From Bacteroidaceae bacterium (GTDB lineage Bacteria > Bacteroidota > Bacteroidia > Bacteroidales > Bacteroidaceae), in the NCBI GenBank assembly GCA_017471185.1, contig JAFUVZ010000063.1:1-45737 (forward strand): a stretch of 45,737 bases of DNA, written 5' to 3'. This document shows, one piece after another, positions 1-45,737 of this stretch; positions within the stretch are counted from its first letter, which is position 1, and each line of letters opens with the position of its first letter. The translations under genes and the position numbers were made by a program. The notes beneath the pieces are model-generated. The model saw only the letters and a program-made list of their open reading frames with translations. It did not search any database and was not told where the DNA came from.

Positions 1-1
1 C

Positions 2-2539
2 ATGATTTATCCAAATAACTTTGAACAGAAGATTGGTTTTGACCAAATACGACTGCTGCTGAAAGGCAGATGTCTGAGCACGCTTGGCGAAGAACGTGTT
101 GAGAAAATGGCGTTTAGCACATGCTTTGATGACATCAACACGCAGCTTGACCAGACTTGTGAATTTCTGATGATACTACAAGGAGACGCTGATTTCCCTG
201 CTCAATACTTCTTTGATGTCCGTCCTGCCCTGAACCGTGTGAAAGTGGTAGGACTTTTCCTGGAAGAGAAGGAACTTTTTGACCTTCGTCGTTCCTTGGA
301 AACCATACGTGACATCGTGAGATTCCTCAAAGTCGAGGAATCAGAGGAAGAAGGGTTCACCACTCCCTACCCTAATCTTTGCCGACTGGCAGGAGACATC
401 CTGGTGTTTCCCAAGCTCATCAGCAGAATTAATGCCATTTTAAGCCCTTACGGACAAATTAAGGACAATGCTTCGACGGAACTGGCACGCATTCGCAGAG
501 AACATTCCGCTACTTTAAACAGCATTTCACGTATTCTTGCCAGCATCTTGAAAAGCGCACAAAGCGAGGGCGTTGTAGATAAAGACGTATCACCGACCAT
601 GCGCGACGGACGTCTGGTTATTCCTGTTGCTCCAGCCATGAAACGCAAGGTGAGAGGTATCGTACACGACGAATCTGCCAGTGGCAAGACCGTGTTTATT
701 GAGCCTGAAGCAGTGGTGGAGGCTAATAACCGAGTGCGTGAGCTGGAGAGTGAAGAAAAACGCGAAATAGCCAGAATCCTGATGGAGTTTACAGATGAGC
801 TTCGTCCTCAGATACCTGATGTTCTGCAATCATACGAGTTTTTGGCAGAAATTGATTTTATACGGGCAAAAGCCTTGTTCGCCCAACAGTCAAATGCCAT
901 TAAGCCGGCTTTTGAAAACAAACAGCTGATAGACTGGGGATCTGCCGTGCATCCATTATTGCAGATATCCCTTGCCAAGCATAACAAGAAAGTAGTTCCT
1001 TTAGATATCGAGCTGACCAAAGAGAGACGAATCCTACTGATTTCAGGACCCAATGCAGGAGGTAAGTCAGTATGTCTCAAGACTGTAGGCCTATTACAAT
1101 ATATGCTGCAATGCGGCTTGCCTATCCCCCTTCATGAAGGCAGCCACGCTGGCATTTTCAACAGCATATTCATTGATATCGGCGACGAGCAGAGCATTGA
1201 GGACGACCTGAGTACCTATTCATCCCATCTGCTGAACATGAAGAACATGATGAAGCAATGTGACATCAAGAGCCTTATCCTCATTGACGAATTCGGAGGA
1301 GGTACTGAGCCACAGATAGGCGGTGCCATCGCTGAAGCCGTATTGAAGCGTTTCAATGAGAAGGGCACATTCGGCGTTATCACCACTCACTACCAGAACC
1401 TGAAGCACTTTGCTGACGCACATGAAGGTATCGTTAATGGCGCTATGTTGTATGACCGTAATCTCATGCAGCCACTATTCCTCCTTCAAATAGGCATGCC
1501 AGGCAGTTCTTTTGCCGTTGAGATAGCCCGCAAGATAGGCTTACCAGAAGAAGTAATCGCTGATGCCTCCGCTATTGTGGGCAGTGATTACATCAACTCC
1601 GACAAATACTTGCAAGACATCGTGCGCGACAAACGATACTGGCAGAACAAAAGGCAGAACATTCACCAGCGTGAGAAGGTTATGGAAGAGACCATCGCAC
1701 GTTATGAACGTGAGCTGCAGGAGCTTCACCAGGAACGTAAGGAAATCCTGCGTACCGCAAAGACTGAAGCAGAGCAACTGATGCAGGAGGCTAACTCCCG
1801 CATAGAAGGCACCATCAGAGGCATCAAGGAGGCACAGGCTGCGAAAGAAGAGACCAAGAAAATACGTCAGGAACTGGCTGATTTCCGCAAACAGTTGCAA
1901 GATCAAGAGACTAAAGACAAGGAAGACAAGATTTCCCGCAAGATGGAGCAACTGCGTGAGAGACAACAACGCAAAAAAGACCGCAAGAAGGAGAAAACTG
2001 CCCAGCCAGCCCTCTCAGCAGAGGAACAGGCTAAGCAGCAAGCTAAGCGTGAGGCCGAACAGCAAGCCTTGATTGCGGAAGGCGCATCAGTGAAGCTGAA
2101 AGGCCAGCAAGGCATCGGCAAAGTGCTGGAGATTCACGGCAAGGATGTGACTGTGGCTTTTGGCAGCATCAAGACTACTGTAAAGATTGACAGGTTAGAG
2201 CCTTCGCAAGCTCCCAGCAGCAAGCCTTCTATAACACAGAAAGCCACTTACCTAAGCGAACAGACCCAGGATTCTATGCACGACAGGAAACTGAACTTCA
2301 AGCAAGATATTGACGTAAGGGGAATGAGGGGAGATGAAGCCATACAGGCAGTTACCTATTTCATAGATGACGCCATATTAGTGGGAGTACCACGCGTAAG
2401 GATTCTGCATGGAACGGGCACTGGCATTCTTCGGACTCTAATCCGCCAGTACCTTCAAAGCGTTTCTGGGGTAAAGGACTTCCACGATGAGCATGTGCAA
2501 TTCGGAGGAGCCGGAATTACGGTTGTTGATCTGGAGTAA
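2..2539 (+). CDS. mutS2: MutS2 family protein (ATPase with C-terminal Smr domain)
   Basis: 845 aa, about the usual length for MutS2. The order is an N-terminal clamp and lever region without the mismatch-reading domain I of MutS, an ABC-type ATPase with Walker A GPNAGGKS at residues 349-356 and Walker B LILIDEFGGGTEP, a long charged coiled coil rich in Glu, Lys and Gln (about residues 530-680), and a C-terminal Smr domain (about 767-845) with DVRGMR and HGTGTGILR motifs. Known members suppress recombination or, in Bacillus, split collided ribosomes for rescue; which role applies here cannot be told from sequence. The ATG lies one base inside the window and the protein opens like other Bacteroidales MutS2 proteins, so the gene is probably complete, but its promoter is outside. 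It converges on the next gene with a gap of only 2 bp and no terminator hairpin. Confidence 0.95.
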   Translation: MIYPNNFEQKIGFDQIRLLLKGRCLSTLGEERVEKMAFSTCFDDINTQLDQTCEFLMILQGDADFPAQYFFDVRPALNRVKVVGLFLEEKELFDLRRSLETIRDIVRFLKVEESEEEGFTTPYPNLCRLAGDILVFPKLISRINAILSPYGQIKDNASTELARIRREHSATLNSISRILASILKSAQSEGVVDKDVSPTMRDGRLVIPVAPAMKRKVRGIVHDESASGKTVFIEPEAVVEANNRVRELESEEKREIARILMEFTDELRPQIPDVLQSYEFLAEIDFIRAKALFAQQSNAIKPAFENKQLIDWGSAVHPLLQISLAKHNKKVVPLDIELTKERRILLISGPNAGGKSVCLKTVGLLQYMLQCGLPIPLHEGSHAGIFNSIFIDIGDEQSIEDDLSTYSSHLLNMKNMMKQCDIKSLILIDEFGGGTEPQIGGAIAEAVLKRFNEKGTFGVITTHYQNLKHFADAHEGIVNGAMLYDRNLMQPLFLLQIGMPGSSFAVEIARKIGLPEEVIADASAIVGSDYINSDKYLQDIVRDKRYWQNKRQNIHQREKVMEETIARYERELQELHQERKEILRTAKTEAEQLMQEANSRIEGTIRGIKEAQAAKEETKKIRQELADFRKQLQDQETKDKEDKISRKMEQLRERQQRKKDRKKEKTAQPALSAEEQAKQQAKREAEQQALIAEGASVKLKGQQGIGKVLEIHGKDVTVAFGSIKTTVKIDRLEPSQAPSSKPSITQKATYLSEQTQDSMHDRKLNFKQDIDVRGMRGDEAIQAVTYFIDDAILVGVPRVRILHGTGTGILRTLIRQYLQSVSGVKDFHDEHVQFGGAGITVVDLE

Positions 2540-2541
2540 GT

Positions 2542-3108
2542 CTATTTGTTCTTTTCAGGTTCTGCCTCCGGCTCGTAATCGTCCATCATGTCAGCCTTGT
2601 CAATCGAGAGGTTGCCATCAGGCAGGACTGTTACATGAAAAGGAACATAAAGGTCACTCTCCGGATAGCTTACGCTTGCGGCAAACATCAAGCCATATTC
2701 TGTTACCTTGTCGAAAACAAGGCCTTCCAGAATTGAATGCTGAAGGAAAGACGGCTCTAAATAAGAAGCGAAAGACTGCTTGGTAAAGTCTTTATTGACC
2801 AGTTCTTTTCCTCCTGTGTAGATATGGAGACTGATGCGGTTATCATTGTATTTCACACCTTGCTCATCAGACACGACAGGCAGTTGGCTATCAGCTTTTC
2901 TGATAACATTTATAGAATAAGTCTTACCTTTAAAATCAGCTGATGCCGACGACTCGATGGTCTGCAGATGATGCACCTCATTGCTGACCACCTCTTTTTC
3001 TATAGATTCAACGACATAATTGTCAGGGTTTTTCTTTTGTGACTGATTGTGGCATGATGTCAGCACTGCTATAAACAGGCACAACACGATATGCAGATAG
3101 TTTTTCAT
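2542..3108 (-). CDS. Lipoprotein, DUF4738-like
   Basis: 188 aa counted from the ATG at 3108 (MKNYLHIV...). A longer reading from 3144 would add residues before the signal peptide and would start upstream of the probable -7 box at 3133-3140, so the shorter start is preferred. The N-terminus is a lipoprotein signal (LFIAVLTSC, lipobox Cys about residue 19). The body is a small beta-rich domain that resembles the Bacteroidales family DUF4738; this assignment is from memory of the family. The C-terminus is acidic (DDYEPEAEPEKNK). Role unknown; probably anchored in the outer or inner membrane facing the periplasm. Divergent from tcdA, with separate back-to-back promoters. Confidence 0.8.
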   Translation of the reverse strand: MKNYLHIVLCLFIAVLTSCHNQSQKKNPDNYVVESIEKEVVSNEVHHLQTIESSASADFKGKTYSINVIRKADSQLPVVSDEQGVKYNDNRISLHIYTGGKELVNKDFTKQSFASYLEPSFLQHSILEGLVFDKVTEYGLMFAASVSYPESDLYVPFHVTVLPDGNLSIDKADMMDDYEPEAEPEKNK

Positions 3109-3132
3109 TGCGTTCAATATTAAATTCCGGTG

Positions 3133-3140
3133 CAAATATA
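3133..3140 (-). promoter_or_regulatory. -7 box (TATATTTG) of the DUF4738-like lipoprotein gene
   Basis: The reverse complement reads TATATTTG, a match to the Bacteroidota TAnnTTTG element, 25 bases before the chosen ATG at 3108. This supports the shorter start. Confidence 0.6.
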
Positions 3141-3163
3141 GCATAAACTTATGAATTTTGCAC

Positions 3164-3171
3164 TATCTTTG
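3164..3171 (+). promoter_or_regulatory. -7 box (TATCTTTG) of tcdA
   Basis: TATCTTTG matches the Bacteroidota -7 consensus, 9 bases before the ATG at 3180, so the leader would be only a few bases long. It probably drives tcdA and the following thioredoxin-like gene. Confidence 0.6.
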
Positions 3172-3179
3172 CAGCAATT

Positions 3180-3926
3180 ATGATAAAAGAAGACGAGATA
3201 TTCAACAGGGCTGAGCTGATATTGGGCAGTGAATGTATGGCACGCATCGCCAATGCCAAAGTACTGATAGTGGGTGTCGGTGGCGTTGGAAGCTGGTGCG
3301 CAGAGTGCCTGATACGCACTGGCATTCGCCATCTTACCATTGTTGATTCAGACGTGGTTTGTGAGTCAAACATCAACCGTCAGTTGATGGCAACAACCCA
3401 ATCCGTGGGAGAAGTGAAAGTAGATGCTCTAAAAAAAAGGCTACTGCTTATCAACCCCCAAGCTGAGATCAATGCCATACAGACGGTGTATAATGAAGAG
3501 ACGGCCAGCGGGTTTGACCTTGACAGTTATGACTATGTGGTTGATGCTATCGACAGTCTGAAAGACAAGGCTTTACTGATACTTCAGGCAACCGCCTCCA
3601 AAGCCACGCTGTATTCGTCAATGGGTGCAGCCTTGAAACTGGATCCGTTACGCATCAAAGTGACTGAATTCTGGAAAGTGGCTGGTGACCCTTTAGCCAA
3701 AGCGCTACGCAACAGGTTTAAGAAAAGCGGTGAGTTTCCCAAGCGTAAGTTCAAATGTGTGTATAGCGATGAGCGACTGCCATACAAGACTGAGGGAAAA
3801 GGGTCTTTAGCACAGATAACGGCTGTCTTTGGATTCACTTTGGCAAGCCTTATTATAATGGATAATGGAGAATGGATAATGGAGAATGGAGAATGGAAAA
3901 CGGAAAATGGAAAAATGAATAATTAA
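3180..3926 (+). CDS. tcdA: tRNA threonylcarbamoyladenosine dehydratase (ThiF/E1-like)
   Basis: 248 aa. ThiF/MoeB/E1-type adenylating fold with the nucleotide loop GVGGVGSWC at residues 32-40, followed by the acidic strand end TIVDSD and the SNINRQ motif of the family. TcdA uses ATP to cyclise t6A37 of tRNAs to the hydantoin form ct6A. The conserved core ends near GFTLASLII (residue 226). After this come 22 residues (MDNGEW..., MENGEW..., TENGKMNN) that are not part of the family: they are the translation of an ATGGAGA-type tandem repeat at 3858-3926, which evidently replaced the original stop. The next gene starts 4 bases after the stop, so the two are likely cotranscribed. Confidence 0.9.
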   Translation: MIKEDEIFNRAELILGSECMARIANAKVLIVGVGGVGSWCAECLIRTGIRHLTIVDSDVVCESNINRQLMATTQSVGEVKVDALKKRLLLINPQAEINAIQTVYNEETASGFDLDSYDYVVDAIDSLKDKALLILQATASKATLYSSMGAALKLDPLRIKVTEFWKVAGDPLAKALRNRFKKSGEFPKRKFKCVYSDERLPYKTEGKGSLAQITAVFGFTLASLIIMDNGEWIMENGEWKTENGKMNN

Positions 3927-3930
3927 GAAT
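3858..3930 (+). repeat. ATGGAGA/ATGGATA-type short tandem repeat, translated in the tcdA tail
   Basis: Tandem units of the ATGGATA / ATGGAGA type run across the last 22 codons of tcdA and end in ATTAAGAAT just before the next start codon. The same family recurs at 20711-20753 and, on the other strand, at 28275-28338. Confidence 0.85.
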
Positions 3931-4935
3931 ATGGTAAGAAAGATTTTGGGAGGTTTGTGTCTTGTGCTGGCACTCGCCTCATGCAACGGAAACAGTAAGA
4001 CAAACGGCACAGGATATCTGATCAACGGTGAGATATCTGACATCAAGAGCGGTATGGTATATCTGAAGGAGTATCAGGACAAGAACTACACGCTTGTGGA
4101 TTCAGCAGAAGTAAGCGAGGGCAAGTTTGAGTTCAGGGGATTCGCTTTGCAGACTCTGGCTTATGGTCTGACAACTGACAAAGAGAGCAACAATCCTCTG
4201 GTATTCTTCCTCGGAAATGAGATGTTGAACATCAAAATGAGTGAGGAGAAGAAAACTCTCGACATCGAAGGTTCGCCTATCAACACGCTTTATCAAGAGA
4301 CGGTAGGTAAGGTTGGCAAAGAAGGCTTTGACATCAATGAGTTTGTAGCTGCCAATCCCTCATCAGCACTTGCACCTTATTATATAATGCGTAACCTGGC
4401 TTGGGGCCTTGACCTTGGACAGCTGCAGTCTTTACGTGCCAAACTGGATAAATCGTTAGACGGCAACAAGTATGTGAAACAGATGGAAGACCTGATAGCC
4501 AGAAAGGAAGCTGTACAGATAGGCAAGATAGCACCAGACTTTACCCTTCCCGACCCAGATGGCAAGCCCGTCAGTCTGAAAGATTTCCGAGGCAAATATG
4601 TGCTTGTTAGTTTCTGGGCTGGCTGGTGTCCTGATTGCAGAAGAGAGAATCCATTCATCGTGGAAGCCTATAACAAATATAAGGACAAGAACTTCACAGT
4701 CTTGGGGGTATCCATAGACCGCAATCGTGAGACGTGGCTCAATGCTGTTGAGAAGCAAGGACTCACATGGACACAAGTGTCTGACCTGAAGTACTGGCAG
4801 AGTGACATCGTAAACCTATACGCCATCCGCTGGGTGCCAACCGGTATGTTGCTCGACCCAGAAGGCAAGATCATCAACATCAGTCTCAATGAGGACGAGT
4901 TAGTAAAGAACCTTGCCAGCGTTTTCGAGCAATAA
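3931..4935 (+). CDS. Thioredoxin-fold lipoprotein with DUF4369-like N-terminus (TlpA/ResA-like)
   Basis: 334 aa. A lipoprotein signal (LVLALASC, Cys18) is followed by a DUF4369-like beta domain (about 28-115), a helical linker, and a TlpA/AhpC-TSA type thioredoxin domain (about 197-334). The active site is W232-C233-P234-D235-C236 and the cis-proline region is RWVPTG. Such proteins are periplasmic disulfide reductases or isomerases, often several per Bacteroidales genome; the partner is unknown. The CPDC motif differs from the CPxC of thioredoxin itself (CGPC) and suggests a reducing role, which is inference. It follows tcdA by 4 bases, so it probably shares that promoter. Confidence 0.88.
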   Translation: MVRKILGGLCLVLALASCNGNSKTNGTGYLINGEISDIKSGMVYLKEYQDKNYTLVDSAEVSEGKFEFRGFALQTLAYGLTTDKESNNPLVFFLGNEMLNIKMSEEKKTLDIEGSPINTLYQETVGKVGKEGFDINEFVAANPSSALAPYYIMRNLAWGLDLGQLQSLRAKLDKSLDGNKYVKQMEDLIARKEAVQIGKIAPDFTLPDPDGKPVSLKDFRGKYVLVSFWAGWCPDCRRENPFIVEAYNKYKDKNFTVLGVSIDRNRETWLNAVEKQGLTWTQVSDLKYWQSDIVNLYAIRWVPTGMLLDPEGKIINISLNEDELVKNLASVFEQ

Positions 4936-4946
4936 GACCTGGAATA

Positions 4947-5011
4947 TTGACAAATTGTCTGCATCCATTGACAAAATTGCAGGCACAGCCTCCATTCGTT
5001 GACATATTGTC
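4947..5011 (+). promoter_or_regulatory. Three TTGACAnATTGTC-type inverted-repeat sites upstream of hsp20
   Basis: TTGACAAATTGTC at 4947-4959, TTGACAAAATTGC at 4968-4980 and TTGACATATTGTC at 4999-5011. The first contains a perfect GACAA-A-TTGTC palindrome; the third keeps GACA/TGTC arms; the second is a degenerate copy. Starts are 21 and 31 bases apart, close to 2 and 3 helical turns, so the three sites lie on one face of the DNA. They end 13 bases before a sigma-54-type promoter, as expected for an activator binding array. Confidence 0.55.
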
Positions 5012-5024
5012 ATTCAAAACCTAT

Positions 5025-5039
5025 TGGCACGGGTATTGC
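5025..5039 (+). promoter_or_regulatory. Sigma-54 (-24/-12) promoter of hsp20
   Basis: TGGCACG-GGTA-TTGC matches the sigma-54 consensus TGGCACG-N4-TTGC at every specified base, with GG and GC at the obligatory spacing. The predicted start of transcription is near 5051, giving a leader of about 60-75 bases. No good TAnnTTTG box is seen for this gene. Confidence 0.65.
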
Positions 5040-5109
5040 CTATTCTTAGGTGCAAGCTGAAAGCGAAAGCTGAAGGCAAGTGAATGAATAATTAAAAACT
5101 AAAATAAAA

Positions 5110-5547
5110 ATGGAGGTATTGACTATGTTACCAGTAATGTTTAAAAACAGTTGGTTCCCAACAGTATTTGACGACTTTGATTTCATGCCTCGTGCAAACA
5201 CAACAGCACCGGCAGTAAACGTGATGGAAAATGAAACGGCTTACACTATGGAAGTTGCCGCTCCTGGAATCAAGAAGGAGTTCTGCCGTGTAAACATTAA
5301 CGAAGATGGCAATCTGAGCGTTGCTATCGAGAACAAATGGGAGCACAAGGAAGAAGACAAGCAGCAGAAACAACATTATCTGCGTCGCGAGTTCTCTTAC
5401 AGCAACTACCAGCAGAACTATACTTTGCCTGATGATGTTGACAAGGAGCATATCTCAGCTAAGGTTGAAAACGGCGTATTGACCGTAGTTCTGCCAAAGT
5501 TTAAGAAAGAGGAAGTCAAGAACTCACGTACAATTGAAATCGCATAA
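5110..5547 (+). CDS. Small heat shock protein, Hsp20/alpha-crystallin family
   Basis: 145 aa from the first ATG; 140 aa from the ATG at 5125. The second start is favoured because GGAGGT at 5112-5117 lies 7 bases before it, a rare strong Shine-Dalgarno for this phylum, and because the family usually opens close to the LPV...W..FDDF motif. The alpha-crystallin domain spans about residues 36-140, with APGIKKEFCRVNI and the closing NGVLTVVLPK motif. ATP-independent cytoplasmic holdase that keeps unfolding proteins soluble. A tail IEIA replaces the usual IxI motif needed for oligomer contacts. The gene stands alone between a sigma-54-type promoter and a strong terminator. Confidence 0.92.
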   Translation: MEVLTMLPVMFKNSWFPTVFDDFDFMPRANTTAPAVNVMENETAYTMEVAAPGIKKEFCRVNINEDGNLSVAIENKWEHKEEDKQQKQHYLRREFSYSNYQQNYTLPDDVDKEHISAKVENGVLTVVLPKFKKEEVKNSRTIEIA

Positions 5548-5569
5548 TGCGTCACTTGTGAATATGAAT

Positions 5570-5603
5570 AAAAAAGGCTACACCAAATAGTGTAGCCTTT
5601 TTT
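5570..5603 (+). terminator. Strong intrinsic terminator after hsp20
   Basis: Arms AAAAAAGGCTACAC and GTGTAGCCTTTTTT around a 6-base loop (CAAATA, 5584-5589), perfectly paired, with a T run on the + strand. The A run opposite would let it act on both strands. Confidence 0.9.
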
Positions 5604-5636
5604 ATTCATAACAAGGGATAATTAAATAAAAAACCT

Positions 5637-5644
5637 TACCTTTG
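5637..5644 (+). promoter_or_regulatory. -7 box (TACCTTTG) of gmd-fcl
   Basis: TACCTTTG, 44 bases before the gmd ATG. It matches the TAnnTTTG consensus; no clear -33 TTTG is seen. Confidence 0.55.
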
Positions 5645-5687
5645 GCTTCTGAAACTATAGATTTACGCAATAAAGACTGACAACAAT

Positions 5688-6776
5688 ATGAAAAAAGCTT
5701 TGATTACTGGCATTACAGGACAGGATGGTTCATATCTGGCAGAGTTTCTGTTAGGAAAAGGCTATGATGTTCACGGCATCATCCGTCGTTCATCCGTTGA
5801 TTTCCGGGAGCGTATCGCTCATCTGGAAGGCAAGCCTCATTTCCACCTGCATTTTGCAGACATGACCGATTCCATGAGTGTGTTAGGCGTTATTGGCGAC
5901 ATACGTCCAGACGAAATATACAACCTGGCAGCACAGAGTCACGTTCAGGTCAGTTTTGACTCTCCTGAATATACAGTGAATGTAGATGCTGTTGGCGTAC
6001 TTCGCATTCTCGAAGCGGTTCGTCAGTTGGGATTGAAAGACTGTTGCCGCATCTATCAGGCTTCAACCTCTGAGCTTTACGGCAAGGTAGAGGAGGTTCC
6101 TCAAAACGAGAACACTCCGTTCCACCCTTATAGTCCGTATGCCGTTGCCAAACTTTATGGTTTCTGGATAGTCAAAGAGTATCGTGAGGCCTATAACATG
6201 TATTGCTGTTCAGGAATCCTGTTTAACCACGAGTCAGAACGTAGAGGCGAAACCTTTGTAACCAGGAAGATAACCCTTGCTGCGGCACGCATCAAACAAG
6301 GGAAACAAGACAAGCTGTATCTGGGTAATCTCAGTTCTTTACGCGACTGGGGATATGCCAAGGATTATGTGGAATGTATGTGGCTTATCCTGCAACAGGA
6401 AGAACCAGATGATTTCGTAATCGCAACCGGGGTACAGCATTCCGTACGTGATTTCTGCTACTTGGCTTTCAAACGTGTAGGTATCGAGCTGGAGTTCGTT
6501 GGTGAAGGAGCAGACGAAAAAGGTATTGATAAGGCTACTGGCAGAGTGCTGGTAGAAGTTTCCCCAGACTTTTACCGTCCTACTGACGTGGTGAATCTTT
6601 GGGGAGACCCCAGCAAAGCGAAGGCTAAACTGGGTTGGGATCCAAGGAAGACAAGTTTCGAAAAGCTGGTAAACCTGATGGTAGATAGCGATATGGCTAA
6701 AGTAGCCTCTGATGGCGCTGCGGAAAAGGTGCGGACAAACCTGGCTGAATATTTGGAAAAGGGAATCGTAAAATGA
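5688..6776 (+). CDS. gmd: GDP-mannose 4,6-dehydratase
   Basis: 362 aa, the usual length. Extended short-chain dehydrogenase with the NADP loop [13 protein letters not shown] (residues 7-19), substrate and cofactor segments IIRRSS and [12 protein letters not shown], the catalytic STSELYG and the Y-A-V-A-K pair ([11 protein letters not shown]). Converts GDP-mannose to GDP-4-keto-6-deoxymannose, the first committed step to GDP-L-fucose, in the cytoplasm. Its last codons overlap the next gene by 4 bases (ATGA), so the two are translationally coupled. GDP-fucose feeds capsule and O-glycosylation of secreted proteins in Bacteroidales; which use applies here is not shown in the window. Confidence 0.97.
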
Positions 6777-7945
6777 ACAAATCATCAAAAATATATGTGG
6801 CTGGCCACCGTGGGTTGGTTGGCTCTGCCATTTGGAACAATCTGTTAAGAAGAGGTTATACCAACTTAGTGGGAAGAAGCCACAGCGAGCTTGATCTGAC
6901 AGACCAGGTTGCTGTGAGAGAGTTTTTTGACAAAGAAAAGCCTGAAGCTGTTGTGCTCGCTGCTGCTTTCGTGGGTGGCATCATGGCCAATTCCATCTAT
7001 CGTGCTGATTTCATCATGCAGAACATGAAGATTCAGTGCAACGTCATCAGTGAAGCATACGCTCACGGAGTGAAGAAGCTGCTTTTCTTAGGCTCCACTT
7101 GCATCTATCCCAAGAATGCGCCTCAGCCTATGAAGGAAGACTGCCTGCTTACATCTCCTTTGGAATATACGAATGAGGAATACGCCATTGCCAAGATAGC
7201 AGGCCTTAAAATGTGCGAGAGCTATAATTTACAATATGGAACCGACTACATTGCCGTAATGCCTACCAACCTTTATGGGCCTAATGATAATTTCCATTTG
7301 GAGAACAGTCATGTGATGCCTGCCATGATGCGTAAGGTATATCTTTCGAAACTGATTCATGAAGGTGACTGGAAAAGAATATCTACAGACTTAAACATCA
7401 GGCCAGTGGAAGGAATAGACGGGAAAGCTGGTAAGGCTGACATCCTGAATGTCCTTGCTAAATACGGCATCTATGACAATAAAGTCATTTTATGGGGAAC
7501 GGGAACTCCTTTGCGTGAATTCCTATGGAGCGAGGATATGGCCGACGCTTCCGTTCATATCCTCTTGAATGTCAGTTTCAGTGATATCATCGGAATAGAA
7601 AAGTATTCTTCTGTTCATTACGGAGCCAAGACTGACGGTGCGGTTGACCGCAACCATTCCTCAGGAAGAGGAGGAGCGATACCAGCATTAGGCGAGATAC
7701 GTAACTGCCACATTAACATTGGCACAGGCAAAGAACTCACTATACGCGAACTTTCCGAACTGGTTGCGAAAGCCATCGGGTTTGAAGGTTCCATAGAATT
7801 TGACGCTTCGAAACCTGACGGAACTATGCGAAAGCTAATCGATGTGTCCAAGCTTCATTCATTAGGCTGGACACATCGGGTTGAGATAGAAGAAGGAGTT
7901 CAAAAGCTGTTTGAATGGTATAAAGCCTCTTTGTCGGCTGAATAA
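6773..7945 (+). CDS. fcl: GDP-L-fucose synthase (epimerase/reductase)
   Basis: 390 aa. NADP loop [11 protein letters not shown] near the N-terminus, the GSTCIYP motif and catalytic Y-A-I-A-K (EEYAIAK). It carries out 3,5-epimerisation and 4-reduction of GDP-4-keto-6-deoxymannose. It is about 70 residues longer than the E. coli enzyme (321 aa); the extra segments lie around [16 protein letters not shown]...KYGIYDNK and [11 protein letters not shown]...GEIRNCH, an arrangement I recall from Bacteroides homologues. Starts inside the gmd stop (ATGA overlap), which fixes the start and implies an operon. A stem-loop overlaps its stop codon. Confidence 0.95.
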
Positions 7946-7955
7946 AGAGGCTTTA
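7921..7955. terminator. Stem-loop between the convergent fcl and cobW-like genes
   Basis: Arms TAAAGCCTCTTT (7921-7932) and AAAGAGGCTTTA (7944-7955) pair perfectly across an 11-base loop and include the fcl stop codon. It lacks a long T run on either strand, so it is a weak intrinsic terminator candidate or a 3'-end stabiliser shared by both genes. Confidence 0.55.
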
Positions 7956-7963
7956 TTACAAGG

Positions 7964-9214
7964 TCAATCTACCAGACACTTGTCGAGGGCTTCTGCGATA
8001 GCTTCCTTATCCAGATGCTGACCTATGAAGACCAGTTTCTGCATACGGTCACCATAACGTTCGTCCCAGTCGCGACGAAGGCCCGGTTCACGATCCATCA
8101 TCTGTAGCAGTTCTTCTTTCGGCATAGTAGCATACCACTGGCCAGCATTACGCAAAGAAACCTGCTTGCCAGCCTGTTCAAATACATAACAGATATCGGG
8201 TTCTTCCTTGAAATAGCACAGGCCCTTGGCACGAATCACGCTCTTAGGCCAGAAACGAGCCACAAATTCATCGAAACGTGAGGAGTCAAACGCTTGCCTG
8301 CGATAATAGACATAGGTGCCTATACCATATTCTTCCGCTTCACCTTCTCCATCGTGATGATGATGGTGGTGTCCGTGATGATGTTCGTGTTCATGTTTAT
8401 CCTCATCGTCATCGTGGTGGTGCTGATGTTCGTGTTCGTGCTCTTCCTCCTCATCATCGTCGTCATCATGGTGTTCGCTCTCCACCTCGCTGATCCACGT
8501 TGCAGAAGTAGCGACCTTATCAAAATCAAACATACAGGTATTGAGAATCTTATCCAGTTCCACATCACCATAGTTACACGGAATAATCTCCGCCTTGGGC
8601 TGCAGGGCTTTCACGATATCATAAAGACGCATCAGTTCGCTTTCACTTACTTCATTGGCTTTGTTAAGCAAGACGATATTACAGAATTCTATCTGCTGAA
8701 TCACTAAATTCTCAATATCCTCTTCGTCAATCTGGGTGTTCAGCAAGTCTAATCCTCCGCCAAACTCATCCTTCATACGCATTGCGTCAACAACTGTCAC
8801 AATACAGTCTAAACGCACCTTACCGACCCCGGCATAAGGAGGCAGAAGCTTGTCCATCGAGCAGATGGTCTGTGCGATAGGACCAGGCTCACAGATTCCG
8901 CTTGCCTCAATGACGATATAATCAAAGCGATGCATACGCAGGATGTCACTCAATTGCTGCACCAGATCCATTTTCAGGGTGCAACAGATACAACCGTTCT
9001 GCAAAGCCACCAGGCTGTCGTCCTTCTGCCCTACTACTCCACCTTTCTCTATTAAATCGGCATCAATGTTCACCTCGCCAATATCATTCACGATCACAGC
9101 AAACTTAATGCCTCGTTCATTCGTCAAGATACGGTTCAACAAAGTAGTCTTCCCACTACCCAGATATCCTGTAAGCAAAAGCACAGGTACTTCATTTTTC
9201 AGTTTTATTTCCAT
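7964..9214 (-). CDS. CobW/COG0523 family GTPase, probable zinc metallochaperone
   Basis: 416 aa. G3E GTPase with P-loop GYLGSGKTT (16-24), the family's metal-binding GCICCT (74-79), a NKAN-type guanine motif (LLNKANE) and a C-terminal CobW_C domain (about 295-410, ending GQHLDKEAI). Between the domains, about residues 247-290, is a stretch made almost wholly of His, Asp and Glu. The family delivers metal to client proteins by GTP hydrolysis; the CxCC and His-rich linker favour zinc (ZNG1/YeiR type), though cobalt or nickel cannot be excluded. No Zur box or client gene is visible next to it. It is divergent from the GH16 gene. Confidence 0.88.
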   Translation of the reverse strand: MEIKLKNEVPVLLLTGYLGSGKTTLLNRILTNERGIKFAVIVNDIGEVNIDADLIEKGGVVGQKDDSLVALQNGCICCTLKMDLVQQLSDILRMHRFDYIVIEASGICEPGPIAQTICSMDKLLPPYAGVGKVRLDCIVTVVDAMRMKDEFGGGLDLLNTQIDEEDIENLVIQQIEFCNIVLLNKANEVSESELMRLYDIVKALQPKAEIIPCNYGDVELDKILNTCMFDFDKVATSATWISEVESEHHDDDDDEEEEHEHEHQHHHDDDEDKHEHEHHHGHHHHHHDGEGEAEEYGIGTYVYYRRQAFDSSRFDEFVARFWPKSVIRAKGLCYFKEEPDICYVFEQAGKQVSLRNAGQWYATMPKEELLQMMDREPGLRRDWDERYGDRMQKLVFIGQHLDKEAIAEALDKCLVD

Positions 9215-9233
9215 GATTCTAAGTTTTAGTATG

Positions 9234-9241
9234 CAAAGATA
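9234..9241 (-). promoter_or_regulatory. -7 box (TATCTTTG) of the cobW-like gene
   Basis: Reverse complement TATCTTTG followed by GCATAC, 20 bases before the ATG at 9214. Confidence 0.6.
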
Positions 9242-9263
9242 CAGATTTATCAGTATTATTTCA

Positions 9264-9271
9264 TACCTTTA
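9264..9271 (+). promoter_or_regulatory. Probable -7 box (TACCTTTA) of the GH16 gene
   Basis: TACCTTTA differs from TAnnTTTG only in the last base and lies 27 bases before the ATG at 9299. It is about 22 bp from the divergent cobW-like box, so the two promoters may compete. Confidence 0.45.
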
Positions 9272-9298
9272 CGGCGAAAAAACTTTATCTATAGTATT

Positions 9299-10123
9299 AT
9301 GAGAACAAAGCATTTGTTTTTGGCTGGAGCCAGCATTCTGATGATGGCTTGCGGCACGAAAGGGGTAAATGAGAATGACATCACGGCGCCAGAGGGCTAT
9401 AAGCTGGTGTGGCATGATGAGTTTAATGAAGGTACGGTCTTAAGTGACGAATGGACTCATGAGGTGAAGGATGACCATTGGGTGAACAACGAGTTGCAGA
9501 ACTATCGCAACGGCGAAGCTGACGGAAAGCGAGTGACTGAAATCAAGGACGGCAACCTGCTGATTCATTGCTTTAAAGGCTCTGACGGTAAGATTTATTC
9601 CGGCCGTGTGTATGCTCATCGCACATCAGGCTGGGAATATGGTTATTTCGAAGCCCGCATCATGTTACCAAAAGGCAAGGGCACTTGGCCAGCGTTCTGG
9701 ATGATGCCTGTCAAGAGCGAATACCGATGGCCTAAATGCGGTGAAATCGACATCATGGAGGAAGTGGGTGTCGTACCAGATGATGTATCATCTTCCCTGC
9801 ATACCGAGACTTACAACCACGTGAAAGGTACACAGAAGACACATCACTTAGACATTCCGGGGGCCGAGGGCGGATGGCACGTGTATGCCTGCGAGTGGAC
9901 TCCTGAAGCCATCACTACCTTCGTTGACGGGAAAGTGCAGCTGGCTGTCACGAAGGCTGAAATGGGTGAAGGTCATGATGAATGGCCTTTCCACTATGCG
10001 TTCTACCCTATCCTGAATCTGGCTTGGGGTGGCGACTGGGGTGGTATGCAGGGTGTTGACGAAAGCGCATTGCCTATCACGATGAAGGTAGATTATATCA
10101 GGGTGTTTCAAATTGATAATTGA
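9299..10123 (+). CDS. Glycoside hydrolase family 16 lipoprotein (beta-1,3 or mixed-linkage glucanase type)
   Basis: 274 aa. Lipoprotein signal (ILMMACG, Cys18), then one GH16 jelly-roll domain from about residue 30 to the end. The catalytic motif is E149-I-D151-I-M-E154 in GEIDIMEEVG, giving the nucleophile Glu149 and acid/base Glu154; the extra Met of the ExDxxE form is typical of laminarinases and lichenases rather than kappa-carrageenase or xyloglucan types. Other conserved parts are FWMMP, HTETYNH and the C-terminal NLAWGGDWGG. It probably cuts beta-1,3 or beta-1,3-1,4 glucan at the cell surface. No SusC/D pair adjoins it directly, and it has its own promoter. Confidence 0.92.
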   Translation: MRTKHLFLAGASILMMACGTKGVNENDITAPEGYKLVWHDEFNEGTVLSDEWTHEVKDDHWVNNELQNYRNGEADGKRVTEIKDGNLLIHCFKGSDGKIYSGRVYAHRTSGWEYGYFEARIMLPKGKGTWPAFWMMPVKSEYRWPKCGEIDIMEEVGVVPDDVSSSLHTETYNHVKGTQKTHHLDIPGAEGGWHVYACEWTPEAITTFVDGKVQLAVTKAEMGEGHDEWPFHYAFYPILNLAWGGDWGGMQGVDESALPITMKVDYIRVFQIDN

Positions 10124-10150
10124 CAATTGACAATTGGTAATTGAAAATTA
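10110..10150 (+). repeat. AATTGACAATTG-type short tandem repeat before pepO
   Basis: Units of the form AATTGATAATTGACAATTGACAA follow each other at the end of the GH16 gene (its last codons and stop lie inside) and run into the pepO promoter. The same family occurs inside the FAD oxidoreductase gene at 28776-28810. Confidence 0.8.
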
Positions 10151-10163
10151 TTCCTTACCTTTG
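10134..10163 (+). promoter_or_regulatory. pepO promoter: TTG (-33) and TACCTTTG (-7)
   Basis: TTG at 10134-10136, 19 bases, then TACCTTTG at 10156-10163 gives the canonical Bacteroidota spacing. The -33 TTG is part of the AATTGACA repeat, so the repeat supplies half of the promoter. Confidence 0.6.
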
Positions 10164-10202
10164 CACCGAAATTATAAGTTTCACAATAAAAATGTTATTT
10201 AA

Positions 10203-12236
10203 ATGAAAGCAAAGTATCTTTTAGCGATGGGCGCGGCTTGCCTTGCGATGGCGGCTTGCAACCAAGCTCCTCAGCAGACTTCAGGCCTGCATCTGGAGTA
10301 CATGGACCAGACACAGAAGCCTGGAACTGACTTCTACCAATATGTGAACGGAGGATGGCAGAAACTGCATCCGCTGCCAAGCGACAAGGCTCGTTTCGCC
10401 ACATTCGACATGCTGTCAGAGCGTGCTTCTGAGGCATTGAGCACTATGGTGCAGGATCTGGCAAAGCAGCAGAACCCAACCGGAACAAACGAGCAGAAGG
10501 TGGGTGACTTGTTCTCATTAGTGATGGACAGCGTGCGTCTGAACGCTGAAGGCGCTGAGCCTATCAAAGCTGATTTGGCTGAGATTGCTGCCCTGAAGAG
10601 CCAGAAGGATGTTTACGAGCTGCTGGCTAAGCTGAACAAACGTGGCGTAAGCGCTTATTATGGCTTGGGTGTCGGCACTGACGCGAAGAATTCAAAAGCC
10701 CACATCATGAGCCTGCGCCAGGGTAGCCTGTCATTAGGCCAGATTGATTATTATAAGGAAAATGATGACAATACCGTCCGCATCCGTGAGGCTTTCAAAC
10801 AGCATATCGTGAATATGTTCAAGCTGGCTGGTTTCAGCGACGCTGACGCCCAGAAGGCTCGCGAGGTGGTGATGGACGTTGAGAACGAACTGGCTAACAA
10901 CTTCCGTAGTCGTGTACAGATGCGTGACCCAGAGGCCAACTATAACAAGATGACCATCGACGAGGTGAAGAAGCTTTATCCTTCTATTCCTTTCCAGAAG
11001 ATATTCGACATCATGGGAATCAAGGGCGAAGTGAAGGAGATGGTTGTAGGTCAGCCAGAGGCCATCACTGCGGCTATGAAACTGATTGACAAGCTGCCTG
11101 TTGACAAGCAGATTCTCTACTTGCAGTGGAAGCAGATTTCTTCTGCAGCTAACACGCTGAGCGATGCTTTCGTAGCCGAGAGCTTCGATTTCAACAGCCG
11201 TGTGATGGCTGGCGTTCAGGTTCAGGAGCCTCGTTGGAAACGCGCTCTGAGAGCTACTGAGGGTTCATTAGGCGAGGTGCTCGGACAGCTTTATGTAGAG
11301 AAATTCTTCCCACCAGAGGCAAAGGCCCGTATGCAGCAGCTGGTGAAGAGCGAGCAGGACGCTTTGGCTGAGCGCATCAAGGCTCTGACCTGGATGAGCG
11401 ACGCTACCAAGGAGAAGGCTTTGGCTAAGTTAGCTTCTTTCCGTGTGAAGATTGGTTATCCTGATGAATGGAAGGATTATTCAGCCCTGACCGTTGACCC
11501 ACAGAAGTCTTATTACGAGAACAGCAAGGTGGCCCGCCTGTGGAGATACCAGGAGCAGATCGACAAGTTCGGCAAGCCTGTGGACCCGACAGAGTGGCAC
11601 ATGACTCCGCAGACAGTGAACGCTTATTATAGCTCAACTACCAACGAGATTTGCTTCCCAGCCGGTATTCTGCAGCCTCCTTTCTTTGACATGAACGCTG
11701 ACGATGCCTTCAACTATGGTGGTATAGGTGTGGTAATCGGTCATGAGATGAGCCACGGATTCGACGACTCCGGCCGTCAGTTTGATAAGGACGGCAACAT
11801 GTCTGGCTGGTGGGACGAGAAAGATAATGAGAACTTCAAGGAACGCGCTCAGGTGCTGGTTGACTTCTTCTCTGGCATTGAAGTAGCTCCTGGCGTTTAT
11901 GGAAACGGTGCCCTCACGCTGGGTGAGAACATTGGCGACCACGGTGGTCTGAAGATTGCCTATACCGCTTACAAGAACGCAACCAAGGACAACCCGCTTC
12001 CTGAAAAGGACGGCTTTACTGCCGACCAGCGTTTCTTCCTGGCCTTCGCTGGTGTCTGGGCAAACAACATCACCGACCAGGAGATTCTGCGTCGCACCAA
12101 GACCGACTCCCACTCATTAGGTCGCTGGCGCGTGAACGGCGCTCTGCCTCAGATTGACGCTTGGTATGAGGCCTTCAACATCACCGAGGCTGACCCGATG
12201 TTCATTCCGAAGGAGAAACGTGCAGACGTTTGGTAA
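10203..12236 (+). CDS. pepO: M13 family zinc metallopeptidase lipoprotein (PepO/neprilysin-like)
   Basis: 677 aa, the usual length. Lipoprotein signal (AACLAMAAC, Cys19). The N-terminal M13 domain starts with the characteristic KPGTDFYQYVNGGWQ; the C-terminal peptidase domain holds the zinc motif HEMSH (514-518), third ligand Glu575 in GENIGDHGG, substrate segment NAYYSSTTNEICFPAGILQPP and the closing LGRWRVNGAL. Zinc endopeptidase that trims short peptides outside the cytoplasm. Related enzymes in Porphyromonas gingivalis act on host peptides. Codon use is strongly biased, suggesting high expression. The next gene starts 10 bases after the stop, so they form an operon. Confidence 0.95.
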   Translation: MKAKYLLAMGAACLAMAACNQAPQQTSGLHLEYMDQTQKPGTDFYQYVNGGWQKLHPLPSDKARFATFDMLSERASEALSTMVQDLAKQQNPTGTNEQKVGDLFSLVMDSVRLNAEGAEPIKADLAEIAALKSQKDVYELLAKLNKRGVSAYYGLGVGTDAKNSKAHIMSLRQGSLSLGQIDYYKENDDNTVRIREAFKQHIVNMFKLAGFSDADAQKAREVVMDVENELANNFRSRVQMRDPEANYNKMTIDEVKKLYPSIPFQKIFDIMGIKGEVKEMVVGQPEAITAAMKLIDKLPVDKQILYLQWKQISSAANTLSDAFVAESFDFNSRVMAGVQVQEPRWKRALRATEGSLGEVLGQLYVEKFFPPEAKARMQQLVKSEQDALAERIKALTWMSDATKEKALAKLASFRVKIGYPDEWKDYSALTVDPQKSYYENSKVARLWRYQEQIDKFGKPVDPTEWHMTPQTVNAYYSSTTNEICFPAGILQPPFFDMNADDAFNYGGIGVVIGHEMSHGFDDSGRQFDKDGNMSGWWDEKDNENFKERAQVLVDFFSGIEVAPGVYGNGALTLGENIGDHGGLKIAYTAYKNATKDNPLPEKDGFTADQRFFLAFAGVWANNITDQEILRRTKTDSHSLGRWRVNGALPQIDAWYEAFNITEADPMFIPKEKRADVW

Positions 12237-12246
12237 ATTAAGCATT

Positions 12247-13503
12247 ATGAAACGCAGGGAAACATTAAAACTGTTGGGAAGCATCCCATTCGTGGCATTC
12301 GGGGGAATAAACTCCGTAGAAGCCAAGCAAATAGAGAAGAGCAAGCAGACATTCGCCGTTTCACCCAAGAATATCATCTTGGTATTGGCTGACGGTATGG
12401 GAGTAGCCCAGTGGCAGGCTGGAGCCATAGGTAACGGTGGAAGCCTTAACGTGGGCAGGATGACGCATACAGGTCTGCTCACAACCAATCCGTTGGACAA
12501 TTTCTGTGGTGACGCTCCTTCTCACTGTACCGCTTTGGCTTGTGGCGTCAACAGCCATAAGGGTGCCGTGGGCGTAGATAAGGACGATAAACCTGTGAAG
12601 AATATCATCGAGATGGCGAAAGAGGCAGGCATCGCTACGGGTATCGTGTCGAGCAATACGCTGGTGGAAGGCAGCAATGTGCCTTTCATCGGACACAGCA
12701 AGAATCGCATGATGACCGACGAGATAACTGCTCAGTATGTAGATACGGGTGTGGATGTGTTTATCGGTGCCGGCGAGAGCTTCTTCACCAACAGCGTGAA
12801 AGGTTTCGGTCCTCCAACTGGGGCAGGAAATCCTGGTGGAGCAGGTCAAGGACAAGGAAGGCCTCAAGGACAAGGTGGTCCTGGACAAGGCAGACCCGGT
12901 GCTGGCGGACCTCAGATGACTTTTGAGCCTCGTGCTGACAAGCGTGACCTCTTGGGCGAATTGAAGCAAGAAGGATATCAGATTCTGCATTCTTGGGAAG
13001 AAATCAAGCAGGTGAAAAGCGGCAAGGTGGCTGGTTTCACCGACAAGGTTCAGATTCCTAATTTAGAGAATGGAAGAGACCCAAATATGTATCCCGACGA
13101 GGTGTCATTGGCATTGAGCTTGCTCTCACAAAACCCGAAGGGATTCTTCCTGATGACCAGCAGCATGTTTGTTGACCGTGCCTCTCACAACGGGAAGACA
13201 GACTTGCTCATCAAGGAGGCCATCAACTTAGATATGGCGATAGGCAGGGCTCTGGATTTTGCCGACAAGCGGGATGATACTTTGGTGATCGTGGCAGGCT
13301 CTCCTGAAGCATCAGGTATGACTTTAGTAGGTGGAGATATCCAGAACCGCACGGTGGAAGCCAAATGGACGATGCCCGGTATGGCTAACCATTCCGGCAT
13401 CATGGTGCCTTATTTCGCCTACGGCGCAGGAGCAGGACAGTTTGGCGGAACCATGCTGAACACAGAGTTGTTTGAACAAATGAAATCCCTGCTGAAATTG
13501 TAA
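12247..13503 (+). CDS. Alkaline-phosphatase-fold protein with degenerate active site
   Basis: 418 aa from the ATG at 12247; a longer frame from 12154 would overlap pepO. The N-terminus KRRETLKLLGSIPF looks like a Tat signal. The fold is clear from NIILVLADGMG, CTALACGVNSHKGAVGVD, NPKGFFLMT and ALDFADKRDDTLVIVAG. Against E. coli PhoA: Asp51 is kept (DGMG); the nucleophile Ser102 is Ala (GDAPSHC); Glu322 is Ser; Asp369-His370 are Ser-Pro (AGSPE); but the Zn1 ligands Asp327, His331 (VDRASH) and His412 (NHSG) remain. D153/T155 appear as Glu/Ser. A Gly/Pro/Gln-rich insert, about 35 residues, lies near residue 200. Normal phosphomonoesterase chemistry is therefore unlikely; it may bind a ligand or one metal. 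Cotranscribed with pepO. Confidence 0.85.
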   Translation: MKRRETLKLLGSIPFVAFGGINSVEAKQIEKSKQTFAVSPKNIILVLADGMGVAQWQAGAIGNGGSLNVGRMTHTGLLTTNPLDNFCGDAPSHCTALACGVNSHKGAVGVDKDDKPVKNIIEMAKEAGIATGIVSSNTLVEGSNVPFIGHSKNRMMTDEITAQYVDTGVDVFIGAGESFFTNSVKGFGPPTGAGNPGGAGQGQGRPQGQGGPGQGRPGAGGPQMTFEPRADKRDLLGELKQEGYQILHSWEEIKQVKSGKVAGFTDKVQIPNLENGRDPNMYPDEVSLALSLLSQNPKGFFLMTSSMFVDRASHNGKTDLLIKEAINLDMAIGRALDFADKRDDTLVIVAGSPEASGMTLVGGDIQNRTVEAKWTMPGMANHSGIMVPYFAYGAGAGQFGGTMLNTELFEQMKSLLKL

Positions 13504-13521
13504 AGTTTTGTTCTTACAATC

Positions 13522-13553
13522 TTTGTCTTTGTTATTACTTTAAATTATCTTTG
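13522..13553 (+). promoter_or_regulatory. Promoter of the susC/susD pair: TTTG and TATCTTTG
   Basis: TTTG at 13522-13525 and TATCTTTG at 13546-13553, 20 bases apart, 20 bases before the susC ATG. This separates the pair from the pepO operon. Confidence 0.6.
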
Positions 13554-13573
13554 CATAGTTAACATGATTAGCT

Positions 13574-16279
13574 ATGCAAAGATTTTTTTATACCCTATTG
13601 TTTTTGTCGGGCTTTTCGTTCATGGCATCGGCACAGAACCAGCGTACTGATACGCTGAGCGTAGGCTATGCGCGAGGCAATGCCAAGACATTGAGCGGAA
13701 GTGTGGAGAAGGTGGGTGAAGACCGTATGAACAAAGGTCTGATTACCAACTCGCTGGATGCACTGAGCGGTCAGGCAGCTGGCGTGAGCATCTCCACAGG
13801 CACCAACACTTCGGCTATGCTTAGTTCCGTGCGTGTGAGGGGAACAACCTCTCTGACGGGTGGCAATGACCCGTTGGTTATCATTGATGGCGTACAGAGC
13901 GATTTGACCACCTTGAGCAACATCTATCCTGGTGACATCGAAAGCTTTACCATCTTGAAGGATGCCTCAGAAACAGCCCAGTATGGCAGTCGTGGTGCTT
14001 CTGGCGTGATAGAGGTGGCCACCAAGAAAGGACAGGCTGGTAATTTCCACATCAGCTATGACGCCAATATGGGCTTTGAGAGTATATATAAGAATATGAA
14101 GATGCTGGATGCCAACGGCTATCGGAACACAACCGGTCGTCTGGGCATGAGTATCGTGGATAACGGATTCAACTCAGACTTTCCGAGTTCCATCACCCGG
14201 ACGGGATTCGTTCAGCGTCATCATGTGGCGTTCGGAGGAGGCACAGAGCAGTCTTCGTTCCGTGCCTCGTTGGGGTTCCTTGACCACAATTCCGTCATCC
14301 AACGCATTGGCAACAGGAATTTTACCGCAAAGATTGATGTCAACCAAAAGGGATTTGACAACCAGTTGACCGTTGACTTAGGCATGTTTGGCTCGTTCCA
14401 GAAGAACAAGTATATTTTCGATGACCAGAAGTTGTTTTACTCATCAGCTTCATTCAACCCAACTTTCCCAACCAGACGCAATGCTGACGGAAGCTGGAGC
14501 CAATATTCTGACGCTTCGCAAATCAACCATCCTGTCTCATTACTCGATATTCTCGACCATGATGACAACGCGCACTTCAATACGCACGTGAAGGCTTCGT
14601 TTGATTTGGGGCACGGGCTCACCATCGCTGCTTTCGGCTCTTACTCCTACAATGTGGTGAACCGTTCGCAGTTCATGCCAGTCTATGTATGGAGTCACGG
14701 ACAGATTTACCGTGGGGAGACTAAGGTGGAAGATTTGCTGGGCAACTTCCTGATCAGCTATGAGCGGGATTTCGGCAAGCACCATATTGATCTGTTGGCG
14801 TTGGGAGAAGCGCAGAAGACCACACTCAAGGAGTTTCATACCACAGCATCCAATCTCTCCACCAACAGCTTCGGCTACAACAACCTGCAGGCTGGAGCCG
14901 AAAGGCTTTGGGAAGGCACTTCCTCTACTTACGAAGACCCTCGCCTCACCTCTTTCTTAGGGCGTGTGAACTACAACTACCTGGAGCGTTACTCGCTGAC
15001 ACTCAACATGCGAGCTGATGCGTCAAGCAAGGTGGGGAAGAACAACCGCTGGGGTTTCTTCCCATCCATCTCAGGCGCATGGGTCATCAGTGACGAGCAT
15101 TTTATGCGTGAGGTAAAGCCATACGTGAACAACCTGAAACTTCGCTTGGGTTACGGATTGAGTGGAAACTTAGGGGCTATTGACAGCTATAACTCACTGG
15201 AGCTGGCCAAGCCTAACGGAGTGGTGCCAGTCAACGGTTCGCCAACGGTAACCTTAGGTATCATACGAAACGCCAATCCTAACCTGAAATGGGAAGTGAA
15301 GCATACCTTCAACGTAGGTCTTGACATGGGTTTTCTGGACAACCGACTGGTGGTGACGGCTGATTATTACAAGTCGAAGACATCAGACATGCTTTATATG
15401 TATAATGTGACGGTTCCCCCCTACCCTTACGACAAGCTGCTTGCCAACATCGGTTCCATGAAGAACAGCGGTCTGGAGATTGGCATCGGCGCTTCTCTCA
15501 TCCAGAAGCGTGACATCGATTTCAACGCCAACCTCAACATCGCTTTCCAACAGAACAAGCTGGTTTCCCTGAGCGGACAGTTTGGCGACGAATACCTCAC
15601 CGCTCCCTCTATGGCTGCCATCGGCACCTTGAATGGCGCAGGCTTCCACGGAGGATACAATGACATCGTGTATCAGGCAGTAGGTCATCCGCTTGGCGTT
15701 TTCTACCTGCCTCATTGCACAGGACTGACACAACAGGCTGACGGCACTTATCGCTATGAGATAGCCGACCTCAATAACGATGGCGTGCAGGATGTGGCTA
15801 CCGACCGTTATTTCGCAGGGCAGGCTACTCCGAAGGTGCTGATTGGCTCCAACTTCAGTTTCCGTTACAAGGATTTCGACGTATCTTTACAGATAAACGG
15901 AGCTTTCGGTCATAAGATTTACAACGGTACTTCGCTGACTTATATGAATATCGGTTCGCTGCCTTATTACAATGTGCTGCCTGAGGCTCCAGGGAAGAAC
16001 ATCAGTGACCAGACAGCTACCGACTACTGGCTGGAACGGGGTGATTACCTGAACTTCGACTATCTCACCATTGGTTGGAACGTACCTTTGGGCAGGGCTA
16101 AGTTCGTGCGTAACCTGCGATTGTCACTTTCTGTGAACAACCTGGCTACCATCACCAGCTATTCGGGACTCACCCCAATGATCAACAGCAATGTGGTGAG
16201 CAACACGTTGGGCTTGGACGATAAGCGCACATATCCCGTTTACCGTTCCTATTCACTTGGAGTAAGTATTCAGTTCTAA
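13574..16279 (+). CDS. SusC-type TonB-dependent outer-membrane transporter, short form
   Basis: 901 aa, about 100 or more shorter than usual. After the signal peptide (FMASAQ, about 1-20) the protein goes at once to the TonB-box-like region and plug: GSVEKVGEDRMNKG, NSLDALSGQAAGVSI, SVRVRGTTSL, PLVIIDGVQSD, IESFTILKDASETAQYGSRGASGVIEVATKKG. The carboxypeptidase-regulatory-like domain (about 80-90 residues) that normally precedes the plug is missing. The rest is a 22-strand-type barrel ending in YRSYSLGVSIQF. Works with the next gene's SusD to import an oligomer; substrate unknown because no polysaccharide-degrading enzyme is in the same unit. It stops 11 bases before the susD ATG. Confidence 0.92.
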   Translation: MQRFFYTLLFLSGFSFMASAQNQRTDTLSVGYARGNAKTLSGSVEKVGEDRMNKGLITNSLDALSGQAAGVSISTGTNTSAMLSSVRVRGTTSLTGGNDPLVIIDGVQSDLTTLSNIYPGDIESFTILKDASETAQYGSRGASGVIEVATKKGQAGNFHISYDANMGFESIYKNMKMLDANGYRNTTGRLGMSIVDNGFNSDFPSSITRTGFVQRHHVAFGGGTEQSSFRASLGFLDHNSVIQRIGNRNFTAKIDVNQKGFDNQLTVDLGMFGSFQKNKYIFDDQKLFYSSASFNPTFPTRRNADGSWSQYSDASQINHPVSLLDILDHDDNAHFNTHVKASFDLGHGLTIAAFGSYSYNVVNRSQFMPVYVWSHGQIYRGETKVEDLLGNFLISYERDFGKHHIDLLALGEAQKTTLKEFHTTASNLSTNSFGYNNLQAGAERLWEGTSSTYEDPRLTSFLGRVNYNYLERYSLTLNMRADASSKVGKNNRWGFFPSISGAWVISDEHFMREVKPYVNNLKLRLGYGLSGNLGAIDSYNSLELAKPNGVVPVNGSPTVTLGIIRNANPNLKWEVKHTFNVGLDMGFLDNRLVVTADYYKSKTSDMLYMYNVTVPPYPYDKLLANIGSMKNSGLEIGIGASLIQKRDIDFNANLNIAFQQNKLVSLSGQFGDEYLTAPSMAAIGTLNGAGFHGGYNDIVYQAVGHPLGVFYLPHCTGLTQQADGTYRYEIADLNNDGVQDVATDRYFAGQATPKVLIGSNFSFRYKDFDVSLQINGAFGHKIYNGTSLTYMNIGSLPYYNVLPEAPGKNISDQTATDYWLERGDYLNFDYLTIGWNVPLGRAKFVRNLRLSLSVNNLATITSYSGLTPMINSNVVSNTLGLDDKRTYPVYRSYSLGVSIQF

Positions 16280-16290
16280 CACCATTGAAA

Positions 16291-17913
16291 ATGAAAAAGT
16301 TATACATTATACTGGCAACGATAGCATTGGCTTCTTGTAACACTTTCCTCACGGAAGAGCCGAAGGATCAAGAAGTGGAAGATATGGCATACCAAGATGG
16401 CAGTTCGGTCTATCTGAACGCTGTGGCTACGCTATACAACTATATCGGTGGTAACACCCAGAGTCAAGGTCTGCAGGGAACATACAGAGGAGTTTATGAT
16501 TTTAATACATTTACTACCGACGAGGCGATAATCCCCACACGAGGTGGCGACTGGTATGACGGAGGATTCTGGCAAGAGATTTTCCTGCACGAATGGGATG
16601 CAGGCACGGGTGCCCTCAATGATACCTGGAAGTATCTTTACAAGGTCATCGCCCTTTGTAACCGTTCCATCGAGACACTCGACAGTCATGCCTCGCTGCT
16701 TTCCTCTGACGAGCTCATAGCCTACAAGGCTGAGGTACGGGCCCTGAGAGCCATGTATTACTACTATCTGATGGATATGTTCGCTCGTGTGCCATTGGTG
16801 TTGTCTTCCTCCACACCGATGAGCCAGGTTAAGCAGAGCTCCCGACCGGAAGTGTTCCAATTTGTCCTCTCGGAACTACAGGAGACCTTGCCCCTGCTTG
16901 CCTACGAAAGGAGCAATCACTTAGGCGATTACTATGGCCGAATGACTGAACCTGTCGCTCTGTTTCTGCTGGCAAAGATTTGCCTCAACGCTGAGGTCTA
17001 TTGCGACGAGAACTGGACCGATGGAGTGCGCACTCCAGGCAATGAGTTGAAAATCAAAGTGGAAGGAAAAGAAATGAACGCTTGGGAGGCTTGTATCGCC
17101 TACTGCGAGGAACTGGCGTATTACGGCTATAAGCTTGAAGAGAGCATGGAGAATTGTTTTGCCGTCCACAACGAGACCTCTGTTGAGAACATCTTCACCA
17201 TTCCGATGGACCCCAGTTTCTACACCAACCAGATGCAGAACCTCTTCCGTTCTTACCACTACCGTCATGCCGGCATCTACGGAATGAGTGGTGAAAACGG
17301 GGCGAGCGCGACAATTGAGGCGATGGAGACATTCGGGTTCTTTGATAATAACAAACTGGATTTCCGTCTGTTTTCTACCTATTATTATGATACGGTGTTC
17401 GACAATGAGGGCAATCCGGTCATCATGCAGAACGGTGAGCCTCTGACCTATCATCCTGAAGCCATCAAGTTAGACGTAACGGGTGATAAATACGAAGCGT
17501 TAGCTGGAGCCAGGATGAAGAAATATGCGGTAGATTATACTTCTACCAAAGACGGCAAACTGATGCATAACGATATCGTGCTGTTCCGTTATGCCGACGT
17601 ATTGCTGATGAAAAGCGAGGCAAAGGTTCGCAACGGGCAGGATGGTGACGCAGAGATGAATGCCGTCCGCTCGCGTTCTGATATGGAATATCGCAAGGCT
17701 ACCTTGGAGAATCTGCTGGCTGAACGCCAGTTGGAACTGGCTTGGGAAGGCTGGCGTCGTCAAGACCTCATCCGCTTCGGTCAGTTTACCCGACCATATT
17801 CAAGTCGTCCGCAACTACCTAATGAGGCGAATGGCTTCACCACCGTCTTCCCCATCCCTGGTGACGTACTGGTCTTGAATCACAACATCACCCAGAATTA
17901 CGGCTACGAGTAA
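16291..17913 (+). CDS. SusD/RagB-type surface lipoprotein
   Basis: 540 aa from the ATG at 16291; a TTG two codons upstream is open but unlikely. Lipoprotein signal (LATIALASC, Cys16) with TFLTEEPKDQ following. TPR-like SusD_N segments include RALRAMYYYYLMDMFARVPLVL, typical of the family; the C-terminal part has LFRYADVLLMKSEAKVRNG, LLAERQLELAWEGWRRQDLIRFGQF and the FPIPGDVLVLNHNITQNYGY end. It caps the SusC channel and captures substrate at the cell surface. Its length and motifs are normal. Substrate not predictable here. Confidence 0.94.
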   Translation: MKKLYIILATIALASCNTFLTEEPKDQEVEDMAYQDGSSVYLNAVATLYNYIGGNTQSQGLQGTYRGVYDFNTFTTDEAIIPTRGGDWYDGGFWQEIFLHEWDAGTGALNDTWKYLYKVIALCNRSIETLDSHASLLSSDELIAYKAEVRALRAMYYYYLMDMFARVPLVLSSSTPMSQVKQSSRPEVFQFVLSELQETLPLLAYERSNHLGDYYGRMTEPVALFLLAKICLNAEVYCDENWTDGVRTPGNELKIKVEGKEMNAWEACIAYCEELAYYGYKLEESMENCFAVHNETSVENIFTIPMDPSFYTNQMQNLFRSYHYRHAGIYGMSGENGASATIEAMETFGFFDNNKLDFRLFSTYYYDTVFDNEGNPVIMQNGEPLTYHPEAIKLDVTGDKYEALAGARMKKYAVDYTSTKDGKLMHNDIVLFRYADVLLMKSEAKVRNGQDGDAEMNAVRSRSDMEYRKATLENLLAERQLELAWEGWRRQDLIRFGQFTRPYSSRPQLPNEANGFTTVFPIPGDVLVLNHNITQNYGYE

Positions 17914-17923
17914 GCACAAAAAA

Positions 17924-17949
17924 ATGGGGGGTCTTCACAGATCCCCCAT
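17924..17949 (-). terminator. Hairpin after susD, with T run on the minus strand
   Basis: Arms ATGGGGGG (17924-17931) and TCCCCCAT (17942-17949). The A run at 17918-17924 means the T run lies on the minus strand, fitting a terminator for transcripts from the TSCPD gene; it can also cap the susD mRNA. Confidence 0.55.
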
Positions 17950-18098
17950 CCGAACAACAATTAATTCATTCATAACAATGCCCAACTATGAAATTGGAAC
18001 ACTACAAAGATATGTACTTTTTTAATTCCGTGCAAGCTTTTGGCAAAAAAATTTCAAAAAAAAGTCGATTTTCTTAATTTCACCCCTGAAAAGAGCCT

Positions 18099-18344
18099 TT
18101 ATAGGGCCATTTCGATGGCTTTTGAGAGCTGGTCTGCGCATGATGTGACTTTCGCTCCGCAGGTATTTCCACGCAAACGGTCAGCTGCCCAACGTGCATC
18201 TGCGCCCTCTAAAAGTTTTGAAATCGCCTTCAGGTTACCCGGACAACCCTTCGTGAACTGAATATTGTGCAGCTTGCCGTCAGTCACGTCAAACTCGATC
18301 AACTGGGAGCATACTCCCTGTGGTGTATAAGAATAATGTGCCAT
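18099..18344 (-). CDS. TSCPD-domain protein (TIGR03905-like, four cysteines)
   Basis: 81 aa from the ATG at 18344 (MAHYSYTPQGVC...). An upstream in-frame ATG at 18377 would lie inside the -7 box at 18375-18382, so it is rejected. The whole protein is a TSCPD domain with cysteines in TPQGVCSQ, TKGCPGN, GNTCGAK and TSCADQ. The domain is found at the C-terminus of some B12-dependent ribonucleotide reductases and as small stand-alone proteins; the four Cys suggest metal binding. Function unknown. Divergent from metA. Confidence 0.85.
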   Translation of the reverse strand: MAHYSYTPQGVCSQLIEFDVTDGKLHNIQFTKGCPGNLKAISKLLEGADARWAADRLRGNTCGAKVTSCADQLSKAIEMAL

Positions 18345-18374
18345 ATAGAATTTGGTTTTATAATTATTTCGCTG

Positions 18375-18382
18375 CAAAGATA
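18375..18382 (-). promoter_or_regulatory. -7 box (TATCTTTG) of the TSCPD gene
   Basis: Reverse complement TATCTTTG followed by CAGC, 31 bases before the ATG at 18344. Confidence 0.6.
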
Positions 18383-18403
18383 GAAAATAATCTTAAGATT
18401 CGT

Positions 18404-18411
18404 TATCTTTG
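18404..18411 (+). promoter_or_regulatory. -7 box (TATCTTTG) of metA
   Basis: TATCTTTG followed by CAGG, 22 bases before the metA ATG. The two divergent boxes are 21 bp apart, so their -33 regions overlap and simultaneous use is unlikely. The short leader has no room for a SAM riboswitch. Confidence 0.6.
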
Positions 18412-18433
18412 CAGGCACAAAAGCAAATGAAAT

Positions 18434-19351
18434 ATGCCACTTAATATTCCTAAAACGTTACCAGCGGTTGACCTGCTGAAGAAAGAGAATATCTTCGTCA
18501 TGGATGACCTCAGGGCTGGATCGCAGGATATACGTCCGTTGCGCATCGCAGTCTTGAACCTCATGCCTCTGAAAATCACCACGGAAACAGACTTGATTCG
18601 TCTGCTTTCCAACTCCCCTCTGCAGATTGAGCTGTCGCTGATGAAGATCAAGAGCCACACCTCCAAGAATACCCCCATAGAGCACATGAGGGCTTTCTAC
18701 ACTGATTTTGAGGAGATGCGCCATCATAAGTATGACGGTATGATTATCACAGGTGCCCCTGTGGAGCAGATGGAATATGAAGATGTCACCTATTGGGATG
18801 AGATTACCGAGATTTTCGACTGGGCGCGCACTCATGTCACATCCACCTTATATATATGTTGGGCTGCTCAGGCAGGACTCTATCATTTCTACGGAGTGCC
18901 CAAGTATCCGCTCGACAAGAAGATGTTCGGCATCTTCGAGCATCACGCCCTTGACCCGCTATGTCCCATATTCCGAGGATTCGACGACCGTTTCTTCGTG
19001 CCTCACAGCCGTCATACGGAGATTCGCAAGGATGATATCCTGAAGGTACCTGAACTGACATTGCTTTCAGAATCAGACATCTCTGGAGTACACATGGTGA
19101 TGGCTCGCAAAGGCAGGGAGTTTTTCGTGACCGGTCATTCAGAGTATTCGCCCATGACGCTCGATACCGAATATCGACGCGACTTAGGCAAGGGGCTTCC
19201 CATCGAGATGCCTGTCAATTATTACAGGAATGATGATCCTGAGCAAGGGGTGACTGTAAGGTGGAGGGCTCACGCCAACCTGCTTTTCACCAACTGGCTG
19301 AACTATTACGTATATCAGGAAACTCCGTATGACATCAACGAAATCAATTGA
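18434..19351 (+). CDS. metA: Homoserine O-acetyltransferase, MetA family
   Basis: 305 aa, normal length. Glutamine-amidotransferase-like fold with nucleophile Cys142 (YICWAAQAG), catalytic His in FVPHSRHTE and the TGHSEY motif. Activates homoserine for methionine synthesis. Residue 111 is Glu (TGAPVEQM); published work on MetA proteins found Glu111 to select acetyl-CoA and Gly111 succinyl-CoA, so acetyl-CoA is the likely donor although many databases call such genes homoserine O-succinyltransferase. It overlaps the U32 gene by 23 bases and starts a three-gene transcript. Confidence 0.94.
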   Translation: MPLNIPKTLPAVDLLKKENIFVMDDLRAGSQDIRPLRIAVLNLMPLKITTETDLIRLLSNSPLQIELSLMKIKSHTSKNTPIEHMRAFYTDFEEMRHHKYDGMIITGAPVEQMEYEDVTYWDEITEIFDWARTHVTSTLYICWAAQAGLYHFYGVPKYPLDKKMFGIFEHHALDPLCPIFRGFDDRFFVPHSRHTEIRKDDILKVPELTLLSESDISGVHMVMARKGREFFVTGHSEYSPMTLDTEYRRDLGKGLPIEMPVNYYRNDDPEQGVTVRWRAHANLLFTNWLNYYVYQETPYDINEIN

Positions 19352-21245
19352 GCTGTTGGCTCCTGCCAGAAACCTGGCTTGCGGAATAGCTGCAATCGAC
19401 CACGGAGCTGATGCCGTCTATATCGGTGCGCCAAAGTTCGGAGCACGCGCAGCTGCTGGCAATTCGCTGGAAGACATCGAGCAGCTGGTGGAATACGCCC
19501 ATCAGTTCAACGTGCGTATCTATGTGACGGTGAACACCATCCTGAAGGATGAGGAACTGGCTGAGACAGAGCAGCTCATCTGGAAGCTGTATCGCATTCA
19601 TGTAGATGCCCTCATCGTGCAGGATATGGGCATCACACGCCTCAATCTCCCCCCTATCCCCCTGCATGCCAGTACGCAGATGGACAACCGCACGCCTGAG
19701 AAGGTGCGCTTCCTCGCTGATGCGGGCTTCAGGCAGGTGGTGTTGGCTCGTGAACTTTCCTTAGAGGAAATCAGAGGCATTCATCAGGCTTGCCCCGATG
19801 TGTCGCTCGAAGTGTTCGTTCACGGAGCCTTGTGCGTCAGTTTCAGCGGTCAGTGCTACGCTTCCCAGGCTTGTTTCGGACGCAGCGCCAACAGAGGCGA
19901 ATGCGCCCAGTTCTGCCGTTTGCCTTTCAACCTCACTGATGCCGACGGAAAGGAAATCATACATGAGAAACATCTGCTTTCTCTCAAGGATATGAACCAA
20001 AGCGACCTCCTGGAGCAACTGCTTGATGCAGGAGTCACCTCGCTCAAGATAGAAGGTAGGTTGAAGGATGTGGATTACGTGAAGAATGTCACAGCCGCCT
20101 ATCGCCAGCAGTTAGACGCCATCTTTGCAAGGCGTAATGAATACCGCAAGGCATCATCTGGCCGATGTACCTTTTCCTTCAAGCCCGACCTGGGTAAGAG
20201 CTTCAATCGAGGGTTCACCCATTATTTCTTAGAAGGCAGGAAGCCGGACATCGCCCAGTTCAACACGCCCAAGGCGATGGGTGAAGAGATGGGCAGGGTG
20301 AAGGAGGTGAAGGGCATCTGCATCACGGTGGCTGGCTTGAAGCCTTTCCACAACGGCGACGGCGTGTGTTATCTCGATGAGGAAGGACATCTGCAGGGCT
20401 TCAGGGTGAACCGTGTGGAGCAGAACAAGCTCTACCTGATGTCTAAACAGACGATGCCTAAGCCTGGCACGAAGCTGTTCCGCAACCTCGAAGCCGAATT
20501 TGTCCAGGCGTTGAGCAAACCCAGTGCGGAACGCAAGATTGCCATCGCCTGGCATCTGTATGAAACCCCGGTTGGCTTTGCCCTGAGCGCACGCGATGAG
20601 GACGGCAACGAGGCTACGCTCTCCTTCCCTTGTGAGAAGCAGCTGGCGGAGAAGCCCCAGCAGGAGAATATCATGAAGCAACTGAGCAAACTGGGTAACA
20701 CCCCGTATTTAATGGAGAATGAAGAATGGAGAATGGAGAATGGAAACTTTTTGGAGCAGCGAGAGCAGAGCGATGCTTGCATCGGCTATGCCGAGTCGCG
20801 ACAAAATTGGGCGAAGCCAATGGAGAATTATTTCATTCCTTCTTCTAAGTTGAGTGAGTGGCGAAGACAGGTAATTGATGAACTCACCAGGCTGAGACGC
20901 ATCAACTACCGTCAGGAGACGGTAGCCTGGAAGCAGACCTCTCACCCCTACCCTCAGCAGACACTCAGTTATCTGGGTAATGTGATGAATGAGAAAGCGA
21001 AAGAGTTTTATGTGGCTCATGGGGTGAAGGACATACGCTATGCTTTTGAGAAAGAGCCTGTTGACCAAGCGGTAGTGATGTTCTGCAAGCACTGCCTGCG
21101 TTTCAGCATGGGATGGTGTCCCACCAGGCAAAACGGCAAGTCGCTCTATCGCGAGCCCTACTATCTCAAGAGTCTCGACGGCAAGACCTTCAAGTTGCAG
21201 TTTGATTGTAAGAAGTGTCAGATGAAAGTAATATTGGATCATTGA
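19329..21245 (+). CDS. U32 peptidase family protein, RlhA/YdcP-like (probable rRNA hydroxylation factor)
   Basis: 638 aa, close to E. coli RlhA (653). U32 TIM-barrel-like N-terminal part (IELLAPARN, GADAVYIG, IYVTVNTI) with four clustered Cys for an Fe-S centre: GALCVSFSGQCYASQACFGR...GECAQFCR. The C-terminal half is DUF3656-like and ends in a second Cys cluster, FCKHCLRFSMGWC and CKKCQ. RlhA hydroxylates C2501 of 23S rRNA together with prephenate-derived metabolites; that this protein does the same is inference from length and architecture. Between GNTPY and NYFIPSS (about residues 461-500) it contains a repeat-derived insert (20711-20828). Start overlaps metA by 23 bases. Confidence 0.88.
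   Translation: MTSTKSIELLAPARNLACGIAAIDHGADAVYIGAPKFGARAAAGNSLEDIEQLVEYAHQFNVRIYVTVNTILKDEELAETEQLIWKLYRIHVDALIVQDMGITRLNLPPIPLHASTQMDNRTPEKVRFLADAGFRQVVLARELSLEEIRGIHQACPDVSLEVFVHGALCVSFSGQCYASQACFGRSANRGECAQFCRLPFNLTDADGKEIIHEKHLLSLKDMNQSDLLEQLLDAGVTSLKIEGRLKDVDYVKNVTAAYRQQLDAIFARRNEYRKASSGRCTFSFKPDLGKSFNRGFTHYFLEGRKPDIAQFNTPKAMGEEMGRVKEVKGICITVAGLKPFHNGDGVCYLDEEGHLQGFRVNRVEQNKLYLMSKQTMPKPGTKLFRNLEAEFVQALSKPSAERKIAIAWHLYETPVGFALSARDEDGNEATLSFPCEKQLAEKPQQENIMKQLSKLGNTPYLMENEEWRMENGNFLEQREQSDACIGYAESRQNWAKPMENYFIPSSKLSEWRRQVIDELTRLRRINYRQETVAWKQTSHPYPQQTLSYLGNVMNEKAKEFYVAHGVKDIRYAFEKEPVDQAVVMFCKHCLRFSMGWCPTRQNGKSLYREPYYLKSLDGKTFKLQFDCKKCQMKVILDH
20711..20828 (+). repeat. Composite repeat element in frame inside the U32 gene
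   Basis: Tandem ATGGAGA-type units (20711-20743) are followed by three small palindromes in a row, GATGCTTGCATC, CGGCTATGCCG and TTGGGCGAAGCCAA, and then another ATGGAGAAT. The stretch stays open in the gene's frame and encodes MENEEWRMENGNFL...NWAKPMEN, unlike the family core. Confidence 0.7.
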
Positions 21246-22204
21246 GAAGGTTATTATACATATTGATAGGATTGTTCACGCTGGCTTCTTGCCATTACGA
21301 ACGCTCGCCGCTGCTGGATAAAGAGGATTTAGACCAACAGACGCGTGACTCTCTCGTGATGCTTTACGAGCGTCACTATGCCCCTGGCACGAACCTGGAA
21401 CTTGAATCTGACTCGCTGAACCTTGCCTGTCTGCCTCTGCAGAACTGTACCAATATGATTTACAAAGGTGAACGGGTGGTGGTGGCTGAGATACGCAAAG
21501 ACACTGCTGACGTGGTGGATAGCATCTGGGTGAAACTGGCTCATTCTGACGGTGTGCAAGGCTGGGTGCATGAGCAGGACTTCAAAAGCCAGTTCGTTCC
21601 TGTTGACAGCATCTCGCAAGCCATCTATGTGTTCAGTGGCACCAACAAGGCAGCCTTTGCCTTCATGCTGACCATCTTCATCGCCTTCTTCCTCATCAGA
21701 AACTATCAGCGTGAGCCTTTCAAGCTCGTGTGGTTCAACGATATCGAGAGCCTCTACCCACTGTTTCTGTGCCTGGTGGTATCATGCAGCGCGTCGCTAT
21801 ACGAGAGCATGCAGCTCTTTGCCCCCGACACCTGGGAAACCTATTATTACAATCCTACCTTCTCTCCCTTCAAGGTTCCTTTGCTGTTAGGGCTATTCTT
21901 AGGAAGCCTGTGGCTCATCATCATCGCCAGCATCGCTGCTGTGAGTGAAACATTCCGTCATCTTTCAGGATGGAGTGTCTTGTATTATCTGGTAGGCTTG
22001 ATAGCAGCCTGTCTGTTCTGCTACCTGTTCTTTATGCTCACTACGCATCTCTACATCGGCTATTTCTTCCTGTTCCTGTTCTTCTTAGCCTTCCTGCGTC
22101 GCCTCTGGCTTCGCTCGCTCCGCTACCCTTACCGATGTGGACAATGCGGACAAAAGCTTCGTCAGAAAGGCATTTGCCCGCATTGTGGGGCGTTGAATCA
22201 ATAA
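21242..22204 (+). CDS. Membrane lipoprotein with SH3-like domain and C-terminal zinc ribbon
   Basis: 320 aa if it starts at the TTG at 21242, which overlaps the U32 stop as TTGA and gives a compact lipoprotein signal (RRLLYILIGLFTLASC). A GTG at 21215 would give 329 aa but place nine polar residues before the signal. Then comes a bacterial SH3-like segment (about 60-115, DSIWVKLAHSDGVQGWVHE), four to five hydrophobic helices (FAFMLTIFIAFFLI, YPLFLCLVVSC, VPLLLGLFLGSLWLIIIAS, VLYYLVGLIAACLFCYLFF, IGYFFLFLFFLAFL) and a C-terminal ribbon CGQCGQ...CPHCG. Function unknown; last gene of the metA transcript. Confidence 0.75.
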   Translation: MRRLLYILIGLFTLASCHYERSPLLDKEDLDQQTRDSLVMLYERHYAPGTNLELESDSLNLACLPLQNCTNMIYKGERVVVAEIRKDTADVVDSIWVKLAHSDGVQGWVHEQDFKSQFVPVDSISQAIYVFSGTNKAAFAFMLTIFIAFFLIRNYQREPFKLVWFNDIESLYPLFLCLVVSCSASLYESMQLFAPDTWETYYYNPTFSPFKVPLLLGLFLGSLWLIIIASIAAVSETFRHLSGWSVLYYLVGLIAACLFCYLFFMLTTHLYIGYFFLFLFFLAFLRRLWLRSLRYPYRCGQCGQKLRQKGICPHCGALNQ

Positions 22205-22209
22205 CAAAA

Positions 22210-22367
22210 CAACACTATACACTATACACTATACATTTCGATTTTTGATTTTTCACATAAAGAGTATCTGGTTTTAGTGTGCCGTTAGTTTTATAAAGTC
22301 TATCCTGCTATTCCCGGGCTATACATTTTCAAAATGACAAATGTATAGTATATAGTGTATAGTGTTG
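22210..22367. repeat. MITE-like inverted-repeat element, GTATAGT family
   Basis: Two 29-base arms (22210-22238 and 22339-22367) built from CACTATA units pair with one mismatch across a 100-base spacer. The spacer has no ORF. Its end (CTATACATTT, 22319-22328) is a third copy that could pair with the right arm in an alternative hairpin. No transposase is nearby. This and the operator array below account for most of the 390 bases between the zinc-ribbon gene and the GH78 gene. Confidence 0.7.
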
Positions 22368-22389
22368 AGTCAGCAAGTCACCGTTGGGT

Positions 22390-22450
22390 ATTACTTCAAG
22401 TTAATGCCCCGATTACTTCAAGTAAATGGACCGATTACTTGAAGTAATCC
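22390..22450 (+). promoter_or_regulatory. Operator-like array: three ATTACTTCAAGTAAT-type palindromes at 22-bp period
   Basis: ATTACTTCAAGTTAATG begins at 22390, ATTACTTCAAGTAAATG at 22412 and ATTACTTGAAGTAATCC at 22434, exactly 22 bp apart. The third holds a perfect 15-base palindrome around one central base. The array ends 85 bases before the probable -7 box of the GH78 gene. Confidence 0.55.
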
Positions 22451-22511
22451 ACCCCCGCCGGCGCTTGGATGAAAAAAACGGCACATTATGACAAATATTT
22501 TATTATATTGC

Positions 22512-22542
22512 TTGGTGTATTAAAATATATTTCTTAACTTTA
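22512..22542 (+). promoter_or_regulatory. Probable GH78 promoter: TTG and TAACTTTA
   Basis: TTG at 22512-22514 and TAACTTTA at 22535-22542, 20 bases apart; the -7 box differs from consensus in its last base. It lies 53 bases before the ATG. Confidence 0.45.
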
Positions 22543-22594
22543 CAGAGCAAAGTTGGCAGATAAGCATCTTTGCAACTAATAAAACTTGAAAAAT

Positions 22595-25138
22595 ATGCGT
22601 GGAAATATAATGCTTTGGATAGTGACACTCCTGACGAGCCTGACAGTAGGGGCTCAGGAGGTGGTTGACCTGAGAACTGAGGGCATGAGGGAGCCTTTGG
22701 GCATCGACAACATCCAGCCTCACTTCAGCTGGATCATTTCTTCTGAGAATCCGTTCTTGCAGACGGCTTATGAACTGGAGGTGGCTTCGAGTCCTGCACG
22801 ACTGAAGGAGGGAAAGGCTGACGTGTGGAAGTCGGGCGAGGTGCTGACTGACGAGACGGTGATGATACCTTTCAAAGGCAATCAGCTGCAACCCAGGCGA
22901 GTGTATTACTGGCGTGTCCGTAGCCGTAGCCAAGAGAAATGGACTCCCTGGAGCGATGTACAGCGTTTCGGCATCGGCATCATCGAGCCTGACGGGATGA
23001 GAGGCGGATATATCGGCATGGGACTGGGACAGGCACAGAGTATCTTGCTCAGGAAATCGTTCCAGGTGAAGCAGAAGAAGGGAACCGCCCTCCTGCACGT
23101 GAATTCATTGGGCTATCATGAAGCTTACCTGAACGGAAAGCCTGTGAGCCAGGCTGTACTCACGCCTGCTGTGTCGCAGATGGACCACCGCTCGCAGATT
23201 GTAACCTACGATGTCACTCCGTTGCTGCGCAAAGGAAAAAACACCTTGGTAATCTGGGCAGGATCGGGATGGTACAAGAAGGAAACGTTCAGGGCTTCGT
23301 CTGAAGGGCCATTGGTGCGCGCTGACCTGGATCTGCTGACTGGCAACGGTATCGTAGCCTTAGCACAGACAGACACCACCTGGCAAGGTCGAGCAGGAGG
23401 ATATGAGGACACCGGCACTTGGGAACCAGGGCAGTTCGGGGGTGAGCGGATAGATGCCAGCCAGGTGCCTGACCAGCTGGCAGGATTGGAGAAGGAGACA
23501 GGATGGCAGGCAGTCAAGACCGCTGACATCAAGGATATAGAGGCTACGCCACAGATGTGCGAGCTGAATGAGATCAAGGAAACGCTCACTCCGAAGAGCA
23601 TAGAGGACAAAGGCAACGGGCGTTGGCTGGTGGATATGGGGCAAGTGGTAAACGGCCTGTTTGAGATGAAGCTCCGAAACCTGCAAGCGGGCCACGAGAT
23701 GAAGGCTTCCTACTGCGACCACCTGCAGGAGCCGGATAAGTTTGAAGGCTCTTACTGGGGCGATGACATCTTCATCTCTTCGGGCAGAAAAGAGGGAGAC
23801 ACGTTCCGCAACCGCTTCAACCATCATGTGTTCCGCTATGTGCTGCTGAGCGGACTTCCTTATCAGCCCGAAACTGAGGACATACGGGTTCACCGCATCG
23901 GAATGGACATAGAGACCACAGGCACTTTCGAGAGTTCTGACGAGGACTTGAACCGCATTTACCAACTGATTACCCGGACGATGGACGGTCTGATGTGGGG
24001 CGGATACATGGTGGATTGCGCCAGCATTGAAAGACTGGGCTACGGAGGTGACGGCAACGCTTCTACCCTTTCATTGCAGAACACCTTCGATGTGGCTCCG
24101 CTATACATGAACTGGCTTCAGGCCTGGCGAGACGCGATACGCCCAGACGGGAGCGTGCCACACACGGCGCCTAATCCGTACAAGGCAGGAGGCGGTCCTT
24201 ACTGGTGCTCATTCATCGTGCAGGCTCCGTGGAGAACATGGTGGAGCTATGGCGATGAGCGTCCGATGAAGCTCACCTATGATTCAATGAAGCGCTGGCT
24301 GCAATATGTAGATAAGCATAGCCGCGACGGTCTGCTCCGCCGTTGGCCTGACGAGGAGTACCGCAACTGGTACTTAGGCGACTGGCTGGCTCCGAAGGGC
24401 ATCAACGTGCAGGAGGAAGAGAGCATCAATCTGGTGAACAACTGCGCCCTTTCACAATGCTATGCGGAGCTGATCCAGATGGCTGAGCACCTGGGAAAAC
24501 AAGCAGACAAGGAAGAATTCACCAGACGCCGTGAAGCGTTGAACCGCCTCATACACGAGGCGTTCTATCATCCGGAATCGGAAACCTACGGCACAGGAAG
24601 CCAATTGGATATGGTCTATCCGTTGCTGGTAGGAGCCGTGCCTCAGAACCTACTGGCTAAGGTGCGCCAGAAGCTTGTTGACGGATGGGACCATTTAGGC
24701 GTAGGACTGGTAGGCGTTCCTGTTCTGACCGAATGGGCTACGCTGAATCACGAAGCCGACTATATGTACCGTATGCTGAAGCAACCCGACTATCCCGGAT
24801 ATCTCTTCATGATCAACCAGGGAGCGACCGGCACCTGGGAAGACTGGCAGGATCCACGCAGCTATTTCCACAACTGCTACAACGGCATCGGCAGTTGGTT
24901 CTACCAGGCTTTAGGAGGCATCATCCCCACTCAACCCGGCTATAAGACGGTGCGCATTGACCCTCAGCATCCGCAAGGCCTGCAATGGGTAAGAGTCACC
25001 CGACGCACTCCCTACGGAACCATCGTGGTGAGCTGGAAGCAAGAAAACGGCATCTGCAAGCTGCATCTGGAAATCCCCAACGGGATAACGGCTACGGTAG
25101 GAAACAGGGTGTTGGGAGCAGGCAAATATGACCTGTAA
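22595..25138 (+). CDS. Glycoside hydrolase family 78 alpha-L-rhamnosidase
   Basis: 847 aa from the ATG at 22595 (MRGNIMLW...); a TTG three codons upstream is open but less likely. Signal peptide ends at VGAQ. An N-terminal Fn3-like beta domain (PHFSWIIS...QTAYELEVASS) and the rhamnosidase N-terminal carbohydrate-binding domain (LHVNSLGYHEAYLNGKPV) precede the (alpha/alpha)6 barrel, which has DCASIERLGYGGDG (general acid region), GATGTWEDWQDP and the closing YFHNCYNGIGSWFYQALGGI motif. It releases terminal L-rhamnose from pectin RG-I or from glycosylated plant compounds; the DCPxRxERxGW consensus is altered (DCASIERLGYGG), so specificity may differ. Alone in its unit, downstream of the operator-like array. 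Confidence 0.9.
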   Translation: MRGNIMLWIVTLLTSLTVGAQEVVDLRTEGMREPLGIDNIQPHFSWIISSENPFLQTAYELEVASSPARLKEGKADVWKSGEVLTDETVMIPFKGNQLQPRRVYYWRVRSRSQEKWTPWSDVQRFGIGIIEPDGMRGGYIGMGLGQAQSILLRKSFQVKQKKGTALLHVNSLGYHEAYLNGKPVSQAVLTPAVSQMDHRSQIVTYDVTPLLRKGKNTLVIWAGSGWYKKETFRASSEGPLVRADLDLLTGNGIVALAQTDTTWQGRAGGYEDTGTWEPGQFGGERIDASQVPDQLAGLEKETGWQAVKTADIKDIEATPQMCELNEIKETLTPKSIEDKGNGRWLVDMGQVVNGLFEMKLRNLQAGHEMKASYCDHLQEPDKFEGSYWGDDIFISSGRKEGDTFRNRFNHHVFRYVLLSGLPYQPETEDIRVHRIGMDIETTGTFESSDEDLNRIYQLITRTMDGLMWGGYMVDCASIERLGYGGDGNASTLSLQNTFDVAPLYMNWLQAWRDAIRPDGSVPHTAPNPYKAGGGPYWCSFIVQAPWRTWWSYGDERPMKLTYDSMKRWLQYVDKHSRDGLLRRWPDEEYRNWYLGDWLAPKGINVQEEESINLVNNCALSQCYAELIQMAEHLGKQADKEEFTRRREALNRLIHEAFYHPESETYGTGSQLDMVYPLLVGAVPQNLLAKVRQKLVDGWDHLGVGLVGVPVLTEWATLNHEADYMYRMLKQPDYPGYLFMINQGATGTWEDWQDPRSYFHNCYNGIGSWFYQALGGIIPTQPGYKTVRIDPQHPQGLQWVRVTRRTPYGTIVVSWKQENGICKLHLEIPNGITATVGNRVLGAGKYDL

Positions 25139-25164
25139 GCCAGCCCACTCCCTACACCAAATAT

Positions 25165-27585
25165 TTAAAACCTCAATCTCACATCTACGCCAAGCTGGAC
25201 AGGAGTGCCACGCTGGCGGAACTTATTACTCATGCTCTCGAAGAAGAAAGCGTCATAATCCATGTTGAAGATATTGTTTGCCCACAGAGCCACCTCGGAA
25301 CCCTTGTGCTGGAAAGCCAGACGGGCGTTCATGGTGCCGTAGAACTTCTGGGAATTGTTGTTCTGCACATCCCAGTAGATACGGCCATTGCCACGATAAT
25401 CGGCATTCAGTACGATATTGTCGATAAACGAACCCTCATTGAGCGCAAACACATACTGTCCACCGAGCATGAAGGTGTGCTTTGGCACAAACGGCACATA
25501 CTTTCCCTTGAGGGTAGCATTAGCCAATGGAGCATCTGTACGGAATGTGGCATAAGTATAGCCATAGTTGGCAGTGAACGAAAGGGCATCAGTAGCCTGC
25601 CAGCGCAGGGAAGCCTCAGCGCCATAGCTACGGCTCTTTCCGGCATTGACGGTAACACGGCCTAAGCCGCTTGAAGCGAACTGAGCCAGTTGCTGGTTGG
25701 TGGTGTTGATGAGGAACAGAGCCACATCAGCCAACAATGTTCCGTCGTTGGAAGTGAGGTGAGTACCCAGCTCGAAGTTCCATGAACGTTCAGGCTTATA
25801 AGCGATTGTTCCTTCCACATCATAGGTGACTTCATGAGGCGAGAAAGCGTCGCCACCCATCTGGCTCATCCTGCCACCGCTCTTCTCATTGATGGCAGCT
25901 GTCATATCGCTTGACATCTTGCTCTGTATCAAGTCAGAGAACATCTGGAAGTTATAGCCGCCGGAGCGATAGCCCTTCGACGCACTGAAATAAATGTTAT
26001 TGCGGTCGTTGAAATCATATTTGAGCGCTACCTTCGGCAGGAACTCCCAGTTGTCAGAATTCAGCTTGCCCTCGAAGCCAGGATCAATGCCGATGCCCTT
26101 CAAGCCCTCCAGCATAGGAGCCATCTGAGGGATGTTGGCCATACCCGGCATGAGGAAGTCGAAGTTCAGATGAGCAGCGGAATTATAGTCAATCCACAGC
26201 TTCTCATACTCCAATCGTGCGCCCAAGGTCAATGACAGGCCTTTGGCGAGGAAATCATGGATGGTAGATTGATGATAGAGCGCCACGTTAGCGGTAGGCG
26301 TATCGAAATCTCCCTTGATCACGAAGCTGTTGTCAGTCACATCCAGAGCCATCTCAGGCATACGCTCGTTCTGCTGGCGCAGACGCACGAACACGCTGTT
26401 CACATGATCTTCGATAATGGTCTTGATTCCATCAGGCTGGAAAGTGACAGGCGCGTCAGTCTTCAGCCACTGGTAGAAGCCGCTCAGACCGGTGGTCCAT
26501 TCCCAACGGCTGCCAGGCTTCGACTTAAACACAAACTCCTGAGAGAGCGTCTTGGAGTTCTGCTTCTGGTTCAAGGTAAAGATATCAAGAGGCGTATAGT
26601 CCTGATCCATATTCATGTCATCCTTCACGAACTGGAAGCCAGTCACGGAGTTGAACACAAAACGGTTAGCCTGATGCTCGATGTTCAGGCCCGTATTCAG
26701 CAAATGGCGCTTGTAGTCTCCCTCACGGTTGTAACCAATCTTGCCAATCATATTGGACATCTTCTCGGCAGAAGCTGTTGAAGCGCCCATATACTGGTAA
26801 GGATAAGCCCCTTGTGAGAGATATTCATAATTAATATTGAAATCGAGTTTGGTGTTGTCGGCAGGCAGATAAATGGCACGGATACGACCTCCGTATTCAT
26901 TGCCATTATCCACATGCTCATTGTTTCTCGCCACATTCTTGAAGAAGCCCCCCTGATGGTCGAAATAGAAGCCAGCAGAGAAGGCAAACTGGTCAGAAAT
27001 GCGGTGATAGTGCGTGATGGAGCCTTTATAGGCGTTATGTGTAGCACCACTTAATTGAAGATCGGTTCCCTGATAATCGAAGGGAGATTTAGTATAGACA
27101 CGAATCAGGCCACCCATCGTATTTCTTCCGTAGAGTGTACCTTGCGGGCCACGCAACACATCCACACGGTCGATCTCTGCGAAATTGAAATCGAAGGCGT
27201 TCTTATTTAAATATGGTATATTATCCACATACAAACCTACGGCAGGAGTGTTGATGCGAGAGCCAATGCCTCGGATATATGTTGATGTGGTCAGTTTGGA
27301 GCCGTAGGCAGGTATGTAGAGATTAGGCACTTGAGTGGAAAGTGACTTGACTGAAGACACCCCTCTGGCACGCATTTCAGCGTTAGAGAAAGAGGAGGAA
27401 GAGAGCGTCTGCTGACGCAAGCGGGCATTCTCCTTGGGAGTAGCCACAACTACAATCTCTTCAATATCAGCCACACGGGTAATGGTATCACCAGCTACAG
27501 GTTGTGGATCAACCGTCAGTACACCTTCTGCAAATGCCTGGCAAGCGAAAGCCAGAAACGCAGAAGTCAATATCAAATTCTTCAT
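25165..27585 (-). CDS. TonB-dependent outer-membrane receptor
   Basis: 806 aa from the ATG at 27585 (MKNLILTSAFLAFACQAFA), preferred over an in-frame start 30 bases upstream because it opens directly with the signal peptide. TonB box IEEIVVVATP; plug domain with SVKSLSTQVPNLYIPAYGS, YIRGIGSR, VGLYVDNIPYLNK and VDVLRGPQGTLYGRNTMGG; barrel ending RGTPVQLGVDVRLRF. It lacks a carboxypeptidase-like extension and has no SusD partner, so it is a classical receptor for a siderophore, haem, cobamide or other small ligand rather than a glycan importer. A LuxR-type regulator gene lies just downstream on the opposite side of its promoter, reading in the same direction and ending 87 bases before this gene's ATG region. 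Confidence 0.9.
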   Translation of the reverse strand: MKNLILTSAFLAFACQAFAEGVLTVDPQPVAGDTITRVADIEEIVVVATPKENARLRQQTLSSSSFSNAEMRARGVSSVKSLSTQVPNLYIPAYGSKLTTSTYIRGIGSRINTPAVGLYVDNIPYLNKNAFDFNFAEIDRVDVLRGPQGTLYGRNTMGGLIRVYTKSPFDYQGTDLQLSGATHNAYKGSITHYHRISDQFAFSAGFYFDHQGGFFKNVARNNEHVDNGNEYGGRIRAIYLPADNTKLDFNINYEYLSQGAYPYQYMGASTASAEKMSNMIGKIGYNREGDYKRHLLNTGLNIEHQANRFVFNSVTGFQFVKDDMNMDQDYTPLDIFTLNQKQNSKTLSQEFVFKSKPGSRWEWTTGLSGFYQWLKTDAPVTFQPDGIKTIIEDHVNSVFVRLRQQNERMPEMALDVTDNSFVIKGDFDTPTANVALYHQSTIHDFLAKGLSLTLGARLEYEKLWIDYNSAAHLNFDFLMPGMANIPQMAPMLEGLKGIGIDPGFEGKLNSDNWEFLPKVALKYDFNDRNNIYFSASKGYRSGGYNFQMFSDLIQSKMSSDMTAAINEKSGGRMSQMGGDAFSPHEVTYDVEGTIAYKPERSWNFELGTHLTSNDGTLLADVALFLINTTNQQLAQFASSGLGRVTVNAGKSRSYGAEASLRWQATDALSFTANYGYTYATFRTDAPLANATLKGKYVPFVPKHTFMLGGQYVFALNEGSFIDNIVLNADYRGNGRIYWDVQNNNSQKFYGTMNARLAFQHKGSEVALWANNIFNMDYDAFFFESMSNKFRQRGTPVQLGVDVRLRF

Positions 27586-27671
27586 ACTTACTTTGCTTTT
27601 AGTTTTACAATGCAAAGTAAGCAGAAAGCACAGAAACCTGCAATCCTTATAAATGATGATTTAACGAAACC

Positions 27672-28274
27672 TCAGATAGAGTCAGCCTCAACGTATCCTC
27701 GCATGACGGCATAGATGGTGAGTCCCGGAACCGACTTAATGCCCAGTTTCTCAGTGATATTCTTGCGGTGGGTGATGACTGTGGTCAAGCTGATGTTCAG
27801 CTTGTCGGCTATCTCCTTATTGATATAACCTCGCGTCACCAGGCTCAGCACCTCTATCTCACGCATGGAAAGCTCGTTCTGCACAGGAAACTGAGGATGG
27901 ATATGCGGATGAGGCATGCCTGGATGTCCCTTGCCGTGACCAAGCTGATGAAGCTTGAGAATCGATTTGGCCAGATGCTGCTCATCCTGATTGATATTGA
28001 GCGAGAGTACGCCGGAAAGCTGTGTCTGTGTGTCAGCATTGCAGAGCACCACCGTCTGGTATTTCTTCTGCAGGAAGAAAGTGGTATGCTCCAGATAGAT
28101 CTGGGTAGAGACGAAATAATGGGCGAACATATCAGGGGTATCATCCACCAGTTCGGCAAACGAGCCGAAAGTACGAATGGTGACACCCGGAATGATTTCC
28201 TCTAACAGGCTCTCCAGACCCAAACGAGCCAGTGAATTATTATCTATGATAGCGATTTCAAAATCCATACTCAT
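27672..28274 (-). CDS. LuxR-type regulator with receiver-like domain lacking the phospho-acceptor Asp
   Basis: 200 aa (ATG at 28274; a second ATG at 28268 is possible). The N-terminal part (about 4-108) folds like a receiver: IAIIDNNSLARLGLESLL opens it, but the acidic pair is Asp-Asn and the third-strand segment HYFVSTQIYLE (52-62) has Ser/Thr where phosphorylated Asp should be. A linker (112-127) holds five or more His (GHGKGHPGMPHPHIHP). The C-terminal LuxR HTH (about 135-195) is intact: LSMREIEVLSLVTRGYINKEIADKLNISLTTVITHRKNI. It may sense metal or protein partner instead of phosphate; that is inference. It lies directly upstream of the TonB receptor gene, same direction. Confidence 0.85.
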   Translation of the reverse strand: MSMDFEIAIIDNNSLARLGLESLLEEIIPGVTIRTFGSFAELVDDTPDMFAHYFVSTQIYLEHTTFFLQKKYQTVVLCNADTQTQLSGVLSLNINQDEQHLAKSILKLHQLGHGKGHPGMPHPHIHPQFPVQNELSMREIEVLSLVTRGYINKEIADKLNISLTTVITHRKNITEKLGIKSVPGLTIYAVMRGYVEADSI

Positions 28275-28338
28275 TATCCATTATCCATTCTCCATTATCC
28301 ATTCTCCATTATCCATTCTCCATTATCCATTCTCCATT
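28275..28338 (-). repeat. ATGGATA/ATGGAGA-type tandem repeat between the FAD gene and the LuxR-type gene
   Basis: About nine 7-base units of ATGGATA and ATGGAGA (read on the minus strand) occupy the whole gap upstream of the LuxR-type start and run into the FAD gene, encoding its last residues (MENG) and stop. Confidence 0.85.
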
Positions 28339-29975
28339 AAATAAAAGGAAGCAGCTTCCGCACAGCGTTCTCCATCAACAGCAGCAGAGACGATGCCACC
28401 AGCGTAGCCGGCACCCTCGCCACAAGGGAAGAGCCCCTGCACACGAACATGCTGCAAGGAATCCTTGTCGCGCAAGATACGCACAGGAGCAGAGGTTCGT
28501 GTCTCTACGCCGATCACGACAGCCTCGTTGGTAAGAAATCCGTGGCTCTGCTTGCCGAAATAGCGCAAGCCCTCACGCAAGCGGTCGGAGACAAACGAAG
28601 GCATCCAGAAATGCATGGGTGAAGGAATAAGTCCCGGAGCATAGCTGCTCTCAGGCAAGCTGCCTCCCAGACGTCCGTTCACGAAATCAGCCATTCGCTG
28701 GGCAGGAGCCGTCTGCCTGTAGTTGCCCTGCATCCAGCAAAGACGTTCTAAAGCAGCCTGGAAAGCTAACATCTTTAATTGAGAATTGTCAATTGACAAT
28801 TGACAATTACCCTGCGGATTGATATTTTTCCCTAAAGACTCCATATCGATATCGAACGGAGTATTGCCAAGCATCAGTTTTCCATTTTCAAGTGTCAGGT
28901 CTTCAGGCCTGAGTTCCACCACCATACCGCTGTTGCTCCAGGCTGTGTTACGATGACTGGGGCTCATGCCGTTCACCACAATCTGCTCAGGACCCGTAGC
29001 AGCCGGCACCACGATGCCACCCGGGCACATACAGAAGCTATATACCCCCCTGCCCTTCACTTGAGTGACAAAGCTATACTCAGCGGCAGGCAGATATTTT
29101 CCCCTACCTTCGCCACGATGGTATTGTATCTGGTCAATGCGATGAGCCTGATGCTCCAGACGGACACCTACGGCGATACCTTTGGCCTCTAACTCCACGC
29201 CGTTGGCATAGAGCCAGACATAGACATCGCGGGCAGAATGACCGGTAGCCAGGATGACGGGTCCTAAGAACTCTTCACCCGTATTGGTCTGAATGCCCAC
29301 CACCTTATTATCTTTGATGATGATGCCGTCCATTCTGGTTTGGAAATGCACCTCGCCTCCACACATAAGGATCGTCTTGCGCATATTCTCTATCACGCCA
29401 GGCAATTTGTCTGTACCGATATGCGGATGAGCGTCAGCCAGGATAGCGCTTGAAGCCCCATGCTGGCAAAACACGTTCAATATCTTTTCCACATTACCAC
29501 GTTTCTTGCTGCGGGTATAGAGCTTGCCGTCGGAGTAAGCCCCAGCTCCACCCTCGCCAAAGCTGTAGTTTGACTCAGCATCTACCGTTTGGGTACGGCT
29601 GATGTTGGCGATGTCCAGTTTCCGCTGGTGCACATCCTTGCCTCGCTCAATCACGACGGGCTTCAAGCCAAGCTCAATCAGTCTCAAGGCAGCGAAGAGC
29701 CCACCTGGGCCTGCTCCCACCACAATCACCTGGGGTTTGCCATCTACCTCTGGATAAACCACCGGCGTATATTCCAGTTCCTCGGGCTGTTCGTTCACAT
29801 AGACGCGTACCGTAAGATTCACATAGATGGTACGTTGTCTGGCATCAATGCTCCGCTTCAGGATCCTGATGGCGTTGATGCCTGTCAGTCCCTTCTCTTC
29901 TTTCAGATAACGCTTGATGCTGTCGCTATCCGCTGCCACTTCCGGCAATACTCTTATCTGATATTCAGCTGTCAT
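28323..29975 (-). CDS. NAD(P)/FAD-dependent oxidoreductase (COG2509-like)
   Basis: 550 aa from the ATG at 29975; a TTG 9 bases upstream would overlap the radA stop. A short N-terminal domain precedes the FAD Rossmann loop VIVVGAGPGGLFAALR (about 84-99). Other features are YSFGEGGAGAYSDGKLYTR, a family signature, ILATGHSARDVY, and FPCGEGAGYAGGIVSAAVDG near the C-terminus for FAD. Substrate unknown. Two segments are repeat-derived: GNCQLSIDNSQLK (from the AATTGACA repeat at 28776-28810) and the terminal MENG. The ATG lies one base after the radA stop, so they are cotranscribed. Confidence 0.88.
   Translation of the reverse strand: MTAEYQIRVLPEVAADSDSIKRYLKEEKGLTGINAIRILKRSIDARQRTIYVNLTVRVYVNEQPEELEYTPVVYPEVDGKPQVIVVGAGPGGLFAALRLIELGLKPVVIERGKDVHQRKLDIANISRTQTVDAESNYSFGEGGAGAYSDGKLYTRSKKRGNVEKILNVFCQHGASSAILADAHPHIGTDKLPGVIENMRKTILMCGGEVHFQTRMDGIIIKDNKVVGIQTNTGEEFLGPVILATGHSARDVYVWLYANGVELEAKGIAVGVRLEHQAHRIDQIQYHRGEGRGKYLPAAEYSFVTQVKGRGVYSFCMCPGGIVVPAATGPEQIVVNGMSPSHRNTAWSNSGMVVELRPEDLTLENGKLMLGNTPFDIDMESLGKNINPQGNCQLSIDNSQLKMLAFQAALERLCWMQGNYRQTAPAQRMADFVNGRLGGSLPESSYAPGLIPSPMHFWMPSFVSDRLREGLRYFGKQSHGFLTNEAVVIGVETRTSAPVRILRDKDSLQHVRVQGLFPCGEGAGYAGGIVSAAVDGERCAEAASFYLMENG
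28776..28810 (-). repeat. AATTGACAATTG-type repeat in frame inside the FAD oxidoreductase gene
   Basis: About three tandem copies of AATTGACA/AATTGTCA units. Read on the gene strand they encode CQLSIDNSQLK in the middle of an otherwise conserved region. Confidence 0.8.
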
Positions 29976-29976
29976 A

Positions 29977-31377
29977 CTATCCAAATAAAATTCTGAACGC
30001 TTCTTCTACTTTCTTAACTGGAATCAGTTCGATATCCAAGTTCTTGGTATCAAGACCTTTCAAGTTATACTTAGGCAAGACGAACCGCTTGAAGCCAAGC
30101 TTCTGAGCCTCACTGATTCGCTGCATGATGCGGCTCACAGGACGAATCTCGCCCGAAAGGCCAATCTCGCCAGCCACACAGACGCCAGGCTCCAAGGCAG
30201 CATCCATATTGCTCGACAGGATGGCACTGATTACGGCAAGGTCAATCGCCGTATCGTTCACACGCAGTCCGCCAGCTATATTGAGGAACACATCCTTCTG
30301 CGCCAGCTTGAACCCCACGCGCTTCTCCAAGACCGCTAACAGCATGTTCATTCGCCTCAGGTCAAAGCCTGTGGCAGAACGCTGGGGATAGCCGTAAACA
30401 GCACTGCTCACCAAAGCCTGCACCTCAATCAGGAAAGGTCTGACACCCTCGATGGCTCCGGCAATAGCGATGCCGCTCATGCCCTCATGGTCTTCGTTGA
30501 GCAACAGTTCTGAAGGATTGCTCACTTGACGCAAACCATCCTGACGCATCTCATAGATTCCCAGTTCGTCCGTGCTACCGAAGCGGTTCTTAATGCCTCG
30601 CAGGATGCGATACATATAATGCTGGTCGCCTTCGAACTGCAGAACAGTATCTACAATATGTTCCAATATCTTAGGACCGGCAATCGTGCCTTCCTTATTG
30701 ATATGTCCGATCAGGATCACAGCCGTATGGTTCTCTTTGGCGAAACGCAAGATGGAAGCAGCACACTCCCTGATCTGGGTAATGCTGCCAGGTGAAGAAT
30801 CAGCCAGTTCGGTATAGATCGTCTGGATGGAGTCGATAATCACAATGTCTGGCTCCACCTCTCTGATGTGCTTGAAAATCTGCTCCAGCGAGGTTTCGCA
30901 GAGAATCATCAAATCTCCATTCTCCCTACTCCCTACGCCGTCCAAAGATTTCTCAATTCTGTCTGCACGGAGCTTGAGCTGACGATGGCTTTCCTCACCA
31001 CTCACGTAGAGGATGCGTTTCTCCTTCATCTGCAAGGCAGTCTGCATCACCAGCGTACTCTTTCCGATACCCGGTTCACCACCGATCAACACCAATGAAC
31101 CCTTCACCAGTCCGCCTCCCAGCACACGGTTCAGTTCGGCATCATGCATATCGATGCGAGGCTCGGCAGACGCGTCAATCTCATGCAGCCTCACGGGCTT
31201 CATACTTCGCTGTGCGTCATACTGCAAGCCAGCTCCTCCGCCTTTGGATAGCGGTTCCTTGTGTATCACTATTTCCTGAAACGTGTTCCATTGTCCGCAT
31301 GAGGGACACTTGCCCAGCCATTTGGGTGAATCGTATCCGCAATTGGAACAAACGTATGCTGATTTATCTTTCGCCAT
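29977..31377 (-). CDS. radA: DNA repair protein RadA (Sms)
   Basis: 466 aa. N-terminal C4 zinc finger (CSNCGYDSPKWLGKCPSCGQW), RecA-like ATPase with Walker A GGEPGIGKST, the RadA-specific KNRFGSTDELG motif, and a Lon-like C-terminal domain (GVCVAGEIGLSGEIRPV). Branch-migration helicase that extends recombination intermediates. In the segment after GEESHRQLKLRADRIEK there are extra residues (LDGVGSRENGD) that come from a GGGAGTA-type repeat on the DNA (30912-30935). Followed with a 1-base gap by the FAD gene. Divergent from nadK. Confidence 0.95.
   Translation of the reverse strand: MAKDKSAYVCSNCGYDSPKWLGKCPSCGQWNTFQEIVIHKEPLSKGGGAGLQYDAQRSMKPVRLHEIDASAEPRIDMHDAELNRVLGGGLVKGSLVLIGGEPGIGKSTLVMQTALQMKEKRILYVSGEESHRQLKLRADRIEKSLDGVGSRENGDLMILCETSLEQIFKHIREVEPDIVIIDSIQTIYTELADSSPGSITQIRECAASILRFAKENHTAVILIGHINKEGTIAGPKILEHIVDTVLQFEGDQHYMYRILRGIKNRFGSTDELGIYEMRQDGLRQVSNPSELLLNEDHEGMSGIAIAGAIEGVRPFLIEVQALVSSAVYGYPQRSATGFDLRRMNMLLAVLEKRVGFKLAQKDVFLNIAGGLRVNDTAIDLAVISAILSSNMDAALEPGVCVAGEIGLSGEIRPVSRIMQRISEAQKLGFKRFVLPKYNLKGLDTKNLDIELIPVKKVEEAFRILFG
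30912..30935 (-). repeat. GGGAGTA/ATGGAGA-type repeat in frame inside radA
   Basis: On the gene strand it reads GTAGGGAGTAGGGAGAATGG plus AGAT, two GTAGGGA units joined to an ATGGAGA unit. It encodes VGSRENGD in a region of RadA that is shorter in the homologues I recall. A one-and-a-half unit relative of it is at 25145-25156. Confidence 0.65.
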
Positions 31378-31408
31378 AATCTTGCTTCATCAATAAAATG
31401 CAAAGTAA

Positions 31409-31422
31409 CGGAATTTATTCCG
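31409..31422. promoter_or_regulatory. Palindrome CGGAATTTATTCCG in the radA-nadK intergenic region
   Basis: Six-base arms around TT, just upstream of the radA -7 region (TTACTTTG, 31401-31407 on the minus strand), in the 138-bp divergent region. Placement suits an operator, but nothing ties it to a known regulator. Confidence 0.3.
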
Positions 31423-31515
31423 AAGTTCAAAGTTTCATGTCGAAAACCATCCCATCATTTGGAAATATCATCGGAATTTGCTTAATTTGCCTTTTCATCA
31501 AACGAACTAAAGGAT

Positions 31516-32382
31516 ATGAGATTCGCAATCATAGGCAACGAATATCAGGCTGAGAAATCAAAGCACGCCGAGAGCCTGCTCGAGATTCTGGAGAGTCATC
31601 AGGCAAAAGTGATGATTGAGAAAGGCTTTAAGGATTTGCTGGAGCAAGGACAAGGATTGTCGCTGAAGCATGTGGAAAGTTTCACAGACAGGGATTTCAC
31701 GGCTGATATGGTAATCAGCCTGGGTGGCGACGGCACCTTCCTGAAAGCTGCCCGACTCACGGGTAGCCGTAACATTCCTATTCTGGGCATCAACACAGGG
31801 CGTCTGGGATTTCTGGCCGACGTGTCTGTTGACGAGATGGAGATGACCCTCGACGAGATTTACTCCAACCACTACAAGATTGAAGAGCGAAGCGTCTTAC
31901 AGCTCACCACCTCCAACCCTTTGCAGGTTTACCCCTGCGCCTTGAACGAGGTAGCCGTGCTCAAGCATGACAGTTCGTCGATGATCAGCATCAAGGCCTA
32001 TATCAACCGCGAGCACCTCAACACCTACCAGGCTGACGGCCTGATTATCGCTACGCCAACGGGATCTACCGGATATTCTTTGAGCGTAGGAGGTCCTGTA
32101 ATCGCTCCGCAGAGCAAGACGATGGTAATCACTCCTGTAGCTCCGCACAGTCTCAACTGCAGACCTTTAGTGGTGCGCGACGATTGGGAAATCACTTTGG
32201 AAGTGGAGAGCCGAAGCCACAACTTCCTCATTTCCGTTGACGGATGCAGTGAGTCATGCCGGGAAGACACCCGCATCAGAATCTCACGCGCCCCCTACAC
32301 CGTGAAGATGGTGAAACGGTTCGACCATCAGTTCTTCAAAACATTGCGAAGCAAGATGATGTGGGGTGCTGATGCCCGATAA
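31516..32382 (+). CDS. nadK: NAD kinase
   Basis: 288 aa, standard length. GGDG motif at 70-73 ([15 protein letters not shown]), [19 protein letters not shown] (the NE motif), and the glycine-rich [16 protein letters not shown] of the NAD-binding site. Phosphorylates NAD to NADP using ATP in the cytoplasm. Stands alone, divergent from radA, with a 126-bp gap before mdh that holds the mdh promoter. Confidence 0.96.
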
Positions 32383-32449
32383 CCGGATGGTAAGTAAAAA
32401 ATTTATTAAATATATCCGCTATCCTATGCAGATAGTCATAAATATTTCA

Positions 32450-32457
32450 TAAATTTG
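32450..32457 (+). promoter_or_regulatory. -7 box (TAAATTTG) of mdh
   Basis: TAAATTTG fits TAnnTTTG, 52 bases before the ATG. No convincing -33 element. Confidence 0.5.
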
Positions 32458-32508
32458 CAAGTGATATACGAAGACGAATATCATTAACATTTAAATACGT
32501 TATAAATT

Positions 32509-33495
32509 ATGAAGTTCTTAACTGACGAAAAATTGGTCATTGTTGGAGCCGGTGGTATGATCGGTTCTAACATGGTGCAGAGTGTGCTTATGCTGGGTCT
32601 GACTCCCAACATTTGCTTGTATGATATCTATGAGCCGGGTGTCCATGGCGTTTACGATGAGATGTGCCATTGTGCATTCCCATGCGCAAACATCTCTTAC
32701 ACAGTAGATCCTGCAGAGGCTTTCACTGGTGCTAAATACATCATCTCTTCTGGCGGCGCTCCTCGTAAGGAGGGTATGACTCGTGAAGACTTGCTCAAGG
32801 GCAACTGCCAGATTGCAGCAGACTTCGGTGAGAACATCAAGAAATACTGCCCAGACGTGAAGCACGTGGTTGTTATCTTCAACCCAGCTGACGTAACAGC
32901 TCTGACAGCTCTGATCCACTCTGGTCTGAAGCCAAACCAGCTGACCTCTCTGGCTGCTTTGGACAGCACTCGTCTGCAGCAGCAGCTGGCTCAGGAGTTC
33001 GGTGTACAGCAGGACAAGGTGACTAAGGCTTACACCTATGGCGGTCACGGTGAGCAGATGGCTGTATTCGCAAGCAAGGCACTGATCGACGGCAAGCCTC
33101 TGTGCGAGCTGCCTCTGTCCGCTGAGCGTTGGGCTGAGATCAAGCACATGACTATCCAGGGTGGCAGCAACATCATCAAGCTGCGTGGCCGTTCTTCATT
33201 CCAGAGCCCGGCATACCAGGCTGTGAAGATGATCGAGGGCGCTATGGGTGGCGAACCTTTCACTTGGCCAGCTGGCTGCTTTGTGAAGGCTTTCGGCTTT
33301 GAGAACGTGATGATGGCTATGCCTACCGTTATCGACAAGGATGGCGTTCACTTCACCAAGCCTGAGGGCACTGAAGAGGAAATGGCTGCTCTGAATGCTT
33401 CTTACGAGCACTTACAGAAGATGCGCGACGAGCTGGTAACTCTGGAAATCATTCCTCCTATCGCTGAGTGGGGCAAGATGAATCCAAACCTCTAA
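32509..33495 (+). CDS. mdh: Malate dehydrogenase
   Basis: 328 aa. LDH/MDH fold: NAD loop VIVGAGGMIGSN near residue 11, APRKEGMTREDLL substrate loop, NPADVTAL, the ALDSTRLQQQLA segment and catalytic His in YTYGGHGEQMAVF. Oxidises malate to oxaloacetate, or the reverse as part of fumarate and succinate formation in fermenting Bacteroidales. Strong codon bias and good length. Its last residues MNPNL, stop and terminator are repeated exactly 5,693 bp downstream at the end of the AraC-type gene. Confidence 0.96.
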   Translation: MKFLTDEKLVIVGAGGMIGSNMVQSVLMLGLTPNICLYDIYEPGVHGVYDEMCHCAFPCANISYTVDPAEAFTGAKYIISSGGAPRKEGMTREDLLKGNCQIAADFGENIKKYCPDVKHVVVIFNPADVTALTALIHSGLKPNQLTSLAALDSTRLQQQLAQEFGVQQDKVTKAYTYGGHGEQMAVFASKALIDGKPLCELPLSAERWAEIKHMTIQGGSNIIKLRGRSSFQSPAYQAVKMIEGAMGGEPFTWPAGCFVKAFGFENVMMAMPTVIDKDGVHFTKPEGTEEEMAALNASYEHLQKMRDELVTLEIIPPIAEWGKMNPNL

Positions 33496-33553
33496 AATCT
33501 TGTAGGATTTAGTTAAAACTATTTAGAAGCTGCGTCATTATGGCGCAGCTTTT
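33477..33553 (+). repeat. 77-bp perfect direct repeat, left copy (mdh 3' end and terminator)
   Basis: Begins at GATGAATCCAAACCTC in the last mdh codons and ends in the T run of its terminator. Identical at all 77 positions to 39170-39246. The bases just outside differ (A against T on the left, C against T on the right). Confidence 0.97.
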
Positions 33554-33560
33554 CTTTTTT
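33527..33560 (+). terminator. Intrinsic terminator of mdh
   Basis: Arms AAGCTGCG (33527-33534) and CGCAGCTT (33544-33551), then TTCTTTTTT. Most of it lies within the 77-bp repeat. Confidence 0.85.
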
Positions 33561-33569
33561 ATCAATTCA

Positions 33570-34988
33570 CTATTTATGTGAATTATTACGCACTTCATAC
33601 TCCATCTGGCTACCCCAGGCTTTCAAAGGTTCCGGGACACCAGAACCTGATATAGCGCCACGCACCAGCCTAATGTCAGGGTCTGCCTGGATATCCATCT
33701 CTGCATGGCAATCGTGAACAGAAGTCTTCTTTGTTCCCAAAGCTGCACCTATACCTCCGTATGTCTTGTTAAACTCGCCCACGATTCCACCAATCTGAGC
33801 CTGCTTCATGCCACTAAGACGAGCTCGCATTTTAGCAGTACTCTGCGAAATCTCGCCATATCGTTCGCTACCCACGAGACCACCTATAAAGAGTTGGTCT
33901 GTCAATGGGTCACCATCTATATTAATCACTGCATTCGCTTCACAATCAGTAACCGTAGTGGCAGAGGCGACTAATCCACCCACAAAGGCCTTAAACTCTC
34001 CTTCTATCTTAGGCTGACGGAAATGAAGATTTATAGTGAAGTCAGCCTGGCAGTCATGCACTTCACAGTAATTCTCACCAGCCAATCCTCCGACATACAG
34101 TTCTCCTCCGCCAGTTCCAGTGAAAGAAATATTCATCTCGCCCTGTACGGAGCAACGGCTGACGGTACCGTTCCAAGCACCTACCGTCAGAGCAGTTACT
34201 CCAGAAAAGGCGCCTATCGAATTATTCAGGTTTACATCAAAGCGTGCGTTTTTCACCTGAACATTTGTGATGGAAGCAGTTCGGCCACCGTCTTGCTTCA
34301 TGATACCTACTAACGGAGCCACATACATAGCGGTGGTATTCATGTCTATCATGCAATCTTCCAATACCAGGTTGCAGATTTCTCCATTTGCCATTGATCC
34401 GAACATCGCTTTCTTCTCAGCGGTAGGTTTTGTAAGCCTCAAGTTACGGATGGTATGCCCCTGGCCGTCAAATTTCCCTTTGAAAGCGTTACGCCACCAT
34501 TCTCCTTCGGCCCATTCATAGTTGGCTTCATATTCACCCACTTGCACCCAATCATCTATATCTGACAGATCAATGTCATTATCAAGGACATACCATCCAT
34601 GAAGGTCATTCCTCATTCGGTTAAGTCCTTCGGCATCCACGATATGCGTTGGTGCTATCCATCGCGCAAAAAGCGTCATGGGCTTCTCCACTTTCATAGA
34701 ATCGTTTTCCTGGTTCATGAAGGCACCTATCATGCCTACCATTTTGCCAAAGAGCCATTCATCAGCCGCTTTGCCCTCCTTTGAAGTGTACCATCCGCCG
34801 AACCGATAGCCTTCACGCTCAGGGAACGGTTTCTTATCTAACGGTATAGCACATCCTTGTTTCACACATACAGCCTCAATCTTGTCAGCCGTATCATAAT
34901 TCAGGTCAAAGATCACTTCACACTGTTGTGCCTTCAGCTGTATAGAAAAGAAAACACATGCAACGAATAGAATCAAATTCTTTTTCAT
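33570..34988 (-). CDS. Secreted protein with InlB-type repeat and GLUG-like beta-helix repeats
   Basis: 472 aa. Signal peptide (LFVACVFFSIQLKAQ). Residues about 22-112 form a Listeria-Bacteroides (InlB B) repeat: VIFDLNYDTADKIE...REGYRFGGWYTSKEGK...PMTLFARW. After this comes FKGKFDGQGHTIRNLRL and repeated GLUG-like units (MFGSMANGEICNLVLEDC, APLVGIM, VGGLAGENYCEVHDC, VGGLVASATTVTDC, IGGLVGSERYGEISQS, IGGIVGEFN) that stack as a beta-helix. Probably an exposed adhesin or glycan-binding protein. Its ATG lies 1 base after the stop of the GH5-GH43 gene, so it is the second gene of that transcript. Confidence 0.82.
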   Translation of the reverse strand: MKKNLILFVACVFFSIQLKAQQCEVIFDLNYDTADKIEAVCVKQGCAIPLDKKPFPEREGYRFGGWYTSKEGKAADEWLFGKMVGMIGAFMNQENDSMKVEKPMTLFARWIAPTHIVDAEGLNRMRNDLHGWYVLDNDIDLSDIDDWVQVGEYEANYEWAEGEWWRNAFKGKFDGQGHTIRNLRLTKPTAEKKAMFGSMANGEICNLVLEDCMIDMNTTAMYVAPLVGIMKQDGGRTASITNVQVKNARFDVNLNNSIGAFSGVTALTVGAWNGTVSRCSVQGEMNISFTGTGGGELYVGGLAGENYCEVHDCQADFTINLHFRQPKIEGEFKAFVGGLVASATTVTDCEANAVINIDGDPLTDQLFIGGLVGSERYGEISQSTAKMRARLSGMKQAQIGGIVGEFNKTYGGIGAALGTKKTSVHDCHAEMDIQADPDIRLVRGAISGSGVPEPLKAWGSQMEYEVRNNSHK

Positions 34989-34989
34989 A

Positions 34990-37900
34990 TTATTTATTGG
35001 TTACTTGATAATCAAAATAATCTATATCAATATAGCCTCCACCATGGTTGTTGAAAGTAAACAATCCCGTCATATCCCCACGGAAATTACCAGATACCAT
35101 GTGATAGCTTATATCATAAGGATGGAACAGCTGGCCGTCAATGCTCCATGAGAAATGCGCTGTGTCATACATATCCCATTCCGTGCGCAGATAGAGGATT
35201 GTGGAACTTGGCAATTCTTCGCCTATAAGCGGTTCATTTCTCGAGATGACAGGCTTCGAATAATACGAGCTTGATTTACCTTGGTCGGTCAGCAGCAGCA
35301 CTTTTCCTTCTTGTTTTACCACTCCAGCCAAAGCGTAGTCTGCTCCACCATTGAAATGAGCTATACCAGCACGCTGTCCTTCAGACAAATGGCTGATATC
35401 AACCTTCACTGTCACACTGGCTTTTTCACATCTCATAGATCGTTGATTGAGCGTATTGCATACTTTGAAAAAGAAGTCTGATCCATCAGAAGTAGGACTG
35501 GCATAGATTCTCATGAAGCCAGGCCTTTCCGACAAAGACCACTTGCTATCGTCGGGCTGATGATTCCATGCCCAGAAAGGTTTCAGTTCATCCGAGCTGA
35601 AATCATCACTTTGCTGAGGAAGAACAATCTTGTCAGAAGTGATGGGTTTGGGTAAGCTCCACGCCATTTTGCCATGAAGCTCAGAATCTGGATCTACGCC
35701 CACCACAGGCCAGTCTTCTATCCAAGTAACAGGCAGCAAATGGGGTTGCCTGCCTCCTGCATTTCCATCAGTAAACTGAGCCATGTAGTACCATCTTCCA
35801 TCAGGCGTATCAACCAGCCCACCTTGACCAGGGAGTTTCTGAGGATGCAACTGACCATAATATGCAGCTGCTTGATCATTGCTGTCTGATATCTCAACGG
35901 GTGAAGGTGCATCCATCCGATATGTCTCATATTCGCCTAAGTCACCCGGCTTTCCAGGAGTGCCGTCAGGCTTAGTTCCATAAAGGTATTTTGATCTGTA
36001 AACGTGCGTGCCAGCACCTTGCTGCAAGAATTCTATATGAACTAAATAATAATAGCCGTTTCTGCGATATATTTTGTTACCTTCCGATGACTGATGAGGA
36101 GAATAGACTGTTCCACCACCTCTATCAAACTGATAAATGACATTCTCCTCATTCAGGTGATCCACGTCAGCATCCAACAACTGAGTGCCTTCAGGGTTCA
36201 TCTGGAACAAATAGCTATACCAGTATCTGTAGCCCCCCGGCCTACTTGCTGCCAGATAACCATTACCTTCATCATCCCAAACAGGACAAGGATCAGTCCA
36301 GTTGAGCGTTTTCAGCTCTTTTCCGTTCTTGTCTCTCAGACGTTGGGTATGCCAGGGCCCTTCTGGCTTATCTGCCGTACAGACAAACATTCCGTCGGTC
36401 AGGAAATTCACATAAACATAGAATTTTCCATTATGATAGCGCAAACTTGGCGCATATACACCTTCATTGTAACGGTTCATTCTCGAAGGCTTAAATTCAT
36501 TGCTAAATTTATCCAAGTGGTCGAACACTCCCCCCAGAATCTCCCAGTTCACCAAATCAGCAGAATGAAGAATGGTGACACCAGGCACACTTTCAAAAGT
36601 AGATGCTGCCATATAATAATCGTTACCGACGCGAATAGGGTCAGGGTCACTGAAATCTACGGCCAGCACGGGGTTGCGATAGGTTCCGTCACCTTGGTCG
36701 CCCCAATGTCCGGAAATATGGTGGTTTACTGTCGGATCATTATAAAGGCCACCAGCTGGCTTTTGAGGTATCCAGACTGTTTCATGAAGCCTCAGAGCGT
36801 CGATAATCTGCCGGTCGAAACTATTGTTTTCAGGATTGAAGAAACCGAATACTTCACGCAGTCCCCAAATATGACTGCTGAACCCACGCTTCTCAAACTC
36901 ATATTTCAGAAATCCCATATATTTAGCTCTTGAATCAGGATCAGCATCTTCTACCACGCCATATTCCCCTACATAAATAGGCCTGCCATTGCGCTGACTC
37001 CATTGAAAACAATAATCCAGGTCTGCCACTATAGGTTTTCGCTCTGACTCTGATCCTGACCACAGAGTACCCTCAGTTCCTTCAGCTCGTGCATAGCTAA
37101 GACCTTGGTGAGTAAATGTATGGGGCAGATAATAATGCACTTGCACGATGAGGTTCCAGTCATCTGATGGCAACTCAAGTTGGTTGACAGTCCAATGTTG
37201 TCCCAAGTTAGGAGTACTGATGATGAGTGTTCTATCAGGATTTGTCTTCCTCACCAGTTTAATAAGACTATTGAACGTCTCATTCCATTTATCAGCCCCC
37301 ATGCGTATGTTGGGTTCGTTGAGTAAGTCAAAGAAGACCAAGTCATCGGGCTTATCCTTAAAATAAGTGGCTATTTGTTCCCATAAGATTGCCAGACGAT
37401 TGAAGTTCTCCTCATAATTAACAAATGGGTCTTCATCATCCATATTGATATAAGGATAATAATGCATATCAATGGAGACCGCCAATCCGTTCGCCAGACA
37501 CCGTTCCACTATATCATCCACTTTACACAGGAAGGCAGGATCGATGGTATATGGCCTTTGCGAAAGACAATGCTTTGTCCACGTAGTGCAGAGCCTGACA
37601 CTTTTGAAACCAGCATCTGCTATCGCCTTGATCTGTTCATCAGTCAAGGGCATATCCGGAACAGACCCCCTGAAAGAGTTACCATCCACGACTCCATTGA
37701 GGCAGATGCCAGCGCCCAGCCTTTGGTTACGCTCAAAAGCCAGTTTAGCATCGTCTGGTATAGTTGCCGGAGCCTTATCCACAGCCTCTAAAGTATGAAT
37801 ATCGCGATAGAAGCAGAAGTATTTGGTTGCCAAGTCTGAGAATGAAGCATCCAACGTTTTAGGGCGTTGTACGTATCCAGCAGGACCAAAGCTGACGATT

Positions 37901-38205
37901 AGTTTCATACTACTGTCAGACACTTCCAGAAGACCCAACCCATCCATTCCTGTGTCCATTCCGGTCAAGTCAATTTCCAAAGGAGATGTCTGAGTATTAA
38001 TAGCATATCTCCCGTTCATCGTCATTCCAGAGAAAGCTTCGTTCACAAGGCTGAAGGATCCGTCTGGGTGCAAAGAAAAAGTGACAGGCGCCTGTTCACT
38101 AACTGCAAACCATTTACCCATGATCTCTTGGGGTTGATTCGACTGTGCCAACATCTGTATCATGAAAAATGAAACAGTGATCATTAAAACGATTGATCTT
38201 TTCAT
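34990..38205 (-). CDS. GH5-GH43 fusion enzyme (plant cell-wall glycanase/arabinofuranosidase-xylosidase type)
   Basis: 1071 aa. Signal peptide (SFFMIQMLAQ, 1-21); a lipocalin-like small beta domain (about 26-115, IMGKWFAVSE...FSLHPDGSFSL); GH5 (about 155-480) with acid/base Glu297 in LLNEPN and nucleophile Glu414 in YVGEYG; GH43 (about 510-800) with base Asp520 in DFSDPDPIRVG, pKa-setting Asp in WTDPCPVWDDEG and acid Glu in HIEFLQQGAGTH; and a C-terminal concanavalin-like domain (about 860-1071, DDFSSDELKPFWAWNHQPDD), as in GH43 xylosidases. One chain would thus cut a backbone and remove side groups; xylan is likely but not proved. Reads away from the AraC gene. Confidence 0.92.
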   Translation of the reverse strand: MKRSIVLMITVSFFMIQMLAQSNQPQEIMGKWFAVSEQAPVTFSLHPDGSFSLVNEAFSGMTMNGRYAINTQTSPLEIDLTGMDTGMDGLGLLEVSDSSMKLIVSFGPAGYVQRPKTLDASFSDLATKYFCFYRDIHTLEAVDKAPATIPDDAKLAFERNQRLGAGICLNGVVDGNSFRGSVPDMPLTDEQIKAIADAGFKSVRLCTTWTKHCLSQRPYTIDPAFLCKVDDIVERCLANGLAVSIDMHYYPYINMDDEDPFVNYEENFNRLAILWEQIATYFKDKPDDLVFFDLLNEPNIRMGADKWNETFNSLIKLVRKTNPDRTLIISTPNLGQHWTVNQLELPSDDWNLIVQVHYYLPHTFTHQGLSYARAEGTEGTLWSGSESERKPIVADLDYCFQWSQRNGRPIYVGEYGVVEDADPDSRAKYMGFLKYEFEKRGFSSHIWGLREVFGFFNPENNSFDRQIIDALRLHETVWIPQKPAGGLYNDPTVNHHISGHWGDQGDGTYRNPVLAVDFSDPDPIRVGNDYYMAASTFESVPGVTILHSADLVNWEILGGVFDHLDKFSNEFKPSRMNRYNEGVYAPSLRYHNGKFYVYVNFLTDGMFVCTADKPEGPWHTQRLRDKNGKELKTLNWTDPCPVWDDEGNGYLAASRPGGYRYWYSYLFQMNPEGTQLLDADVDHLNEENVIYQFDRGGGTVYSPHQSSEGNKIYRRNGYYYLVHIEFLQQGAGTHVYRSKYLYGTKPDGTPGKPGDLGEYETYRMDAPSPVEISDSNDQAAAYYGQLHPQKLPGQGGLVDTPDGRWYYMAQFTDGNAGGRQPHLLPVTWIEDWPVVGVDPDSELHGKMAWSLPKPITSDKIVLPQQSDDFSSDELKPFWAWNHQPDDSKWSLSERPGFMRIYASPTSDGSDFFFKVCNTLNQRSMRCEKASVTVKVDISHLSEGQRAGIAHFNGGADYALAGVVKQEGKVLLLTDQGKSSSYYSKPVISRNEPLIGEELPSSTILYLRTEWDMYDTAHFSWSIDGQLFHPYDISYHMVSGNFRGDMTGLFTFNNHGGGYIDIDYFDYQVTNK

Positions 38206-38225
38206 ACTCTCAATTTTAATTTTTG

Positions 38226-38233
38226 CAAAGGTA
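38226..38233 (-). promoter_or_regulatory. -7 box (TACCTTTG) of the GH5-GH43 transcript
   Basis: Reverse complement TACCTTTG followed by CAAAAATT, 21 bases before the ATG at 38205, in the gap shared with the divergent AraC gene. Confidence 0.55.
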
Positions 38234-38333
38234 GGAAGATTCAGTTTCTTTATTATTATTCAATTAACGGCAAAAATATCAAAAAGGTCGAATAATGCTT
38301 GTGAAATTCCTTTATCTGCATTATCTTTACACC

Positions 38334-39188
38334 ATGAAGGAGAACAAACGATACCAGTTGGATGAAGGTTTCTGCATCTGTGAATCCTGGGGTGACTGCC
38401 AGAAAGCCTTGACAGGCGATACTCACTTGCCTCATCAGATACAGCAGAATGCAATCCTAATATGTCTGCAGGGTGAAATCACCATAGGCATGAACCTGCA
38501 TAGCTGTTGCTTACGCCAGCTTGACATGACCTTCATTCCTGAAAAAACCATCATTGAGGACATTTCCTGCTCAACCGACGCACAGACCATCATCTGCATC
38601 TTTAACAAAGGATATTATGAGGATGATTCTATCGACAATTCTCTCGTGCGCCAACAGTTACTCATAACACCATCTTATCATATACAAGATGATGCAATAG
38701 AGGAGATATTGACCCTTTTCCATCTCATAGAACGAAAAATTGAAGAGCCTGACAACCTGTATAAAGAGAAAGCTGTGAAAGGCTACATCCAGGTTTTAAT
38801 GAGCTCTGGCTACAACAGCATGAGGCAAAGTTCAGCACTCAGAAACCAGGCTCAAGCCAGCCGCTCGCAACAAGTGTTCCAGCAGTTCCTGCTGTTGGTA
38901 CACCAGCATTATAGACAGGAACATAGCATTTCATTCTACGCCGACAAGATCTGCCTGACTCCTAAATATCTCTCCCAACTGGTGATGCAAGCAAGCGGGC
39001 AACTGGCTGGCGAATGGATCAACCGCTACCTGATGCTTGACGCAAAAGCTTTGCTCTTAGACCAAAAGCACACCATTATGGAGATAAGCGAGTCACTATG
39101 CTTCTCATCGCCTTCTGCCTTTATCGCCTTTTTCAAGAAACATACAGGCACTACACCTAAGAAGTATATGATGAATCCAAACCTCTAA
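38334..39188 (+). CDS. AraC-family transcriptional regulator of the island
   Basis: 284 aa from the ATG at 38334 (MKENKRYQLDEG...), 297 from an ATG at 38295. A TATCTTTA at 38322-38329 sits so close to 38334 that a transcript from it would begin at or just after that ATG, so the start is uncertain. The N-terminal part is a cupin-like sensor (about residues 20-150), the C-terminal part two HTH motifs (ISFYADKICLTPKYLSQLV, IMEISESLCFSSPSAFIAFFKKHTGTTPKKY). The final residues MNPNL and stop are the same as the end of mdh, because the gene ends inside the right copy of the 77-bp repeat. It likely activates the divergent GH5-GH43 transcript in response to a sugar. Confidence 0.88.
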   Translation: MKENKRYQLDEGFCICESWGDCQKALTGDTHLPHQIQQNAILICLQGEITIGMNLHSCCLRQLDMTFIPEKTIIEDISCSTDAQTIICIFNKGYYEDDSIDNSLVRQQLLITPSYHIQDDAIEEILTLFHLIERKIEEPDNLYKEKAVKGYIQVLMSSGYNSMRQSSALRNQAQASRSQQVFQQFLLLVHQHYRQEHSISFYADKICLTPKYLSQLVMQASGQLAGEWINRYLMLDAKALLLDQKHTIMEISESLCFSSPSAFIAFFKKHTGTTPKKYMMNPNL

Positions 39189-39246
39189 AATCTTGTAGGA
39201 TTTAGTTAAAACTATTTAGAAGCTGCGTCATTATGGCGCAGCTTTT
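39170..39246 (+). repeat. 77-bp perfect direct repeat, right copy
   Basis: Identical to 33477-33553. It supplies the last five codons and stop of the AraC-type gene in the same frame as in mdh. Confidence 0.97.
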
Positions 39247-39248
39247 TT
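39220..39248 (+). terminator. Terminator of the AraC-type gene (copy of the mdh terminator)
   Basis: Arms AAGCTGCG (39220-39227) and CGCAGCTT (39237-39244) followed by a total of six T. Confidence 0.85.
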
Positions 39249-39267
39249 GATTTCCAATAAAAATGTG

Positions 39268-39275
39268 TACATTTG
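39268..39275 (+). promoter_or_regulatory. -7 box (TACATTTG) of the coiled-coil protein gene
   Basis: TACATTTG followed by CAGC, 30 bases before the ATG at 39306. Confidence 0.6.
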
Positions 39276-39305
39276 CAGCGTTTTTATTAATAAAGACTGT
39301 GTATT

Positions 39306-40181
39306 ATGAAAAAGAACACGTTATTAGGAATCATAGGTGCCGTCCTGCTGGCAGCATTGGTGGGAATCACTTACCTGCTCTTTATGGAGAAGCAGGCTAA
39401 CAGAGAGATGCTGGAGGAATTCAGACTGGAGAAAGAGGATCTGGAGAACGAATATACTAATTTCTCCCAGCAGTATGACGAGCTGAAGATGACGGTGGCC
39501 AACGACTCACTGGCTCAGCTCCTGGAGCAGGAGCAGATCAAGACGCAGCGATTGCTGGAGGAACTGCGTACCGTAAAGAGTACCAACGCCACAGAGATAC
39601 GTCGCCTGAAAAACGAGCTGGCTACCTTGCGCAAGGTGATGGTGGGCTACGTGAACCAGATTGACTCGCTGAACCGACTGACTGAGCAGCAACGCGTGCA
39701 GATTGCTGAGGTAACAGAGAAATACGAACAGGCTACACGCCAGGTAAGCTCGCTAAGCGAGGAGCGCAAGACGCTGACCAAACAGGTTACCCTCGCCTCT
39801 CAGCTGGACGCTAACAACATCTACCTCTTCCCACAGAATAAGCGAGGCAAGGAGGCTAAGAAGGTGAAGGATATCCAGAAGTTCCGCATCTCTTTCAATA
39901 TCGCCAAGAATATCACGGCTCAGGCTGGTGAGAAGACGGTTTACATCCGTATCACCAAGCCCGACAACGATATCCTGACGAAGGACCGTAATGATACCTT
40001 TACTTTTGAGAACCGCCAGTTGGCTTACTCTATCAAGAAGTATATCGAGTACACAGGTGAGGAACAGGCCGTTACCGTTTATTGGGACGTGAACGAAGTG
40101 CTCTATGCCGGCAATTATCGCGTGGATATCTTCGCCGACGGCAATATGATTGGTCAAGGAACATTCCTGCTGACCAAGTAA
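39306..40181 (+). CDS. Membrane-anchored coiled-coil protein, Bacteroidales hypothetical
   Basis: 291 aa. One N-terminal membrane helix (LLGIIGAVLLAALVGITYLLF, about 5-26), then a long coiled coil (about 27-160, rich in Leu, Glu, Gln and Arg, e.g. EQEQIKTQRLLEELRT and SLNRLTEQQRVQIAEVTEKYEQA), then a C-terminal beta domain (about 170-291, FRISFNIAKNITAQAGEKTVYIRITKPD...VTVYWDVNEVLYAGNYRVDIFADGNMIGQG). The last domain looks immunoglobulin-like. No known function that I can name; the layout suggests a periplasmic or cytoplasmic structural role at the envelope. Single gene with its own promoter and terminator. Confidence 0.82.
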   Translation: MKKNTLLGIIGAVLLAALVGITYLLFMEKQANREMLEEFRLEKEDLENEYTNFSQQYDELKMTVANDSLAQLLEQEQIKTQRLLEELRTVKSTNATEIRRLKNELATLRKVMVGYVNQIDSLNRLTEQQRVQIAEVTEKYEQATRQVSSLSEERKTLTKQVTLASQLDANNIYLFPQNKRGKEAKKVKDIQKFRISFNIAKNITAQAGEKTVYIRITKPDNDILTKDRNDTFTFENRQLAYSIKKYIEYTGEEQAVTVYWDVNEVLYAGNYRVDIFADGNMIGQGTFLLTK

Positions 40182-40205
40182 ACAGAAGTTTTCCCTATAA
40201 AACAG

Positions 40206-40239
40206 AAAAGGTTGATACCCGGAAAGTATCAACCTTTTT
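40206..40239. terminator. Bidirectional terminator between the coiled-coil and fructokinase genes
   Basis: Arms AAAAGGTTGATAC (40206-40218) and GTATCAACCTTTT (40226-40238) around CCGGAAA, with T and A runs on both sides; it serves both convergent genes. Confidence 0.88.
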
Positions 40240-40258
40240 CTATATGCCTAAAGTTTTC

Positions 40259-41143
40259 TTAGAAGTTGGCCTTCAGCTCATCAGGGAGCACAGGCATCGC
40301 TCCACTCTGGGTACACACGAAGGCACTGACCTCAACAGCCAGCTTGTGTGCTTCCTCAACAGGCTTGCCTGCCAGGATAGCAGCAGTGAATGCGCCCGTG
40401 AAGCTATCGCCTGCGCCAACGGTGTCTGCTACAGGCACTCTGGGTGTTGGCTGGAAGGAAATCTTGCCTGGAGTGAACACATAGCTTCCGTCAGTGCCAC
40501 AGGTCAGGATTAGCATCTTCAGACCATACTTAGCCAGCAGAATCCAACATTTGTCTTGCTGAGAGATAGAATGGAATCCGAACATGCGGCTTACCAGTTC
40601 CAGCTCTTCGTCGTTAATCTTCAACACATTGCAGCTTGACATTGATTCCTCCAGCAAGTCTGCGGTATAGAAGTTCTGACGAAGGTTGATGTCGAATATC
40701 TTCAGGGTATCAGCGTCCTCCGGCATTTCCTTCAGGAATCGCACGATGGTATCATGACTCACGGCACTACGCTGAGCCAGAGAGCCGTAGCATACGGCAC
40801 GGGCATTGTGAGCCAACTCCTTCAGTTCGTTCGTGAAAGGTATATTGTCCCAAGCCACACCCTTCTTGATCTCGTATGACGGGATGCCTTTTTCGTCAAG
40901 CGTAACCTGAACGGTGCCGGTTGGGAAGGGCACGCGCTCTATCTGCGTATTCAGTCCGCGCTGATTGAAGATGCGCATGATTTCATCGCCATCCTCGTCA
41001 TTACCTACTGCGCTGACCACGCAGCTCTTGAATCCAAACTGAGAGACATGATAGGCGAAGTTTGCCGGCGCGCCACCTATCTTCTTTCCATCGGGCAGGC
41101 AATCAAACAACGCCTCACCCATTCCTACAACGATGTCTTTCAT
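40259..41143 (-). CDS. PfkB-family carbohydrate kinase, probable fructokinase
   Basis: 294 aa. PfkB fold with N-terminal GEALFDCLPDGKKIGGAPANFAYH (sugar site), and the C-terminal ATP and catalytic motif DTVGAGDSFTGAF with the base Asp in GAGD. Phosphorylates fructose released by the GH32 enzyme and taken in by the MFS gene that ends 6 bases upstream. Last gene of the four-gene fructan transcript. The gene order MFS-kinase matches the fructose part of the Bacteroides thetaiotaomicron levan locus as I recall it (BT1757-BT1758). Confidence 0.92.
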   Translation of the reverse strand: MKDIVVGMGEALFDCLPDGKKIGGAPANFAYHVSQFGFKSCVVSAVGNDEDGDEIMRIFNQRGLNTQIERVPFPTGTVQVTLDEKGIPSYEIKKGVAWDNIPFTNELKELAHNARAVCYGSLAQRSAVSHDTIVRFLKEMPEDADTLKIFDINLRQNFYTADLLEESMSSCNVLKINDEELELVSRMFGFHSISQQDKCWILLAKYGLKMLILTCGTDGSYVFTPGKISFQPTPRVPVADTVGAGDSFTGAFTAAILAGKPVEEAHKLAVEVSAFVCTQSGAMPVLPDELKANF

Positions 41144-41149
41144 AATATT

Positions 41150-42316
41150 TTATGCTTTAACTTGTTTGATAAACGTTAACAGATAAATCACGCCGACAGC
41201 CATAACGAGCACGGCTCCTGCCTGGCCCATAGCGTCACTGGCGAAACCCATGATCAATGGGAAGATGGTGCCACCGAAGAGGCCCATGATCATCAGACCG
41301 CTCACCTCGTTCTGCTTCTCAGGCACAGAAAGCAGAGCCTGACTGAACACGATGGAGAAGATGTTGGAGTTGCCGTAACCCACGAGGGCGATGCCTGCAT
41401 AGAGTAACCAACGGCTCTCGCCTACGAAGAGCAGAATCATGCTCAACGCCATCATCACCAAGCTGATGGTGAAGAAAGTACGGGCCTTCATCACACGCAG
41501 GAAGAAAGAGCCTGTCAAGCAACCAACGGTACGGAAGATGAAATACAGACTGGTAGCGAAAGCTGCCTCGTTCAAGGTCATACCCAATCGCTCCATCAGA
41601 ATCTTCGGAGCTGTGGTATTCACACCTACGTCGATACCCACGTGGCACATGATGCCGAAGAATGACAGCAGCACGATAGGCTTACCCAGCAACTGGAAGC
41701 ACTCAATGAAAGTGGAAGGCTTGCCCTCGATAGGTTCTTCCTCTATCTTGGTTGCGCCCAGCACCAAAGCCGCGATGACAGCCACTACGAGGAAAATGCC
41801 GAAGAGGATTCGCCAGCCATAGCCGAAGTCGGGAATAAGCTGTGTAGCTCCCCACATAGCCAGATAAGGAGCGGAGAACGAAGCGATGGCCTTGATAAAC
41901 TGACCGAAAGTCAGCGTGGAAGCCAGGTTCTCGCCTCCGATGACGGATGAAACCAACGGATTGACAGAAGTCTGCATCAATGCGTTACCAATACCCAGCA
42001 GGGAGAAGGAAACGAGCATGATGACGAATGAATTGCCAAACAGAGGCAGCAACAATGAGAACACAGTCACCACTAAAGACAACAACACGGTCTTCTTGCG
42101 GCCAATCCTGTTCATCAGCATGCCTGTAGGCACAGCGAAGATCAGGAACCAGAAGAACACCAGCGACGGAAAGATATTAGCGACTGAGTCCGTCAACTGC
42201 AAGTCGTCCTTTACGTAGTTTGAGGCGATGCCGACCAGATCAACAAAGCCCATAGCGAAGAAGCAGAGCATCACGGGCATCAGCTTCGCCATTTTAGATT
42301 GATTTTGATTACTCAT
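41150..42316 (-). CDS. MFS sugar transporter, probable fructose importer (FucP/GluP-like)
   Basis: 388 aa with about 12 hydrophobic helices. Typical MFS loop between helices 2 and 3 (GMLMNRIGRKKTV), central charged loop (GATKIEEEPIEGKPS), and the LFGGTIFPLIMGFASD part near helix 11. Proton- or sodium-driven inner-membrane uptake of a monosaccharide; fructose from context between GH32 and a fructokinase. 6 bases before the kinase gene. Between it and GH32 lies a 205-bp gap with a large inverted-repeat element. Confidence 0.9.
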   Translation of the reverse strand: MSNQNQSKMAKLMPVMLCFFAMGFVDLVGIASNYVKDDLQLTDSVANIFPSLVFFWFLIFAVPTGMLMNRIGRKKTVLLSLVVTVFSLLLPLFGNSFVIMLVSFSLLGIGNALMQTSVNPLVSSVIGGENLASTLTFGQFIKAIASFSAPYLAMWGATQLIPDFGYGWRILFGIFLVVAVIAALVLGATKIEEEPIEGKPSTFIECFQLLGKPIVLLSFFGIMCHVGIDVGVNTTAPKILMERLGMTLNEAAFATSLYFIFRTVGCLTGSFFLRVMKARTFFTISLVMMALSMILLFVGESRWLLYAGIALVGYGNSNIFSIVFSQALLSVPEKQNEVSGLMIMGLFGGTIFPLIMGFASDAMGQAGAVLVMAVGVIYLLTFIKQVKA

Positions 42317-42368
42317 TATTATTAATTATTAGTTTTTATACAAGTTACAAAAAGTCGATGGTCTCAAG

Positions 42369-42507
42369 AGCTGCTCCCCATAGTAAGGGGAGCTGTCAGC
42401 TTGCTGACTGAGGGGTATGTAAAAGTGAACTGGCAACATATATAAATGTCAGATCAACATACCCCCTCCCGGCTCTGCCGTACTCCCCCTTACTAAGGGG
42501 GAGAGCT
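42369..42507. repeat. Palindromic intergenic element between GH32 and MFS genes
   Basis: Left arm 42369-42420 and right arm 42457-42507 are imperfect reverse complements with AGCTCTCC-type ends and ACATACCCC-type inner ends; each arm also has its own hairpin (CTCCCCATAGTAAGGGGAG; CTCCCCCTTACTAAGGGGGAG), and the left arm a second, GTCAGCTTGCTGAC. The spacer is 36 bases. Elements of this look occur in many gut bacterial genomes as I recall; it may be folded RNA in the operon mRNA. Confidence 0.7.
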
Positions 42508-42521
42508 TTTGTCTCCAATGT

Positions 42522-44318
42522 TCAATAATTATAAACTGTAAAGTTCTTCACCTGAACACTACCGCCTTCAGCGCTGAAGGTCACTTTATTATAAGGAGTA
42601 TGCGGGAATACCAGACTGGTCATCACGAAGCGTCCGTCATTAGCGAAAGCCTCCACACTGCAACGGTCAATGAAGAACCTAAGCTCCAGGTCGCCCCCAT
42701 CCACTTGGGTAACGGAGGGAGTGATGAAATCCTTGCTGAAAGCCGTCTCGCCACTCTTATCGCGTATGCAGGTCAGCTCACGCTTGCCCATATCCAACCG
42801 ATACTCAATCTCCTCGCCTTGCTCGTTCTGCAAGCGGAAGCTCAGGTTGCCCTGTTTCTTCTGACGAACGGTCATCAAGATTTCGTAAGTACCCTTGTTA
42901 CCATCCATCAGCTTACCGATAGTATATGATTTTCCTACGCTGAACGATTTACTCATCACCTTAGCGCCTCTCAGTTTCAGCAGCTCTGGAGAAGGAGCCG
43001 ACTGCATATAGGTCTCGCCATCCTTCACGAACAGCTTCAGGTCGCGAGGCACAGAGTTAGAACTGCGGAACTGCATGGTTGGCACCTCGTTAGCATACTG
43101 CCAGTTGCTCATCCAGGCCAAAGCGATCACTCGGTTCTGGGGTGCATTACTCCAGGTAACGGTAGCATAATGATCCTTGCCGTAGTCCATCCACTTGGTG
43201 GCCTTCGGCGATTCATTCACGAACTTATGTCCGTCAAACGAGCCCACGAAATATTGGGTAGCGCTTCCTCCGAACGGGCCGCCAGGATTGATGTTCACAA
43301 TCAGCACCCACTTCTTCTGGTTGGTACCAGCCACAGGCAGCTCAAACAGATCAGGACATTCCCACACGCCTCCGTGATTACCTTGGCCTTCGCCAAAATT
43401 GCTCTCATAGGTCCAATCCTTCAGGTTAGGAGAAGAGTAGAAGCGAATTTCCTGACCAACGGCTAACGCCATGACCCACTTGCGGGTAGCCTCGTTCCAG
43501 GAAACCTTCGGATCGCGGAAATCGGGCACGTCAGCTGTCAGGACCGGGTTGCCGGCATATTTCTTAAATGTACGACCGTTGTCGGTACTATAGGCGATAC
43601 TCTGCATTTGTCGGGCACTCGCCTGGGTGTAGAAAGCCACGATAGCATTAGCGCCGAAGCCAGCGGTATTGTCCTTATCGACCACAGCCGAACCACTGAA
43701 GATAGTACCCAAGCCATCAGGAGAAATAGCCACGGGCATATGCTCCCACGACACCAAGTCGCGACTGATAGCATGACCCCAATTCATGTTTCCCCAACGA
43801 GAACCGTAAGGGTTATACTGATAGAACAGATGATACTCGCCGTCTTTATATACCATACCGTTAGGATCGTTCATCCAACCCCAAGCTGGTGAGAAATGAT
43901 ATACCGGACGCCACAAGGTCTCCTTGTTAGAAGCGTCATAGCTGTTGGCCAAAGCCAGGTTATTGCTGAAAACGGATTCCTTCACTTTCGGACGGGCTCC
44001 ACCCCTCTCCAAAGGATTCATCGCGAATCGCAGCACCACATGCTTGCCTGCATACTTAGACACATCGTAAGGAACGGTATAGTCCACTTTCTTGAGAGCC
44101 AGACGAACGGTAAACGTCTCTACCTGAACATTGTCCACCATCACGCTGATACTTACATCTGGTGCTGTATCTTCCACAGGCAGAATCAGATACTTCTGTG
44201 TGGGGTTAACGCGAACCATTCCGTGTCCATCGCCGAGATCCACCACTTCAACATCGCCAGCTAAAGCGAATGTCGCAAGGGCAAACAAGCCCATTAAGCA
44301 AAACAACAGTCTTTTCAT
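42522..44318 (-). CDS. Glycoside hydrolase family 32 fructanase (levanase/inulinase/sucrose-6-P type), secreted
   Basis: 598 aa. Signal peptide (LFALATFALAG, no lipobox Cys). An N-terminal DUF4980-like beta domain (about 22-125) leads to the five-blade propeller (about 135-450) with nucleophile Asp151 in WMNDPNG, R268-D-P270 and acid/base Glu320 in ECPDLF, then a beta-sandwich GH32C domain (about 470-598) with FIDRCSVEAFANDG. Hydrolyses beta-fructosides; exo action on levan or inulin is likeliest. Probably periplasmic. Its ATG overlaps the upstream DAACS stop (ATGA). Confidence 0.94.
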   Translation of the reverse strand: MKRLLFCLMGLFALATFALAGDVEVVDLGDGHGMVRVNPTQKYLILPVEDTAPDVSISVMVDNVQVETFTVRLALKKVDYTVPYDVSKYAGKHVVLRFAMNPLERGGARPKVKESVFSNNLALANSYDASNKETLWRPVYHFSPAWGWMNDPNGMVYKDGEYHLFYQYNPYGSRWGNMNWGHAISRDLVSWEHMPVAISPDGLGTIFSGSAVVDKDNTAGFGANAIVAFYTQASARQMQSIAYSTDNGRTFKKYAGNPVLTADVPDFRDPKVSWNEATRKWVMALAVGQEIRFYSSPNLKDWTYESNFGEGQGNHGGVWECPDLFELPVAGTNQKKWVLIVNINPGGPFGGSATQYFVGSFDGHKFVNESPKATKWMDYGKDHYATVTWSNAPQNRVIALAWMSNWQYANEVPTMQFRSSNSVPRDLKLFVKDGETYMQSAPSPELLKLRGAKVMSKSFSVGKSYTIGKLMDGNKGTYEILMTVRQKKQGNLSFRLQNEQGEEIEYRLDMGKRELTCIRDKSGETAFSKDFITPSVTQVDGGDLELRFFIDRCSVEAFANDGRFVMTSLVFPHTPYNKVTFSAEGGSVQVKNFTVYNY

Positions 44319-45478
44319 ATTTTCTTTTTCTTAAATTTATCAATCACCAGCGCGATAGCTCCGTCGCCCGTTACGTTGCAAGCGGTGCCGAAGCTATCCA
44401 TCGCGATATAAAGTCCGATCATCAAAGCCTGGGCAGCATCATCGAATCCTAACATCGACTGCAACACGCCCAACGCTGCCATAATAGCCCCACCGGGCAC
44501 ACCTGGGGCAGCTACCATCGTGATGCCCAGCATACAGATGAAGCCTGCGAACATACCGATGCTGTAAGGCATACCCTGCATAATCATCAGTGCCAACGCA
44601 CAAGCCACAATCTTCAGCATACTGCCCGACAGATGGATCGTTGCACAAAGCGGAATCACGAAGCCAGCCACCTCATCGCTCACGCCATTCTTCTTAGCCT
44701 GTTCCAAAGTCACAGGAATCGTAGCTGCTGAAGATTGCGTGCCCAATGCGGTGAAGTAAGCCGGCATCATTGTCCACAACAACTTGAACGGATTGCGATG
44801 CAAAATGCCTCCGGCCACCACATAAAGCAATATCAGCCAGAGTATATGAAGGGCAAAGATGATTCCGATAATCTTGATGAACACCACGAGGATGGAGAAA
44901 ACCTGCCCAGTATGCGTCATATTCAGGAAGATACCAAAAATATAAAGTGGCAACAAAGGCAGGATTACACTACTAATTGTCTTGATAATTATTTGTTGGA
45001 AGTCGCGCGCCACATTCTTCAGGTAGTCGGTCTTCAGCGTAGCAGCACCCAAGCCCAGCACGAAAGCCAGCACGAGCGAGGTCATCACATCCATCAGCGG
45101 AGGAATCTTCACACTGAAATAGGGCTCCACGCCTTGCGCCTCAGAGATTTCTTCCAAAGGAACTCCGGAAGTGATGAGCGGAGGGAAGAAAGTAAGGCCT
45201 GTGAAGAGAGAGAGGAAGCCTGCCAACAGCGTACATCCGTAGGCCAGGAACACAGTGACCAGCAGCATCTTACCTGCCCCCTGCCCGATATCGGCGATGG
45301 CGATGGTAACGAGTCCTACGATGATTAGCGGAATACAGAAGCCCAGGAACTGACTGAAGATCGAATTGAACGTTTCAAACACCCTTACCAGTCCAAGCGG
45401 GAAAACCTGACCGATAATGATGCCCAGCACAATGGCTATCAAGATGCGTGGCAGCAGCCCTATCCTTATCTTCTTCAT
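44315..45478 (-). CDS. Dicarboxylate/amino acid:cation symporter (DAACS, SLC1-like)
   Basis: 387 aa, about 8-9 hydrophobic segments and two re-entrant hairpins. Serine-rich hairpin motif GTQSSAATIPVT, second hairpin APGVPGGAIMAALG, and the final MDSFGTACNVTGDGAIALVIDK, where the D..T..N..GD residues bind Na+ and substrate. Imports C4-dicarboxylates or an acidic or neutral amino acid (serine/threonine type possible). It is the first gene of the fructan transcript, joined to GH32 by a 4-base ATGA overlap. A role in fructan use is not obvious. Confidence 0.9.
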   Translation of the reverse strand: MKKIRIGLLPRILIAIVLGIIIGQVFPLGLVRVFETFNSIFSQFLGFCIPLIIVGLVTIAIADIGQGAGKMLLVTVFLAYGCTLLAGFLSLFTGLTFFPPLITSGVPLEEISEAQGVEPYFSVKIPPLMDVMTSLVLAFVLGLGAATLKTDYLKNVARDFQQIIIKTISSVILPLLPLYIFGIFLNMTHTGQVFSILVVFIKIIGIIFALHILWLILLYVVAGGILHRNPFKLLWTMMPAYFTALGTQSSAATIPVTLEQAKKNGVSDEVAGFVIPLCATIHLSGSMLKIVACALALMIMQGMPYSIGMFAGFICMLGITMVAAPGVPGGAIMAALGVLQSMLGFDDAAQALMIGLYIAMDSFGTACNVTGDGAIALVIDKFKKKKI

Positions 45479-45500
45479 GTCTTCATGGCATTATTTAAGG

Positions 45501-45508
45501 CAAAGATA
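45501..45508 (-). promoter_or_regulatory. -7 box (TATCTTTG) of the DAACS-GH32-MFS-kinase operon
   Basis: Reverse complement TATCTTTG followed by CCTTAAAT, 23 bases before the ATG at 45478. Confidence 0.6.
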
Positions 45509-45535
45509 AAAAATAGTATGTATTTAAACAAAGAA

Positions 45536-45562
45536 ATCCCTCCTTTTTACAGGAGGGACTTC
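45536..45562 (-). terminator. Stem-loop between nitroreductase and DAACS genes
   Basis: Arms AGTCCCTCCT and AGGAGGGATT read on the minus strand, with a loop of about 6 bases, then a T-rich stretch (TTTCTTTG). Probably ends the nitroreductase transcript before the fructan operon promoter. Confidence 0.6.
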
Positions 45563-45583
45563 ATATTTAATGTTGTCAAACCT

Positions 45584-45737
45584 TTAAAATATTCGAAGTA
45601 TCTCATGCAATTGTTTACGAACAGGACGATTGGGCACTGCTTTGCCATAACCTAAAGCAATGACAGAAGTCACTACCTCATCGCTTGGAATATCCAGCAA
45701 CCTATGAAGACCGTCGGCATCACGAAGTCCCATAATC
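45584..45737 (-). CDS. Nitroreductase family protein, C-terminal fragment cut by the window edge
   Basis: 51 codons are visible on the minus strand, entering from the right edge: IMGLRDADGLHRLLDIPSDE, then VVTSVIALGYGKAVPNRPVRKQL... and a stop at 45584-45586. The pattern of LRxLLxIPxDE followed by VIALGYGK and PxRKxLxEIL is the usual C-terminus of FMN-dependent nitroreductases. The start and flavin-binding part are outside the window. Confidence 0.75.
   Translation of the reverse strand, partial: IMGLRDADGLHRLLDIPSDEVVTSVIALGYGKAVPNRPVRKQLHEILRIF

Follow-up and report, generated by a model that had tools for sequence, protein, structure and literature searches.

How a three-gene cassette without an integrase came to lie between two perfect copies of the 3' end of a housekeeping gene is the question raised by this locus of a Bacteroidaceae bacterium related to gut species (GCA_017471185.1, contig JAFUVZ010000063.1; the whole stretch of 45,737 nucleotides is referred to here as the window). 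The cassette spans 5.6 kb; a GH5-GH43 enzyme and a GLUG protein are encoded on one strand, and an AraC-family regulator diverges from them on the other (Table 1). Pfam agrees with this gene content, as given in an earlier note made from the letters alone, and the cargo seems to be an acquired, small set of predicted plant-sugar-digesting genes. NCBIfam malate dehydrogenase models match mdh, but under their cut-offs; an upstream ATG at 38295 is an alternative start for AraC, and no Pfam family matched the coiled-coil protein beyond the cassette. We propose, at a probability of roughly 0.62, that foreign DNA was captured here through short homology or microhomology, with unlike joints and a duplicated terminator, and not through integrase-driven integration.

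Table 1. Features of the mdh locus, with positions counted from the first base of the window
Feature	Position	Strand	Remarks
mdh, malate/lactate dehydrogenase-family protein, 328 aa	32509..33495	+	Pfam Ldh_1_N/Ldh_1_C
Left repeat copy	33477..33553	+	last five mdh codons, stop, 3'UTR, terminator; like mdh 3' ends of sister species
Terminator hairpin of mdh	33525..33553	+	13-pair stem and T-rich tail
Left joint zone	33550..33569	.	host terminator T-tract runs into cassette DNA just past GLUG stop
GLUG / Listeria-Bacteroides repeat protein, 472 aa	33570..34988	-	Pfam PF07581, PF09479 (List_Bact_rpt)
GH5-GH43 two-domain glycoside hydrolase, 1071 aa	34990..38205	-	Pfam PF00150, PF04616, PF17851
Divergent intergenic region, putative promoter	38206..38333	.	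aligns with G158 counterpart
AraC-family regulator, 284 aa	38334..39188	+	PF12833; last 19 nt within right repeat copy
Right copy, first 19 bp, right joint zone	39170..39188	+	best read as native AraC 3' end, resembling mdh 3' end
Right copy, other 58 bp	39189..39246	+	apparently duplicated mdh 3'UTR and terminator, now after AraC; identical to left copy
Coiled-coil protein, native right neighbour of mdh	39306..40181	+	next to mdh in 10/10 relatives holding both

The perfect 77-bp repeat described in the earlier note is real: positions 33477-33553 and 39170-39246 match at 77/77 bases, and the match is maximal in that it cannot be extended. The terminator hairpin is present in the right copy as well, and the interval 33477-33565 has a fold z of -3.87. 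With the mdh 3' end as query (201 bases), a search of the organism's own genome returned the two repeat copies as the only places at E <= 0.001, with no third copy in its 2,763,526 bases (80% complete, 85 contigs). Perfect direct repeats of at least 60 bp with a spacing above 200 bp occurred in only four contexts (the window, G082, L040, and L112) within 1,030,433 bases of loci, a sample of 117 partly redundant records that includes the window; a further 293,360 bases of the same genome added one context, a signal-peptidase-like array. A chance origin of the repeat is excluded. Moreover, even the most similar of seven sister sequences compared shows 3 mismatches and 3 gap columns, whereas the two copies do not differ at all; the duplication, or the last homogenisation of the copies, is accordingly young, in keeping with the recent event that had been suggested.

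The ancestral arrangement can be read from relatives. In 10/10 informative relatives, whose mdh proteins are 94-97% identical to that of the window, mdh directly adjoins the coiled-coil gene with a gap of 112-188 bp and no gene between; two more relatives with mdh were uninformative, and the sample comprises one genome per species, many of them incomplete. The empty allele that the earlier note had anticipated (mdh, one terminator, and the coiled-coil gene) is thus the rule in these ten, and the opposite outcome it had named, with both repeats in all relatives, did not appear. Its other expectation, different cargo at the same site, found no counterpart among the 10 informative relatives (one genome per species). 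On this comparison, the window's lineage acquired the cassette secondarily, by an insertion that separated mdh from its native neighbour. Foreign composition was rejected as proof: among the 30 genes of the window, GH5-GH43 ranks third, GLUG fifth, and AraC eighth in codon-use atypicality, which is not decisive, as native genes rank among the atypical cargo genes.

The cargo is patchily distributed. GLUG was found in 3/158 genomes of the genus (E <= 1e-15; own included, one a broken fragment) and in 3/399 sampled family genomes (E <= 1e-60; own included). In G158, a genome of another genus, AraC and GLUG homologues share 85% and 81% amino acid identity with those of the window, against 70% for a housekeeping protein that we take, by our own reading, to be RadA-like; this single gene is the yardstick of the transfer argument. 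mdh, which is very conserved, reaches 84% identity with G158, not below the cargo as a whole, and the cassette DNA itself is 78-83% identical. The GH5-GH43 gene is absent from the 19-kb G158 stretch; its GH5 half is 75% identical in amino acids to G082 and its GH43 half 55-58% to G125, G347, and G178. The true donor was not found, and G158 serves as a proxy. No repeat flanks the cassette homologues in L108 (G082), L116 (G187), or L109 (G100). The repeat seen in G082 is only a signal-peptide repeat, which does not flank the cassette homologue.

The right joint is the more informative of the two. Both copies had been taken for the mdh end, and both do contain its last five codons, stop, and terminator, but the alignments that follow are best explained if the right copy starts with 19 bp of AraC's own end. 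The AraC reading frame terminates within the right copy, and these 19 bp encode both the mdh codons and the AraC C-terminus. The AraC homologue of G158, whose locus is not at mdh, has the same length as that of the window (855 nt); its native end is GATGAATCCAGACCTCTAG, and the window AraC ends in GATGAATCCAAACCTCTAA. The G158 end matches the start of the right copy at 17/19 positions and at 23/27 when 8 bp of 3' flank are counted, the likeness of AraC and mdh ends thus extending 8 bp beyond the stop (6/8). The best other site for this 27-bp end in 339 kb of the organism's own genome, both strands included, reached 18/27. Compared without gaps, the other 58 bp of the right copy match the DNA downstream of AraC in G158 at only 23/58 positions. 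If the first 19 bp are AraC's end, just these remaining 58 bp look like host duplication. G158's own mdh end is unlike its AraC end (12/27), and the mdh ends of the seven sisters match the G158 AraC end at 13-15 of 19 and 16-19 of 27 positions, so the homology before insertion may have been shorter. An AraC search at E <= 1e-60 hit 1/6 genomes of G158's genus and 1/157 sampled family genomes, in both cases G158; the native AraC end is therefore read from G158, while the more distant AraC of G082 (56% amino acid identity), which has a different end, serves as a distant comparison. One mdh codon within the repeat is ATG in the window, whereas nine of the 10 relatives have GAG and one has ATT; the AraC end may have converted it. 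It does not prove a unique recombination scar, however, ATG being present in 5/42 mdh rows, window included.

At the left joint, the host continuation can be read from the right copy. T-tracts lie on both sides, and a T run follows GLUG in G158 as well, although this is low-complexity sequence in a proxy donor. Because the right copy opens with the native end of AraC, the two ends of the insert appear to have been joined differently. Specifically, we hypothesize that a cassette related to genes of another genus entered between mdh and its native neighbour. On the right, a native AraC end (ATGAATCCA[A/G]ACCTCTA) would have been joined to the look-alike mdh end, and on the left, the cassette would have been joined inside the T-tract of the mdh terminator, by illegitimate recombination or template switching during repair. 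Because the chromosomal site of the right joint is upstream of that of the left, the insertion would have left two copies of the mdh 3'UTR and terminator. The outcome would leave mdh with its frame and terminator, give AraC a terminator, and let the neighbour retain its own upstream sequence; gene conversion may later have polished the repeat. The insertion thus looks like ordinary accidental gene capture and not a mobile element.

This proposal shares features with several known systems, and a search of the available literature on integration at mdh, integrase-less islets, microhomology and template switching, illegitimate recombination, and GH5-GH43 enzymes found no account of the same arrangement. 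In homology-facilitated illegitimate recombination (HFIR), as is proposed here, one joint is guided by homology, the other is illegitimate, and foreign DNA enters without an integrase. Our homologous joint is found by comparing the G158 AraC end with the window mdh end, a short homology in a proxy donor; the guiding homology spans only about 19-27 bp and contains mismatches, and the event duplicated recipient DNA instead of deleting it. Integrase-driven islands at gene 3' ends are well known, as are att-flanked elements without an integrase. Such elements likewise leave the target gene whole with a direct repeat of its 3' end at both borders, but here there is no integrase, no alternative cargo was seen, and the right copy opens with a native cargo gene end. 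In E. coli conjugation, one-homology recombinants commonly carried insertions with flanking duplications of 109-950 bp (PMC3240628). These single-crossover integrants resemble our 77-bp case in the flanking direct duplication of recipient sequence, but the incoming DNA there carried homology by design, whereas here 58 bp appear host-derived. For type VI secretion (T6SS) effector displacement with orphan immunity genes, the authors propose an HFIR-like process (PMC5361080). There too, modules are added next to retained older sequence, but recurrently at a locus and with displacement of effector genes, while we see one event and no gene displaced.

Other routes to the same structure were considered. 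In one, a circular molecule that joined the cassette to a duplicate of the mdh 3' end would have recombined with the chromosome by one homologous crossover within the 77-bp repeat, and could leave again in the same way. This predicts exactly the final structure, and the perfect identity of the copies fits a recent crossover or conversion. For their own duplications, the authors of PMC3240628 give a similar account, in which molecules were trimmed and recircularised before a single crossover. We nevertheless consider this route unlikely, since the cassette must first have been joined to an mdh tail of this lineage, the non-coding 58 bp being like sister mdh ends and unlike G158, and since no third copy was found in the genome. 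It is also conceivable, if quite improbable, that the AraC of this cassette family took an mdh tail long ago, which has since acted as built-in homology for landing at mdh ends. The likeness of the AraC and mdh ends over 27 bp and the different end of the distant G082 AraC agree with such a history, but G158 has no mdh terminator beyond the 8 bp of flank, and its mdh and AraC ends are dissimilar. An old tail and a later capture through short homology are compatible, not mutually exclusive.

A tyrosine recombinase acting in trans could instead have moved the cassette as a non-autonomous island, using the mdh 3' end as attB. Gene 3' ends are common att sites, and the genome has six PF00589 matches, five over cut-off, but we regard this route as very unlikely. 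All six matches lie on contigs other than that of the window; family searches identified none of the three cargo proteins as an integrase or transposase, as the earlier note had stated of integrases, and all ten informative relatives are empty. A search of viral contigs with the terminator pattern gave 0 exact matches, the interval 33400-39300 had no megablast match among plasmid and phage records, and the 10 viral stretches that fit a GH5-GH43 pattern included no relative. With an ordinary native gene end on the right and no other cargo at the site in those ten relatives, the duplicated gene end loses the force it had been given as a hallmark of integration. Two further candidates were rejected. 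In several other family members, the frame after mdh, judged by its first residues, may be a XerC/D-type gene; we take it for housekeeping xerC, without significance as an att signal. A transposon or IS-borne insertion does not agree with a cargo lacking transposase, a direct repeat of 77 bp, and the lack of terminal inverted repeats, none of the 20 listed inverted-repeat pairs (at least 18 nt, 30000-42000) having arms at both cassette ends. Finally, the genome is a fragmented draft of 85 contigs and 77 is near common k values, so strain variants might have been collapsed or misjoined at a shared 77-bp stretch. However, among 27 contig ends compared, two pairs only share sequence, one exactly 79 bases and the other exactly 141, from which the assembly k-mers seem to exceed 77; moreover, an AraC of the same length with a like end exists in G158. 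Assembly collapse at the repeat is not indicated, and we hold an artefact to be extremely unlikely.

Since relatives show the empty allele, another genus has a related locus, and the two joint zones can be placed approximately, the window offers a near base-level view of how a cassette may enter a genome without mobile machinery. It also advises caution: a perfect gene-3'-end repeat at both borders of an island does not in itself count as evidence of an integrase att site. Speculatively, and with small odds in its favour, the mdh-like 3' end of the regulator might serve as built-in landing homology, whereby carbohydrate cassettes of these bacteria would enter next to the ends of housekeeping genes with no need of an integrase, leaving the target whole and sharing its terminator, and could be lost again via the duplicated terminator. 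More generally, if such joints are common, integrase-less islets would be traceable through gene-end look-alikes.

The interval between mdh and the coiled-coil gene has been opened by insertion of the cassette in the window's lineage. A sequence search with the mdh 3' end matched 13 of 158 genus genomes, own genome included, and the surroundings of mdh were taken for the 12 others. Both mdh and the coiled-coil gene were present in 10 of these 12 and were neighbours in all 10, separated by 112-188 bp; of the remaining two stretches, that from G119 stops 267 bp past mdh, and the coiled-coil gene was not found in the one fetched from G121. This is the empty allele for which the earlier note had proposed looking among relatives, and it marks the cassette as derived. 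Seven named records in which the two genes lie together duplicate contigs of seven of the 10 relatives and are not independent of them.

As first noticed, the copies of the repeat are exact over all 77 bases, and the match is maximal. They are also the only two places that a search of the own genome with the mdh 3' end recovered. Each includes a hairpin of 13 pairs followed by a T-rich tail, and the left stretch folded with a z of -3.87; a terminator scan of the region, weak proof by itself, gave 5 terminator-like sites vs 4.2 expected in shuffles. Among 27 contig ends of this genome (19 starts and 8 far ends), one pair had exactly 79 bases in common and one exactly 141, as an assembler such as MEGAHIT would leave when run with those k values; since both exceed 77, the repeat need not be collapsed in assembly. 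The closest of seven sister sequences (L019) has 3 mismatches and 3 gap columns over repeat positions 4-77, so that duplication or homogenisation of the identical copies is younger than that split, in keeping with the suspected recent event or gene conversion.

Coordinates of features in the window and in fetched loci
Feature	Sequence	Position	Strand
mdh	window	32509-33495	+
Left repeat copy	window	33477-33553	
GLUG gene	window	33570-34988	-
GH5-GH43 gene	window	34990-38205	-
AraC gene	window	38334-39188	+
Right repeat copy	window	39170-39246	
Coiled-coil gene	window	39306-40181	+
Dispersed repeats built on TAATGGAGAATGGA (one inverted)	window	3849-3927, 20696-20746, 28274-28343	
Looser relatives of these repeats	window	10110-10146, 28776-28812	
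Signal peptidase I-like gene array	L158 (own genome, contig 13)	3831-13170	
Broken GLUG relative	L109 (G100, contig 12)	6457-7139	
GLUG and GH5 genes, 64-bp common start	L108 (G082, contig 79)	2059-2122, 3504-3567	
Stretch compared for gene order	L169	10500-10670	

The two joints appear to differ in kind. In the window and in G158, a genome of another genus in the same family, the AraC gene has the same length of 855 nt and is in register; it ends as MMNPNL (GATGAATCCAAACCTCTAA) in the former and RMNPDL (GATGAATCCAGACCTCTAG) in the latter. Judged by this one relative, beyond which further searches yielded no other, the window gene would seem to end natively, and bases 1-19 of the right copy need not have been captured from mdh. 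Likeness between the G158 AraC end and the start of the repeat reaches 23 of 27 bases, where the next best site for the 27-base end scores 18 (339 kb of own genome, both strands); for seven sister mdh ends, agreement with the G158 AraC end is 13-15 of 19. Beyond the AraC end, the right copy continues as the host mdh 3'UTR does, in line with sister species, and shows little likeness to G158 (23/58 ungapped). The left copy runs past its hairpin through TTTTCTTTTTT into cassette sequence, the host continuation being visible in the right copy, and G158 carries a run of eight T downstream of its GLUG gene. The simplest reading of this low-complexity tract would be a joint by T-tract microhomology.

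We hypothesize that two such dissimilar joints, separated by 77 bp of chromosome and ordered so that the interval becomes duplicated, would have arisen by illegitimate capture in which short homology served as the guide, or by template switching during repair. A two-step route, with a recircularised intermediate followed by a single crossover, would also fit. In E. coli conjugation, one study describes a duplication-diagnostic PCR product in 56/60 clones and 14 sequenced duplications of 109-950 bp (PMC3240628). Integrase-type integration, raised in the earlier note, would make the copies an att pair; this is not favoured, as the cargo is without an integrase, the 10 relatives hold no other cargo at the site, and plasmids, phages and viral contigs gave no match to it at the sensitivities used. 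Against capture at a native AraC end, the AraC-mdh likeness runs 8 bp past the stop (6/8 bases), which an older capture of the mdh tail by the AraC gene would explain better. Moreover, one mdh codon in the left copy is ATG, vs GAG (nine) or ATT (one) in the ten relatives; this may reflect conversion from AraC, although other mdh genes carry ATG there too (5 of 42 rows, window included).

Family searches confirmed the identities of mdh and of the cargo proteins, bearing out the gene content initially described, and matched no Pfam family to the coiled-coil neighbour. The GH5 half is closest among solved structures to endoglucanases and the GH43 half to GH43 enzymes, including beta-xylosidases and arabinofuranosidases; best rows in other genomes span either one half or the other. 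GLUG occurs, own genome included, in 3/158 genus genomes (E <= 1e-15), one being a broken G100 fragment, and in 3/399 sampled family genomes (E <= 1e-60). The G100 match (75% aa over residues 58-224) breaks off early, giving way to other sequence; it lies close to the end of a contig, at a place other than mdh. G082 holds a related cassette (AraC 56% aa, GLUG 44%, GH5 gene 75%, without GH43) adjoining an mrp-like gene, as we read it. Gene order is shuffled at gene starts: promoter region then GLUG in G158, GH5-GH43 then GLUG in the window, and GLUG then GH5 in G082, where the last two genes have a perfect 64-bp common start, which takes in the start codon and, as we read it, about the whole of the signal peptide, as though one gene had received a copy of this DNA from the other.

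Other repeats in this genome include the short dispersed elements in the table and an array of genes read as signal peptidase I-like, with two full copies, partial 3' or 5' remnants and perfect repeats of 109, 83 and 50 bp, whose members separate genes read as propeller-like and one read as serpin-like.

Codon use places no clear foreign mark on the cargo. In G158, divergent GLUG (81% aa) and AraC (85% aa) genes lie on a different contig from its mdh, a very conserved gene 84% identical to that of the window, and a protein read as RadA-like is 70% identical. With this one housekeeping yardstick, the closer cassette genes favour transfer between lineages, which may have run in either direction. 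The insertion is a well-resolved event, but of an ordinary kind.
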